NCBI RefSeq assembly: GCF_019649055.1
Contig: NW_026570238.1
Span: 248,001 to 312,000 of the forward strand
Source of the DNA: Paramacrobiotus metropolitanus
Lineage: Eukaryota; Tardigrada; Eutardigrada; Parachela; Macrobiotidae
Length of the DNA: 64,000 nt
Direction: 5' to 3'
Part shown: positions 1 to 64,000 of the stretch, in pieces
Layout: each line of letters begins with the position of its first letter
Position numbering within the stretch: position 1 is the first letter of the stretch
Notes under the pieces: model-generated
Told to the model about the DNA's origin: nothing
Databases searched by the model: none
The model's input: the letters and a program-made list of their open reading frames with translations, nothing else
Translations under genes and position numbers: made by a program

Positions 1-398
1 TGCAGTTATGATTTATATCGACAAGCTATTATCAAATGAACTATTATATCGACAAACGGAACTGTAATAGGATTGCCAGAATAAAATCGACAACCATCCA
101 TTCGAAGTTTCCGCTGCGCTCCTATATTTTTCCGTGCACAACGATGTAGCTGACAAAGGTACCGTACAGCCGTACGCCGTACACCACTCATACATACATG
201 CATGAAACTATGGTTGTTATTGTTGCATTATTATCAGAATGCTTAAAATTAATACATTCTTACAGTTCAAGTTATTATTAAATGCTCTCATGCCAGATAC
301 ACAAGCGTTAAATTCCACCAACAACTAACGAAAGTAGAAGTACCTAATTTGCAAGTGACCACCAGAACTAAACAAGTGCTGGGTTTCAATTATTGCAG
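1..398. other. Unassigned sequence upstream of CFAP206
   Basis: AT-rich sequence with no exon I can defend. It probably holds 5' exons, introns or the promoter of CFAP206. Short open frames on the minus strand look like chance. Confidence 0.4.
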
Positions 399-3300
399 AG
401 TCATTCTTAAAAAGTCTCAAACAGAAAAAGGATGCTGCTAATCGTACTGCGCTGCACGACATTTTGACAACATTGGTGAGGTTTACGAGCAAGCATAATG
501 TACTAGGTAATCTTAAATGTTAGGAATTTCAGATGACGATGTACAGTATTCAGCTAACCCTTATCTAAAATGCGATATTGCGCAAAAATTCAATGTGCAA
601 TACCGTAAGATTAGCACGAGTTGCGTATGAATTTAAAGGTCACGTCTTCATGGGATTTGGACAGACTACAAAAGAAAGTGGTGAATTATGTTATCCAGAA
701 GTCCAGCCTGGGCAGCCCTAATGACACTGCAACCGTGCAAGACTGCGCAGGTATTAGTACTGACAGTAGTGTAATAAACGCTTTGATCGTCCTTCTGTAT
801 GTTAAAAATTAAGATGTGTTTTGCGCACTCCTTGAACAGGTGAAGTACGAGTATGTGCAGTATAAATAGCCTCGTCAAAGTATCTCTGGTGAATGGGGCT
901 ATAACTGAGTGAGAAGTAACTTCTTTGTGTCAAGTTATGAATATTAATATCGCGGTTTACAATTGCAGCCGCGCTCTCCAGTGTATGGCCAAATGGAAGT
1001 CTCGAGAAATTTCTTTATTTAACTCCGGCGCAAAAGAAACTAGAAGTCGAAGATTATCTTCTTTTGTCGACCGGTGTCAGGCTTTTCAATAAAGCAAAAC
1101 GGCGAAGTAATGCTGAAATTACAGATGGTACGCTCCTTGTCTTGCCGGAAAAATTTATAAATCAAAATTGACGAACTGGCCCTGAAATATCTACTCGTAG
1201 CAATCAGAAGCTGTAGCTAAACGCGTATTGTAAAACCGTTAAAGTTTAATTTACTTATAACGCAGACAGATGGAAAAGTCATTCATAAATGGTACCGTAC
1301 CTTCTAACGCTTCCAACGGGGTCAAATTTTTCGCTTATTTCGAATAAAGTATCACTATAGTGCAGTCAGTATGAACTATGCAACTCTGATTAATAAATAT
1401 AAGTATCGCAATCGAGTACAAATAAGCGGTTTTGGTTATTTAATTGATATTACAGCCTGCGTTCTGGCCATTAGTGCCGGAGATTCTCAAGGAACAGATC
1501 AGCTCCATTGCCGAACGGCTTCTATCCTTGATGCAGGAAGCAAACGAGGATAAAAGGCTTATTCGTGGCTATCTTCTACAATTAATGCACGGCAAAAATC
1601 CCCTGCAAGCCGAGGAATTCAACGTTTTTAAAGAAATTCTGATATTTTTGGAAGTTTATCACGACAGCCTCACGCTTATAAATGTAAGTGTCCGTTTTTT
1701 TAGTCCACTGAATCGCGTTTCTTGGTCCGTGAACATTGTACAGGTACCGTACTTTTAATTCTGTAGGCTGCAGCTTTTGCGGTTATGGCCGTTATGCCTT
1801 ATGCAGTCGTACCTTACAATTTTGTGAGTCATATCGTGGAGTACATTATAACGCTCCTAAATTTGCGATACTTATTCTGAAGCATTATATACCTGCATGT
1901 GTTCAGAAAGGTATTCTTGAACATTTCTTAGAATCAAGTCAAGGAAAGCATTAGTGTGCTGGAAAAATCACAGCAGACTTTTAATCGTAACGTTGATATG
2001 CTGGAATCCAACTGCCGCAACGAAAGATTAGTGGCTGCAAATGTCGTTTTGTAAGTGGCTGTGGATTAAACAGTAAACACTATTGCTAAACAGCCTCCGA
2101 TGTTTTCTTTAGTGGTCAGTTTAAAACATATTAGTATACGGCGCATTCCGTATACTTCTATATTAAAACGTAGTTATAGTATAACCTTACTCACAATAAG
2201 TTAAGCAGTAGACTCTGCAATGGTATAGTTAATAATAGTGTCGATCTAGAACGGACAGCATTCGTGAGAATCCCATCAACCTTCAAAAAGTATCTATAAC
2301 TGATTGAGTTAAGTATATACGCGCTTGTATTGCAGCCACTGTTTATTTCTATGGCACAAGAATGGTCATCCCTGCAGAGCGAGCTGGCGTGGTGCGAATT
2401 TTTGGATAAAACAGTTATGAACATCCAGGCGAAGCTTCAGGTAGCAATTAATACAGTTCGTGATTTATGTATGTATGCGCTAAAAATAGTGGAAGTACTT
2501 ACAAATGTGCAGGTGAAATTTTATATCTGAAAAGCCTAATGCGGTCAACAACGTATCCCTTTGCGCCATGTAATTAGTTGTAGGTTTTAGTTTTACTGTA
2601 CTGCTTTATAGTGTCATAGCGATACAGTGGTCAGTCTTGTATTTGTTAATTGATCTCATTTTATTACAGTACTAAGCTACTTCTGGACTTGTGTAGATGT
2701 GGAGCGATCTGAAAGCTTCAAGGAATTTAAATTCTGTATTAAATGTTCATGTAACACCGGAAGAATCTCACAAATCGATTGCCGCAGATCAGTTTAATAC
2801 TGCAGAAGTAAGGCTATTACTGAAGGACACCACTCCTGGTTTCGAAGCCATTAACGTGTCGCTCAAGGTGATTACGGAAGAAAGTAGAATTAAAACAATA
2901 CCATGGCAGTACAGTAACTGTGCTCGAATGCATCTGTACGGATACTCACTTAATTAGGAAATATAGATACAAATGTTTTATATATGAGTAATTAATCATA
3001 TGCCATCATATATTGAAAATGGCGTGTTGAGCACGAATGCATGAGCTAAAACTTGTAAGGTTACTAAAGCTTAATAAGTTTATCTAATTGTGAGTGTTCG
3101 TTCTGTGGTTTTAAAGGGAAAATGCTTGACCACGCTGATCGATTACAACGGCCTTCTTTTTGATGGGGACAAAAACCTGGGCCTATTGCATTATTCAGGA
3201 GAGATATTTTGCTTCAAGAGTCCCAGTGATGCACTTGCTTTTGCGAATGATCCAGCGAAGTGCGTGCAAATACTTATAAAAATTTGTTTGCATGAATAAT

Positions 3301-4359
3301 TTTGCTGCCTGCTGCAAAATCAGTAATGCCACACTACTGGTGGGGTAGGGTAATGCCATACTCTTTTGATTAAATTACAGACCGGCTTTTTTCTGTTCCC
3401 GCTTTTTAGGTACACCTCAGGCATGGAAGAAGTTTTTCGGAATATCCCCATACTGTCCAAACTGCTGCGGCATAATGCTGACTTTGTATGTCATAGCCAG
3501 GAAAGCGTGTTTAGGACAGAACAAGGAATCAATGTGGATAATTCGATGCAGACTGTCTTACATCCGATTCCATCTAATATTGATAAATCCTATGAATGGA
3601 ATATATGGAGCATAAGAAAAAAGGCCTACGATGTTGTAAGATCTCAGACGAACGAAACCCTTATCAGAATTCCGTTGTTTTCATACTCCTGCTTCCCACA
3701 AACAATTTCATAAATTATTCGGTTGTAAATACAGTTTCGGATCACGCAGTGCTCTACGCACTCCTCTCAAACCAATTTTAGCGCCTTTAAGAACGAATGC
3801 TCTATGCAGACCGTGATGTCGCCAAGGTATGCATACTTACTGCTCACACCAACTTCACGCGAATTCATTTGCAAAGTTTAGCGGATATTGCCGCATATTT
3901 ATGGCCATCAAAGCATAGTATGTAAAGAGCATATGCATTTTGCAAAATGAAAAAAAGGCCTTAACGAAGGAAGATCTACTAATACATCATCCGATGACAT
4001 GATAATTGCGTATAACCCTGTGCTTCTTCAGAAATCGTGAGATTCAAACAAAGGTCACCACTGCCACAGCTGCAACTCGCAATATTCAGTTCTTCTCGGG
4101 ACTTCGTGGAGGCCCAAATGCGTTCAATAAAACGCACTTTCACCAGTTAGATTTAACACTCAGCAGACCACCGATACAGCTTGGAGACAAGCAGCGATCT
4201 CAAGCCGTGTGCGAAGTGCCTAGCATCGCGACCCAAGTGTGCGAAATCCCGGAACCGATTTCGTCTGCTTCTTTGGGCAGCGATCGTTCTTCCTGGACGA
4301 CAGTAGCTACTTCTACTACGGAGTCTGGCTACTCTGATGAGGGTGGTCTTGGTTTATAA
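399..4359 (+). CDS. CFAP206: Cilia- and flagella-associated protein 206 (CFAP206)
   Basis: Axonemal protein of the DUF3508 family that helps dock radial spokes and the spoke-linked projections in motile cilia. Exons read in order on the plus strand match the family along its length: about 533-604 (KCDIAQKFNVQY), about 632-740 (SSLGSPNDTATVQD), 968-1129 (FLYLTPAQKKLEVEDYLLLS), 1456-1683, 1936-2050 (helical), from about 2335 (PLFISMAQEW), about 2697-2868, about 3115-3259 (GLLFDGDKNLGLLHYSGEIF), about 3411-3635 (KSYEWNIWSIRKKA), 3750-3826 (ECSMQTVMSPR) and 4032-4359 (FFSGLRGGPNAF). The KSYEWN-W-RRKA and GLRGG blocks are hallmarks I recall for the family. The exon at 399-475 and the true start are uncertain; the initiator may lie before the window. 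The last exon ends in a Ser/Thr-rich tail that looks lineage-specific. No disruption seen in the recognised exons. Confidence 0.88.
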
Positions 4360-4577
4360 AGCGTTTTTGACGAATCAGTGTCCGACATGGTTACTGGCTT
4401 ATGGGTGAAATAATGGGAATCAGTTGTACTTACACGCGCTACGCATTGTTCACCTAATATTTTTCGCCACTTTGAGTATTTTATAAAAATTAGTGACATG
4501 ATATTCGTGATCTTCCGAGATTGCGGGCATCTTAATACAAAGACATAATTTCACTAAGAGCTGAAGAATCAACCCAG
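4360..4577. other. Convergent 3' intergenic gap
   Basis: Short gap between the stops of CFAP206 (+) and the CCN gene (-). It must hold both 3' UTRs. No gene is seen. Confidence 0.5.
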
Positions 4578-5996
4578 TTAACACACATCGCATTGGCATC
4601 CGGCTAACACAGGAATAGTGCGTGACACCGTTTTTTGATTGGGACATTTGAGCTGTACTTGCAAGGAAGAAAATTCATTAGGCAAACAACAGAGTTTAGT
4701 ACCGTTGGCAATATGACATTCCGACGCGCATGTTTTCTGAAGATGCAGATCGACGCTTTTGCAGTTATCTTGACCGATATACTCGTACCGTTGATACAAA
4801 GACGAGCCGCAGTACCTTTTTGCCTAAAAATGAATGAAATACGTTTAGAACCAGGCGCGCGTTTAAATTTCGAAGTTATATACCAACATATAACAGCGTC
4901 GGAATGCACTGGAGCCCAAAAGGTCATATCATAGAAATATTTTAATTGCCCCTTGCTTCTTTCTATCGGGCTATTGTAATTAACGCCTTAAAACGCCGAG
5001 ACATGTAATTTAAAAAATATTTACGCAATTTTTTTCCAACTTAATTAGAAGAATTAACGAAAAGGTCTTCACGGCATGCTAGGTCATCCATAAGTAACAC
5101 AGGAAGCGCAGAATATTACTGCAACACAACAAAATTTTTGTTACCTCTGCCAATACATTCCGCTCTGTGTGATCTGGAAATGGATATACACCCTGTACCC
5201 CATCCTGCGCTTCTTTACATCGCAAGTTAGGACACAATTTTTGCTGGACCACCCACTGACATCTGGGATTTGTATTACTCCATTGGTAAGACACTGGATT
5301 TAAACAGGAGCACTCTGTCCAGTCCGTTGTGATGTTTGCACAAGGAGTCGGCGAGTCAGCGCACACCCACCGGCTGCAGCACGCACTTTCCATAACAAAT
5401 TGACGACCGTATTTACACTCAGATGCATTTTGATCCTGCTGACACACATCACTGCATCCATATATCCCGTTCTGACATTCGCATATTGTTTGACAATTGG
5501 GCTTCCATTTATCCCCATCCTGGTAATATTTGGAACCAACCCGGCATCCGGATGGATGGATATCTGGGAAGGACGGCATATTACTCGTATAATTACAACT
5601 CACATAAGGGCAGCACAACTTGCAGTTACAGCCATATAACAATGCTGGTTTAGTCGCTGTGCAAAGAATGAGGTGCTAGGGAAGTTGACGGTCCATCATT
5701 ATGAATAATTAGCAAACAAAATTACTTGCAACAGTTATTTTTAGTAATAATTAATTTCACAACAGAATCAAAGTTATCGGTTTCGTACCACGACAAGTTC
5801 CATTTCTACAAACCAGCCCAGCATCACAAATATGGAATAAATCACAATCTTCTCCGGCTGGTGACACACAATTCAAACAACATCCACAGGGATCTCGCAG
5901 TATTTTAACGCCGCTGGGACATTGCACGTGCTTGGGGCACGTTGGGCAGTTGACCGGACATTTAAAAAAGACAGCTGGAGTGGTATCAAAGAGCTC
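4578..5996 (-). CDS. CCN-family matricellular protein (CTGF/CYR61/WISP-like), 5' end missing
   Basis: Secreted cysteine-rich signalling protein with the four-module CCN order. Exon 5789-5996 encodes an IGFBP module (CPVNCPTCPKHVQCPSG and GCCLNC). Exon 5145-5656 encodes a VWC module (GCRVGSKYYQDGDKWKPNC to CCSRWVC) and a TSP1 module (TDWTECSC ... CPNLRC). Exon 4578-4823 encodes the C-terminal cystine knot (KRYCGSS, CASEC, LCCLP, AGCQCDVC, stop). Junction phases agree (1, then 0). CCN proteins bind integrins, proteoglycans and growth factors in the matrix. The signal-peptide exon should lie above 6.0 kb on the minus strand; I did not find a convincing one. The gene converges with CFAP206, with about 220 bp between the two stop codons. 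Confidence 0.85.
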
Positions 5997-8900
5997 CTGC
6001 AAGAATAGTTGATTTCGTTGTTTTTTGCCAGCGCTACAATTTTCTGATATTATCTATGTGTTAAAACTAGTCAGTGGGTACAGAAAGCTCGAGCTCATAA
6101 TATATTATAAAAGTTGTTAATACAAAATATTAAAAATTTATTTTTTCTTGTTGTTAACCCAATTAATGCTGCTATTCAAAATCATACACACTTAATCAGA
6201 CTGCTTATTTAATTTATGATATGTACGCAAACTGTAAAATGATAAATTCTATGGATCGGCCTATTGCTTAAGTACCGCTTGGTTTTTTTGGGTTTCGTTT
6301 TTATTATCCGCTGAGCATACTTGCCCGCCTAGACGTAAGCTAAAACAATTACGAGTGCTTCATAATTTCGGTTTAAACAAAGTTATATAAATACTGGAGC
6401 AGGCGATCGCTAGCTAGTAGCTACAAAGTACATTCCGCCGCAAATTCGCACACGAGCACCGCTAATAATTAAAATAATTCCGCTGCGCTTTTAGGCTGCT
6501 TTCGTTTATGTGGCTTGATCTTGTTATAGTTTATTGCGTTTGACGTCCCATATCTTCCTAAAATCACGGCGCTAAATATGCTGTAAATACTGATGATCAG
6601 CCCTGCTCAAAGCCTGCCTTTGATTTCTTTCAATACAAGGATCATCGATCATCTGCCGGAAGCGAGTCTTTTCTGAACATGGGATCCTACGGCACAGAGA
6701 AATTAACCCACAATCCATGAAGTTTCCGGCGCGAATAATTATAAGAACTATGTAAAATACACCATTGCCTTTTTCTGCACACTGAAGAAACGAAAAACAA
6801 CCAAATCGATTACCGATTAAAAAGGGAAATTTAAAATGGAGATTTCGGATAAATTGAGTTGCCTGAAAGGGAATAACTGTTTTACACTTCTGTGCCCTGC
6901 CGACCAACACAAAATCATATAATTTACAAGCCCAATTCTCAGCACAATTGATTTGTTCCACTCCGTTCCCATTAGGGTTAAAAGGCATTATAGAATATTG
7001 ATAAAATATTTATAAACAAAAAGCAGAAGCATGTTGCGCTCCTATTACCGCAGCAGTGCTGTTAATGGTTATTTCATACGCGCTTAATTCAATGGAGGAT
7101 CGATATCGGATGAAATCGACAGAAATCCAACATTTTTTCGCGAAGTACAATATGATAACTACGAGTATATTCGCGTCAAGTATAATCGCGGCAATGCCCA
7201 TATCGTGACTCGCCGCAGTTAGTTAATTCCTATAGCCTATTAAATTGATAATTATAATTCTGCAGAGTGTTTGCTGTGCAAATTTTTATTCGTATTAAAA
7301 ATTTTCGTAAAATTCCATACGCACTTTATCAGACATTAATCAGATAAACATTTCCACCGACTCCTTTAATAATGTGTATAGCAAGCGCCATTAACCGAGT
7401 AAAAGGAGTATGCGCTGGTTTAGTAAATAGTATATGTATGTAGAATTAAAAGCATCTCATTTTACCAATCTAGACACTTACCTTGCAATCGCAGAAAACG
7501 ATAGCCGATTGAACGAACGCATAACAATATAATATAGTCAACGATATCCAATGGAGATTTAGTCGATTGCTGCATGGCGTATTCTCCATCGCTTTGCTGA
7601 TGGAACTACAGTTACCGCAGTACAGATATGTGGGTCGTCGGCAATAAAGGGCACAGCATCCTCACAATTAAAGAAACCACCACATCACGCTCTCAATCAT
7701 GACCGGATATCAGAAATAAATGAATTAACAAATACCGTGAGTCACAATAGATAGCGACCAGTATATATAACTTATTGGATTACGGTTTAATAATTGTTTC
7801 GGCTGGGATTTAGTTCCAATTGTAAACGATTTTAAACGATACGAAACCACAAAATCACGCTTTGTGATTAGAGTGTTGATGATGTGAAAGTGCGCTCATA
7901 TAATTCCAGGCTATACTTTCATTGTCCAGGCACGTTATGGATCTGGAGAGTATAATATGGTTTTGGTCCACCCGGTATTTATTCGTCCATTGCATCCACA
8001 ATCCAACCCATCATTTACATTGCAAAAGGATCATTTGGCTGAGCAGTGCCAACCAACACTATATAGAGATATGCCTGCCGCTCTATATAATGCGCTGTAC
8101 TTGCGCTCCGGTTCACGTTGTCGCTCCGGATCCTGCTAAACAGCAGCTTAATACTCATATTAACTGCTTCCAGCCGGCCCAATCTTCCTGCTAATGAAAG
8201 GGAAACAGAAACCGTTAAGTAGAATGTTTGAATTAGGGAGTCGGGAAATGGTCGTCACTAATTTCGGCCCCGGTCGGCCTTTGCAAGATCCAATAAACAG
8301 GAACTATACGACGGATACAGGCGTTCATGTGCTGTACGTATGTAAGCAGGCACTGATATAAAAGTCGCTGCTGACAGTACTTATCCGGTATGTGTCCTCG
8401 ATTCCGATCTTCGGAGTGTTCAGTCAGATTCAATCGACGGCAAGAATGGGATCTTTTAACGATGCACATGCAGATGCCCGGCCGGCCGGGATAATGCTAA
8501 CTCTTGCACATGTATATACGTCCAAATAGCAACTCAAATTCATATCGGATTCATACATCTGTAAGCATTTATTTAGATTCTGGATATTTATATTCTAAAA
8601 CTTGAAAAATTGCAAAAATTCCGTGTTGAAATATCTTCGAAAATTCGGAAATGCAGAAGTCCAAAATTATAATGCTAATGCACATGGCACCGCTGGGCCA
8701 GCTTCACCAGCAACGTGAAATATTTTGACAAGACACGTTACGCCAAACATTAGCAAGCTTAAGCCACATATCTCCTTATTAGAGGCTTTATAGTTTATAC
8801 AGCTAATTCTGAATATGTAAGAATTGATTCATAAATAACTGCTTACATATTCGGCATTAGCTGTCCATAATTACGAAATGTTGTAAATATGTAATGGGAG

Positions 8901-10648
8901 TAAGTACGTATACTTACTACATGTGCTCGTAAAAATAAAATTTTTCAGATAATTGCTTTTCGTGTGGCACGAAAATTTTGCAGCAAAATAGTTTAACAGG
9001 AACGGCAATTTAATGTGCAGCATAATTGTTTAAAGTCCGTTGGTGTCAATATGTATGTAACATTATTTCAACTCCAGTATGGTTAATTAATTACACATTT
9101 TGCAATATTGGTTCGTATTATGTGCTATTCACTGGCGCGGATTTATTCAAGGTTGAACTTTGTTAATGTTTAAAAGCAGAAGAAATTCCTATCATCTTTA
9201 GTACTGCTCATCCATCGCATCCTACAGCCACATTAAATATTTATTACCACAGAATACATGTTAACAAAAGCTTTAAAAAAGACTTAAAGTCGTGCGTGTC
9301 GTATCTGGAGCGAGAAGGAGCAGCTGGAACAAGGCTCGCATGAATGACCACCCCGATCCATCCATTCCCTTTCGTCCGATGTCCAGACCGAAAAATTTTG
9401 TACTTACCATCCAAACGCGTGACTAACAAAGTCGGCACGCTTGCTGCACGCAATGGAATCTAATTATGTCAGTTTGACACACTGGAAAAGTGGAAATGAT
9501 ACAATAAACTGCAGTATTCCACAGACGTAAGCTGCATGCGGCCGGGATTAGCGGTCTGGCACGGTTAAGTTGTATCCATGCAGTGCCATCCATTCTCATC
9601 GGTGTCGCAATGATACAAATTCCCATGAGGTCACCGCATCCACACGAGACGTCAAACATACCGCTGATTTATGAGTGCGAGTGCTGCGGAAAACAAGGGC
9701 AAAATAATTAAGCCAATCTAGGACCACCATTTTATTGACATGAATTCACTATAGGTTAACATCCAAGTCTTTTTAATATGTATATATATTGAGTGATACA
9801 AACAACTTAAATAATGCTTTTCTAATGAATGCCGGAATATTATGCAGACTACAACTATTAAAGAGTCGCTAAATTTGACTTGTCCGCCGGCACGGACAGT
9901 TAATATCTACCTATCAGTTATACAAACGACAAGTGGGAGAGGTACAGTATTTTGAAACTTTCTATTCATAATCAATGACAAATTAAATTTTGTTTCCCTG
10001 TACATTGCTCTGTATTATTTACTAGTACCCCAAAAGCAGAAGTACAGTATTAAAAGTTAAAAAGATATCGGTGTACTTATTATTTTACAGCGTTAAGTTT
10101 CTTACAAGTTAAATCGAACTCACGCAAAATATACTTTTAAAAAATGCAAAATATACTTTTTTACTACTCCGAAATACTATATAGATATGCATTAATACTG
10201 CGCGCATCACATTCGCTACCTACAAACTACAGCTACAAAACCAATAATGTCCCGGTCCAAAGCCGACCTGAAAGTGACAGACTTACAGTATCTTTTTCTA
10301 AATCAATCGTATCCTTATAGACTTATCTTCCCTTCTAACAGATTTTTAAAATTTAATGGTCTGTCCGAAAAGAAAGCAGGAATTACCACGTTGTATCTCA
10401 GTTTTGGTCCGGTGTATTATAATACACTTATGTGAATCCGAAATGAAGTGCAAATAATTAATCCTAAAGGAAGGTAATAAAATAAGGCAAATTAATTAAG
10501 TAATTGACTAGCAAATAAGCGGCCACGAAATCCTGTTATGACAACACGAACGCTGAAGTCTCCGGATACGGTCTTTAATCTTTATTCGTTTTTTATTCGA
10601 GCACGTCAGATAATTAAGCGACACAGATAAGAAGAAACGAAAACGGAA
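5997..10648. other. Long stretch with no recognised gene
   Basis: It should contain the 5' exon(s) of the CCN gene. Minus-strand open frames at 6572-6988 (Cys-containing, 138 codons) and 7010-7201 (hydrophobic start, signal-like) could be parts of a small secreted protein, but I could not join them with convincing splice sites. Frames at 7922-8194 (+), 9244-9659 (-) and 10247-10435 (+) have no recognisable motif. A short hairpin with arms ATATAGAG / CTCTATAT lies near 8061-8089. The rest is AT-rich with frequent GTAC-containing words. Confidence 0.4.
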
Positions 10649-11783
10649 TTATATTTCTTTCAAGTCGCGGAGACGTCTGATGGTGGATCGCACAGTAGCG
10701 GCAGCGGTGGTCCTGAAAATGTAAAATATTACTGTACATTATTATTAATTAGTAAACTTACAGTTCAATAGTTTCATCACGGTAGCAGGTAACCCATAAA
10801 AATGAATTACTTTTTTCACGTATGCCAAATCTCAAATAATAACTTTTCCGCTACAATTAAGCTAATAGCACTTATCTAACGATAAGTAAAGCAATTAAAC
10901 GTTACTCTGTATCCTGCATAATTAAACGTACGTAGTGCACAAACGGAAGACAAACAGAATGGAAAGTTAAATCAAACATGAGTCAAAGGTTAAAACTGAT
11001 CACCAATACCGGCAATACATTTCGTTTCAAAAAAGTTATCCCTGCGCACTTTTAAACACTGGATGAAGCAGGGGTGGCATGAATTGCAGTTTAAGAAATG
11101 CCACACTTGCTATTTCTACATATCTAATGGTAACTGGTAAGTAGAAGGAATTTCGGTAATAAACTGTCAGCAACAGTAAATGTTATTCGTGCACTTTCCG
11201 ATACAAATCTACGATTCAAGAAGTTCCAAAACAAGAGGGAACTTCGAATTGAATAGTCTCTAGACTCTCTAGTAATACCCCCTGCAAACCGAAGCTCGCA
11301 CAAAAAAAATTCAATTCAAGTTCCTTACGTATAACTGTATGCTCCTCCCGCCACGGTCTTCCTGCATCGTTTACACTGCCATATTCCAACACAGGTCCTC
11401 CTCATCGCATCCTAGAGTAGAAACGTATGAATCACTGATTTACGTGTTAACGGGGCCATAAAACGGAGAGAACTTCAAGAGCATCAAATGGCGAACCGTC
11501 CCTGTTTTATCCATTACAAGACAAAATTTAAATACCTTTCCACAGAAAAGACAGGTATACTTGTTGTGCTGTTGGATTTCGATCTTTTTGACAGTTTTCC
11601 GTAAGGATGCACCATAACGGGTACCGTATTTTCCGGTGATCCCAACTTTCTTCGTTCGCTTGGCCTGAAATAAGCGAAAGCGTCAGAGAACTCGTCCAGC
11701 GGCTTACCGAAATAAACCAGGTCCGTAATAAATCCCAAGAACACATTGACTTTTTGAATTAACGTCTGGTAGGGTCTTACCAT
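10649..11783 (-). CDS. RPL37A: 60S ribosomal protein eL43 (L37a)
   Basis: Zinc-ribbon protein of the large ribosomal subunit. Four exons on the minus strand: 11781-11783 (the ATG alone, followed by GTAAGA), 11536-11664 ([20 protein letters not shown] ... KYTCLFCGK), 11329-11411 ([20 protein letters not shown]) and 10649-10712 ([12 protein letters not shown], stop). The two CxxC pairs (TCLFC, QCKRC) form the zinc site. The spliced product is 92 residues, the usual family length, and every junction is in phase. An initiator codon isolated on its own exon is also how I recall the vertebrate gene being split, so this start is well supported. Confidence 0.96.
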
Positions 11784-12510
11784 TTTCTAATACGAAAAAA
11801 CTGTTCAGATGTTGGAAAGGCTAATAATGATCACCGAAACGTGAAGACCCACAAAAATTAATGCCTGGGTTCTAGCTGCATGCAGATCAGCGTACTTGGT
11901 GAAGTACGCTCAGGTTTACCGGATGAGACGAATTTCGTTGATGTCGCTGCAAAGCAAAAGTTTTCGGTGCGCAAATTTGAGTTGACCTGTTTCAAGTCGT
12001 AGGCTGTCCGCTCTCGCTGGTAGGTTGTGGCGAAGCCTGACGATAAAGGGCGCAAAACCCATTCCAACTTGAACTTTACCAGTACCGGGCCTACCGGCAG
12101 ACGGCGGCAATATGTACAAGTACAACGTAATAAAATTAATATTCTCAAAATATATTTTTTAATACGTAAATTTCACAAGTTTGTGTTTTTGTCAGTTTTT
12201 CAATTTGTAAGTTAGAACATCACGTGCGCTACTTGGAGATTTTATTTTTATGTTCTCGAATTCGTCAGACAGAGGCGCCCTTCTCATGAGCCTGGGGATA
12301 AGGCCCCTCCGCAAGCACTTACCTCCGCGCTGAAGGCTTAGTTCGGAACCGTAGTATTGCGTTGCGGAAAGTACTAGTAGTATTGCGCGAGATCCTGTGA
12401 AGTAATTTTCTGATTTTTATCGAGACTTATTTGTTGATCATGTTGTTTTAATTTATCGTTTACATCTTAGAGTTTTGGAACATCGTATTGCATTGCATAG
12501 TTTTTCAAAG
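11784..12510. other. Bidirectional upstream region between eL43 and TACO1
   Basis: The two genes are divergent here, so both promoters should be inside this 0.7 kb. A GC-richer block at about 12270-12360 is the likely promoter or 5' UTR side of the plus-strand gene. Open frames at 11858-12215 show no recognisable protein. Confidence 0.4.
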
Positions 12511-13434
12511 ATGTCCGTAACTGCATATGTCGGACATCACGGGATATATCCTCTGAGAACGGCTATCTTTGTTAAGGATGTTTTACGGTTTTGTCGCTTC
12601 TCTAAACATTGGAACTGGACGGCGATCCCCAACACATTATCTAGTCACCCATCGCAACTTGGTACTTTTATCACAGTGTCAAGGCATTTCTCTTTGACTT
12701 CTAAATGTGATGCGGGACATAGTCACTGGAAGAATATACAGCACATAAAAGGAGCGAACGATGCACTGCGAGCTCAGAAAATGAATCGACTTGTAAGCCA
12801 AATGCGAATTGTTGCGAAGACTCACGGATCTTTTGATCCTAAGCAAAATACTGCTCTTGCGAAGCTGATTGAAGCTGCGAAGGCCGACAACCTTTCGACC
12901 GAAAGGATCAAATCAGTGTTAGCTAAAATGGCAGCTTCTAAAGATACGCGGGCAACTCTAGAAATGAAAGGACCAGGAGGTGCGCTGATGATTGTGGAAC
13001 TTATAACTGATAATGCTGTCAAAACGAAGCAGGAACTAAGAAGTACTACGAAAAAGTTCCCCATTCAGTTTGTGGATGGTGCAGCTGCAAGTGGAATCAG
13101 GTTCAACTTTGAAGAAAAAGGTATTGTGACTGCTGTGATGAAGAACGGGAATGCCGATATGGGGAAAGCAGAGGAAGATGCTATCGAAATCGGTGCGGAG
13201 GATGTGGAGGAGGGCAGCAGTGCTAATGAGATAGTTTTCTTATGCGAACCCATGGAGTTGAACAATGTGACTAAAGGTGTGGAACAGAAAGGATACACTG
13301 TTCTGGATAGCGCAGTCGAATTTTTGCCCAAGCAGATAATTCAACTAGATGAGAATGCGAGCGATATTTTGAACAAATTCCTTGATATAGTAGAGCAGAG
13401 AGATGATTTCTCAAAGATTTACCGAAACTGGTAA
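12511..13434 (+). CDS. TACO1: Mitochondrial translational activator, TACO1/YebC family
   Basis: YebC/PmpR-family protein; the mitochondrial member supports translation of COX1 mRNA. It is a single exon of 307 codons if started at the ATG at 12511; the frame opens at a TTG at 12475, which is not a likely eukaryotic start. About 70 N-terminal residues are basic, Ser/Thr-rich and acid-poor, as expected of a mitochondrial presequence. The signature GHSHWKNIQHIKGANDALRA follows, then the AKADNLSTERI and GPGGALMIVELITDN blocks. The usual internal insertion near IEIGAEDVEEG and the C-terminal lobe ending FLDIVEQRDDF are present. A polyadenylation signal AATAAA lies at 13727-13732. The lack of introns contrasts with its neighbours. 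Confidence 0.95.
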   Translation: MSVTAYVGHHGIYPLRTAIFVKDVLRFCRFSKHWNWTAIPNTLSSHPSQLGTFITVSRHFSLTSKCDAGHSHWKNIQHIKGANDALRAQKMNRLVSQMRIVAKTHGSFDPKQNTALAKLIEAAKADNLSTERIKSVLAKMAASKDTRATLEMKGPGGALMIVELITDNAVKTKQELRSTTKKFPIQFVDGAAASGIRFNFEEKGIVTAVMKNGNADMGKAEEDAIEIGAEDVEEGSSANEIVFLCEPMELNNVTKGVEQKGYTVLDSAVEFLPKQIIQLDENASDILNKFLDIVEQRDDFSKIYRNW

Positions 13435-16400
13435 CAGCAAACTATCAGTGGGTAAAAAACTATCAGCAAACTATCTTTTGCTAATTTTCTTTGGATGCGT
13501 TCCTTTTCTTAATTTATCTGGCTGTTGTCATAACTGGCATAGCGAAGTGAAGAAAGGCAAATGCCGATTATTACGAATTAAATGATTCGCTTTGTGGTTG
13601 GCTGTTTGCGACCCCTCTTCCTGTGTTTACGGTTTAGTGCTTTGCTCTTTGAAACAAGACCTAATTGTTACAATCAATTATAAGGCATTGGAATGGATTT
13701 CGTTACCTACTTCTGTAAAAATATTAAATAAATGCAGTGCGAGTACAGTTTAGTGTCTATAGTTTTACACGTGCACTTACTTAAGCTTATACCACAAAGG
13801 GAACGAACAAAAATTGAGCTAAGCGGTATTGTTCGTTCCTTCTATGCTTATCATGCTCGGCTACATGCCGCGCGTGTCCGACATATGCCCCTTACCTACT
13901 ACTAGTAGATTTGGCATATGGCGTTTCGGGATACGGTCATTTCCGGGCCCGGCACATTACATTCAGGCTGATTCAGCGCTTTATCCCTGAAATCAATTTA
14001 ACTTCGTAACATGTCCTTTACTTTTATTTTGACTAACACCAAATTTTATAATCGTGGACCCGTGGCAAAACTGGCAACGAATTCTCCCCAATCCCCATTA
14101 TGCGCGAACAGCAAAGAAAAAAACTGCAGAAAATGCAGGCAGTTGTAGTAACCGGAAGTGAGACAGCAGAGCTCGTTATACAGTACTTAATTAACGGAGA
14201 GATTTGCCATGGGCAGACCTTAACGGAGAGATTTGCCAGGGGCAGACCATAACTTAGTAGCGGTAATTAAAAATCTATCCTTTCCATTTCAATTTGTTGT
14301 AAAAATTTTCTTGTGTGTTAGTTTTTTGGCATAATTATAACCTGCAGTTCATCAGCGGATGTGCTTTGCTGGGCTTATAATCAGGATTGCACTTTCCACG
14401 TCCAGTATTCTATAAGCAAGTACAAGCTACAAGCACAGTAAAAGCAGTGTATATTAAGAAAACTAATTACATAAGAACTCATAAACTAATTACATATGTA
14501 TATTAAGGATTCTCTAATTACTGTACGAGTACACTGGTGAAAGCATAGGTAAAACGTAAAACGGTAAAAGACTAAAGTACATACTTACATGCTTTCCGCA
14601 CTGGTATGGAGACCACCTGTGGCAGCTCAGCTATCGAAGTGCTGTAGAGTGGGTACACACACTCTGCCTCGGAATCTATAAAACGGGCCTGGACTCCGGA
14701 AGCTCGTTATCTTCTAATTTTGATCTTTTACTATCACTTCTATCGTCTATTTATTTGAGCTGATCGTTCAGAAACCATTTTATTATCGGGTATTGTTTTT
14801 GTGCTTTGGCAAATACGATTTTATCGTAGTATCTTTTCTGTATTTTCTGGACTCATGAGTTGGCATCTTGGCTGTGTTGAGTGGGTTTGATCTAGCTAAT
14901 CATAATGCCTGCAGCATTTGACGACCAAAGAAGGGTTCCAGCGTTGCAGCATGTTTTGCCCGCTTAGGATCAGTAGGATGGCTTTTTTTCTGGTAAGCGG
15001 TAAGCCTGATTTCTGTAAGCTGGAGTGCTTTGTGGCCAGGAATAGTGCAGTTTAAGGACACGTTACTGCGCAGCTGCGGAATGCAGACTTCAATGCTGAA
15101 TAAAGTTATTTTCGTTAATGCAACAATCAGCAAGGGATGAAAAGTGCCTGTTGAATGTGTTCGTCAAAGTGAATGGCTATCCGCTATCTGCCAGTATCTT
15201 GCTGGCAGCTATGTATGTATTTGTAAGAATACAGCTCCCAGGCGAGGTGTTTCTTTGTTTAATTGTCTGGACTCATAGTATGGTTGGTGACGAACAGCTT
15301 CTATTAATTTTGCATTCGTTTATGTTTTTGAGTGTTATAACATTATTATAAGGCTTAGCTCGAGGAAGTCAGGATATAATCTGTTGCGAACTTTATAACA
15401 ATTGAATTAATTTATTTACAGTTCAGTTCCACAACGCGTCCAGGGCGCTTTGTTGCACACTTCTTTTGATACGTAGTCATGGCGGCTTGCTTTTTCAGTA
15501 GTATTTTCCACATTGTTTCTCACAGTTGCTTCTTGCAAGACGACGTACGGGCATAGTACGGTTTAAAGGTTATTTTCCTAGAATTAATATTCTTCGTTCT
15601 TCGGACAATTTCTTAAGTGTGAAGGAACGGGCTACCAGACTGACCGGCGAGCAGAATAAAATTACTAAAGTATAATGTAGAAAAATGTTCGATAGTTTCC
15701 TTTTGAATTTTGCCCTTGCAAGTATTTCCGGCTTGCACCTTCGGTGGTAACACTTCGGTGGTAGAAGGAGATTTGGAATTATATTTTTGAAAAATACATA
15801 TATTGCAGCCTGTAGGTACCTTAACTATTATTTTGTTTAACAGTTTGTAGGTTGCCTCGCATAATGTCTGCTGCCGGAGAGGCGCAATAACTGCCTGGAT
15901 GACCGGGAAGAAAATTCTGTAGCTATATCTCATCATTATTAAATAAAAATTTAAAGGATTCAAACCGTTTTCCGTGCGAATTTTATCAGATTTTTGATTT
16001 TTCATTATTATTATCATATTATGCATGATCCTGTGGTTTCATCAGGTGACAAATTTAAGGAGAAAGGAAGCACTGCACAATGTAGAACGCTTATACTGTA
16101 TTGTGTAAGTGTTACTTGTATATAGATATTCACTGATGATGTATACTTACTAGCATAACTGTAATGAGCCGGAAACAAGAGCCCTGTGTGGGCTGCCAGT
16201 TCCGAATGAAAGTTCAGTTTCCGGTAGCCAACTTATTGTAGTTTTGATTAATGGAGAGGAGTCCATTGCAACTGCTAAGCATTTTGAATGCTTTAATAGG
16301 GAGGTAAACTAGTCGTGAAATCTTCTAGTACTGGAGTCAAGCTGCATGCTGTCTGATGCTTTTCTTCAAGATTCAACAGTAAACGAGTGCGTGACTTCTT

Positions 16401-16861
16401 TATGTCTGGATTTAATTGAAAAGTGAAACCGAAGAACAGTTGGCGCTTTCGGCTTACTGGGTTTTAATTCTTGCAGAAGTAATGGTTTTTATATGGTACT
16501 GTGTTTACGAGTTAAAACCTAAAACTTAATCAGCTGGTGGCTAGCGAACGCATTGGCGGTACAGCGGTATGCACATACCGTACATGTTTGCATTGTTGAT
16601 GTGATCGCCGATTCCATGCCCTGATTATTTTTTAGACTCAACCGCGCCTCCCTGTTTAGTATTTACGAAGCTAAACTGTTATCTTATCCTCTTCATGCCG
16701 TGATATGCGCATTTATGGCATTGCCAAGTCGTGCTGCGCGGACCAAAGAACCAGTCATATTTCGAAATCGACCAGATAATCTAAGGCGTGCAGAGTTTCA
16801 TAATTGCGTTACTGGATGCCGCACTGCTAATCAACGCGGGTCGTGATTTCCGTGATACACC
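13435..16861. other. 3.4 kb intergenic region
   Basis: No gene recognised. It holds the TACO1 3' UTR, an inverted pair CATATGCC ... GGCATATG at about 13883-13920, a 29 bp tandem duplication at 14192-14249, and a TATAAAA at 14677-14683 followed by a purine/pyrimidine-balanced leader, which might be a core promoter for the transporter gene downstream. Frames at 14900-15351 and 15613-16026 have no motifs I recognise. Confidence 0.4.
14192..14249. repeat. 29 bp tandem duplication, 2 copies
   Basis: Two adjacent 29 bp units (14192-14220 and 14221-14249) both start TAACGGAGAGATTTGCCA and differ at two positions. Intergenic. Confidence 0.95.
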
Positions 16862-19800
16862 ATGCAAGTAAAAAGTGCAGTGGCGCAAGTGCCTCCACCC
16901 GATGGAGGTTTTGGATGGGTTGTGGTGTTTGGATCGTTTCTCATCCACGTGGTAGCCGACGGTGTCACATATTCCTATGGAGCCCTATTGCCCGTTCTTC
17001 TCGAAGTGTTCAAAGGCGGCGAAGCGGCTACGGCCGCGGTGGGCTCCACGCTGTTTGGCATCACGCTTTCTGTGGGTATGTTCCAATGGTTTTCGTCAGC
17101 TGGTGTGCACATGCACTGGGATATTTACTATTTCGAAATTTTGCTTTATAGGACCAATAGCCGGGGCTCTGGTTAATCGGTATGGATGTAGGATAGTTAC
17201 CGTGGTTGGAGCGGTAATAGCCACCGCCGGTACCTTAATCAGCTTGTGGTCGCCCAATATTGCCTTCATGATTGTTTCTTTCGGCCTCGTAGCAGGTACT
17301 GTACTTACACTTCGTCTCATTTGTGGCGTTGATGTTAAACCTAAAAACAGCATGTGCCAGTTTTCGTCATTCAGTTTCTTTGTTAACTGTATGCCTTTAT
17401 CTGATTTTGAGAATCACTAGAAATTTTGTTTGGCTATTTTGAATTTGTAGAAGGGTGTCTTTCGAACTGAGTGACTGGTAATAATTATATCGTTGAATAT
17501 AATTGACAGCTGGTAAAATTTGAAATTCTCCTGCTAGGATTTGGATTTGGTTTAATTTATCTCCCAGCCATCGTTAGCGTTACGCAGTGGTTTGAGAAAA
17601 AGCGAGCCTTTGCAACTGGCATTGCTGTCTGCGGATCTGGAGCCGGAACGTTTATTTTCTCTCCGCTGTCGAAGAAACTGGTTTATATGTATGACTGGGA
17701 TGGAGCATTGTTGATCATTGCTGGCATAATCTTCAACTGCTGTGTTTTTGGTGCACTGTTCCGCCCAGTGGAATACAACACGGTGGCCACCGTTACGACC
17801 GTCCAGGATGAGGAAACCAACTCGAAGACTGAAGTGGTTGAATTATCGGTGCGTAAGCACAAAATCAGCACCAGCAGTCTAAAAGACAAGTATGGAACCG
17901 GTGCTGCGGAATTGCGGCCGTTGAGTGCGTCGAGTATTGCCAAGTCGGATACTCATATCCATGTGCCGGATGGTCCACGACCTGGAAGAATCTCGCCTGG
18001 TACAGAGCCGCATTCGTTTCTGAGACAAACCAGTTCATCTGAACGAATGTCCCATGGGCGTTCACGGTCCCGGCTGCGCTTGGAAACAATCGGAGTCGAA
18101 GGTATGATGTTTTAATTTGGTTACAGTTTTTTTGTCTATTCGATACTCTCTGCAGCCGTCTGGTGATAATTTCTTCCGCTTTAACAATGTGATAATAATG
18201 TTTTTTTTCGATATGGTATCGTTATGGACCATATATGGGCTTTTATGTTGGCCTCGATTGTTCGCTGACTGTTAGTGCATGAATGTGATTTCGGTGCATA
18301 GCATCGCTTGATCGGTTTTGTATTTGGTTCATTATTTCTAGCCGAGTGCGTTTAATGAACAGGCATTTGTGTAAAGCTTCGCTGGCAGATATAATTTTCT
18401 CGATTATATCGTTTTAAAGGCAGTTTGTAGTTGCTGATTATATGAACCTCTTGCAGGAGAAGTAACCGACGTGAAAGAAGTGGAAGTTCCTCCATTGGCT
18501 CATCGTGATGCTCTATACACTGGTTCTCTGGCAAACATTGCCGAGTACCGTGATAATCCTGGAAAATTCCGGGAGAGTATGTTAGATATATCCAAAGCGG
18601 TGGTAATTAACTCATCGGGCGATCTAACCTCGATCGACGAGACACCTCAGCCAGAAAATCTGTCGGCATGGGGCAAGGTGAAAATTGCTGTGAAGGAAAC
18701 GCTGGACCCGGCGTTGTTAACGGATTGGGTGTTTTTGTATTTTACGGTTAGCAACTTTTTGACAAGTTTAGCCTTTCAAGTCCCGTACATCTTTCTTCCG
18801 GATCGAGCGGAAAAAAACCTTGAAATTGAAGGGGAAGATGCTGCATTCTTACTGTCCATTATTGGTCTGGCTAATATCGCCGGAAGGCTGATATTTGGCT
18901 TCCTGTCGGATCGACCGCAGATTAACCGGTTGTGGTTGTACAATGGAGCTGTGACTATTGCTGGAGTGGCCATGTGCCTCAGCGTTTGGTGCCTTAATTA
19001 TGCGATGCTCGCAACATTCGCCACAGTTTTCGGTTTATTTATTGGTATGAACATGCCTTTCCTTTAAGGTTCCATTTTCAACTGAAATGCTGCCTCTTAT
19101 AGGTGCCTTTGTTACGCTTACGTCGGTTATTTTGGTGGATTTGTTTACTCTGGAGAAGTTAACCAATGCATTCGGGATTTTGCTGTTCTGGCAGGGTATT
19201 GCTTCCTTCATCGGGCCTCCACTAGCAGGTTCGGTTTTATCTGATTATTATTTGTCGACCAGATAATCTCTCATCTCGCCGAATGCTTCTTAATTACAGT
19301 ATATTGCTTCTACGACTATTAACTTTGCGATGTTTATAAGCTGCTACCAGCCTACCACTAAAGTAAAGTTTGTAAGGGCTTACCATTAGTAGCGCTTGTG
19401 GAGTTGAAATTATACGATCGCAGTTTTATTTTATTTCGTGAAATTAGTGGTTTGCGTGGTATACCAGAAATTAAATTAAATTTGAACCATTTTGAACATA
19501 TCTCAGAGGTCTATAAAAGTTATGTCTTTGCTGGTTTTGCACCTCGCGTTTTTTACCGGCGATGACACGAGATCCATTTGCAGGCATACTGAAAGAAAGC
19601 TCAGGCAACTATGACTCAGCATTCATTGTGTTCGGGATTATGATGGCCGTGAGCGGGGCAATGTTGTTCTTTATCCCTTTCATACGAAAGGGAGAAAAAT
19701 CATTTAGATCCCGCCGGCACAAGGACCGAGTGGGTGCACTCGTGCCGACCAACGATAAAGCTAATGGCCGCGCTAATGCTCAGAATGGGACTCCCGCCGA

Positions 19801-19921
19801 ACGCAGCGTCTTGCTGGAAACGGATAGACGGAAGGAAACACCGCATGAGATTGTCGTGCCAGCCATTGTAATCAACGACAGCAGCACGTTGCCGGCAACT
19901 GCCGCGGAAATTACTGCCTAG
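16862..19921 (+). CDS. Monocarboxylate transporter-like MFS protein (SLC16 family), intact copy
   Basis: Plasma-membrane major facilitator of the monocarboxylate porter family, moving lactate-like acids or related substrates; the substrate cannot be told from sequence. Six exons: 16862-17075, 17152-17295, 17538-18101, 18457-19044, 19103-19228 and 19584-19921. Every junction is in phase 1, giving 657 residues. The N-terminal family motif PPDGGFGWVVVFGSF is in TM1, and WFEKKRAFATGIAVCGSGAG is the TM5 motif. A long hydrophilic loop (about residues 225-390, Ser/Arg-rich) separates the two six-helix halves, as in SLC16. The last TM is in the final exon, followed by a charged tail of about 80 residues. 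Exons 3-6 and the 3' flank are the left arm of a large inverted duplication; exons 1-2 are unique to this copy, which is therefore the functional one. Confidence 0.9.
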
Positions 19922-21341
19922 AAAGTCCTGGAAATTGCCTTAGAGGTTTTGTTGTTGTTGTTGTTGTTGTAACCCTAATTATTTCACTCCTTCTGAACTG
20001 ATGCGTCAAGAATCAACGCTACGATGCTGTGATTTTGTTAACCTTGGTGTTTGTGGTATTCCGTGTAGCATAGTACTAGTTTGGTTGATTTGGGAATCCA
20101 ACGTTTACGCCTTTACGGGTACGATAATGCTCTGTGTGCAAATCAAAATGACGGTTTTGTTATTGATGTTAATCATATAATTTCGAGAAAGTTGCATTTT
20201 GCCTTTTTTGATGTGATCCTTTGCGTGGTTTTCCATATTATTACAACATCGTGCTGGACAAAAATAAGTTTGCAATGAATTGTTGGCTTCTGGAGATTGT
20301 TGCAGTTTCGGAATTTTACATATGATTTTATTATAATGCCAGTCAGTACCAGTAGTCTTTCCCGTTCCCAAAAACTTCCCAGTGTTTATTCAACTTTGTA
20401 AATTTTTTTTATCCATGTAAATCGTGTTAGAAGAATGGTTATTTTTCGAACTGATTTTCTTGGCATGCCGCATGGGCTGTTAAAATTAATTTCAAACAAG
20501 TAAATGCTGTAAACTGTAGTTCCGTGTTTCTACACTTTTCAATTGCAAGGTCTAAATTGCTTGAAATTACTGTAGCTGCAGCCACGGCTTTTGTAATTTT
20601 CAAAGCAATTTTGCGCATCCGTGCAGGTATCCGGGTTTCAGATGCGCATTTATTGGGAAAATATTTTTCGAACCACCTAAAGGGGCGTTCTATTGTGGGG
20701 GGGGGCTATAATTCGATAATTACGGTATAGAAGTACGTCTTTTTGCTAGTTAAGCAGCATGACAGCGAAAACCGCTACGGTAGTCGTTCCGCGTAGATTT
20801 TCCCAGGCCAACCAAATGTTGTAACCAGCGCATCAGCGTTGATTTTTAAGGCACGGCCGGGAGTAGAATTTTGGATCCAGATGATGCCACACAGCGCGCC
20901 GTTTTTGTACATGCACCGCCAATACAACCTTTGCAATTTTGCACGCAACGCAGCAAAAAAGGTTGCCTCTCTATTTAAGTATACATGATTTTTGACAGAA
21001 TTTCTTTTGCTTTCTAAAAAATTTTCATAACATAGCCTAAAAAAATTTTCACCTTAATTTCGGCAGAGTGCGCCATTCGGTGATTAAAAGCCATACATAT
21101 ACTGATATACAATTACCGTCACTGCCGGCTGCGAGATGAGAATATCGGCTTGGAAATCCAGACTGCGCATTTTCTTTTAACGGAAAAGAATAAACCGGAA
21201 CTGATTAAGATTACGGTGGTTATGAAAGCCATGCCCATGTTCTCTGCCATGATGCAATGTAAATTTTACGAGAATACCGATACGCAACACGCACGCTGGG
21301 GAGATAAGTTGACCAATCTGGAATAGGATGGAGTGGTTACA
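17505..21341 (+). repeat. Left arm of a large inverted duplication
   Basis: This segment recurs in reverse complement at 27272-33865. Matching blocks are about 17505-20325 with 31035-33865 (transporter exons 3-6 plus the 3' flank) and about 20733-21341 with 27272-28045. In this arm the two blocks are only about 0.4 kb apart; in the other arm they are about 3 kb apart. Homology stops abruptly at GGAGTGGTTACA (21330-21341). Coding parts are nearly identical; non-coding parts are visibly diverged with small indels. Confidence 0.9.
21060..21341 (+). pseudogene. Decayed copy of the unknown terminal exon at 27.2-27.7 kb
   Basis: Reverse-complement match to the open exon at 27230-27544. The shared stretch reads ELIKITVVMKAMPMFSAMMQ in both copies. 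This copy has lost about 50 bp (after the IGLE codons, near 21150) and has TAG at about 21324-21326 where the other copy has a Tyr codon. Homology ends before the normal stop, so it lacks the last residues as well. It cannot encode the full exon. Confidence 0.8.
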
Positions 21342-21468
21342 GGCTCACATGGCTTCCGGTCGTCGCTTAATCGTATGGTTCCACCGCCCTAGGGTGGCGC
21401 GGCGGCGCTAACTATGGAATGTGGCGTGGCCGCGTGGGCCAGGCTGATGTTCGTGAGTGGCGTACGTT

Positions 21469-21511
21469 CGTGCTGCAGTGTAGTGTGCAGTGCACACTAC
21501 ACTGCAGCACG
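21469..21511. repeat. Perfect inverted repeat, 19 bp arms and 5 nt loop
   Basis: Arms 21469-21487 and 21493-21511 are exact reverse complements (left arm CGTGCTGCAGTGTAGTGTG); the loop is CAGTG. It lies about 130 bp beyond the end of the left duplication arm and about 190 bp upstream of the zinc-finger start codon. It could be a small structured element, a regulatory palindrome, or a scar linked to the rearrangement. Confidence 0.95.
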
Positions 21512-21698
21512 CTTATTTGCTCACCTACAAAGCTGAATATTTCAAAATTAAGATTCACGTTACTACAGTACTTATCACTTATCGTGACTTACGTAACTTT
21601 TCAGAACTTATCATTTAAGTCTGCAATTCTGCTCGTACGGAAGTTGTAGTATCATTGTTTTGTTTTCTTCAGAGTCAACACAAACATTTACGGACGCC

Positions 21699-24269
21699 AT
21701 GTCCGAGACGACTGTGTTACCATCTTCCGAGAATGATTATGATAAGGAAATCGCAGAAAACTTGCCGACCTGCATTTCGCCTTCCATCGACCGTATATCT
21801 GACAGCGATTATGGTTCGTCATCAGCCAAATCATCGCCAGAGGCAGCTACCAGCCGTTTGAGCCAACATCCTTTGCAGAGTGTTAAGAAAGAGAAGCCAC
21901 AATCGAAAGTACACTGGAATCATAAGGAGCACACTGATAACGTCTTGCCAGCTCCGGTGCAGGTGAAGAGCTGTAATGCGCGCGTTGCTGTACACTTTTA
22001 AATGTGTGAATTATTTGTTTTGGTTTCTTGAAACTGTGATTCGCAGGTTACGTTTTAGGAAATGTCGTTTTCTAATTTTACAAACAATAGTATACTAGGA
22101 ACGTTTTGGTTTGGTTGTATTAAGGGAAACACTACATCGGTCTTAAGTCTCGTGACGTTCCAGTACATTCTCCTTTAACCCAAGGGGGGATGGAGATTTT
22201 GGTTGTTCTTTCATTATTTGAATTTTAGCAGTAAAGTAGTGAGTTCGAGTTTGCACTTCATGATATTTTGATGGCTATTATCTAATAATGTTGTTCTTGA
22301 AACAAGAAACTTTCATTTTAGAAATTCTGTGCAGCGTTGAATAGACCCGACGACAGGACCAGAAGGCTGGCGATCAGCATCCCCGACAAGATCGTCATTC
22401 GCAAATCGGAAAAAACTGGCATCAGTCACGTGCTGGTGATGGGTACCGTTGATGTGAGTAATTATGCTAGGAAGCGCAATGTGATTTGATTAAGTGCTAA
22501 GTGCAGGCTGTCTGGCGAATTGCATACTTCAGTTTGTTTCATTGAATTTCAGATATAAATTTATTTATTATCTTTATTATAGTCTTTATATTTCTGTCTT
22601 TATAGAGGCTTTCTGAGGCTTTCTGTCTTTATTATATAATTTTGACTTACCAGTTAGTCTAATTTTCTCATATAATAGTTATATCAATGCTCTTGTTTAT
22701 GCAGTTCATCCTAGATCCACTGGCGTGCCCGTTCGCCAAGCAGACGGAGGCTTGCAAGGGCTTCTTCGCGACGGCCCCGCACTTCCTTGAGGCGCATCTG
22801 GAGGCCAAGCACGCGCTCAAGAACGTTATCCTCAACTTTGTGTGCCCCTGTCCGGCCAAGTGCAACGACGGCCACAGCTGCCCCGAGGTGCGCTTCGATC
22901 CCGGCGACATGCACATGTTGGCGCATCTGCGCAGCTGCCACAGGAAGTACTACGAGGTTATGCGTTTGGCCTTGCTGTCGGCTGAACCAGAACCCGGCCT
23001 GGATCCGCAGCGAGCACAGGTGAGGCGCACAGCGCGGATAGACTGTGAATGATTGCCTATTAAAGGGAATGCCTAGTGATTGCCTACTGTCCCGATGAGC
23101 ACCTGAGCGTCGCGCTCTATGATAGTTACCGACCGAATAACTAAACCATACAAGCAGACAAGCTGGTAGCCTGGCGCTGGTTACCGATTATTTTGCCATG
23201 CATACCTGCTTGACACTTACTTTACAGAAGCGTCTCTACTTCCGACAGCACGCCCGTCGCCTCTACTTTCCGGCGTGGACGCACGACAAGGACCGGCTGT
23301 TTCCCAGTCAGATCATTCCCGACAAGATCGTCATTCCCGCGGAAATCGACCAGGTGTGTATAAGTACTGAGTAGCAAAGCGTGTTGAAGTGGTGCCCGTG
23401 CACTAGTCAATTTGTTTATTTCGTGTAGAACGGTGTAATAAAGTACACCTGCAAAATCGATCCCTGCAGCCGCACTCCTATCGGCGATGGCGGCCCGTAC
23501 GCTGCTTTTGACCTACACATGCACATGTTGACAGAGCACGGAAAACAATACGACATGTTCACCAGCTTCTTCCACGAATGCCCGGTAACGTTTATAATAC
23601 GAACTTCCAGAAAAATTCATTATCTGGAAGGACGTCCACTACATTATACAAACACATGACCTGGGCTGTATCTGTAGGGTTGCGGAAGGTTGATAAATGC
23701 TGTCGACAAACAACTGGAATCTCACGTGAAAGCGATGCACGAAGAGCTATTGCGGAAAGGAAGAGACTGCATCAAGTACTCTGAGCAGGCCATGAAGGTT
23801 TGCTACTTTTTCCGTTTTTGGTAGCTGGGAGGATGCGTTCACGGGGTACTCGTATGCTTGCAGAATCTGAAAGCGCTGGAAGACCGAATTCCCGCCGCCG
23901 TTATCGGTGAGGCCATCACCAACGGCTTGCAACCGAGCGACGGCAGCAAAGGAACCGCGAAAATGTACCTGCAGCGTTATACCTGTCCTATGAAGGTATG
24001 CCTGGCAGACTTGAAAATCTGTACTTATTATGGCGTTTGTCTTGTGCGTACATTTACAGATTACTTAACGTGTATTTGTGTAGCCGTGCGACAAAGTGTT
24101 CCTGGGGGACGGGTGCGAGCGCGACTACATGGTCTGGCACATCCGGGCCGATCATCGGGATGACTGGAATGTGGCCACGGATGCGCTTGTGAAGGCTCCA
24201 AAGGTAACAGTGTGCACTTGCAATCTGCAGTATGACAGCTCACGAACGCTCAGATTGCTTTTGCAGTGA
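21699..24269 (+). CDS. Uncharacterised multi-C2H2-like zinc-finger protein
   Basis: Not a protein I recognise. Exons: 21699-21962, 22322-22453, 22705-23019, 23228-23353, 23429-23584, 23678-23797, 23864-23995, 24084-24203, then a final exon contributing only the stop TGA (24267-24269). All junctions are phase 0 and the product is 455 residues. Residues 1-88 are acidic/Ser-rich and disordered. After that come repeated atypical Cys/His units: CPF..CKGFF..H..H in the third exon, CPCPAKCNDGHSC..H..H, YTCKIDPCSRT..H..H, and YTCPMKPCDKVFL..H..H spanning an exon junction. The spacing between Cys and His pairs is longer than classical Krueppel fingers. The phrase IPDKIVI occurs in exons 2 and 4, so the gene grew by internal duplication. 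The third exon is clearly GC-richer than its surroundings. It sits alone in the spacer of the inverted duplication. Confidence 0.75.
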
Positions 24270-27229
24270 TTCCCCGTGCTGGCTCATCTGTGCTTCCGGA
24301 TATACAACACCATCTGGTCGTGAATATGTTTTCTGGACCAAGAACGTGCTTTGCCGAGTTATCCTTATTTAGCTTTTCTGGTTTTTTATTTCAACAGGAT
24401 AGGCGGCCCTTCGCCGATCAGGGAACGCGGTTAGTTTCTCGCTGTCCATTTATTTGCCAGACGGCTCGTGCAAGTTCTTCACATTTTCGTTTTTTTCTAG
24501 CTGATCTCTCGCTCACTGTTTCTATAATGTTAAAGAAAGCACTGGAGTGAACAGGCTTAGAGGTAGTGCACAGGAAAAATTGTTTGCAACTACGACCAGA
24601 CGTGCTGAAAGTATCACCTAGTAGTAACTTAATTGTGAAACTGCAGAAGATTTATGGTTAGTTACGTTAACGTACAGTCATTTTCATTTCTCTTAAGATA
24701 TGGTTGAACCAAAATATACAGAATACAAGAAAAACCAACAAACAACTTAATCTCGGTCCGTTTTTCGCTCCTTTCACAGTCCCTGGGTAAAAATCGCTTA
24801 AAATGCTAACTGAACCAATAAATTTACTAAAATATTAACAAAGATAAAAATTAAGTTGTTCCATTGTGTCTTTATTAAAAATACATGTGCGCAAGATGCA
24901 ATGACGTATTTGATCACAGTGCATACGCTAGCTCAAACTTACGATTTCCCCAAAACGATCAGTCACCAAATAATAATACCGGTATTCACTATTCAGTGTG
25001 TACCGTGTAAAGTGCAAACCTAGCAAAGTCACTGTGGGTCAGTGGTTACAGTTCTGGTAAATTTGAAAAAATATTTCTAGCACCGGTAGGAATCAAAAGG
25101 ATGTTGTGTACGAAAAATTGTGTACGAAAGTAAAAATTGTGTACGAATAAATTCCCATCATGAAAAACTTAAGTACTTATAACTTACATCATTAACGCCC
25201 TGTGCATCAAGGAAGACATCCCTTTCCGTAAGCTGATATGAATTCCACGAACTTCAGTTGGCGCCGAACTCGATTATCAGGAAAAGTCACAAAGAGTTTC
25301 CAGCTGGTATCAAAGAGTATCAGCGGTTTATACCACGGGGAATGGCATAATATAAGTTCGCGGGATTTCTCCATACCAACGCCACATGTACATACGGTGG
25401 CCGAGTAAGGAAGGATTCCCAGGCCGTGGCCGAGAATTGTGGTTTTAGCTACCATGCAGTGTACTGTACACGAAATTGCCATTGCCGTCATCATTAATTT
25501 ACAGCAGAAACTTGTAAATTTCCCTCAGTACGCCTACTGCTAGCGTAAACCGGCCAGCGGTTATTTTGCCGTGTGTTAACATTGCAGTCGGAGTCGTTGT
25601 TTCCGTATAAAGCTCGACGCGATGCAGTTATTTCATTCGCGACATTCCCATCCATGCCGGCACCGAAATCGGACACTCCAGAGGTCAGCAAGCATCCATT
25701 CGCCTCCAAACCAATGCAGTGTTCAGTGTCAGAAGGGTGTTGTTGTAGCGCTTGTATCTACTGGATTTACTACGTACGGGAGCAACGGTATTCGGCGCGC
25801 TGTATGGAGGCGGCAGCGGTGAATGTGTCAAGAGTGAAGTCCAAATTCGGCCGCCAAGTCCAAAAAAATCTCCATTAACGAATCGCTAACCATAAGTGTC
25901 GTAGTGGAATGATCATGGAGCGTTTCGCTGGGTGAAGCGCTAACCGGGTAACGGTAACTAACGGTGCGGACACTAGTATTGACAGCATCTGTAGCGAAGA
26001 ATTCACGGCATATATAACTATAGGTCACCTGCGGGCGTAGTTCCCATTGCTACCGGCAGCACTCGCCGCGGCCAACGGAAGCCTGGGTTGAAGGTGGAAA
26101 TTGTGGCTAATGTTGAAGCCCACATCCGCTGTCAGATTACCCGCGGGGTAGTGATGGTTTGGAAGTACGACGGAAATCTTAAAATTCCCCGACAGAGATG
26201 CCCTGGCGCTGTGCGTGTCGCTGGCAGCATCGAAGCTCAGATTGATAATCATGAGATTACCCAGGGACGGTAGACTGTTCATATTGTCCAGGCCGTTGAC
26301 AGGGCAATTATTCGGGTTTGCCATGGGATAATACTCATTGCCCATTTGGCCGAGGGATGTAGAATTCGGGATGAATGGGCTGGTTGGTATCGCCTGCGTG
26401 GCGTACGTCGTTTCACGATGCAAGTACCTAGTAAAATAGTTCATAGCTGGAATAGTAAACTGAATTCATATATCCGGCAGCGGATCGCGGCAGACGGGGA
26501 CATTCGGAACCCGGTAGACGATAAAACCCTAAATTGCGATCATCGGCTGTGAGACCAAATACCGGCAGATTTGGAATTTCCACTTCTTGACACCCCAGTA
26601 CTCGATAATTTCGTCGACGGCTATCAACCACTGGCAGCGGAACCTCCACAATTAAGCGAAACAAATGTACACAGCATGAAGCGCAATTAATAAGCATTTG
26701 TGAGTACGGCGGCTGAAATGGATATTGCCCATATTACAGCGCTTGTCTCATCACAATCCCATACCCTACGCTAGTAGCGCTTTAACCATAGAAGTATACC
26801 GTGTGATATGACACAGCCATGTTCTGGATGATTATGCAAGTATCAATACTTTTGAAGTACTTCTGGTTAGCTGTATCACTGTTTTGAGGAACGTTCGTTA
26901 CTTACTTGCAAACTTACTTTATAATATTTAACGTGTTCCGTCAAATCGTTGCCAGCAGATGACAACTGGATAAGCATGCACTTATACACAGATAAATTAT
27001 GCGGTTCAGGAAATGAAATATCCGTATACAACCCTGTAAAAATGTAAATAAAATTCATTTAATTGTTTCGCTGCATCTCATTTAGACTCACAGTAAATAC
27101 TTCTAAAATTCTAAAATTTTGAACACATATAATACTTTCGAGTAGCGGAATCAGCGTTCAGTGTGACAGTGACACTGTGACAAGAAACGGCAAGTTCAAT
27201 TCACAAATGAAACAATAAAAAATGTTATT
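24270..27229. other. Spacer sequence with unrecognised minus-strand open frames
   Basis: Right part of the spacer between the duplication arms. Minus-strand frames at 25207-25494, 26025-26444 (Asn/Pro/Ser-rich) and 26428-26697 (VEVPLPVVDSRRRNYRVLGC) have protein-like composition, but they are in different frames and I could not build a clean gene. A tandem array of GTGTACGAA-containing units lies near 25104-25148. The sequence at about 26705-26745 resembles that at about 28203-28245 on the same strand (shared ACGGCGGCT and GATATTGC), suggesting related exons in this and the next block. Confidence 0.35.
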
Positions 27230-27544
27230 TCATATTATTTGCTGCTTTTGTACGACGATCGTTCCATCGGATGTAACCACTCCATCGTATTCCAGATTGG
27301 TCAGCTTATCTCCCCAGCGAGCGTGTTGCGCATCGGTATTCTCGTAAAATTTACATTGCATCATGGCAGAAAACATGGGCATGGCTTTCATAACCACCGT
27401 AATCTTAATCAGTTCCCGTTTATTCTTTTCCGTTAAAGGAAAATGAGCGGTCTTCCAGACACCCGTGTAGCTGAGCGCATTAGGATCAATAAACTTGGAT
27501 ATCTTTTCCAAGCCGATATTCTCATCTTGCAGCCGGAGTATTCT
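27230..27544 (-). CDS. Terminal exon of an uncharacterised gene
   Basis: I do not recognise the family. A minus-strand exon opens after a good acceptor (TTATTTTCCAG), continues through RLQDENIGLEKISKFIDPNA and ELIKITVVMKAMPMFSAMMQ, and ends at a stop at 27230, giving 104 codons with no disruption. An upstream exon candidate at about 27590-27670 reads PPGPNFDIVRHLMIKRHTYS before a possible donor. The 3' end lies just outside the inverted-duplication boundary (27272), so the final residues are unique to this arm. The broken relative in the left arm shows that this was once duplicated coding sequence. Confidence 0.5.
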   Translation of the reverse strand, partial: RILRLQDENIGLEKISKFIDPNALSYTGVWKTAHFPLTEKNKRELIKITVVMKAMPMFSAMMQCKFYENTDAQHARWGDKLTNLEYDGVVTSDGTIVVQKQQII

Positions 27545-28049
27545 GGAAAATAATCCTGAATTATCTGAAAGGTCAACGCTTCTCTGCAGCGGTTGTACCG
27601 CCAGTACCGGCTGTACGTATGGCGTTTAATCATCAAATGGCGCACTATATCGAAATTAGGGCCAGGTGGCATTCAAGTACGAGTAATATGGTAATTAGTT
27701 AATATATTGCCCACACCTTAACATTACTAACTTTTCATAAACGTATGCAGACCATGATGCAAAAACTTTTTAGAAGTCAAAAGAAATTCTGCCAAAAGTC
27801 ATGTGTGCTTGAATTGAGAGGCAACCTTTTTTTGTTGCGTTGCGTGCAAACGTTGTATTGGCGGTGCACGTATAAAAACGGCGCACTCTGAGGCATCGTC
27901 TGGAATTGTAGTCCCGGCCGAGCCTTAACAATCAACGCTGATGCGCTGGTTACAACATTTATTGATTGGCCTGGGAAAATCTACGCGGAAGAGCAACGAC
28001 CAGCTGTTTCCGCTGTCATGCTGGGTAACTAGCAAAAAGACGTATAAGC

Positions 28050-31030
28050 CCAGTGCAGTTAAAAGTAAATCCATGCAGCCGGAAAAGATTACGGAAAAAT
28101 TTTAGCACCCAAGAAGCGAGTGGATCGTAAAGCTGATGATAGAGCATCAGAAATCTCAGAGATACTAACACAAAAAGTCCCTTGTAATTCAGCGGCTGTA
28201 TATATACGGCGGCTAATCGATATTGCGGATATTCATGCACTTCAATACATCAATTCAAACTGTAGTATGAGGGTATTATGCACTTGAACAACACGCATCT
28301 GGATGGAAATCCATACAAGGTGCGTGTTTAAAGCCAACGCCGCATATAATTTATCTGATCCATCTCGGGCAAGAACTCTGGGATTGTGTATTCTGCTGGA
28401 GCCGTTCTGCTTAAATAAATATTCCACCTGTCCTAATTATAACAAATATATTCCTGACAACTTGTTCATAATATATTTTTATTCATAACACGACATTTCA
28501 TGCATGCCCCGACGAAAGAACCTTTGTAGCTTGTGGGTTTTGCACTGCGAACAAAAAATGGTGGTACAGAGCAGAATGTTGGAAACATAACATACTGTCT
28601 ACATTCTATAGAGTACATGAATTATGCAGAAGTTTATGGCACTTACAATTTCGATTAATTTTAAAGGTATGCCTCTGCAAGCAAATTCCTTGCCGATCTA
28701 TACACTGGTCCTTGATATACGCTGTTTATTATACTCGTACTACCTGGCTTTCAGAAAAGTTCAGCACATTCATCAGTAACAAATCATTCGCACCAAAAGC
28801 ATGAAAAGGAACTGACGATTCATCGATATGCGGATAAATGTGCGATTAGGTTTTGTTCTAAGTGATTAATATGACTTCATGATCTTTGTGACCTGGGAAT
28901 TACAAGCGTTCGGCTGGATAATTCAACGATCTGCTCATGAATCTTTACCGATTCGTGGTGCAGTCTGTCTAATACGATTTACATGGAACAGGACCATGAT
29001 GATCGACGACGGATAAGGAATAAACACTGTGTACTAAATTAGTTTAAAAATGACAAAAAATACTCCAACAGGAAGATTTACCTATACTACAGGGTCGTAT
29101 TAGATTGCGGATTTGAAGACAAAACAACGAATGCGAAAAGATAATTTGTCGTAAACTTAAAGAAAGTGATAATCAGATTCTCCAAATGCTATAAATTAGT
29201 TAATCGCATCAGTTATAACTAATTCTTTCAAGCAAGTACAGTAACAACTATTACATACAGTAACCCGGCCCATTACGTGTGAGCAAAAATCTGCTATGCT
29301 TTTGGTGCTACTTACTCGATAGGGATTGCCGGTCGCACAGTGAGATCAATTCTATACTGTAGAAACGAAAAAATACCATAGATAATCCGAACAAGCCAGG
29401 GATCAGAGAAGTCTTATCATTAAACAAAGGCAACACTTACCGTTTCATCCCTCTGGAGTTTAATGGTCAGCTGTTGCTCGAATCTTTGACCATCCGCCTA
29501 CCAAAAACTTACGGTTTTGAAAACGAAAGAAATAATGCGTTCAGAAGGGAAATTGTCATGTGAACTTTATAGCCGTTTAAACGAACCTTAAAATATATTG
29601 GTATTCCATCCGACTCTCTTTTAATATTGAACGTCAGTTTCACCGTTTTTCCCGCATAGCTCGCCATATATAGCGGTTCCCACAGGCTTAATACGGTGTC
29701 GACAATCCGCTTATACAGCAGATCCCGATGAGGAGATATCTGTGTATGAGAGGTGTAAAGATAATGGGAATTTTAATGCGGGTGAATTGGCTTAATCGCG
29801 CACTCAGACCATAAAGGTCGAAGGCCAAAAGGGAGTGCGTACACCTTCGACGGAACTGTTTCCAATATTCTCGAAGCGCTTTTACGATGCGATATCGGTT
29901 AGGATGATGGAAAAGGCACGAGAAAAAAGCAGAGCCGTCGTGTTGGTTACTTCCGGTGACAGTATGACTAAACAAGGGCTATTAAGTTTGCCGGCCGGGG
30001 TATACAAAGTGAAATGTGCCGCGGTATTCCCATGTCTAGCGACGTGATATCTACTTGGTATAATCATGCTGCGCCGTGCTGCATGTTGCACGCCAGACAA
30101 TTTAACGTGTCTCCAGCGTAGATCCGTTCTGCGCGCTGCATGCTAATGGAACCAATTGGCGAAGGAAGGGTTGCGGTATACACATTACAGCACTGTGGCC
30201 TTGTTATACGGGTGCCGCGGGAAGCCGGGACGGAGAGGATGGGAACGCAGGGAGGAAGCGCGACACACGTTGGCCGCTTGCTTGTTGCCAGATACGAGTA
30301 GATACACGGACCAAAAATTGCGGGACGAGATGTGTGTAGCATCACGTTCTGACTGCTGACAGACTGCAGTCTATACGGTTCCGCCGAAACCTTTTGATAG
30401 GCTTTGACAAGCAGCAAATGCGGTGTTGATTACTATGCACACTCAATTTGTGCGGGCCGCGGCTGCTCTGTACACGTAACGCCGACGAAAGGAAGAAATC
30501 AACTCTCCCGGAGTCAGCGCGCGAGCGCCAACGTGATGAGAAAATCACAATGTTTGGTTAACGTACGGTAATAACGAGCGTCTCTGTCCGTGTTCGAGCT
30601 GTGTTTATTGGTTGCCAGGGCCAAATTATAGGCAGATGGGAATTTCTGGATGGATCGCACACAGATATACGCACAGTGCGAGCAATCATTTCGCTCGCTC
30701 ATAGTGTACGTGCTTTGTTGAGAAAAACTCTCGGCCAACGCGATAGTATACTAATGATACCTAAAGCCAAGCTTGGATCGATCAAGCATTAATGAATCCC
30801 ATACAGACCGGCATCCGATCAGCGGTTGGTACGTGTGCACTCACTGCACTGTGCGCAGGCTTTGATGATTTCTTTAGCTTGTCGCTATTGCGCAAAATCG
30901 TTACATTGTGCCGGGGATGTTTACATTTAACTACGATTTGCAAGCGATTATGCAAATCAAGATAACCCTTGCAAAGCTGAAGTAACACTCCCCGAGTAGG
31001 AACTTTTTCGGAGGGGAAAGACTACTGGCT
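28050..31030. other. Arm-specific 3 kb block with unrecognised minus-strand exons
   Basis: Absent from the left arm. Minus-strand reading gives protein-like segments at about 29560-29750 (DLLYKRIVDTVLSLWEPLYM, then KTVKLTFNIKRESDGIPIYF), at about 29450-29520 (RFEQQLTIKLQRDET before GTAAGT) and at 28030-28427. They may be upstream exons of the gene ending at 27230, but the joins are unproven. A GC-rich stretch at about 30150-30520 could be a promoter. Confidence 0.35.
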
Positions 31031-31443
31031 GGCTTCTGCAGTAGCATAAAAATTTCAAAACTGCGACCCTGCAACAATGTCCAGAAGTCAACACTTCATT
31101 GAAAACCTCTTTTCGTGATGCACGATGTCGTACTAATATGAAAAACTACGCAAAGGATCACATCAAAAAAGGCAAAATGCAACTTTCTCGAAACTATATC
31201 AATAACAGCAATAACAAAACCATCATTTTGATTTGCAAACAGAGCATTATCGTACCCGTAAACGTTGGATTCCCCAAATCAACCAAACTAGTACTATGCT
31301 ACACGGAATACCACAAACACCAAGGTTAACAAAATCACAGCATCGTAGCGTTGATTCTTGACGCATCAGTTCAGAAGGAGTGAAATAATTAGGGTTACAA
31401 CAACAACAACGAAACCGCTAAGGCAATTTCCAGGACTTTCTAG

Positions 31444-33865
31444 GCAGTAATTTCCGCGGCAGTTGCCGGCAAAGTGCTGCTGTCGTTGATTACAATGGCT
31501 GGCACGACAATCTCACGCGGTGTTTCCTCCGTCTATCCGTTTCCAGCAGGACGCTGCGTTCGGCGAGAGTCCCATTCTGAGCATTAGCGCGGCCATTAAC
31601 TTTATCGTCAGCCGCCACGAGCACACCCACTCGGTCCTTGTGCCGGCGGGATCTGAACGATTTTTCTCCCTTTCGCACGAAAGGGATAAAGAACAACATT
31701 GCCCCGCTCACTGCCATCATAATCCCAAACACAATAAAGGCTGAATCATAGTCGCCTGAACTTTCTCTCAATATACCTGCAAATAGATCTCATGTCATCG
31801 TCAGCAAAAAGCGCGACATGCGAAACCAGCAAAGGCATAGCTTTAATAATTGCTTGAGACATGTCCAAAATGGTTCAAATTTACTACCAAACTATCAAAA
31901 TTAAAGGGATACCACGCTAGTCACTAATTCTGCGAAATAGAATAAAACTGCGGTTGTACAATTGCAAATTCTACCAGCGCAGCTACATCCTTACAAAAAA
32001 TGTGCTGTAGCGATAGTAAGTAAACTTGTACACATCGCAAAGTTCATCTTCGCACAAGTAATAACTAAGAAGCAGCTGGCGACATAAAGATTATCTAGTC
32101 GACAGATAATAATCAGATCAAACTTAACAAACCTGCTAGTGGAGGCCCGATGAAGGAAGCTGTACCCTGGAAGAACAGCAAAATCCCGAATGCATTGGTT
32201 AACTTCTCCAGAGTAAACGATCCACCAAAATAACGGACGTAAGCGTAACAAAGGCACCTAAAAGAGACAACAACTCAGTCGAGAAAGGATTCTTAAAGGA
32301 AAGTGATGTTCATACCAATAAATAAACCAAAAACTGTGGCGAATGTTGCGAGCGTCGCATAATCAAGGCACCAAACGCTGACACACATGGCCACTCCAGC
32401 AGTAGTCACTGCTCCATTGTACAACCACAACCGGTTAATCTGCGGTCGATCCGACAGGAAGCCAAATATCAGCCTTCCGGCGATATTAGCCAGACCAATA
32501 ATGGACAGTAAGAATGCAGCATCTTCCCCTTCGATTTCAAGGTTTTTTTCCGCTCGATCCGGAAGGAAGATGTACGGGACTTGAAAGGCTAAACTGGTCA
32601 AAAAGTTACTGACCGTAAAATACAGAAACACCCAATCCGTCAACAACGCCGGGTCCAGCGTTTCCTTCACAGCAATTTTCACTTTGCCCCATGCCGACAA
32701 ATTTTCTGGCTGAGGTGTCTCGTCGATGGAGGTTAGATCGCCCGATGAGTTAATTACCACTGCTTTGGATATATCCAACATACTCTCCCGGAATTTTCCA
32801 GGATTATCACGGTATTCGGCAATGTTTGCCAGAGAACCAGTGTACAGAGCATCGCGATGAGCCAATGGAGGAACTTCCACTTCTTTCACGTCGGTCACTT
32901 CTCCTGAAAGAAATTCATTTAATCAGCAACTGCACTACTGCCTTCAAAACGATATAATCGAGAAAATTTTATCTGCCAGCGAAGCTTTGTCGTTTAAAAC
33001 CCAAATGCCAGTTCATTAAACGCACTCGGCTAGAAATAATGAACCAAATACAAAACCGATCAAGCGATGCTTTGCACCAACATCAAATTCATGCACTAAC
33101 AGTTAGCGAACAATCGGGGCCAACAGAATGGCCCATATATGGTCGATAACGATGCCGTATAAAAAAAAACATTATTATCACATTGTCAAAGCGGCAGAAA
33201 TTATCGCCAGACGGCTGCAAAGATGTCGTATAGACCAAATTATAACATCATACCTTCAACTCCGATGGTTTCCAAGCGCAGCCGGGATCGCGAGCGCCCA
33301 TGGGACATTCGTTCAGATGAGCTGGTTTGTCTCAGAAACGAATGCGGCTCTGTACCAGGCGAGATTCTTCCAGGTCGTGGGCCATCGGGCACATGGATAT
33401 GAGTATCCGACTTGGCAATACTCGACGCACTCAACGGCCGCAATTCCGCAGCACCGGTTCCATACTTGTCTTTTAGACTGCTAGTGCTGATTTTATGCTT
33501 ACGCACCGATAATTCAACCACTTCAGTCTTACAATTAGAGTTGGTTTCCTCATCTTGGACGGTTGTCACGGTGGCCACAGTGTTGTATTCCACTGGGCGA
33601 AACAATGCACCAAAAACACAGCAGTTGAAGATTATGCCAGCAATGATCAGCAATGCTCCATCCCAGTCATACATATAAACCAGTTTCTTCGATAGTGGAG
33701 AAAAAATAAACGTTCCGGCTCCAGATCCGCACACAGCAATGCCAGTTGCAAAGGCTCGCTTTTTCTCAAACCACTGCGTAACGCTAACGATGGCTGGAAG
33801 ATAAATTAAACCAAATCCAAATCCTAGCAGAAGAACTTCAATTTTCACCAGGTGCTAACAAATTA
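31444..33865 (-). pseudogene. Truncated, frameshifted copy of the monocarboxylate transporter
   Basis: Exon blocks 3-6 of the intact gene at 16.9-19.9 kb recur here in reverse at about 33246-33830, 32310-32910, 32121-32257 and 31444-31777. Exons 1-2, with the start codon and the TM1 motif, are missing; homology ends near 33865. In the exon near 32121-32257 one base is lost (about 32219) relative to the intact copy, which shifts the frame in the second half. In the last exon another single-base loss (near 31535) replaces the tail with an early stop at 31490. One block also has two extra codons (Asn-Cys). Splice sites and most residues remain, so the copy is young or was homogenised by conversion. 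Transcription from the upstream gene on the same strand is possible. Confidence 0.88.
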
Positions 33866-33911
33866 CAATACACACCAATACACACCACTCCCTTCCGCTC
33901 GTGACCAGTTG

Positions 33912-34736
33912 TCAGTCATCTGCAGCGTACTCATTAGTCTGCATGGAATCATAAGAAGAGCTTGTGTTCTCATCAGGATCTGGTGTGTAATTTGAGCTTC
34001 TGTCATCATCCATAAAATCGGAGGCTCCATCGTCAAGGTCGTACGAAAAGTTGTCTTCTGCATCGGACATATCCAGCGTGTCATTCTGAGCGAGTTGATC
34101 CCAATATTCTTCATCCTTGTTCAGTCTTTCCAGGCGTGCCTTTCCCATGCCTACAACAGTCGGAAGCTGGTCCATGAGGCTTTGGTGCACGTAGCCGAGC
34201 CCAATGGAAAATGCCTTTGTTGTAACGTTCAGATCCCAGAATTTCAGGGGATAATCATATGCTTCGTTGGTTTTAACGGTTTTTTTTTCAACCGCAGCGA
34301 TTTCGTCATCATCTGTTGAATACAATCGGTATATCGGGCACTTCTTCTCGGCCAATTACATATACCAGATTGCCCACTGCAATCCGACACCAGAGGATCC
34401 CCACAGGCACTTCCAGTCATATCGGTTCAGGGCGCGTACCATGCGCTTATAGCGGAAACGTGCCCGTAATTGGTCTCCGATATCTTTACGGCGGTGATTT
34501 GCAAACAGCATGTCTTCACTGTTTCCGCTCACTTTTATAAAACCGCCCTTGCTCTCATGTAAATATATGGGCAGGAATTTGGCCATTTGGTGCTTTCCGC
34601 TGGGAGAAAGCATTATCGCTAAATCAATCTTTTCTGAAAGCGTAATCTGGTCATCTTTTTCACACAATTATCAGAATATTCCTAGCGAACTTACTTCTAC
34701 CAGCGTAGGTACATCAGATAGTAGTTCAGAAACAGC
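33912..34736 (-). CDS. Uncharacterised protein with acidic C-terminal tail; in-frame stop
   Basis: Family not recognised. Minus-strand reading begins in an exon at 34695-34736 (AVSELLSDVPTLVE, itself a continuation of something upstream), crosses a 48 bp intron, and continues from 34646 (ITLSEKIDLAIMLSPSGKHQ ... NRYDWKCLWGSSGVGLQW). A TAA stop sits at 34356-34358, but the same frame continues at once as LAEKKCPIYRLYSTDDDE and runs to 33912 through a Lys/Asp-rich part and a strongly acidic tail. No intron of plausible length removes the TAA. Either this is a pseudogene, a sequence error, or two products. The 5' end was not found. Confidence 0.45.
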
Positions 34737-36639
34737 CTGTAAAATGCCACCCTTTATGATTTTGACCAGTTAAGCGGCCCCAGTGAATCATTGGAGTGTA
34801 CCGTAAAATCTGCATCTTCGCCGTATTTCGATCCCTGTTCATCTTGCACTGCCTGATTAATCAGACACCATTGTTATTGTTTATTTTCAACCTTCGCAGG
34901 CAACTACAATAATTACAATAGCATTTAGTTATTTAACGATGTTTATAGTGCTGTAGTGGTGTAGTAATAAGTTCACAGTAGGCCCTCTCGGTGCGCACTT
35001 AAGGTGCTCTGTAACTTAAAAATTGCGTTTTCAGCTTTTAGTTTGTTGCTGCGTGCAAAGTTACGAATATTCTGTATCTTAAAGGAACACAGACAGTTCC
35101 GTTAACTTAAGAAATACTCTAAAATTTGAATCGGTTGGCTGGTTGGTTGAAAGTTTAAACCGAAATCGCACGCTGCTATTACCTTGAACAGTAGTAAATA
35201 TGCCTACTGAATTCAGTGGATTTTGAGCGATTCTGTGAAAACTTTCGTTATGATTGTCGAAAATTATTGTCGCATCTGCTTCATTTGTAACACGAAAACT
35301 TATAAATGATAGGGATTAGGGACACAGCTGCTGTGATAATAATACTAATCAAAACCTGCCATCAACACCGATATAAACGAAATGAACCTTCGGTGGCTAT
35401 TAATTCTAAAATTAATATCAAATTTAAAGCAATTTATTGAATTGGGATGAAGAACGGCAAGCGCTGCATATTGGGTGTGACGCATAGATTAGAAGCCGCC
35501 TGTTTTAGGCACAGCCTTATAGCAGTTTAATTTTCAAAGGCAAGGCCGAATCAGTATCGCATACATTTGCGCCGGTGCAGCCCGGTTGATGCTTATACCG
35601 TTCGTGATAGGGCTGTGCCTCTGTACGATGAGTGCAATACTTAAGAAAATCAGTGTGGACAGATCGGGAGTTTGGTACCAGTTTAAAAAGCCATGCTTCT
35701 ACTTTCCCCAAAGTGGCACTGCGGACCAACACCCAACAAACGATGCGGTACTGTTTGACCCGTTTCCTTGATCATTCCTTGGAACACAGCATTCGCGAAG
35801 GCCGAAGTAGGCTGTTCGACAGTATCATTGGCCATCGCGTTTAGAAATGATTCAGCATTCTCTGGAATTTCCAGGGTATAACCCGGAGCTGCCTATTTCA
35901 AGAAATCAGAATAAACTGTCTGTTTTTCGTTCCGATCTTGTCTACATACCAAATCGGGATCCATTTTGGATAAAATTGAACACCACAGGCAAAATGTACA
36001 GCTCAACCAGCAACGATACGGGGCACACTAATTCCACGAAACCCGAAAAAAAATAGCAGAATCTGCAACGGGACTTGAGAAAATGGAAAGCGCAGAATAT
36101 GCAAGTCATACGACACATGCCACAACAAACGGCGAAGGTCTTAAAGCTCTGTCGCCCCCCACCTCCTAACGGTGGAGGTTTTTGTTGCTTTTTTCGCCCT
36201 TTATGGTACGTAGTACGTACACAATTTATCCAATCCTTGCACAATGGTTCTTGATGAATTATAAAGGGCACAATTTTTGAATAAAGGCTTTACGTAGTAC
36301 TTGAAACCGTATTACGAGTCGACTCAGTTTTGTTAAGTACTTCTGGACATTTTTACGACTCAATGCAACTACTTATGCAAGACATGATTATTTTTCGTCT
36401 GATGACTTTGATCCAATATACAAGAATTCAGAATTCTTGCTCGAAATGTTTTTTTAAGTGGTTTTGTGTGGTTTGTGGCTTTTACGTGGCGGAAAAATTA
36501 ACGTGGATGAGACCTCTGTCTTTATACCGGGCGCGGCCTTTTGACCTACTTTTTAGTGTTTCATAAGTAACTTTTGCTCCTGACTGTGAATCCAAAAAAA
36601 CATATTACCGAGTGAGGAAAGTAAACTTTAAGAGATATC

Positions 36640-36800
36640 GAGAAAAAAGCTAAACACAGCGGAAGCATAAGAAAAACTTCAAAAAATTAGAAAAAATAAA
36701 CATAAGAAAAAAATATTAAACATAAGGAAAAAAATAAGAAACATAAGAAAACATGAGAAAAACTAAAATTCAACAAAAAATTAGAAACAAAGAAAACTAA
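36640..36800. repeat. Purine-rich low-complexity tract
   Basis: Imperfect repeats of AACATAAGAAAA-like units on the plus strand, with very few C or T bases. It abuts the left end of the MITE. Confidence 0.8.
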
Positions 36801-36809
36801 CATTGAAGC

Positions 36810-36989
36810 CAGGCCCGCGCTGGGGATTTTTGGTAGGGGGGGGGGGGGCGAAAATCGTACAAACGGCTTTTCGCCGGAAAAAGGCCGAATGTAGGGGCGG
36901 AGGGGGCGCAATACTTTAAAATCCGCCCCCCCCCCAGGCGGCCACAAGTCGAAAACGGGGGGCGGCCGCCCCTTTCCAACGCGGGCCTG
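36810..36989. mobile_element. hAT-like miniature inverted-repeat element (MITE), 180 bp
   Basis: Terminal inverted repeats CAGGCCCGCGCTGG (36810-36823) and CCAACGCGGGCCTG (36976-36989) match at 13 of 14 positions. They are flanked by an 8 bp target-site duplication with one mismatch: ATTGAAGC (36802-36809) and ATTGCAGC (36990-36997). An 8 bp duplication and ends beginning CAG fit the hAT superfamily. The inside is GC-rich with long G and C runs and no coding capacity, so it needs a transposase from elsewhere. Its composition contrasts sharply with the AT-rich surroundings. Confidence 0.85.
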
Positions 36990-37481
36990 ATTGCAGCGGA
37001 ACTGAGGAACCCCCATCGTGATGCCGTTAGAAGCAAATTGGTCAATTTAACGACTTCCCTGTGCTTTACGGACTCCTTGACACTTCATATATTATATTTT
37101 GCATTTTCCAAAAAAAATTTTTCTGAAGCTTGTTTATGTTTTCCTCACTCAAAAACTATACCTAAAACCACATAACTATACCTCATAACTCACATAACTA
37201 TACCTAAAAATTATTCCGATGCATGTTTCAGCCAAAAAAAGTCAAGTTCTTTATTTTCGACCCTCAGTTCTTTACAGTACTTTTTACACGAACTGCGTGG
37301 GACACCGTTGGTATTTTCGCTGTGTCGTTCGGATGCAGGTCGACGGCAGCACTATGGCTTTGTCGCATAATATTCCACCGGATGCAAAAGAGCTAAATCA
37401 GTGCCTGAATATGAAAGGTAAGTAACTGTTGTACCACACGTCCAATACAAGTTGTTTACTTGGAGCCCGGCTACCCCGATG

Positions 37482-37539
37482 CAGACATATTGGGAATTAA
37501 TTGCATGAACCAGACATATTGGGCATTAATTGCATGAAC
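37482..37539. repeat. 29 bp tandem duplication, 2 copies
   Basis: Units 37482-37510 and 37511-37539 both begin CAGACATATTGGG and differ at one position. Upstream of TRAPPC13. Confidence 0.95.
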
Positions 37540-37983
37540 CTGGGCGCTTCTCCCAGGGCATAGTCTGCATAGATGCAAAAACAGGTTAAAGCTTGGGCCA
37601 TACTTATGTAGGTTATCCGTGGATAGATGTCCGACATTACTTTACTTATGGACTGTCTGAGTGCCCTGCAGTCTGCACTATTTATTATAAAATTCATTAT
37701 AAAAAAAAAATTTATTATAACAACCATACTATGCTGTAATTAATAATAATACAGTAAGTACTCATAGCATATTATGCCTATAGTGTACGGGTCTGGTTGT
37801 TATAGTATAATAATACTTTAAGTTTATTCTATTTATAATATTTATACACAGTACAGTACTTACTGTAATAATTTATTATGCTTGTAACTTATATGTTAGA
37901 ATTTTATATCTTCGAATTTTTTATAAAATTTGTTCACTGTTTAGTGTTTAGTGCTACGATTGTTGAAACCTTCCTTCATTCAG

Positions 37984-40225
37984 TCCGGATCAATGCTTTA
38001 TGAGGATGGTGGGGAAGTTGATTTGTTCAAGTGGATCAAGGATCGCGAAACTGCAACATTTGGATAGCAGACCATAACTTCGGACGTTCTCTTTAAAGAG
38101 CACCAGTTTTCGCTGACTGAAGAATTGGTTTTACCGCAGTTGTTTGGGTAAAAGCTGAACCATAAGTAATATCATCATCATAAGTAATATAAGTAATATT
38201 GTCATAAGTAATATTATCATCATATTTTTGTTTTCGTAATCGGATCTATCCCACAGTAGAAAATGATTTTCGAAATGTGTCTCATTATTTGTTTCATTTG
38301 TTATTATTTTCGAAATTTTTTCTACTTATTTCGCCATTTCTGACTGTCTTCCACATTTTCTTTAAGAACATTTTCAAACCAGGTGGAATAAGTTTCAAGA
38401 AAGTTGGGATAGAATAACTGGAAAAATTCATTAATTATGGAATTTAGGAATGTAGGCGTCAAGTATCGCATTTGCCTAACTAATTTTCAGAAAGAAGACC
38501 TTGTGATTTAATTTTCAGGATGTGGCAGAAAACATGGTTCATGAAGCATTTTTAATTTTAGTATTTACTAAAATACAGCTTACTTCGAACTTTTTCTTGT
38601 AGAGCCATGTTTTTGGGACAATATCTGCACTGTTACGCGTGTGTCAGCGTTGTTACTAATTCTGCCGTCCGGGACATTACTGGTACTTGAAAGTGATTTC
38701 TGGATATGATACATTCGCTTGAATTTGTCTTTTCATTGAAGTAAAACTTGAGTTTCAAGTGCAGTCCGCCGCTGCTGGGCGATCGCCGATCGGGGATGGT
38801 TCTTAATGAAGGAAAGCAGTTTCTCATGGAACCGCAACAAACATTTGACTTCATCATTAATAAAGAAATTCGTGATCTTGGATCGCTCATGTAAGACAGA
38901 GTGATACTCGATTTTTTAAAATTGTATCTTATTGTGTAAGGTTTGTTCATGTTTATTGTAATTCGATGTTTCTACAGGCTTATCTTCAGTACTCATTGTC
39001 GTCTGTCAAGTGTTTTGCTAGCGCATCAGGAGTTCAGAATCCGATTGTAGTGTAAGCATTTTACAGGATGATTGCCAGTATTACCTACTCCAATCCACTG
39101 AATCCCCTAGAACGAGTGAATTTGAAGAAGTGTCTCCGGTACAGCGTGGCCCGACCAATGCATTTTAAAAATAAGTTTGTTAGTTTGCCGAATGGAGGAT
39201 ATTTCGGCGAGTTTAACATTCAGAATTTGACCAACACCAGTATTGTCCTTGAAACTGTCAGGATGATTACTTCTCCTGAGTACACATCGGAAGAGGTATC
39301 ACTGCCTCTTTATCAGATCCTGAAATCCTCTACGTCTCCCGGCGAAATTTTATGGCGAACACGCATGGGTGATCTGGGAAAGGTTACTACATCTCCTTTG
39401 AATCGAGCTGTAAGTGGTGTTTCTGAATATTTGTAGACTTGCGAAAGTTCCAACGTTTGACGCTTTTAAAGGGTGATCTCAAGTTTTTTTGATCGGAAAT
39501 TCATTCCGTCGAGATCATCACCACCTTAAGATGTACCGTGTACACATTCCAGGTGCCTGATTTTCGGGACATTTTCGTAACTCTGGCCAATCGACCTGCC
39601 AAAGTTGAACTTTTTACAAAGCTTTTGCGGTAACGGTAGCAGTATTTTCCCTTGGGTAAGTTGTAGAAATTTTTGGAGTTGGCAGGCAAAAGAACTGATT
39701 TATGTTTTTATTGTTATCATTATTTATTCTTTACACCTTGAGTGATCGAAAAGTTTGAAATCGTATTTGTATCAGATTTTCCGTAAATTCCGATTTATTT
39801 AACGTCTGACAGTAAGGCCGGAACTTTATTTTATTGTGGTCGTATTTTGTAGTACTCGGCCTATGGAGTTTGTCCTGAAATTGCCTGATCGACATGATCG
39901 TGCATTTGCCTGGTGTGGCATTTCAGGTCGTGCGGTTGGTAGTGTTGCTCCAGGAGGAGTTCTAGAGTTTCCGCTTCCTGTTGTTCCTTGCAGTGTAGGA
40001 CTGCATGTAAGTTTTAATGGGATTTTTTAACGCGTCATTGTTTTTCTCATGAGCATACCTCATAAGTATAATTTATTTCAGTTATTTCCAAGATTCCAGC
40101 TGATCGATAGCCTATCCGGACAGCGCTATGATTCAGAAGATCTCGCCGAAATTTTTGTGGAGAAGTATGTAAGTACTAGTGATTGTAATAATGCAGTGTT
40201 CTTTTATAATGGACTGTACTTGTAA
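37984..40225 (+). CDS. TRAPPC13: Trafficking protein particle complex subunit 13 (TRAPPC13)
   Basis: Subunit of the metazoan TRAPP complexes in ER-Golgi trafficking and autophagy. Recognised blocks in order: exon 37984 to about 38150 (SLTEELVLPQLFG), 38603-38692 (MFLGQYLHCYACVSVVTNSA), about 38744-38890 (VKLEF ... FDFIINKEIRDLGSL), 39067-39409 (ASITYSNPL; FGEFNIQNLTNTS; EILWRTRMGDLG), about 39490-39630, 39837-40008 (FAWCGISGRAVGSV) and 40082 on (RYDSEDLAEIFVEKY), ending at TAA 40223-40225. WCGISGR and the Tyr/Asp-rich C-terminus are family hallmarks. The initiator exon was not found. Two apparent lesions: an in-frame TAG at 38065-38067 inside the first exon, and a needed -1 shift at the GGGG run 38792-38795. 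They may be sequence errors, or the gene may be damaged. The stop codon lies in a 29 bp tandem duplication. Confidence 0.82.
38160..38222. repeat. Short tandem repeat (ATAAGTAATAT-like)
   Basis: Several imperfect 11 bp units with ATC/ATT interruptions in a TRAPPC13 intron. Confidence 0.8.
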
Positions 40226-40258
40226 CTTTCTTTTATTATGGACAGTACTTGTAACTGT
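40201..40258. repeat. 29 bp tandem duplication, 2 copies
   Basis: Units 40201-40229 and 40230-40258 begin CTTTTATAATGGA and CTTTTATTATGGA and differ at three positions. The first unit contains the TRAPPC13 stop codon. Confidence 0.9.
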
Positions 40259-40350
40259 TTGTGTAAAATGTTATAAACACACAAAATAACAAAACAAAAT
40301 AAATGCGTGATATCCAAATATAAGATGCGACAAAGTAGAAAATTTCAAAA

Positions 40351-42614
40351 TCACGATTCCGATTGAAAGATCGGAAAAATATCAAGTGGCTCCCAAGTAT
40401 CCGCCGACGGTGAGAGCGGAACACTGGTCGGTGAATTGATGCCCAAATTCTCTGGTTTGCAGTTATACAGATTATTAATTTTCTTTGAGTCACCGTCGCT
40501 GAGGCGAGTTCGCTGCCCTAATACTTTGGTCGGTTTCTTTGGGATAATAGTCGGATTGGAATAATTGACCGCAAAAAAGTTCGGTCCGTAATGCATAACC
40601 GACCCTAATTAAATACCGCAGTATTAGTGCTGCGATGCTAGAGTGTTTCGAGAGACAGGAATTTACAATAAGTATGCTTAAATGTGTGTGTCAGATTATT
40701 TAAGTTAAATTAAATTAAAAAGTTAGTAGTGATTTAGAATTTATGTGACGAAAAACGTTTTTACCATAATCATACGGCGCATCGTATACTCCGACAAGTC
40801 GCTCATCAACTTTGGCGAAATTATCCTGGTGATCCGCTGCAATATTATCCCAAATCACGGCAATAAAATCATCTCGGTCATGTCTTGTTTGTTCGTGAAG
40901 AAATCCAAGCCTGAAAGTTAATAAAACAACAGTAAAATATAATTTTCATAACATATTTTGTTCAGTATATGTATATCTCGTTATAAATATGTACAAATAT
41001 GTTGTTTGTTAAATATGTATACGTAATCTGTTACAGTAAAATCTATTTTTTCAAAATTTTATTTAGCAGGTAATACTAATCAATTGTGCGGTTGTGTTAA
41101 ATTCCGCTTCTTAAAATTTGTACTCATTTTACTTTATATCACATGTGGAATAGCATAGTTTATATGGGTTACAGGAAGAGGAGATGCATTCTTACCCGTG
41201 CATTAGCTCATGAATTACGATTCCCGGTCTTTTGGGATCCAAACACTCAGTAGACAGATATAAGGGTTGCCGACCACCTTGCCGCCCAATTTTAGAAGCG
41301 CACCTGTCAATTAATTCTTTTAGTTTTCATAGTGGACAGTTTCCCAAACTTATTTAATCCAGTATTACAGACTCACTAGCTGTCTGCGTAGCTACCCGGG
41401 TAGCATTTTAGTACAACCGCAAACATATGCATAATATTTTCACTAATTTTGACGTAATATCGTTTTTTTACCCTCGAAATTTTATTATCGACAAATAATC
41501 CATCTGATACTTTCGAGGAGTAAACCGAATGCAAGTCTTGAGGTGGAATTCATTCATGGCGTTGATGATATGTGCTTTCTCTGATTTATTGTAGGTTGGA
41601 TCCAATACATAAGGTATCACTCCATCCGGCCACCGGAAGTAGCTAAATATTACGGCATTGCGGCGTTGCCGCAAAATCTTGCGAACAGCTCGTTTACTGA
41701 ACTTGTTTTGTTGAGCTATCTAAAAAGGGTCATACACTGTCAAATGCGACAATACATATCTTAACTTTTCCATGACCTTATATTTTGCAGTTAGCTGGCT
41801 TGGTTTCTAGCTAACTTTTGTAATTTGCGTTTTATTTATCCCGTATAAAATATTAAGTTTTCATATTTTTAGACGGCTCCGGAAGATGCCGGAAAATCTT
41901 CGCAATATGCATACAAGTGTCTACTTGAAAGTTGGAAAGCAGACGTTTTACAGTACTAGTAATTACGATTTGCACTGTATCTGTATAATATCGTTAATAA
42001 GCGTGCAGTGCGGTTCAAAATCAAACTAATTGCCACTCTGTTGATCTGCTTTGATATTAGACACGGTATATAGAAAATCGTACATAAGTTTTTAAATTAC
42101 ACCAATTTGCGCACATGCCAATCAATGCAGTTTAAGGCATTTACTAAAATTAGCATTAAACGGCATACGTAGAAAAGGCTGAAAGGCCAAGAGTTATTTA
42201 ATGCGTATTGTTTGCTCATTAACAAGTTAGTTCTGTTCGACAGCACACAGAACGCTGCATTGCACAGAACGCGAACGTACCAATGCATCAAGATCAAGGT
42301 CGAGAATATCGTTTTCCAAAAGATCATCTCCTTTTTCGCGAAGCCATACGTTTTGCGGTGCATCGGACATGAAATCTGTACAATAAAGAGGTGGATTAAT
42401 AGCGCTATATACACATACAGAAAGCTGCGCATTACTGCAAAACTTCGGCCGGAACTTAATTAACTAACGCAGAGGGTTTACCATGTGCAGCCGACGATAA
42501 CTGCACAGGAATCGTTATTATGACACCGGGGGCAGTTAAAAGCCATAGCAATGCTAAGCACAAGAAGTAATGATGATCAGGATGTACTGGTAGTATCCGG
42601 CTGGCCAGGAGCAT
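40351..42614 (-). CDS. Astacin-family (M12A) zinc metalloprotease
   Basis: Secreted endopeptidase. Exons: 42482-42614 (start ATG at 42614; hydrophobic signal segment LCLALLWLLTAPGVI near residues 18-32), 42281-42375 (propeptide, Asp/Leu-rich), 41472-41719 (AVRKILRQRRN then WPDGVIPYVLDPTYN and KTCIRFTPRK), 41196-41303 (IVIHELMHG), 40765-40910 (LGFLHEQTRHDRDDF) and 40351-40604 (SVMHYGPNFFAV ... stop). The zinc site HELMHGLGFLHEQTRHDRD spans the fourth and fifth exons, and the Met-turn SVMHY supplies the conserved Tyr. A basic stretch RKILRQRR before the catalytic domain is a likely propeptide cleavage site. The C-terminus is a short Ser/Pro tail of about 45 residues with no EGF, CUB or ShK domain. 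All phases agree. Convergent with TRAPPC13, with only about 125 bp between the stops. Confidence 0.92.
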
Positions 42615-44462
42615 GATATCCTATGGAATCTTAGCGGGTTAGTATTTGCCAAGAATTCCGGACAATCATATCCACTTTCACGGGCCATATTCCACTGCCG
42701 CTTGGGTGCAGTCAAAAACGACAAAAATCTGCACAAACTGCCGTTACGGTGCCGAAACAATTACGCAAAGCCAGTGAATCAACAAAAACTTGAGTGTTCA
42801 GCCAGCTGAATTGCGAAGTTTTCATAGCTGGATTCCTTGAGCTACAACGTAAAAAATGCCTATCACAGTCAAGTGTTAAATATATAAAGTCGCAATAAGT
42901 TGCAAGTGCGCAGATATGTCAAATTAGCAAGGAGTGAACAAACAATGCGCATCTTATTTCCAAAGTTTGGCATTTCAGTTGTTGTTTTCATAATCGTAAT
43001 AAACCGGAAATACAATAACCTGATCGGCAATCTTATAATACCAGAACTCGAATGTTAGACATCCAAGATTAAGTCATATACCTCTTGTGCACAGAAATTT
43101 TTGTTGATAAATTTGAAGCTTCATACATTCACGGTAGGTCAACAACACTACTGTACACTACTGTTTCTTGTGCACATGTAATTAATATCCATAGAAGTAT
43201 TCATCTCCAGTATAAGATAATAGAATTGTACAACAGGTGAAAGCGGGTGATATTTCTTATGCAAATCGCTGTTTTTTTACATGTTGTTATATTTTGAAAT
43301 TGTTTATTGCTTTTATTCTGCTAAAATACCTCGGGGCAGGTCTTTGTAAACTTGCAGGATCTAAGTATTTAAAAACTGCAATACAAGTATAATTAATTAT
43401 GATAAAATTTTGTTACGGTTAATGTACTACAACACTTCGTCACGGGTGATTAAATTTCGCAACATAGAAATGTTAACAGTTCTAAACAATGGTGACAGTT
43501 AAGTTGGTTTTTTCGCGGAAAATAGCAATAATTATTTAACAAGAAGTAACGTCTGAAACCTCAAAACACGAATCTGCAGCAACTTTAGCACAGATCAAAA
43601 AGTCCTTTATAGTTGTGCCGGTAATTCTGTTACGGTGATGTGTTCACTATACCGCTGTAACCTCGAAATTTTTTGAATTTGTAGCTTTGCATCTTGCATT
43701 AATTGATCTTTTTTATCTTATAATCAAGTCTGTACTACGCGTATACAAGTTTCGGCGCAGATGCGAGTTAATAATTTTCGTATTAACAAGGTTAGATGCT
43801 GTAGTTTATAAACTAGTTTTCTGATATTTTTGGCAATTTTCGATACGAATTCTCAAGAAACCGGCAGTTTAAATTGGTAAACGTAAATGATCCATATCAT
43901 TTTAAACAATAATAGTAGTAATATTGTGATCGGTGCGAGATGAATTACGTTTGCATCTATTACTGTATAGCTAATGCTAATCGAAACACAAGCGTTTCTA
44001 ATGTACCTACACTGTTAATACAAAATATCACAATACAAAGCAACTTTTAAAGTAAGTTTGTGAGTATTGAAGTGTCAAAATTTGGGAGTTAATGGCCTGC
44101 TCAAGACACGCAGCATCACCGTGCCATGTGCATACGTACCACAATTTAGGTACAGTAGATTGCGTCTTATATGCCCCTCACTACGGTAAGGGGCAAATTT
44201 GTTGTACTGCTGTTGCTTTGCACAAATCAAATTGTTTTTTGTCTTCTTAGTTTTTCGCCTCCTTTTCTGGGAGTCTTTTCATACAATTAGTCTTCACTTT
44301 CAGGCTTACGTGTGGATCTCCCCTGTTAAGTCGTAAATTCTGGGAATATCTGGCATCTTCAGAAACTGATCTTGTTTTCGGTCAAATTGGTCCCTTGGAA
44401 AATATATTTACCCTCAATAAGAATTTTATCTCCTCTTCTGCCTATTCCATGCTGAATTTGCT
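42615..44462. other. 1.8 kb divergent intergenic region
   Basis: Lies between the astacin start (-) and FHIP2 start (+), so it should hold both promoters. AT-rich. I see no gene; a weak hairpin TGCCCCT ... AGGGGCA is at 44172-44195. Confidence 0.5.
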
Positions 44463-46751
44463 ATGTTCAAATTTATCTCTGGCATTGCGCAGACTGCATC
44501 CGAATACCTTGCACCAAATCTCAAACCCGAAGAAGAGCTGTTCCTTCAATGGCATAATCTGGTGAAGGAGTTGAAAAGTCGCAACGGATCGCTGGTTTCC
44601 GTAGAGGAAACGGACGTCCCTCTGAAACTGCAGTGGGTGTTCAATCTCTTGCAGCAGGAGCTACCACTGTATCCTGCAAACAATGCAACTTCTTCCAGCA
44701 CGTCGAACGGCGTATCAGCTGCAGCACCACCAGGCGGCATTGGTCCGTGCTTCGAGGTGGCACTGCGCTATAAGATCTTCGACTGGCTAGTGGCTCTGGC
44801 GAAGTCCGACAAACCAGCTGGCATCAAGAGTTACGTGCTGTTTTTCCTCACCAACCTGCTGAAATCCCCCAATATCATCACGCTGCTGCCGAAATCCTTC
44901 ATTTATAAACCGTTATCCCGTCTGGTGCAGTGTTGTGGCAATAGTCACTGTTCGCCTTGGGATCGGGAAGAGCTGCAGTTCTTGCTGGGTGTTGTGGATG
45001 TTTTACAGCGTGATCCGTGTTTGGCTAATTTGTTTTTGCGCGGCTTCAGTCAGGAGCCTGTTGAGAAGGCCGATGCAGATCTCTCGGCTATCGTGGATTT
45101 GCACAATCCGTTTTTATCCGAATTGCACAGCAATGACAGCCCCAGTGCGAAGATTAACAACAGCGATTCCGAATCCTTTGTTTTTCCACTGTTGGATTCC
45201 TTATTACGACTGGCTGTTAATCCCGATGTGGATGTGAGCGCACAAGCCCGTTTGGCCGTGGTGTGTGTTCTGCGGATCCGTGAACCCGTCGTATGTCGGG
45301 CGATTGCGTCGTCCGGGACATTGCACGCTTTGACAAAACACCTATTGAAATTGTACGCTGCAGTTCCATATTCTGCCGATGTGATTGACACGATTTGCGT
45401 GCAGAATGCATCGGAGGACACAGAGCGGCTGTTGCGGCCTTTTTTGCTGTGGATTACATTCCTTGACCAGATCTTCGCGGTTATGGAAGGCCAGTTAGAG
45501 GAAAAACTCGGCGCGACACTTCAACAGAATTTACTGCGATCCTGTGGGTTTTCCGATGATTGGTTGTCGTCTTCCGGGGAAAGGAATCAGAAGGCCTTGG
45601 GAATTTTTATGCGCATGTACAAAGCCACGGATACGCTGGCTCTGCTTAATGTGTGGGCCAGTGTTTTTCTGCAGCCCAAATTATTTGACAAGTTTATGCA
45701 GTTGACAGGAAATCAGGAACTGGCGTTATTCGTCTATGATTTATTAGACACGATGCTGCAGAAACCGGTGTTTATTTTGGTTGATGAATTGTTATTAAAA
45801 TATTTGGGAACACGGCTGTATATAAGAAAGGACCAACGTATGCACGAGAGCAAGAAAGACATGGAACTCACGGAAGCTACCGACAGGGCAGCCATGTTCC
45901 GAGATTTATTTCCCACTGCGGCTAAATCATGCACTGTGCTGGAGGAAGAAAAGGACGCCGAAAATTATGTTAGGGAGTCACATTACTCCGTAAGCGGAAT
46001 TAATGTTACCTTTACTGTTATTTTATTAATAATCGAATTATTCGAATATATGTTTAAAACTTTAACGATTATTACAGTAACAATTCTGGATTATGGGCAA
46101 CTAAAGTCGTTCTTTGCAGATGGTAGCCCTTGCTCAACGATGCCATGACCTTCACTGGCCTTTGTTTGGTCCGCTAAAACCTTGCAACATTCTGCTTGCA
46201 GAGGAATCGTCTTTTTTTGACGGAAACGGTTTTAACGAAGGACCATTACTGAAAAATCTTTTTTATCGGTTGTCCTGTCTTTTTGACCAGGTTGGTGTGA
46301 AAGTTCATAACGGACATATTATAACTTCTAATAAGGGGCTGAACTTACAACGGAAACTTAGGCTGTCCGCATCGTTTTATGCAAACTTTTTGTGTTTGTA
46401 TAGCCATATGCCATCAGCTTGCGTGTGACGGGAATAATTTCCAAAATCTGCCTGCTTCCGCATCCGGTGCTGCGAGAGTATCTTCTCGATCCCACAGTAC
46501 CGCTTTCAGCCAGTTGCCCGTCGCTCTACCGGTGTCTGATTAACCTAGTGCAGAAAATGGAATCGTATGCCCGACAGTATCCATACTTTCGTGATGATGT
46601 GCTGAAAATGCGCCAGGAGATCAAGAACGGACAATGGGCGGAGGCGTCCACAAATCCAGACAATACCGTTGCCAGTGCAGTTGTGATGTTGGAAGAGTTT
46701 TGTAAGGAAGTGGCGGCACGTGCCTTTGTACGCTTCAGCAATTCCATGTAG
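44463..46751 (+). CDS. FHIP2: FTS and Hook-interacting protein 2 (FHIP2, FAM160B family)
   Basis: Component of the FTS-Hook-FHIP adaptor that links endosomal or ER-Golgi carriers to dynein. Three exons: 44463-45989, 46120-46290 and 46404-46751, all phase 0, giving 681 residues. The helical-repeat N-terminus (FISGIAQTASEYLAPNLKPE) and the blocks EELQFLLGVVDVLQRDPCLA and LRSCGFSDDWL are followed by the conserved C-terminus: DQ/PYAISLRVTGII across the last junction, then LPHPVLREYLLDPTVPLS and VVMLEEFCKEVAARAFV. The LFPHP-x-YLLDP and LEEFCKELAA blocks are typical of the FHIP2A/B branch; I cannot say which paralogue. A polyadenylation signal is at 46783-46788. Confidence 0.9.
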
Positions 46752-47483
46752 CACAAGACCATTCCTTTTTATATAATTTTTAAATAAAGATCTGATTAAA
46801 TGATTTCACGGTTTTCACCTATGAAATTTTCCGGATTACCGATTTTAAAAGGCTTCATGGAAAGTCCGGCTTGTTTCTGCGGTTATTCGTGTGGGTGCTA
46901 TATGTTGACAGGTAAATTTTTATTGTAGAAATTACTGAATCAGACAAAATCAGGCGGTATACCGGTGAGGTGACCACTTATCTGCACAGTACGGTATCAT
47001 TAAGTACTGTTTTGTATTAATTTAATTAGTTTTTGCATTATTTTAAAATCTTCGATTGAGAAATCAGCCAAAATCACATACATCGGAACAGGAAGTAAAC
47101 TCAACAAAATATGAAATTCGAAATGAATTCACATGATCATTTTCAAGTTTGTAACTGTTCGTTATTCAGCTTATTCTGATACTCGGAAGCATCTCGGTTT
47201 GCATCATGGATAATAGGAAAAACAACTGCCGCCCCTGTGGTACAAAAGTCCATATAATAAAAATCATTCAACAATTAGCTTGACCGTTAAATGCAAGACT
47301 CAGCACAAGCAGATAAAATTCGAAAACAATGCATTATACAGAGTTCTCCAGCAAAATGTCCTGGTACCAGGTCTACTACAAAATGATTGGAAGCCACTGT
47401 GCACATATAAAAGTAACTAAAACATTCCCACCCATGAGACAGAAAAACGACAAGCGAAAAACCAGCCATCGAAGATCTCAGCA
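46752..47483. other. Convergent 3' intergenic gap
   Basis: Between the stops of FHIP2 (+) and the SUMO gene (-). It contains the FHIP2 polyadenylation signal and AT-rich sequence. No gene seen. Confidence 0.5.
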
Positions 47484-48278
47484 TCAACCCCCATGGAGAG
47501 GGAAATGCACCTGGATCTCGTTATTGTCTTCATCGATTTCTAGAGTAGTCGGTGTATCATCCCCCCGTACGCGTTTACCTGGAAAAGTAGAATAAACTCA
47601 GCATTGTAAGAACTTGAATGACCATTCAATGTCTTTCTGCCATTCAACAGTTTTTAGAGCGACGTACTTCCTAACATAAACCGCAAACTTGTAACATCGG
47701 CCTTGATGGTTTCCGCAAAGGTGTTCTAAAATGAAAATACCATGACATTTACTGTGCCCCAGAACAGGACGAAAAGAAAGGACGACAGAACTATTGACAA
47801 GAACGGAAAATCCAAATGTTAGATCCATGGTCTTACCATGAGTTTTTGCATTCGAACGTTACGGGACACTTTGAAACAAACTTCATTCCCATCTTGAGCA
47901 GACACTCTGCAATGGAAAACTATCACAACCGGATTCGTTTGCTCCCCGTGGATATCAGAATTAATCTAAAGCGGTTTACTTACTTAATGTCAATGCGAGG
48001 CTTCTTTTCCCGACGATTATCCTCCGATTTTTCAGGCTCATTCTCGCTATTCTCCAAATTGTCCGCTTCCTCTTCCGCGTCCTCTTCCATTTTTTCCTCC
48101 TTTTTAATATTGATCTTGGGCTTGACGTCCTCCTCCCCATATCCAGCGTCTTGTTGGTGTCGGTGTCGCTTTTTGGCTTCGCATCCTCGTCCGGACTGGA
48201 GGTCGTGGAGCTATCCATTTGGCTCTCTGCTTGGCTCGATCGCTCCTCGTTAACAACACTGTCCTCCATGCTTTCCAT
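47484..48278 (-). CDS. SUMO-family protein with long acidic N-terminal extension
   Basis: Ubiquitin-like modifier. Exons: 47984-48278, 47837-47906, 47668-47725 and 47484-47578. The beta-grasp reads PRIDIKVSAQDGNEVCFKVS, then RNVRMQKLM, ADVTSLRFMLGSKRV, DDTPTTLEIDEDNNEIQVHF and the terminal Gly-Gly directly before the stop, so no tail has to be trimmed. Ahead of it are about 95 acidic, Ser/Lys-rich residues, far longer than the usual 15-20, including INIKKEEK, which contains an IKKE sumoylation consensus that could allow chains. The first exon has one break: frame changes between NKTLDMG and GEEDVKPK at a G-run (C-run 48135-48138 on the plus strand). Restoring one base makes the total 519 bases, a multiple of three (172 residues). 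I infer a sequence error or a recent frameshift. Confidence 0.85.
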
Positions 48279-49114
48279 TTCAGATAGGTACAACGGGAAT
48301 CAGATTGAAGGATACTTTCCAAACGCACTTGAAGACTAGTGTCGACAACACCACCAATCTAGCAATAAGGTGATTTACAAAGAAACAAAGTACAGCCAAC
48401 CCGAGAAAAATATCGCGCTATTTTATTCTGCTGTCAAGTGTCAAGTTGTGTGCACGTGAAGGCGTAGGCGCGGGATTTGCGGGATTAAACTGATCCATTC
48501 CACTCGCCAGAAGACAGATGTGCCGCTTTATGTTAGAAGGGAAGCGTCGCATATCAGGACAGAAAATTAATGGTCGTAGAAAAGCCTGACTTATTAACAG
48601 TACTGCGTGCCGGGTACCCTCTGTTTTTAGAGTTTAGTTTCTTATTAATTTAAATGAGTATGCCTGCTTAAGCACGAGAAATTGAAAACTAAACAGCCCA
48701 GTAGCAAGAGGTCATTCAATTTTTCCGCTCCTTCTATTGTGCGGATTTGTGTCCATACTACTGATGCTGTGCTTTCCCGCTGTATCTCCACTTCCAGAGA
48801 CTGCCGATATCAAAACAATTCATTTGAAGTTCTCAGCGAATCTCAAATGATTTCGCACTTCTCAGTCGCTCATGCCGTATTCATTTTCGCCACACTGGAC
48901 TTTCTTTGACGGTAAATTATATGTAGGCGGCAAAATGTTCTGGACATAATATAGTACAATTTTACTTTTTCTCAAATCCAAAGAAATTAAATAATCATTA
49001 CGAGCATATATGGATAATACCCGCGACATTAGCGATACTTATGTGGAAAAATAAAACCATTATCAAATATTGCGTTGACGAATAATAGCGAAATATCTGC
49101 TGTAAAGCTCCTTT
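48279..49114. other. Upstream region of the SUMO gene
   Basis: About 0.8 kb between the SUMO start and the first sulfite oxidase stop, both on the minus strand. An open frame at 48682-48909 (+) has no recognisable motif. Confidence 0.4.
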
Positions 49115-51505
49115 TCATGCATGTTTATCATCATGTACATGCACTCTATGCCACGCATTATTCATTACTCCACGAAGATTCCAAATATGAGCTGCTGCTT
49201 CCGGTTGAGTATTAGCAGAAGTGTCCCCTACAACGATAAATGTCAAGAACACTCGAAAGCTGGTTTTATTTTTCTGTTCAAAATGCACGAGTATAAATAT
49301 TAGTATTTACATCGATAAACAAAAGCTGTGACTTATAGCTGTAAACCAAACCTAAACAAGATTTGCGCAAACTGCACAAAAATTAACACAAATCAAACAT
49401 AACGTTATCTGTTTAAAAAGATCTTATAAACTGACCAGACGTTTACCACTGCACTTACAGGCACGACATACGATAACGCACGGTGATGGGAATTCCGCCA
49501 CCGGCAATGCCCAGATAGTCCAGCTCCAGTAGCGATTATCGTAACCTTTTTTTTCTTGATAGACAATGTCAGCGGCCTGCCACGTGATCCCGTTGTTCAG
49601 GGAAACATCCACCCGTGTAATTCTATGGATAATGCATAGCAGTTACTGTATGACTGGGGTCGTATTAGACTAGAATACAATTTCAAATACCGTGCTCCAT
49701 TCGATTGGGCGTATCCTTTTATCGTATACGGACTGCCGTGCATAATAGTAGAATTATCGGCTGGTTCCGTTATTGCGGATTGAACAGACAATTGAGTAAG
49801 TGCCGGCGTAATATTCCACAGAGGATCCACCTACAATGTACCAAAACATCAAATCAATGCGAACATTTAAGGATTGTTCTAAGCATAAATAGAACAATCC
49901 TTAAATTTACAATAAAGTAAATCTGCAGTACGTGCGTGAACTATACAGTACATTTTCCCAAGTGACACTCGGCAAAAAGAGTTTGTAGTCCTTCTGTTGA
50001 TATCTATTTTGAGATTCATGATCCAGAACCGTTATCCTGTTCAGCCATTTGACGCTTCTTGCACCGATAAAACCCGGAACAACAACTCGGAGAGGATAGC
50101 CATGATCCAACGTCAGCGGCTGACCATTCATCGCCCATGCCACTAATACATCACCTTTACGATCTCTGCGGTTAAAAATCAAAGCAAGCGGTAATTAAGA
50201 ACTGCAGTTGAAATGTGTGCCGTACGCGTACGTTATATACAGCTTAGAGTTCTGCTGAGAAAATCCGTTAGAGATATTTGGTATGCCTCATATACTCGTT
50301 CAGTGTATTCTTCTTAATTAAGTGCAAAAGCCATTTTACGCTATTTTACCATTTACGAACCCTGCTTTATACATGGGAATAGATTGAGCATAGTGAGTGG
50401 TACCCTCAAACACATCACCTCCCGAAAATTCCACATGCAGATTCGGATTGTCCTACTAAAAAAAGCGATATTACCTAGTCTACAGTTGACACTTTTCGCA
50501 AAGACTGGTTACGACATGTACGAAAAAGTCCAAAATCAGCTTGGATGAACAATGATGTGTACCAAGTCTGCTTTCGCTATGGAGAGCAGTGTCCATAAGG
50601 GAACACCGGTCCACTCGGCATTTCCGATAGCTCCAGGTCCCCACGGCACACCCTAATCAGAAGTAACACAAATATACAAATACATAAGCATATACTTAGC
50701 CGTCATGTTAAATTTATCGTTTATTACCACAGACGTATTTCACGTTTTTAATAACAATCCCAACAAATCAAACCTTAACTGTCTTTATCTTGCTCATTTC
50801 TGTCCTCCGGTTTCCCGCGCACTGCCAATAAGCATAAGTACAAGTGCAATTACGACGAAATAGATCCCAGATGTACAGGTTAGGGTGCTTGTTTTTTCTG
50901 CTACAGTTTTCATCATGTTGCTTTTTAAGGGTATGTTAAAATAAATTTTGGCAATAAACTGTGTACCATTAAGGTAGCGTTCATGGAAACCTTCTCCGGA
51001 AACCTCTGTAAAGCGCCCAAGGAGATGTTAAATGGACTTTCGACAATGCCATTCACCTGCAGCCTAAAATATAAATCTCAGGATTTCTGGCACATACATT
51101 TTCAACAAAGAAATCCTATTACGTTTACTTTTAGAAAATTAGAATGATTGTATTAATAAAGCGCCCAGAGCGTGGCAGATGCAATTTGCAAGTAATCTGT
51201 ATCATGGGATATTGCGAAGTAAGTACAGTATGCAGTACTAACTACTAAGCACAGTACATGTAGGTACTGTTGAAGTGCTCCGGTTCTTGCAGTGCGGGCA
51301 CAGGTCCATGATTACGGACATAAAAAATCTCCGATGGTGTCAAAAATGTTTTACTCAAATCGTCTACTCCAGTTTCAGCATTGAAAGGCTCGTGTTGGTT
51401 GATGATTAAACGATGTGACCTCTCAGGTTCCTGCTCGTAACTCAGACTGGAGTTATCGGCAGCAACAGATCCCATAAAAACAAACAGCAGAATGCAAAAA
51501 ATCAT
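49115..51505 (-). CDS. Sulfite oxidase-like molybdoenzyme A (no cytochrome b5 domain)
   Basis: Moco enzyme of the sulfite oxidase family (sulfite to sulfate). The start is the ATG at 51503-51505, giving [18 protein letters not shown], a signal-peptide-like N-terminus; the frame also extends upstream without ATG. Exon blocks in order: NAETGVDDL to [33 protein letters not shown] (about 51000-51063); CAGNRRTEM (about 50800-50820), whose Cys is the molybdenum ligand; [70 protein letters not shown] region (about 50040-50160); then the dimerisation domain ([35 protein letters not shown]); and the C-terminus [16 protein letters not shown] with TGA at 49115-49117. No heme-binding cytochrome b5 domain precedes the Moco domain. 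Tandem with paralogue B. Confidence 0.9.
49865..49906. repeat. Perfect inverted repeat, 17 bp arms and 8 nt loop
   Basis: Arms 49865-49881 and 49890-49906 are exact reverse complements (ATTTAAGGATTGTTCTA). It sits inside an intron of sulfite oxidase A. Confidence 0.95.
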
Positions 51506-51879
51506 GGTTCTTTCTGCATTCACTATTCAGTTTCTGTATGCACTACCGAAGCCACAGTATATCGCTAATAACACAGTTGATGAACTGGAGAATAAAAACA
51601 GAAATTAAAACATTACACCACACATTTCGGAAATTAAAATCACTCAGCAATCACCAATGACAGTTTGTGCTGCAATCATGCAACAGGTTAAGCAGGATTA
51701 TACTGCTGCAGTCCTCACCGGGAATTAACAAAATATGGCAGCCAGTAAAATTTGATAAATTATCGAACAAAAATAGGTGAACAGTCAAAGAAAATCTACT
51801 GCACTGATAGCACGAAGATGTCAGAAATCAATATAAGATACAATCGCCTGAAGAAATCGATCAAGGCACAGAAACCGCA

Positions 51880-54470
51880 CTATGCACCTTTGACGTTTAC
51901 ACGGTGCCAAGCGTTATTCATAACACCGCGCAGATTCCATATACTGGCTGCATTTTCCGGTTGCGTATTGGAGCATATGTCCCCTAAAATTTAAAACCAT
52001 GTACAGTTTTAGTCACAATGGCCGGCAACCACTTGATTTACAGAATACACAAATAATGACGCTTGGGGTCAAAGCTGCTTTGCCCGTATTTCACTATTTC
52101 GATCTGCAATTTCGAATAGCGTCACGTACAGGCACGGCACACAACTGTGCAAGGTGAAGGAAACTTATCCACATTAAGCGTCCACAAGCTCCAGCTCCAA
52201 TAGCGATTTTCCCATCCTTTCTGTTCCTGTTTATCCTGATGCACAATATCTGCTACTTGCCAATCTTTGCCGCTGTTCAGCGACACATCGACACGAACAA
52301 TTCTGCAAAAAAAAAACCAATCCCATCTCAGACTCAAATAGCGATTCCATTCATAGCATCCCGTAGTAAACGTTTGCTACTCTTAAGTGCAGAAGATACT
52401 CGCATGAAATTTACTACTGCTTACCGAGATCCGTTAGATAAAGCATAACCTTTTATGCTGTATGGTTGGTCTTTAGGGATAACCTCGTTATTTTGTGGTT
52501 GACAGATAGCAGACTGCACTGCCAGCCAAGAAATTGGAACAGATTTATCCCATAGCTCGTCCACCTATGAACCAAAAAATAGTTTAGAATTTAAATTAAA
52601 TCATACAATCCATAACACTCTAAAAGAGAATAAAATAGCATAATTTCACTACATGCTCACTTTGTCCCAGTCAACGCTAGGCAGAAATAATTTGTAATCT
52701 TTTTGCTGGAAACGATTTTGCGATTCCCCGTCTATGATGTTGATCTCCTTTATCCATTTAACACTTCGCGCTCCAATAAAACCTGGAACAACGGCTCGCA
52801 AGGGATGACCGTGGTCGCGTGACAAAGGTTTTCCATTCATTGCCCATGCCAAAATCACATCACCCTTGGGATCCCTGCAAATCCGCTGGTAAGTAGAATT
52901 TGGTAAAGCAAACATAATACGCACAGAATATAAAAACGTGGTTTTACCTGTGCAACATCATGAAAGAAGCAAAGATAACAACTTAAAAGATCGTTCAGAT
53001 ACATTCCTTTTCCAGGTTTTAATCATAAAACGATACCGGTATATGGATGCCGTACAAGTACATCTGAACCTTATTCCAATGCAAAACTTGATATTGCATT
53101 TGGGCTACAATACAAACAGCACATGCAGGCTACAGCAAACACTAACATGGCTTTTGAAAGTGGAATGGACGATCCGTACTTCGTAATTTCTTCACAATCT
53201 TCCTCGCCGACAAATTCAACATGCAGTCTTGGGTTGTTCTAAAACGGCAAAAGGTCTTGGTCTGATCGGTGCAAAATTTATCATCCTGCAAACTAGTAGC
53301 GACGATACTATGTACCAACTTTTGGTAAAATTAAATATGGCAGGATACCAAATGCAAACATAGGTCGTAACGTACGAGATCAATTTTAGCCTTTTCCAGA
53401 ACGTCTCGCAATGGTACGCCCGTCCATTCAGCATTACCTATTGCACCGATTTCCCACCCAACACCCTAGAACATGCTATGTATGCTGCATTCACGCTTGC
53501 CTTCTTCAACATGGATTCACTGCACCTTCACAGGCTTGATATCCTTGAGCTCATTTCGTCGATTTCCAGCGCACTACAAGATAATCTGCATAAAATTAAA
53601 GGTGCGATTCCATATCAATATTCACTATTATTTAGTCTAGTTCTTTAAAAAATCTACCATTAATGTGGCACTGATGGTGACATGATTCGCACTATCCTGC
53701 AGTTCCGCTAGGGACATCTTAAACGGCTGACCAACCAAGCCAGATACAGAAAACCTGCAAAAGCCAAAGCCTGATATCAACGAAAATTAATTTCAAAAAA
53801 TCAATAATCTGTTAAGTGTGAAGTTATTAACCATTTACATAATATCTATATTATTATAGCTTTGCGGCCTTTGCCTACCCTAGGGAAGATATGAAACAAT
53901 AACTGAATGGCGTAAGCTTCACGAGTGTTTACACAGTTTATGGTTAACTGCAGTTATCACTCGTGAAATATTGCTGTCCAGCCCATAATTTACTTACTTT
54001 ATTATCATAACAGAAACACTTCACGCAACATACAAATTATTTCATGGAAAATATGGACATCGAAAATGTGCCACAAGGAAGTGCAGTCAAAGAACGATAC
54101 CGAAAATTAACAAAACATTGATACAAAATTGAACCATGGAGAGAGCAATTATAAAGAACAAGAATTCCGTAAGAAGAGAGTAATTAACGGTGTGTGGGTC
54201 TCGTGCATCAAAGTGCTGCTTGCTAATAATAATTACTCACTCGTATGTTTTGGGATCAATTTCCGGAACCGGACCATGATTACGAACGTAGAAAAGATCG
54301 ACCGGTGTTACAAAATGCTTGACAAGGATCCCACCGGGAGTTTCGGCGTTGAACGGTTTCTTGCTGTTGATGATCAGCTCGGATGAACGAGTTGGATCGC
54401 CTGCATAATCACAGTGCACCTTCTCATCGGACACTTTCATTCCATTAACCAAACCATGAAGCACATCCAT
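51880..54470 (-). CDS. Sulfite oxidase-like molybdoenzyme B (no cytochrome b5 domain)
   Basis: Tandem paralogue of the gene at 49.1-51.5 kb with the same exon order. The first exon uses the ATG at 54468-54470 ([20 protein letters not shown], hydrophilic, no signal peptide), then [17 protein letters not shown] and [13 protein letters not shown]. Later blocks: [36 protein letters not shown] (about 53530-53573, Moco Cys); [56 protein letters not shown] and [53 protein letters not shown]; and [19 protein letters not shown] with TAG at 51880-51882. It lacks the cytochrome b5 domain too. The differing N-termini suggest the two copies act in different compartments. No disruptive lesion seen in the exons I read. 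Confidence 0.88.
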
Positions 54471-56152
54471 GCTGATTAGTGCTTTCAATCTCTAAAAAAA
54501 GATTTGGAGCACACTGGCTGCACACGTAGCGTCACAACCTTATACTGTCAATCGGAAAACGGTGGAAAGACCATACGATAACTAACATATATCACAAATT
54601 TTTAAAAATCTTTGAACAAAACTCCGCAAAACGTTGACTGACTGCCTCTTGCAATTGACAAACCTCCGAGGCAAACAATCATGCCATCTGGCTCTGCATG
54701 GACGCATTTACTTCGAAACTTGCACATTTTGCCGATGACTGCGGACTCGCAGAGTGTAGTCACTGCAACTTCTGCAAGCAAGTAAGTACACACAAACAGC
54801 TGAACCGGCAATTTGTACGACCAGTAACAGATGACATGTTGTGAGCATAGCAAAATCGGATGATTTGTATGGTCCAAAATTGTCTTGAAATCTGTCCTAC
54901 TTCGACTGCAGCATTGTGGTACGTAATACATTAATTATATTGAACTTTTTATGTAGCTAATGGTAAATGTTTTTCCGACCACTGGTGATCTGTCGCAAAA
55001 TACAGGGAATATTAATTTTTGAGTGACGAAGCCTTAAAAATAACAAAATAGAGCAGCGCTTGAACGATAGTATTCATATTATTCTGGAATTTTGTCAACG
55101 TGTAATGTTCATAATTATTAGCAAATTGTAATTTTACTAATCTGCAGATAACAAAAATCAAAGGGGAATAATTAAAATGCAGTCAAACGCAATATAAAAG
55201 AAAACAATAAGTAACACCAGCAGATATTTTTTAGTGGGAATTCATCTGCTATATGGCAGATCGAAAGCTGCATTAAAAAAGGCTGAGAGGGTATACCAAA
55301 GCTGTGGTTATCACTTCTGTAGACATTTGAAATGTAGTCAATAACAGAGAAAAATATTGTTATAAGCTTATCAATAAGTAAATGATAATAAATTATTTGA
55401 CTACACATCTCTGTCTAACATTTCGCGTTGAAGTGGAAATGACGAAGATAAGGCTCTGAACATCAGTGCCACTTTATCTCGAGATTAAGTCAACCTGGCG
55501 GATAAATAAGAGCAACATTTACTGTTCTATCAGATGTATAACACTGTAGGTTTGTGCGGTTTGATCTTTGCGACGACACGCCCGAAGCTTCTGTCTTTAG
55601 AAAATTGCGAAAACGTTGTAGCAATTGTCTATTTTTACTTATGGCACAGTGATTATACAAAAAGGTTAGCTTGAACCTTGAAGTCTTGAACTATAACAGT
55701 TTTCACAATTAACTACGTGTACTGCATGCTACTGCATCCCGGCAACATTGATGACCTTTAGCCAATTCTGAATAGGTAATAGTTCGTGCCATTGCAGTTA
55801 AAGCACATTAATCCATAATATCAATATAATTATCAAATATGTATCATTTAATATGGTACCAAACTAATAGTACGAGTACTCGCACAAATAGTGCGTGCGC
55901 TGCAGTACACTCATACAAGGTTTGTAATCCACACTTTGCGGTACACTGCTTTAAAAATAGTTACGTGCAGACGGTGCAGTACCTAATTGAAAAATTTGAG
56001 GGCTTGATAATAATGCGCTCCTAGTCACAAAAACAAAAGCTTCCTTAGAGGGTTGATTGCAACTGCTTAATAAGCAAGGTTCAACGCACTTAACTGGTCT
56101 ACGCAAAATCTTTAACCATAATATTATCATAAATCTGTCCAGTTAATTTAAG
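54471..56152. other. 1.7 kb intergenic region
   Basis: Upstream of sulfite oxidase B (-) and of the CFAP77-like gene (+), so it should hold both promoters. AT-rich with only short open frames; no gene recognised. Confidence 0.5.
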
Positions 56153-57799
56153 ATGGATAGCTACATACCTCCCGCCAATCGCAGGGACCCGAAACAAATA
56201 TCAAGCTATCGTCCTTCCATTAAAACTTTGGGCTGTTACGATGATTTCATTCGACTGGGAAATCAACGAGCAACAATGTCCAAGAACCCGATTATCGTCA
56301 AACCGCATGTAAGCAGATGCACTTAACTGCATTAGTATTCCCACTCTAGTGCTCTGCTTACGTTTTGTAGTACTTGAAGTATTTTAAAAAGGGTCGTTGT
56401 GCCGAATTTAGTATCAACCCACAGCACTAATTAATCTTTTTTAGTACGAAACCGCCAGTAGAGTATACTCGTAATTAGACTTTAACGAGAAATGTACAAT
56501 TCTTGTAACAGGAATTTTTGAACGCTGTTTAGATGGAGGCCGGTGAACAGATGCCGCCCATGGGTCCTATACCTCCAAAATCTCACGTTTATGGCTTGTA
56601 CAAAACAAAGGCGAAATATGACAACGTAAAGTCTGGTAAGATCCATACAAATTGCTTTCTGTTTTGACCATTTATTTTTCATCTGAATTTTCAAGATTTG
56701 CAGCCATTGACGATTGGCAAAGTTTCAATACTGACAAGCAGCTGAAATTGTTTGAAAGATACCATCGTCGGCGGGACACCGTCACAGCCAATACGCGGGC
56801 ACTGGACGCCAAACTGCATACGCCAAAAGAATGGAACCGGTTCGTCCTGCAGCAGAAAGATCTCTGGTGCTATCTTCCGCCTCGTACCCAGGAGTCATAC
56901 AAACTGGCCCACACTTACCGTGTTCCCGAAGATGTTGACAAAAGACTACTGCCAGGGTATATGTAGTAAAAAGTCAAGAATTCTGTAATTAAAGATGTAT
57001 TGCAAGTACTGCAGTACAATACAAACATAACATACTTCCTGCTCGCTTGCTCATAGACAAAGCATAATTCTCACAGTGAACTTTTACTTGCTTTACTGAA
57101 CTAAATTTTTTAATATAATCGTGATTCCTAGTTATTTACTAAAACTTGGCGTTACCAGTAAGTAGATTTGACACTACTTAAGCAGATGATTTTGCGGACA
57201 TGCGCTGCTAGCAATTTAATGAAACCCAATTTGTTTTCTTGATGCAGAGAAGACATCTACCGCGTTTTGGCGCATGATTATGGCCGCGAATGGTAAATGA
57301 AATTACGGTGCACTATCCGTCAGCACAACGAAAGAATTCTTTGTTTTCCTCGGGTTAAAGGATCAGATTGCTGTTCACGAAGTAAATTGTTACCACAGGT
57401 TCCGCTTGCACTACGCTACATCCAATCATGAAACAGCTTTGAATCAAATTGATCAAGTAAGGATATTAACAAACTGGAGTAATAAAAATGTTTTTCTAGA
57501 GCGATATAAACTGCGAACTTATGCGTACGTTATTTGAATTTTAGAGGATGCTGGGAGCGAAATTCAATAGCATCCGAGCAGGTTACTATACAAAAGGTCA
57601 ACATGTTTTGAAAAAGCGCTTGATGTCAAGAGTCGGCCATAATATGCTACCACTTCCGGCTATCAAACCTCCGGCACGCATAAAAAATGCTCAAACGAAG
57701 CTGAACACTTTTCGAGATGGTGACCTTAAGCAAAAGAATTGGCATATATCGCAACCCGATCGCTCCCAGTGGCATTCTGCTGCGCCAGTCCGACAGTAA
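56153..57799 (+). CDS. CFAP77: CFAP77-like axonemal protein
   Basis: Probable microtubule-associated protein of motile cilia. Exons: 56153-56308, 56533-56635, 56704-56956, 57248-57292, 57399-57456 and 57545-57799, with all phases compatible, giving 289 residues. Blocks that resemble CFAP77 as I recall it: NPIIVKPH, then PPMGPIPPKSHVYGLYKTK; a middle block TPKEWNRFVLQQKDL; RVLAHDYGREWFRLHYA (compare the vertebrate HRYLHEW block); and near the end IKPPARIKNAQTKLNTF, like the C-terminal PPA...LDTF motif. Similarity is moderate and other microtubule inner proteins share VYGL-type motifs, so treat the name as likely rather than certain. The start follows AAGATGGATAGC and is the first ATG in frame. 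Confidence 0.68.
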
Positions 57800-58006
57800 A
57801 GCGCGGCTAATTACTGTATATAGCAAAAATGAAAGCATTGTTTCTGTTGTTAAGTTTTCATTTCAAAATCTGCTATCGCATGCCGACTTGGTACTTGGAA
57901 ACGGTAATAAAACACTGGCACAAACTTAGAGCAAGTGGTGCATTAAAAATGCACATGTCGGTTTGCATGAAATTTACAAATGTATTAGCACAAATTTTGC
58001 TCCCTA

Positions 58007-59092
58007 TTATGCGCCAACGGATTTCTTCAGGTTTTCCTTAGCACTTTCCACGCTATCCTTTGCCGCATCTTTCAGATCACTGAGCTTTTCTTTAGCATAA
58101 TCAGAAAAGTCACCAAGTTTGTCTGCCGTTGTGTCAAAAGCTTCCTTGGCTTTTCCTTTCACTTCTGCCATTTTATTTTCTGCGTCGCCTTTCAGACCTT
58201 TTGCCTTCTTTAGCGCTTCGTCCTGTAGCTCCTGGACTTTGTCACCAGCTGACTCGGCGGCATCTTTGGCTTGTTTTTTGACATCCTTGCCTTTCTTTTC
58301 CGCTTTAACTTTAACATCTTCAGCGGTGTCCATTACATCTTTTCCTAATTTCTTTCCATCATTTACAGCTTTTTCAGCCTTAGCGGACGCATCGTCAGCA
58401 AAATTTTGTGCTTTTGCTGTGCCCTCCTTGACCTTGTCTTTTAGTTGCTCTTTTTTGTCATCAAGATGCTTCGATGCTGCATCTTTAACATCCTTGCCTT
58501 TATGCTGTGCTTCTGTCCATCGTTCTTTGAAGCTTTCCTATTATAAAACTATTATAAAACGTATGCTATAAAGTAGTACAGGTATTAATTACTGGATACT
58601 GCAGTTGTTAACTGTAAAGTAAAAACTTGAGCTGCAACGAGACTGAGAACGTTTGCCTCACTTTTTCCCAAAAACGCTACGTCCGTCCGTGGTATAATTA
58701 AACTGCTAAGCATATAATTACGTGCACTTGTGCGTCGCAAAATTAACGCTGTTTTTCTAGCTGTGCAAAAGTCTCAGTTCGTATAAATTCTAAACTGCAG
58801 TTTTGTTACTGTTAATATATATATTATTTAGAAGCAACTTACATTATGCAATAAACTACAGCCAGATGTTTTAGTTATTTATGGTAACGTACAAATTTTT
58901 ACAAACCTGGGCCTCATCCAGCGCAGCTTTTGCATCATCTTTGGCTTCCGGTGCCGTTTTGCCTGTCACTTTCTCAAAAGCGCTTCCGGCAGCACCTTTA
59001 ATATCGTCCACAAAGTTGGCAGCGCAAAACGAGGCAATAGTCGAAATGAAAATGATTTTCCATAGAAGTGCCATTTGAAAATCCGCGTTCAT
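58007..59092 (-). CDS. Secreted LEA-like amphipathic-helix protein
   Basis: Two exons: 58907-59092 (start ATG at 59092; a second ATG is six codons on, at 59074) and 58007-58537, joined in phase 0, giving 238 residues. The N-terminus has a signal peptide (LLWKIIFISTIASFCAANF). The mature part is almost all Lys/Ala/Asp/Glu, without Cys and with one Trp, in repeated 11-residue-like units such as DDIKGAAGSAFEKVTGK, KLGKDVMDTAEDVKVKAEKK and YAKEKLSDLKDAAKDSVESA. This is the group 3 LEA style: disordered in water, helical on drying or at membranes. Such proteins are associated with desiccation tolerance in tardigrades, nematodes and rotifers; the role here is inferred. An apolipoprotein-like helical protein is the main alternative. 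Convergent with the CFAP77-like gene, about 200 bp apart. Confidence 0.82.
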
Positions 59093-59882
59093 GGATGGTG
59101 CAACTGTTGCTCAAATGCTTTACGGCTAAGCAGGTTAACCCAGGAAGAAATAAAAACACAAAATATATTTTTTATTTAATATACAGATACTTACTAGAGT
59201 ACACTTACTATTATGCCAGTTTGTGTACTGTTATACTACTTTGTTGAAGTAATTAATTTTGGTACTGTAAAACGTACGTAAATACGGCGTGTACCAAACA
59301 CGGCAACATCCAGAAAATGTTTTCAGTAAGTAATTTTCCAGTGCATTTACTCCCCAGCAACTAGTTTACCTTATGGTTAACAGCAATTTGCCTCAAAAAA
59401 TATCAATTATTATAAGCTACAGGCACCGTAACAATTTATTACAGTAACATCAGGAAATATTTGCCCACACAATTATCTGTGCAGTTAGGTGAACCCACCA
59501 AAAAATATAAGTGAAATAAAAAAATCTAAAAATATGTCTCCCAAAGCAATGTAAAAATAAAAAATAGACGCTTCTCAAAGTAATATAAGGGCAGAACTAA
59601 GAACAAGTAATTATGATCCCTTGCAGTGTTGTTTTTTTATCACTGTTCACTGTGAAGTCTGAACTTTCAAATTTGCTACCAAAATCGCCCCAAATGAAGC
59701 TCTGCGGGATGATTTGTAAATTGTAATGTAATATATCAACGACCTTTTTGGATCATTTGCAAAAATATCTACAGTACGTAAAGCAGTTAAATCAGTAATT
59801 CAGTCACGGTTAAACAAAATCACTAGCTAGCACACACTGCCAGTCTAAGATGGCAAACGGAAGCTTGTTTATATTGTAGCAA
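59093..59882. other. Intergenic region upstream of the LEA-like gene
   Basis: It should hold the LEA-like promoter (-) and the 3' UTR of the coiled-coil gene (-). Very AT-rich; no gene seen. Confidence 0.5.
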
Positions 59883-61952
59883 TCATTTCCGTTTATTTGG
59901 CTTTGTCGGATGTTTACGCTTTTTTGGCTCATTAGGTGTATTGCGCAATCCCGAAAACGGCTGAACAGCTGTAAATTTTTTCGACAACCGCTTTGAGGAG
60001 CGCTTATCGCGTTTTTTGTTTTCAAAATCTTTTTCGATCGCTGCCAGCATAACCAGGCTTTCGGTCAGTTCTGTTGTGGGCAGAAATGGGTTGACCAGCG
60101 TCACACGCCGCGCCCCTTCCGCATCGTCGGAAACATCGGCATCTTCCATTGCGCTCTGCCGGTGGGACTCTCCATGCATCTCTAAATGTTCGATTTCTTT
60201 GACGAGCTTATCAATATCCGACTCTTGGGAGAACAGTGCAACAAGATCTTTTCCATCTTTTTTGGTTTCGCCTTTGCGCAAAACTTCTTCCAAGCTCTCC
60301 GCACCACTGACAAATTTGATCTCTCTGAAATTAAGTAAAAAAATATGTTACAATTTTCAGTGATGGATCCAACGAAATGCATGCGCATGCAGCTTTGTTC
60401 GAGAAGATCGAAGCACTGGGTACCTTTGTTTGTCCATCAACCGTAGTTTTGCTTTTTCTGGAGTGCCGAAAACCTTTCCCGGCTTAGCTTTAGGTAGCAA
60501 AATTTTAGCACCCATATTCTCAATATATTCTTCTGCAGCATCCTTGGAAATGGGCCCCTTCAGTATAACCGGATTTTTGGCCTGCATGCCGGTAGCTTTC
60601 CTGGCAATTTTTTGGCTGTACGTTCTCCTGAACATCTCTTTTCTCAGTTCCTTGGTTGCGTTCTCCAAAACTGATAACTTTTTCATCCACTGGGCAGCAC
60701 GAAACCGTCCCCGCGCGCGCAACACTTTTCCTGTTTCAAGCAGATCTTCGCATTCTTGTTTGAGTTGACTTAGCTCTTCCTGTAGGATGACCTTTGTCGG
60801 TACCACATTAGCTTTATCGTTCAGCTGAGCCAACGAATGCATTTTCGCATCATGAACTTTATCCCGCTCGGAAGTCACTCCGTGAATACTGTGACGCAGC
60901 TGGGACTCATAAGTCTTAAATGTATCATTGGCGCTCATGATATCCTGCATTGTGCGGTCAATATGGTATTCCAGTAACCGCAGGGAGACTTCCTGCTTTT
61001 CCGTCTCTTGTTGTAAATGTTCGACAGACGTTTGCAAACCATCTCTTTCGTTGATTATGTCAGCGAGGGTTTGTTTAATCACTTCCAGATTGATGACCTT
61101 TGCAACAGTGCTTATGTCAACCTGTTGGGCGAAAGATTCCATTAGTTTTTTTGATATGAGATCCATCGCGTCGGTTTTCGCTCTGGCGGAGGCTACTTCG
61201 GCAGCAGCAATGTCTGCTTTACGTTTTTCCACTTGCTTTTCCATTATGCGATAATACAATCGATATTCTTCGACTTCTAAGGCCTTCTGATGTAGTTCCT
61301 CGGCAAACTTGGCTTTCAAATCCATCTTGAAAATCTCCATATCGGCTAGACGTTTCTGCTGCACTTTATGGTAATGCGAGGAGAGCTGCGCCATTGTTAC
61401 TTCCAAATGATGACGACGTATGAGTCGCATCACTAGAATGTTAATAAAATACGTAATTTCCAAAATGCGTTCAATACCTGACAGCTAATTGTTCGGTTTT
61501 ATCAAGCAAGGGCAAGATCCGCGTTTGGAAGTAAAGCGAAGAAATAGAAAAAACACGCTGTGTAGAAAAGTTAATGGCGATTTACACCTAATTAATTGCG
61601 GGTGACCTTTTATAGCTTGCGCTTCCTGATCCGCAACATCGTCGATTCTTCGTTTGACAATTTCCTGCAACTGCTGCCATTTGTAGTGGAATTTGCGCTC
61701 CAGCTGCTCCAGTCCTTCGACACTGGTTTGCTTGATTTTTTCTTGCAGGTCATGGTTAGCAGATAAGAGTTTGTTGAAGGATTGTATTTGCTACAGATTT
61801 TCCAGTATAATTAGATTGATCGTTGATACCAATAATTATAAGTACCTGCGCACATGGCACACGCTTACGCTTACTGCTTACATGGATTATACGCTTAATT
61901 CCAGCTTCGTTTGTTTGGCTAAGAGCATGATTTGTTGGAGCTCGACCCACAT
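59883..61952 (-). CDS. Coiled-coil protein, family not identified
   Basis: Exons: 61893-61952, 61607-61790, 60424-61477 and 59883-60324. The phases agree and the product is 579 residues if the ATG at 61950-61952 is used. It is almost entirely heptad-rich helix up to about residue 360 (ANHDLQEKIKQTSVEGLEQL; HHLEVTMAQLSSHYHKVQQK; SLRLLEYHIDRTMQDIM). A basic, less helical segment follows (AAQWMKKL; KPGKVFGTPEKAKLRLMDKQ), then a tail ending in a Lys/Arg cluster that could be a nuclear signal or microtubule-binding patch. Composition resembles the many CCDC/CFAP ciliary proteins, and CFAP77 is close by, but I see no diagnostic motif. Confidence 0.7.
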
Positions 61953-62970
61953 TAATTACTGCTTGGGTTCTAAGGTGGTGGGAAAATAATATCTTCCCGT
62001 CTGCCTCCAGGGTCCTCTGGGCAGTGAATCTTCGGATTTTGAATTCTGTGAATTAAGATCGTACAAATTACAAATAACGCGAGAACGCAAGAAAAGTCCG
62101 CGTTACGCATTTTTCATACTTTGTTAATTATGAAGTGTTATGAACAATCACCATCAGAAATTCAGAATCATCGGCTGCTGCTTTCTTATCGAGCTCATTA
62201 CTGTTTAGTAAGCGGAGCTATAATTAATAATTTTGTCCAACATTTTTAAGGACAAGAAAAACTGGTTTTTCAAAAACAAGCAAGCACGTAAGTGAAAGAC
62301 AGCAGTTGTAGGCTTATTTAATAAATTTTTAATTTCAGCAACAACTTGTAGATTTCAGCAACAACTTGTACAGATAGCTACATAAATTAAAAATTCATTA
62401 AAATATAAGCAATAAACATTAGACAGTAGACACTCTGATCTGCGTGGCATGGCTTGCCCACTCGCTTGCTTTGTTTCGAACGGCTTTCCAAAAACCAAAC
62501 TGCTTCCTCTTTCGAGTCCGAGCAAGCCAAATCGCTCCCATGATTCAAGACGGCATCTATTCAAGAGCCGTATTGAAGATTTTCTTACGTTTAAGATTAC
62601 GAGTGGTGAATTAGGAAAAAGTCCCAAGAACTTTTATTTTATCGCTAGCGGATAATTTTCCCGATTTTTCGCCATTGCATGCGTGTATTAATTTGCGATT
62701 GTTATGACTGTTTGTCGTAGTGTTCGATAGTGGAGATTTGTTCCACCGTGATAATGTAGCGACGAACATCTCTGCTCGCAACGATATGTTAAGTGGATCG
62801 TGTAATCACTAAGTCCATTGTATTTTCCAGTCCTTGGTCCGTGCACCAATCTGAACCTGTCCACCGATTGCGATTACGAAAAGTGCTTAGAGCAGAACTG
62901 GATGGGTGATTCGTGAAGCGCTTGTGTCCGATATTACGGGTCTAAATACTGATGATCGTACTGGTACAGG
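61953..62970. other. Divergent intergenic region
   Basis: Shared upstream region of the coiled-coil gene (-) and the Arg-rich gene (+). It contains a 20 bp tandem duplication at 62332-62371 (ATTTCAGCAACAACTTGTAG-like). Open frames at 62355-62655 on both strands look like chance. Confidence 0.5.
62332..62371. repeat. 20 bp tandem duplication, 2 copies
   Basis: Units 62332-62351 and 62352-62371 differ only in the last base. Confidence 0.95.
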
Positions 62971-64000
62971 ATGTCTTCTATGGCACAAGCTTATCGTCGC
63001 TTAGCCAGTGGTGCTGGCAGAGCTTCTCCGCGTAAACGACAGCCCGCTCCGAGACAGCCTCGAGCTCCACAGCCTGCAAGGGGTCGCCGGCGACGCAGAG
63101 AAGAGCGTTACGATTCTTCGCCCGATCTATCCGGGAGTGATGACGAAGCTACGGGCAGGCGACGCAGAAAGCGGCCTGTGCGACAGCGAGGAGCCGTGCT
63201 TCCGCCACCTGCACCCCCTCCTGCTCCGCTGGCAGCGGAAGAATCCGATGCAGGCTCGTCAGATGACGATGTGGACGAGGGGCCGAATTTCGCTAATTTT
63301 ATCGCTCAGCCCGCAAATCTACTGTTGAATCCGATCGCCGACAATCCCACCGCAGATGGTGGGGCTGTTCCAGAAGCAGCAGCTGCTGCAGGGCCCCCGC
63401 TAGTCCAGAGAAATGGAGAACAAAATCTCGATAATAACGAACAAGCTTTGAATGTGAATGCGCCTTCAGTTAAAGTTGAAATACCGAGGCCTGCCGTTCA
63501 AACACGGATATTACAACCCACAAATATCGAAAGACCAGCGCAGGAGCGGATTTTTGCTGTGGATGGTAAACTGGAAGTGCGGTTGAATGAACCCACGTTA
63601 TCCGTACTGGAAATTCCCACCGCGATGAAAGATCCGCCATTTTATCGGATATCGACGCAACTCATAGGATGCCATAATATTTGTAAGTTTGAAGTTGTTT
63701 TTCATTCTGTCTTGGCCCCATAGTCTGACTTCATTATAATTGTGACTACGCACAGATATGCTTTACAGTGGTGTAAGCCTACGTTTTGTTGTCGATAACG
63801 ATAACTGGTTGCTTTTAAACATCGTTTTAGTGGGGTTCTTTGTAGTTACGTTAGTGAAATTTAAAGTGCGATTTAATTAGAAGTTATTGCATCATGCTTT
63901 TCGCAGCACGAGATCCTACCCTGACTTCGCGTGGGGTTAACCGGAGTGTTTTGTTGTCCTTTGTTTGCGGTCCGCAAGAAGCTATGATGAACGAACGCGC
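62971..64000 (+). CDS. Arg/Pro-rich protein with a possible PINIT-like domain (runs off the window)
   Basis: Exon 1, 62971-63682, starts at ATG MSSMAQAYRRLASG. It begins with a very basic region (GRRRRREER; GRRRRKRPVRQRG, nuclear-signal-like), then a Pro/Ala and acidic low-complexity part (EESDAGSSDDDVDEG), then an ordered block (FAVDGKLEVRLNEPTLSVLE ... DPPFYRISTQLIGCHNI). The donor splits a codon, and exon 2 starts at 63906 after TTTTCGCAG, continuing in frame as SRDPTLTSRGVNRSVLLSFV to the window end. The PPFY...LI...FV.GPQE pattern resembles the start of the PINIT domain of PIAS SUMO ligases, but I see no SAP domain and the RING part would be outside the window. VKVE near residue 170 is a sumoylation consensus. 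Gene certain, identity tentative. Confidence 0.5.

What the first reader, a model, noticed from the sequence alone, without database searches (positions are those of the whole stretch)
17505..33865. Large inverted duplication with reciprocal decay of its two genes
About 17.5-21.3 kb and 27.3-33.9 kb are reverse-complement copies in the same internal order, flanking a 5.9 kb spacer with a zinc-finger gene. The left arm keeps the working transporter but a broken copy of an unknown exon (TAG, deletion, lost end). The right arm keeps that exon open but a broken transporter (no exons 1-2, two frameshifts). Each arm has retained one of two duplicated genes, an instructive case of complementary loss. 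Such a palindrome could also drive gene conversion or inversion of the spacer.
Basis: seen in the sequence. Interest (0 to 1): 0.75.

Follow-up and report, generated by a model that had tools for sequence, protein, structure and literature searches.

The report
Mirrored gene pair with opposite losses
A block with two neighbouring genes was copied in mirror image in what is most likely a tardigrade genome; one arm now keeps the working transporter gene and the other keeps the working cannabinoid-receptor-interacting-protein gene, an ordinary outcome of duplication made instructive because the broken transporter copy seems to have died only recently.

Summary
The inverted duplication is real: window 17507-21341 and 33854-27272 are reverse-complement copies (blocks 83-97% identical), 5,930 nt apart, and the only two copies found in the 169.8-Mb assembly. 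The transporter is MCT-like (SLC16-type). The "unknown exon" is the last exon of CNRIP1 (PF15043), and a whole 4-exon CNRIP1 gene lies in the right arm. Left arm: intact 657-aa MCT plus a CNRIP1 ruin. Right arm: intact CNRIP1 plus an MCT without exons 1-2 and with two 1-bp frameshifts. So the reciprocal state is confirmed and the genes are named.

The history needs correcting. Between the arms, MCT exon 3 and most of exon 4 differ by about 40 synonymous and 0 amino-acid changes in 352 codons. A copy dead since the split should show about 56 changed codons. The right MCT was therefore not broken at birth: it was under protein-level selection for about 95% or more of its separate history and was lost lately, or is still used. 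The left CNRIP1 seems to have decayed earlier. A 138-bp identical run in the 3' UTR suggests gene conversion. Spacer inversion could not be tested. If each gene loses one copy at random, opposite arms is a one-in-two outcome. Interest is modest.

The parts
16862..19921 (+). Left arm and flank: intact MCT (SLC16-type) gene; exons 16862-17075, 17152-17295, 17538-18101, 18457-19044, 19103-19228, 19584-19921; 657 aa
   Evidence: Open spliced frame with GT-AG introns; Pfam MFS_1 1.3e-46; best PDB matches are MCT2 and MCT1, E 1.5e-41 and 1.7e-41
17507..20379 (+). Left arm, outer block (31 bp of MCT intron 2 through exon 6 and 3' UTR)
   Evidence: 89% to 33854-30999 reversed
20734..21341 (+). Left arm, inner blocks: remains of CNRIP1 intron 3 and exon 4 (TAG, deletions, no exons 1-3, no last 13 codons or stop)
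21342..27271 (.). Spacer, 5,930 nt: about 21.6-24.5 kb has many diverged matches clustered on contig C24; 25.1-27.0 kb has a 73-76% paralogue on C39; no Pfam match for four ORFs tested
27230..29667 (-). Right arm: intact CNRIP1 gene; exons 29667-29587, 29497-29441, 29356-29316, 27581-27230; 176 aa
   Evidence: Pfam CNRIP1 PF15043 4.9e-35, positions 3-151 of 157; PDB 7q2t CNRIP1 1.4e-15; splice sites
31440..33823 (-). Right arm: broken MCT; exon 3 33823-33254, exon 4 32903-32316, exon 5 32257-32133 (1-bp deletion), exon 6 31776-31440 (1-bp deletion); exons 1-2 absent
30999..33854 (-). Right arm, outer block
27272..28044 (-). Right arm, inner blocks (CNRIP1 intron 3 and most of exon 4)
19957..20094 (+). 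138-bp stretch of the MCT 3' UTR identical in both arms (candidate gene-conversion tract)
   Evidence: 0 of 2000 permutations reach it; no Rfam family at gathering score, no unusual fold
33912..35900 (-). Right outer flank: broken gene of an unnamed family (10 matches in the genome, this one included; start approximate); in-frame TAA at 34358-34356
34698..35695 (-). About 1-kb repeated element inserted in that flanking gene; copies on C4 (identity rounds to 100%), C87 (99%), C332 (95%); 7-bp target-site duplication seen here and at C4 and C87, unclear at C332

Best explanation
A block holding an MCT gene and the CNRIP1 gene behind it was duplicated in mirror image, originally with both genes complete in both copies. 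Both copies stayed under selection for most of the time since. Then the extra copies were lost one at a time: CNRIP1 in the left arm (deletion of exons 1-3, exon-4 deletions, a stop, loss of the 3' end), and later the MCT in the right arm (loss of exons 1-2 and two single-base deletions). The arms still resemble each other enough to exchange short tracts by gene conversion. Shown: the arms, which copy is intact, the lesions, and the excess of silent changes in the right MCT. Inferred: that exons 1-2 were once present on the right, the order of the losses, and gene conversion.
For: MCT exons 3-6 between the arms: dS 0.162, dN 0.016, ratio 0.096. Exon 3: 22 synonymous, 0 nonsynonymous (23 listed); exon 4: no amino-acid change before codon 167. 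Simulating a neutral right branch of 0.081 gives a mean of 56 changed codons in the first 352, minimum 36 in 2000 runs, against 0 seen; 0 has probability 0.05 if only 5% of the branch was neutral and 0.003 at 10%. From the noncoding indel rate, about 7.6 indels would be expected in that 1,056-nt part on a neutral branch; only one in-frame 6-bp indel is seen there. The right-arm MCT splice sites of exons 3-6 are kept, by eye. The left CNRIP1 exon block has 5 synonymous and 4 nonsynonymous changes, one a stop, in 60 codons, with one more replacing change in the 32-nt piece beside it, i.e. longer relaxation. No other close copies of the arm stretches searched, or of MCT exons 1-2, were found.
Against: The two frameshifts and all 17 amino-acid changes lie in the last third (exon 4 from codon 167, exons 5 and 6): 40 silent / 0 replacing against 15 / 17, Fisher 4e-8 (hand counts entered; itself lists 14 silent there). 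Leaving out the C-terminal tail it is still 40/0 against 10/8, Fisher 2e-5, so a fast tail alone does not explain it. One uniform recent death fits less well than I would like: with 3-5% neutral time, the chance of two or more indels is 0.05-0.11 and of no replacement in the first part 0.19-0.06. No trace of right-arm exons 1-2 was found, so their former presence is an inference. There is no close outgroup, so changes cannot be firmly assigned to one arm.
Confidence: 0.66

Rival explanations
1. Part of the right MCT is still used: its exons 3-4 are expressed with 5' exons that are missing from the assembly, lie elsewhere, or are supplied by the left gene, or the two 1-bp deletions are assembly errors and the gene is whole in the animal.
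For: No amino-acid change in 352 codons with about 40 silent ones, while the last third has 17; splice sites kept; part of the 3' UTR is nearly identical. The published Paramacrobiotus TYO assembly used Nanopore with Illumina reads, haplotype merging and Pilon polishing (PMC8277472, passages), so single-base errors are possible.
Against: No second close copy of exons 1-2 found in the assembly. Without exons 1-2 the fragment cannot form a 12-helix transporter (from knowledge of the MCT fold). Several other open coding frames in the window carry no frameshift (for example 44421-46148, 12406-13434). The neighbouring gene is broken too.
Confidence: 0.12
2. Partial inverted duplication followed by one inversion of the spacer: the copy was truncated at both ends at birth (in MCT intron 2 and in CNRIP1 exon 4), and a crossover between the arms then swapped the inner ends, so that each arm got one complete and one truncated gene in a single step.
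For: It explains with two events why the homology stops in MCT intron 2 on one side and 13 codons before the CNRIP1 stop on the other, with the missing pieces in opposite arms. Partial or chimeric and adjacent inverted duplicates are common among young worm duplicates (PMC2728529, passages).
Against: It makes the right MCT dead from birth; exons 3-4 would then carry about 56 changed codons in the first 352, and 0 are seen. Outer exon 3 cannot be moved onto exons 1-2 by a crossover inside the arms (inference).
Confidence: 0.1
3. Assembly artefact: two haplotypes joined head to head by the assembler or by haplotype merging.
For: The published assembly of what is most likely this genome was made from about 3,000 animals and merged with HaploMerger2 (PMC8277472, passages).
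Against: The arms differ by 16% at silent sites; the left flank has no second copy and no similarity was found between the outer flanks or the inner edges; CNRIP1 exons 1-3 are found only on one side.
Confidence: 0.04

Closest known systems
Reciprocal loss ('divergent resolution') after gene duplication
   Same: Each duplicate segment keeps a different member of a duplicated gene set
   Different: Usually discussed between unlinked loci, populations or species (recalled); here both losses sit about 10 kb apart in one inverted locus, so no hybrid incompatibility is implied
Inverted GSTT2 duplication of African apes (PMC3375281; passages incl. abstract lines)
   Same: Inverted duplicate locus, one copy dying, gene conversion between arms
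   Different: One gene, copies 99.4% alike in humans, conversion spreads the silencing mutation; here two genes and much more diverged arms
Young C. elegans duplicates, often partial or chimeric and inverted (PMC2728529; passages)
   Same: Adjacent, inverted, structurally unequal copies
   Different: Those are young; here synonymous divergence is 0.16 and the unequal structure appears secondary for MCT
SLC16 monocarboxylate transporters
   Same: Left gene matches MCT1, MCT2, MCT8 and MCT10 structures in two stretches each
   Different: Substrate unknown; most of the long central loop does not align with the five paralogues examined
CNRIP1 (CB1 cannabinoid receptor-interacting protein 1)
   Same: Right gene covers profile positions 3-151 of 157
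   Different: One of three matches of the family without a stop inside in this genome; others on C3 and C37

Membership tests
SLC16/MCT transporter (left gene) | MFS domain, nearest solved relatives MCTs | tested here: met
SLC16/MCT transporter (left gene) | Proton-linked monocarboxylate transport | not testable with these tools
   Needs an uptake assay
SLC16/MCT transporter (right copy) | Complete open reading frame with both halves | tested here: not met
   Exons 1-2 absent, two frameshifts
CNRIP1 (right gene) | PF15043 over nearly its full length above the curated cut-off | tested here: met
   120.9 bits against cut-off 27
CNRIP1 (left copy) | Open reading frame with all exons | tested here: not met
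   Only part of exon 4, with TAG
Reciprocal loss after duplication | Two genes shared by both duplicates, each intact in a different one | tested here: met
Reciprocal loss after duplication | Both genes once complete in both duplicates | tested here: inconclusive
   Supported for MCT by the silent-change excess; direct remains of right exons 1-2 not found; weak for CNRIP1 (5 silent, 4 replacing)
Gene conversion between inverted arms | Tract much more alike than its surroundings with abrupt ends | tested here: inconclusive
   138-bp identical run, 0 of 2000 permutations, but it lies in a 3' UTR that may be conserved
Inversion-prone palindrome | Both spacer orientations in the population | not testable with these tools
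   One assembly only

The most novel reading that the evidence does not exclude
The right-arm MCT exons 3-4 are still translated in some transcript although the gene lacks its first exons, for instance joined in trans to exons 1-2 of the left gene on the opposite strand (compare Drosophila mod(mdg4), recalled), so an apparent pseudogene is an exon reservoir under full protein-level selection.
Probability: 0.04. Interest if true: 0.75.

Novelty: new member of a known kind. Interest (0 to 1): 0.32.

Why it matters
It is a compact case in which two linked duplicated genes returned to single copy in opposite arms, and sequence alone gives a rough order of the losses. It warns that a copy with missing exons and frameshifts need not be an old ruin: silent-to-replacing counts indicate it was a working gene until recently. 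It also gives two inverted arms of known genes in which gene conversion can be studied in what is most likely a tardigrade.

Tried and rejected
Partial duplicate dead at birth: rejected for MCT by the absence of replacing changes in 352 codons. Third copy or separate haplotig elsewhere: none found for the stretches searched. Hidden exons 1-2 in the window: none credible; outside the true exons the best tblastn matches are E 0.98 for exon 1 (10 residues at 36184-36155, right of the arm) and E 0.21 for exon 2 (14960-14895, on the left side). Structured or catalogued RNA in the identical 3' UTR stretch: nothing; Rfam best 18.2 bits against a gathering score of 60, folding no better than shuffles. 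Natural unevenness of constraint along this MCT: not excluded. By eye, at exon 5 codon 29 none of five paralogues has the left-arm residue and two have the right-arm one, so that late change may belong to the left copy; at exon 4 codon 180 one paralogue has each residue, which says nothing. I aligned five paralogous places (L014-L018) of about 22 listed outside C18. Attempt to fix the organism through a tardigrade SAHS protein failed: the one Lipocalin_7 match is an ordinary fatty-acid-binding protein. Literature: among the papers listed (8 of 87; 12 of 384; 4 of 4; 12 of 50; 10 of 160; 7 of 7; 6 of 6) none is, by title and abstract start, about this locus or about MCT/CNRIP1 duplication in tardigrades; that covers only the held open-access library.
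Full report
Setting. The window is positions 248001-312000 of contig C18 (1.59 Mb) of a 169,799,020-base, 533-contig assembly. The published genome of Paramacrobiotus sp. TYO, which I take to be the strain now called P. metropolitanus, has 170,483,395 bases, 684 scaffolds and a longest scaffold of 4,484,941 (PMC8277472, passages). A later paper gives 170 Mbp for P. metropolitanus (PMC11191345, passages). Contig C1 here is 4,484,719 bases, close but not equal. I therefore infer, without a sequence match, that this is that tardigrade. The published assembly used Nanopore and Illumina reads and haplotype merging.

The observation. Outer edges are 17507 and 33854, inner edges 21341 and 27272, spacer 5,930 nt. 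DNA searches of the genome with the whole left outer block and with the right arm from 27200 to 31000 find these two places and otherwise one 70-bp stray match. The left flank with MCT exons 1-2 has a single place. The tool warns that missing matches do not prove absence.

What the genes are. The spliced left gene gives a 657-residue protein with an MFS domain, whose closest solved relatives are MCT2 and MCT1. In the 3-kb stretch of the right arm that the left arm lacks I found CNRIP1 exons 1-3; the spliced 176-residue protein matches the family over positions 3-151 of 157 at 4.9e-35 and the solved CNRIP1 entries 7q2t and 6wsk. The genome has four CNRIP1 matches over the cut-off: C3, C37, the right arm, and the broken left one. 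Exon 4 of the right CNRIP1 uses a GAG acceptor in my model; that boundary is the least certain.

Lesions. Left CNRIP1: no match to exons 1-3, part of exon 4 with two deletions (one of 48 nt in frame, one of 52 nt net that takes the start of the exon), a TAG, and loss of the last 13 codons and the stop. Right MCT: homology starts 31 nt upstream of exon 3, exons 1-2 are absent, and one base is deleted in exon 5 and one in exon 6. So the reciprocal pattern stands.

How long were the copies alive? Over MCT exons 3-6, dS is 0.162 and dN 0.016. The changes are not evenly spread. Exon 3 and exon 4 up to codon 166 hold about 40 silent and no replacing change. The remaining roughly 180 codons hold 14 silent and 17 replacing changes and both frameshifts; one of the 17 is the codon next to the exon 5 deletion. 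If the right copy had been free of selection since the split, the first part should hold about 56 changed codons (2000 simulations, minimum 36). Zero is compatible only with neutrality for about 5% or less of that branch (P 0.05 at 5%, 0.003 at 10%). Indels agree: 18 events in 1,257 nt of noncoding arm predict about 7.6 in the first part on one neutral branch; a single in-frame 6-bp difference is seen. The right MCT was therefore a constrained gene for nearly all of its separate life. The left CNRIP1 block, with 5 silent and 4 replacing changes including a stop in 60 codons, differs from the MCT first part (Fisher 0.0006) and suggests an earlier loss, on small numbers.

A tension. Two frameshifts in a copy with so little neutral time are somewhat unlikely (0.05-0.11 at 3-5%), and lesions and replacements cluster at the 3' end even without the C-terminal tail (40/0 against 10/8, Fisher 2e-5). 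Possible reasons: weaker constraint there in both copies (one late change, exon 5 codon 29, may be left-derived against paralogues, by eye), one or both deletions being assembly errors, or continued use of exons 3-4. I rank recent loss first and continued use second.

Exchange between arms. Among 1,747 noncoding and third-codon sites, 234 differ, yet 138 in a row are identical at 19957-20094; 0 of 2000 permutations reach that. The stretch has no Rfam match at the curated score and no unusual fold. Gene conversion is likely, a conserved 3' UTR possible. Intron 3 (9% different) is also less diverged than introns 4 and 5 (21-24%). Nothing here bears on spacer inversion. A model of partial duplication plus one inversion would explain the opposite truncations neatly, but fails on the MCT substitution pattern.

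Surroundings. The right outer flank holds a gene of an unnamed family with 10 matches in the genome, itself included. It is broken by an in-frame stop where a paralogue reads on, and by a 1-kb repeat with close copies elsewhere and a 7-bp target duplication. The spacer holds stretches with many diverged matches on contig C24 and a 1.9-kb stretch with a paralogue on C39. I could not confirm the zinc-finger label.

Place among known things. Adjacent inverted and partial or chimeric duplicates are common among young worm duplicates (PMC2728529, passages), and an inverted duplicate with gene conversion and a dying copy is described for ape GSTT2 (PMC3375281, passages). Loss of different members from two duplicates is the known pattern of reciprocal loss. 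When each of two genes goes back to one copy independently, half of the cases will be reciprocal (inference). The finding is a good, well-resolved example of a known kind, with one loose end: why a truncated copy has kept its protein sequence so well.

Noticed in passing
34698-35695: About 1-kb repeat with copies on C4 (identity rounds to 100%, at least one difference seen), C87 (99%) and C332 (95%) and a 7-bp target-site duplication here and at C4 and C87; no ORF of 110 aa or more in it, so perhaps a recently active non-autonomous element.
   Followed up: partly
33912-35900, minus strand: Gene of an unnamed family (10 matches in the genome, three on C24), broken here by a stop codon and the repeat; no Pfam match for the two pieces scanned.
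   Followed up: partly
about 21600-24500: Spacer stretch with many diverged matches clustered at about 0.75-0.93 Mb of contig C24, where relatives of the broken flanking gene also lie; possibly a lineage-specific gene cluster.
   Followed up: no
21469-21511: Perfect 21-bp inverted repeat with a 1-nt loop, 128 bp inside the left inner edge of the duplication.
   Followed up: no
58007-58537, minus strand: 176-aa open frame rich in Lys, Ala, Glu and Asp with LEA_4, YtxH and apolipoprotein matches below the curated cut-offs; looks like a LEA-like stress protein.
   Followed up: partly
12406-13434: TACO1/YebC gene, open over both Pfam domains in one frame, left of the MCT gene.
   Followed up: no
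18300-18399: Second low-divergence stretch between the arms (3 of 100 sites differ) inside MCT intron 3; possible further conversion tract or conserved intron element.
   Followed up: no
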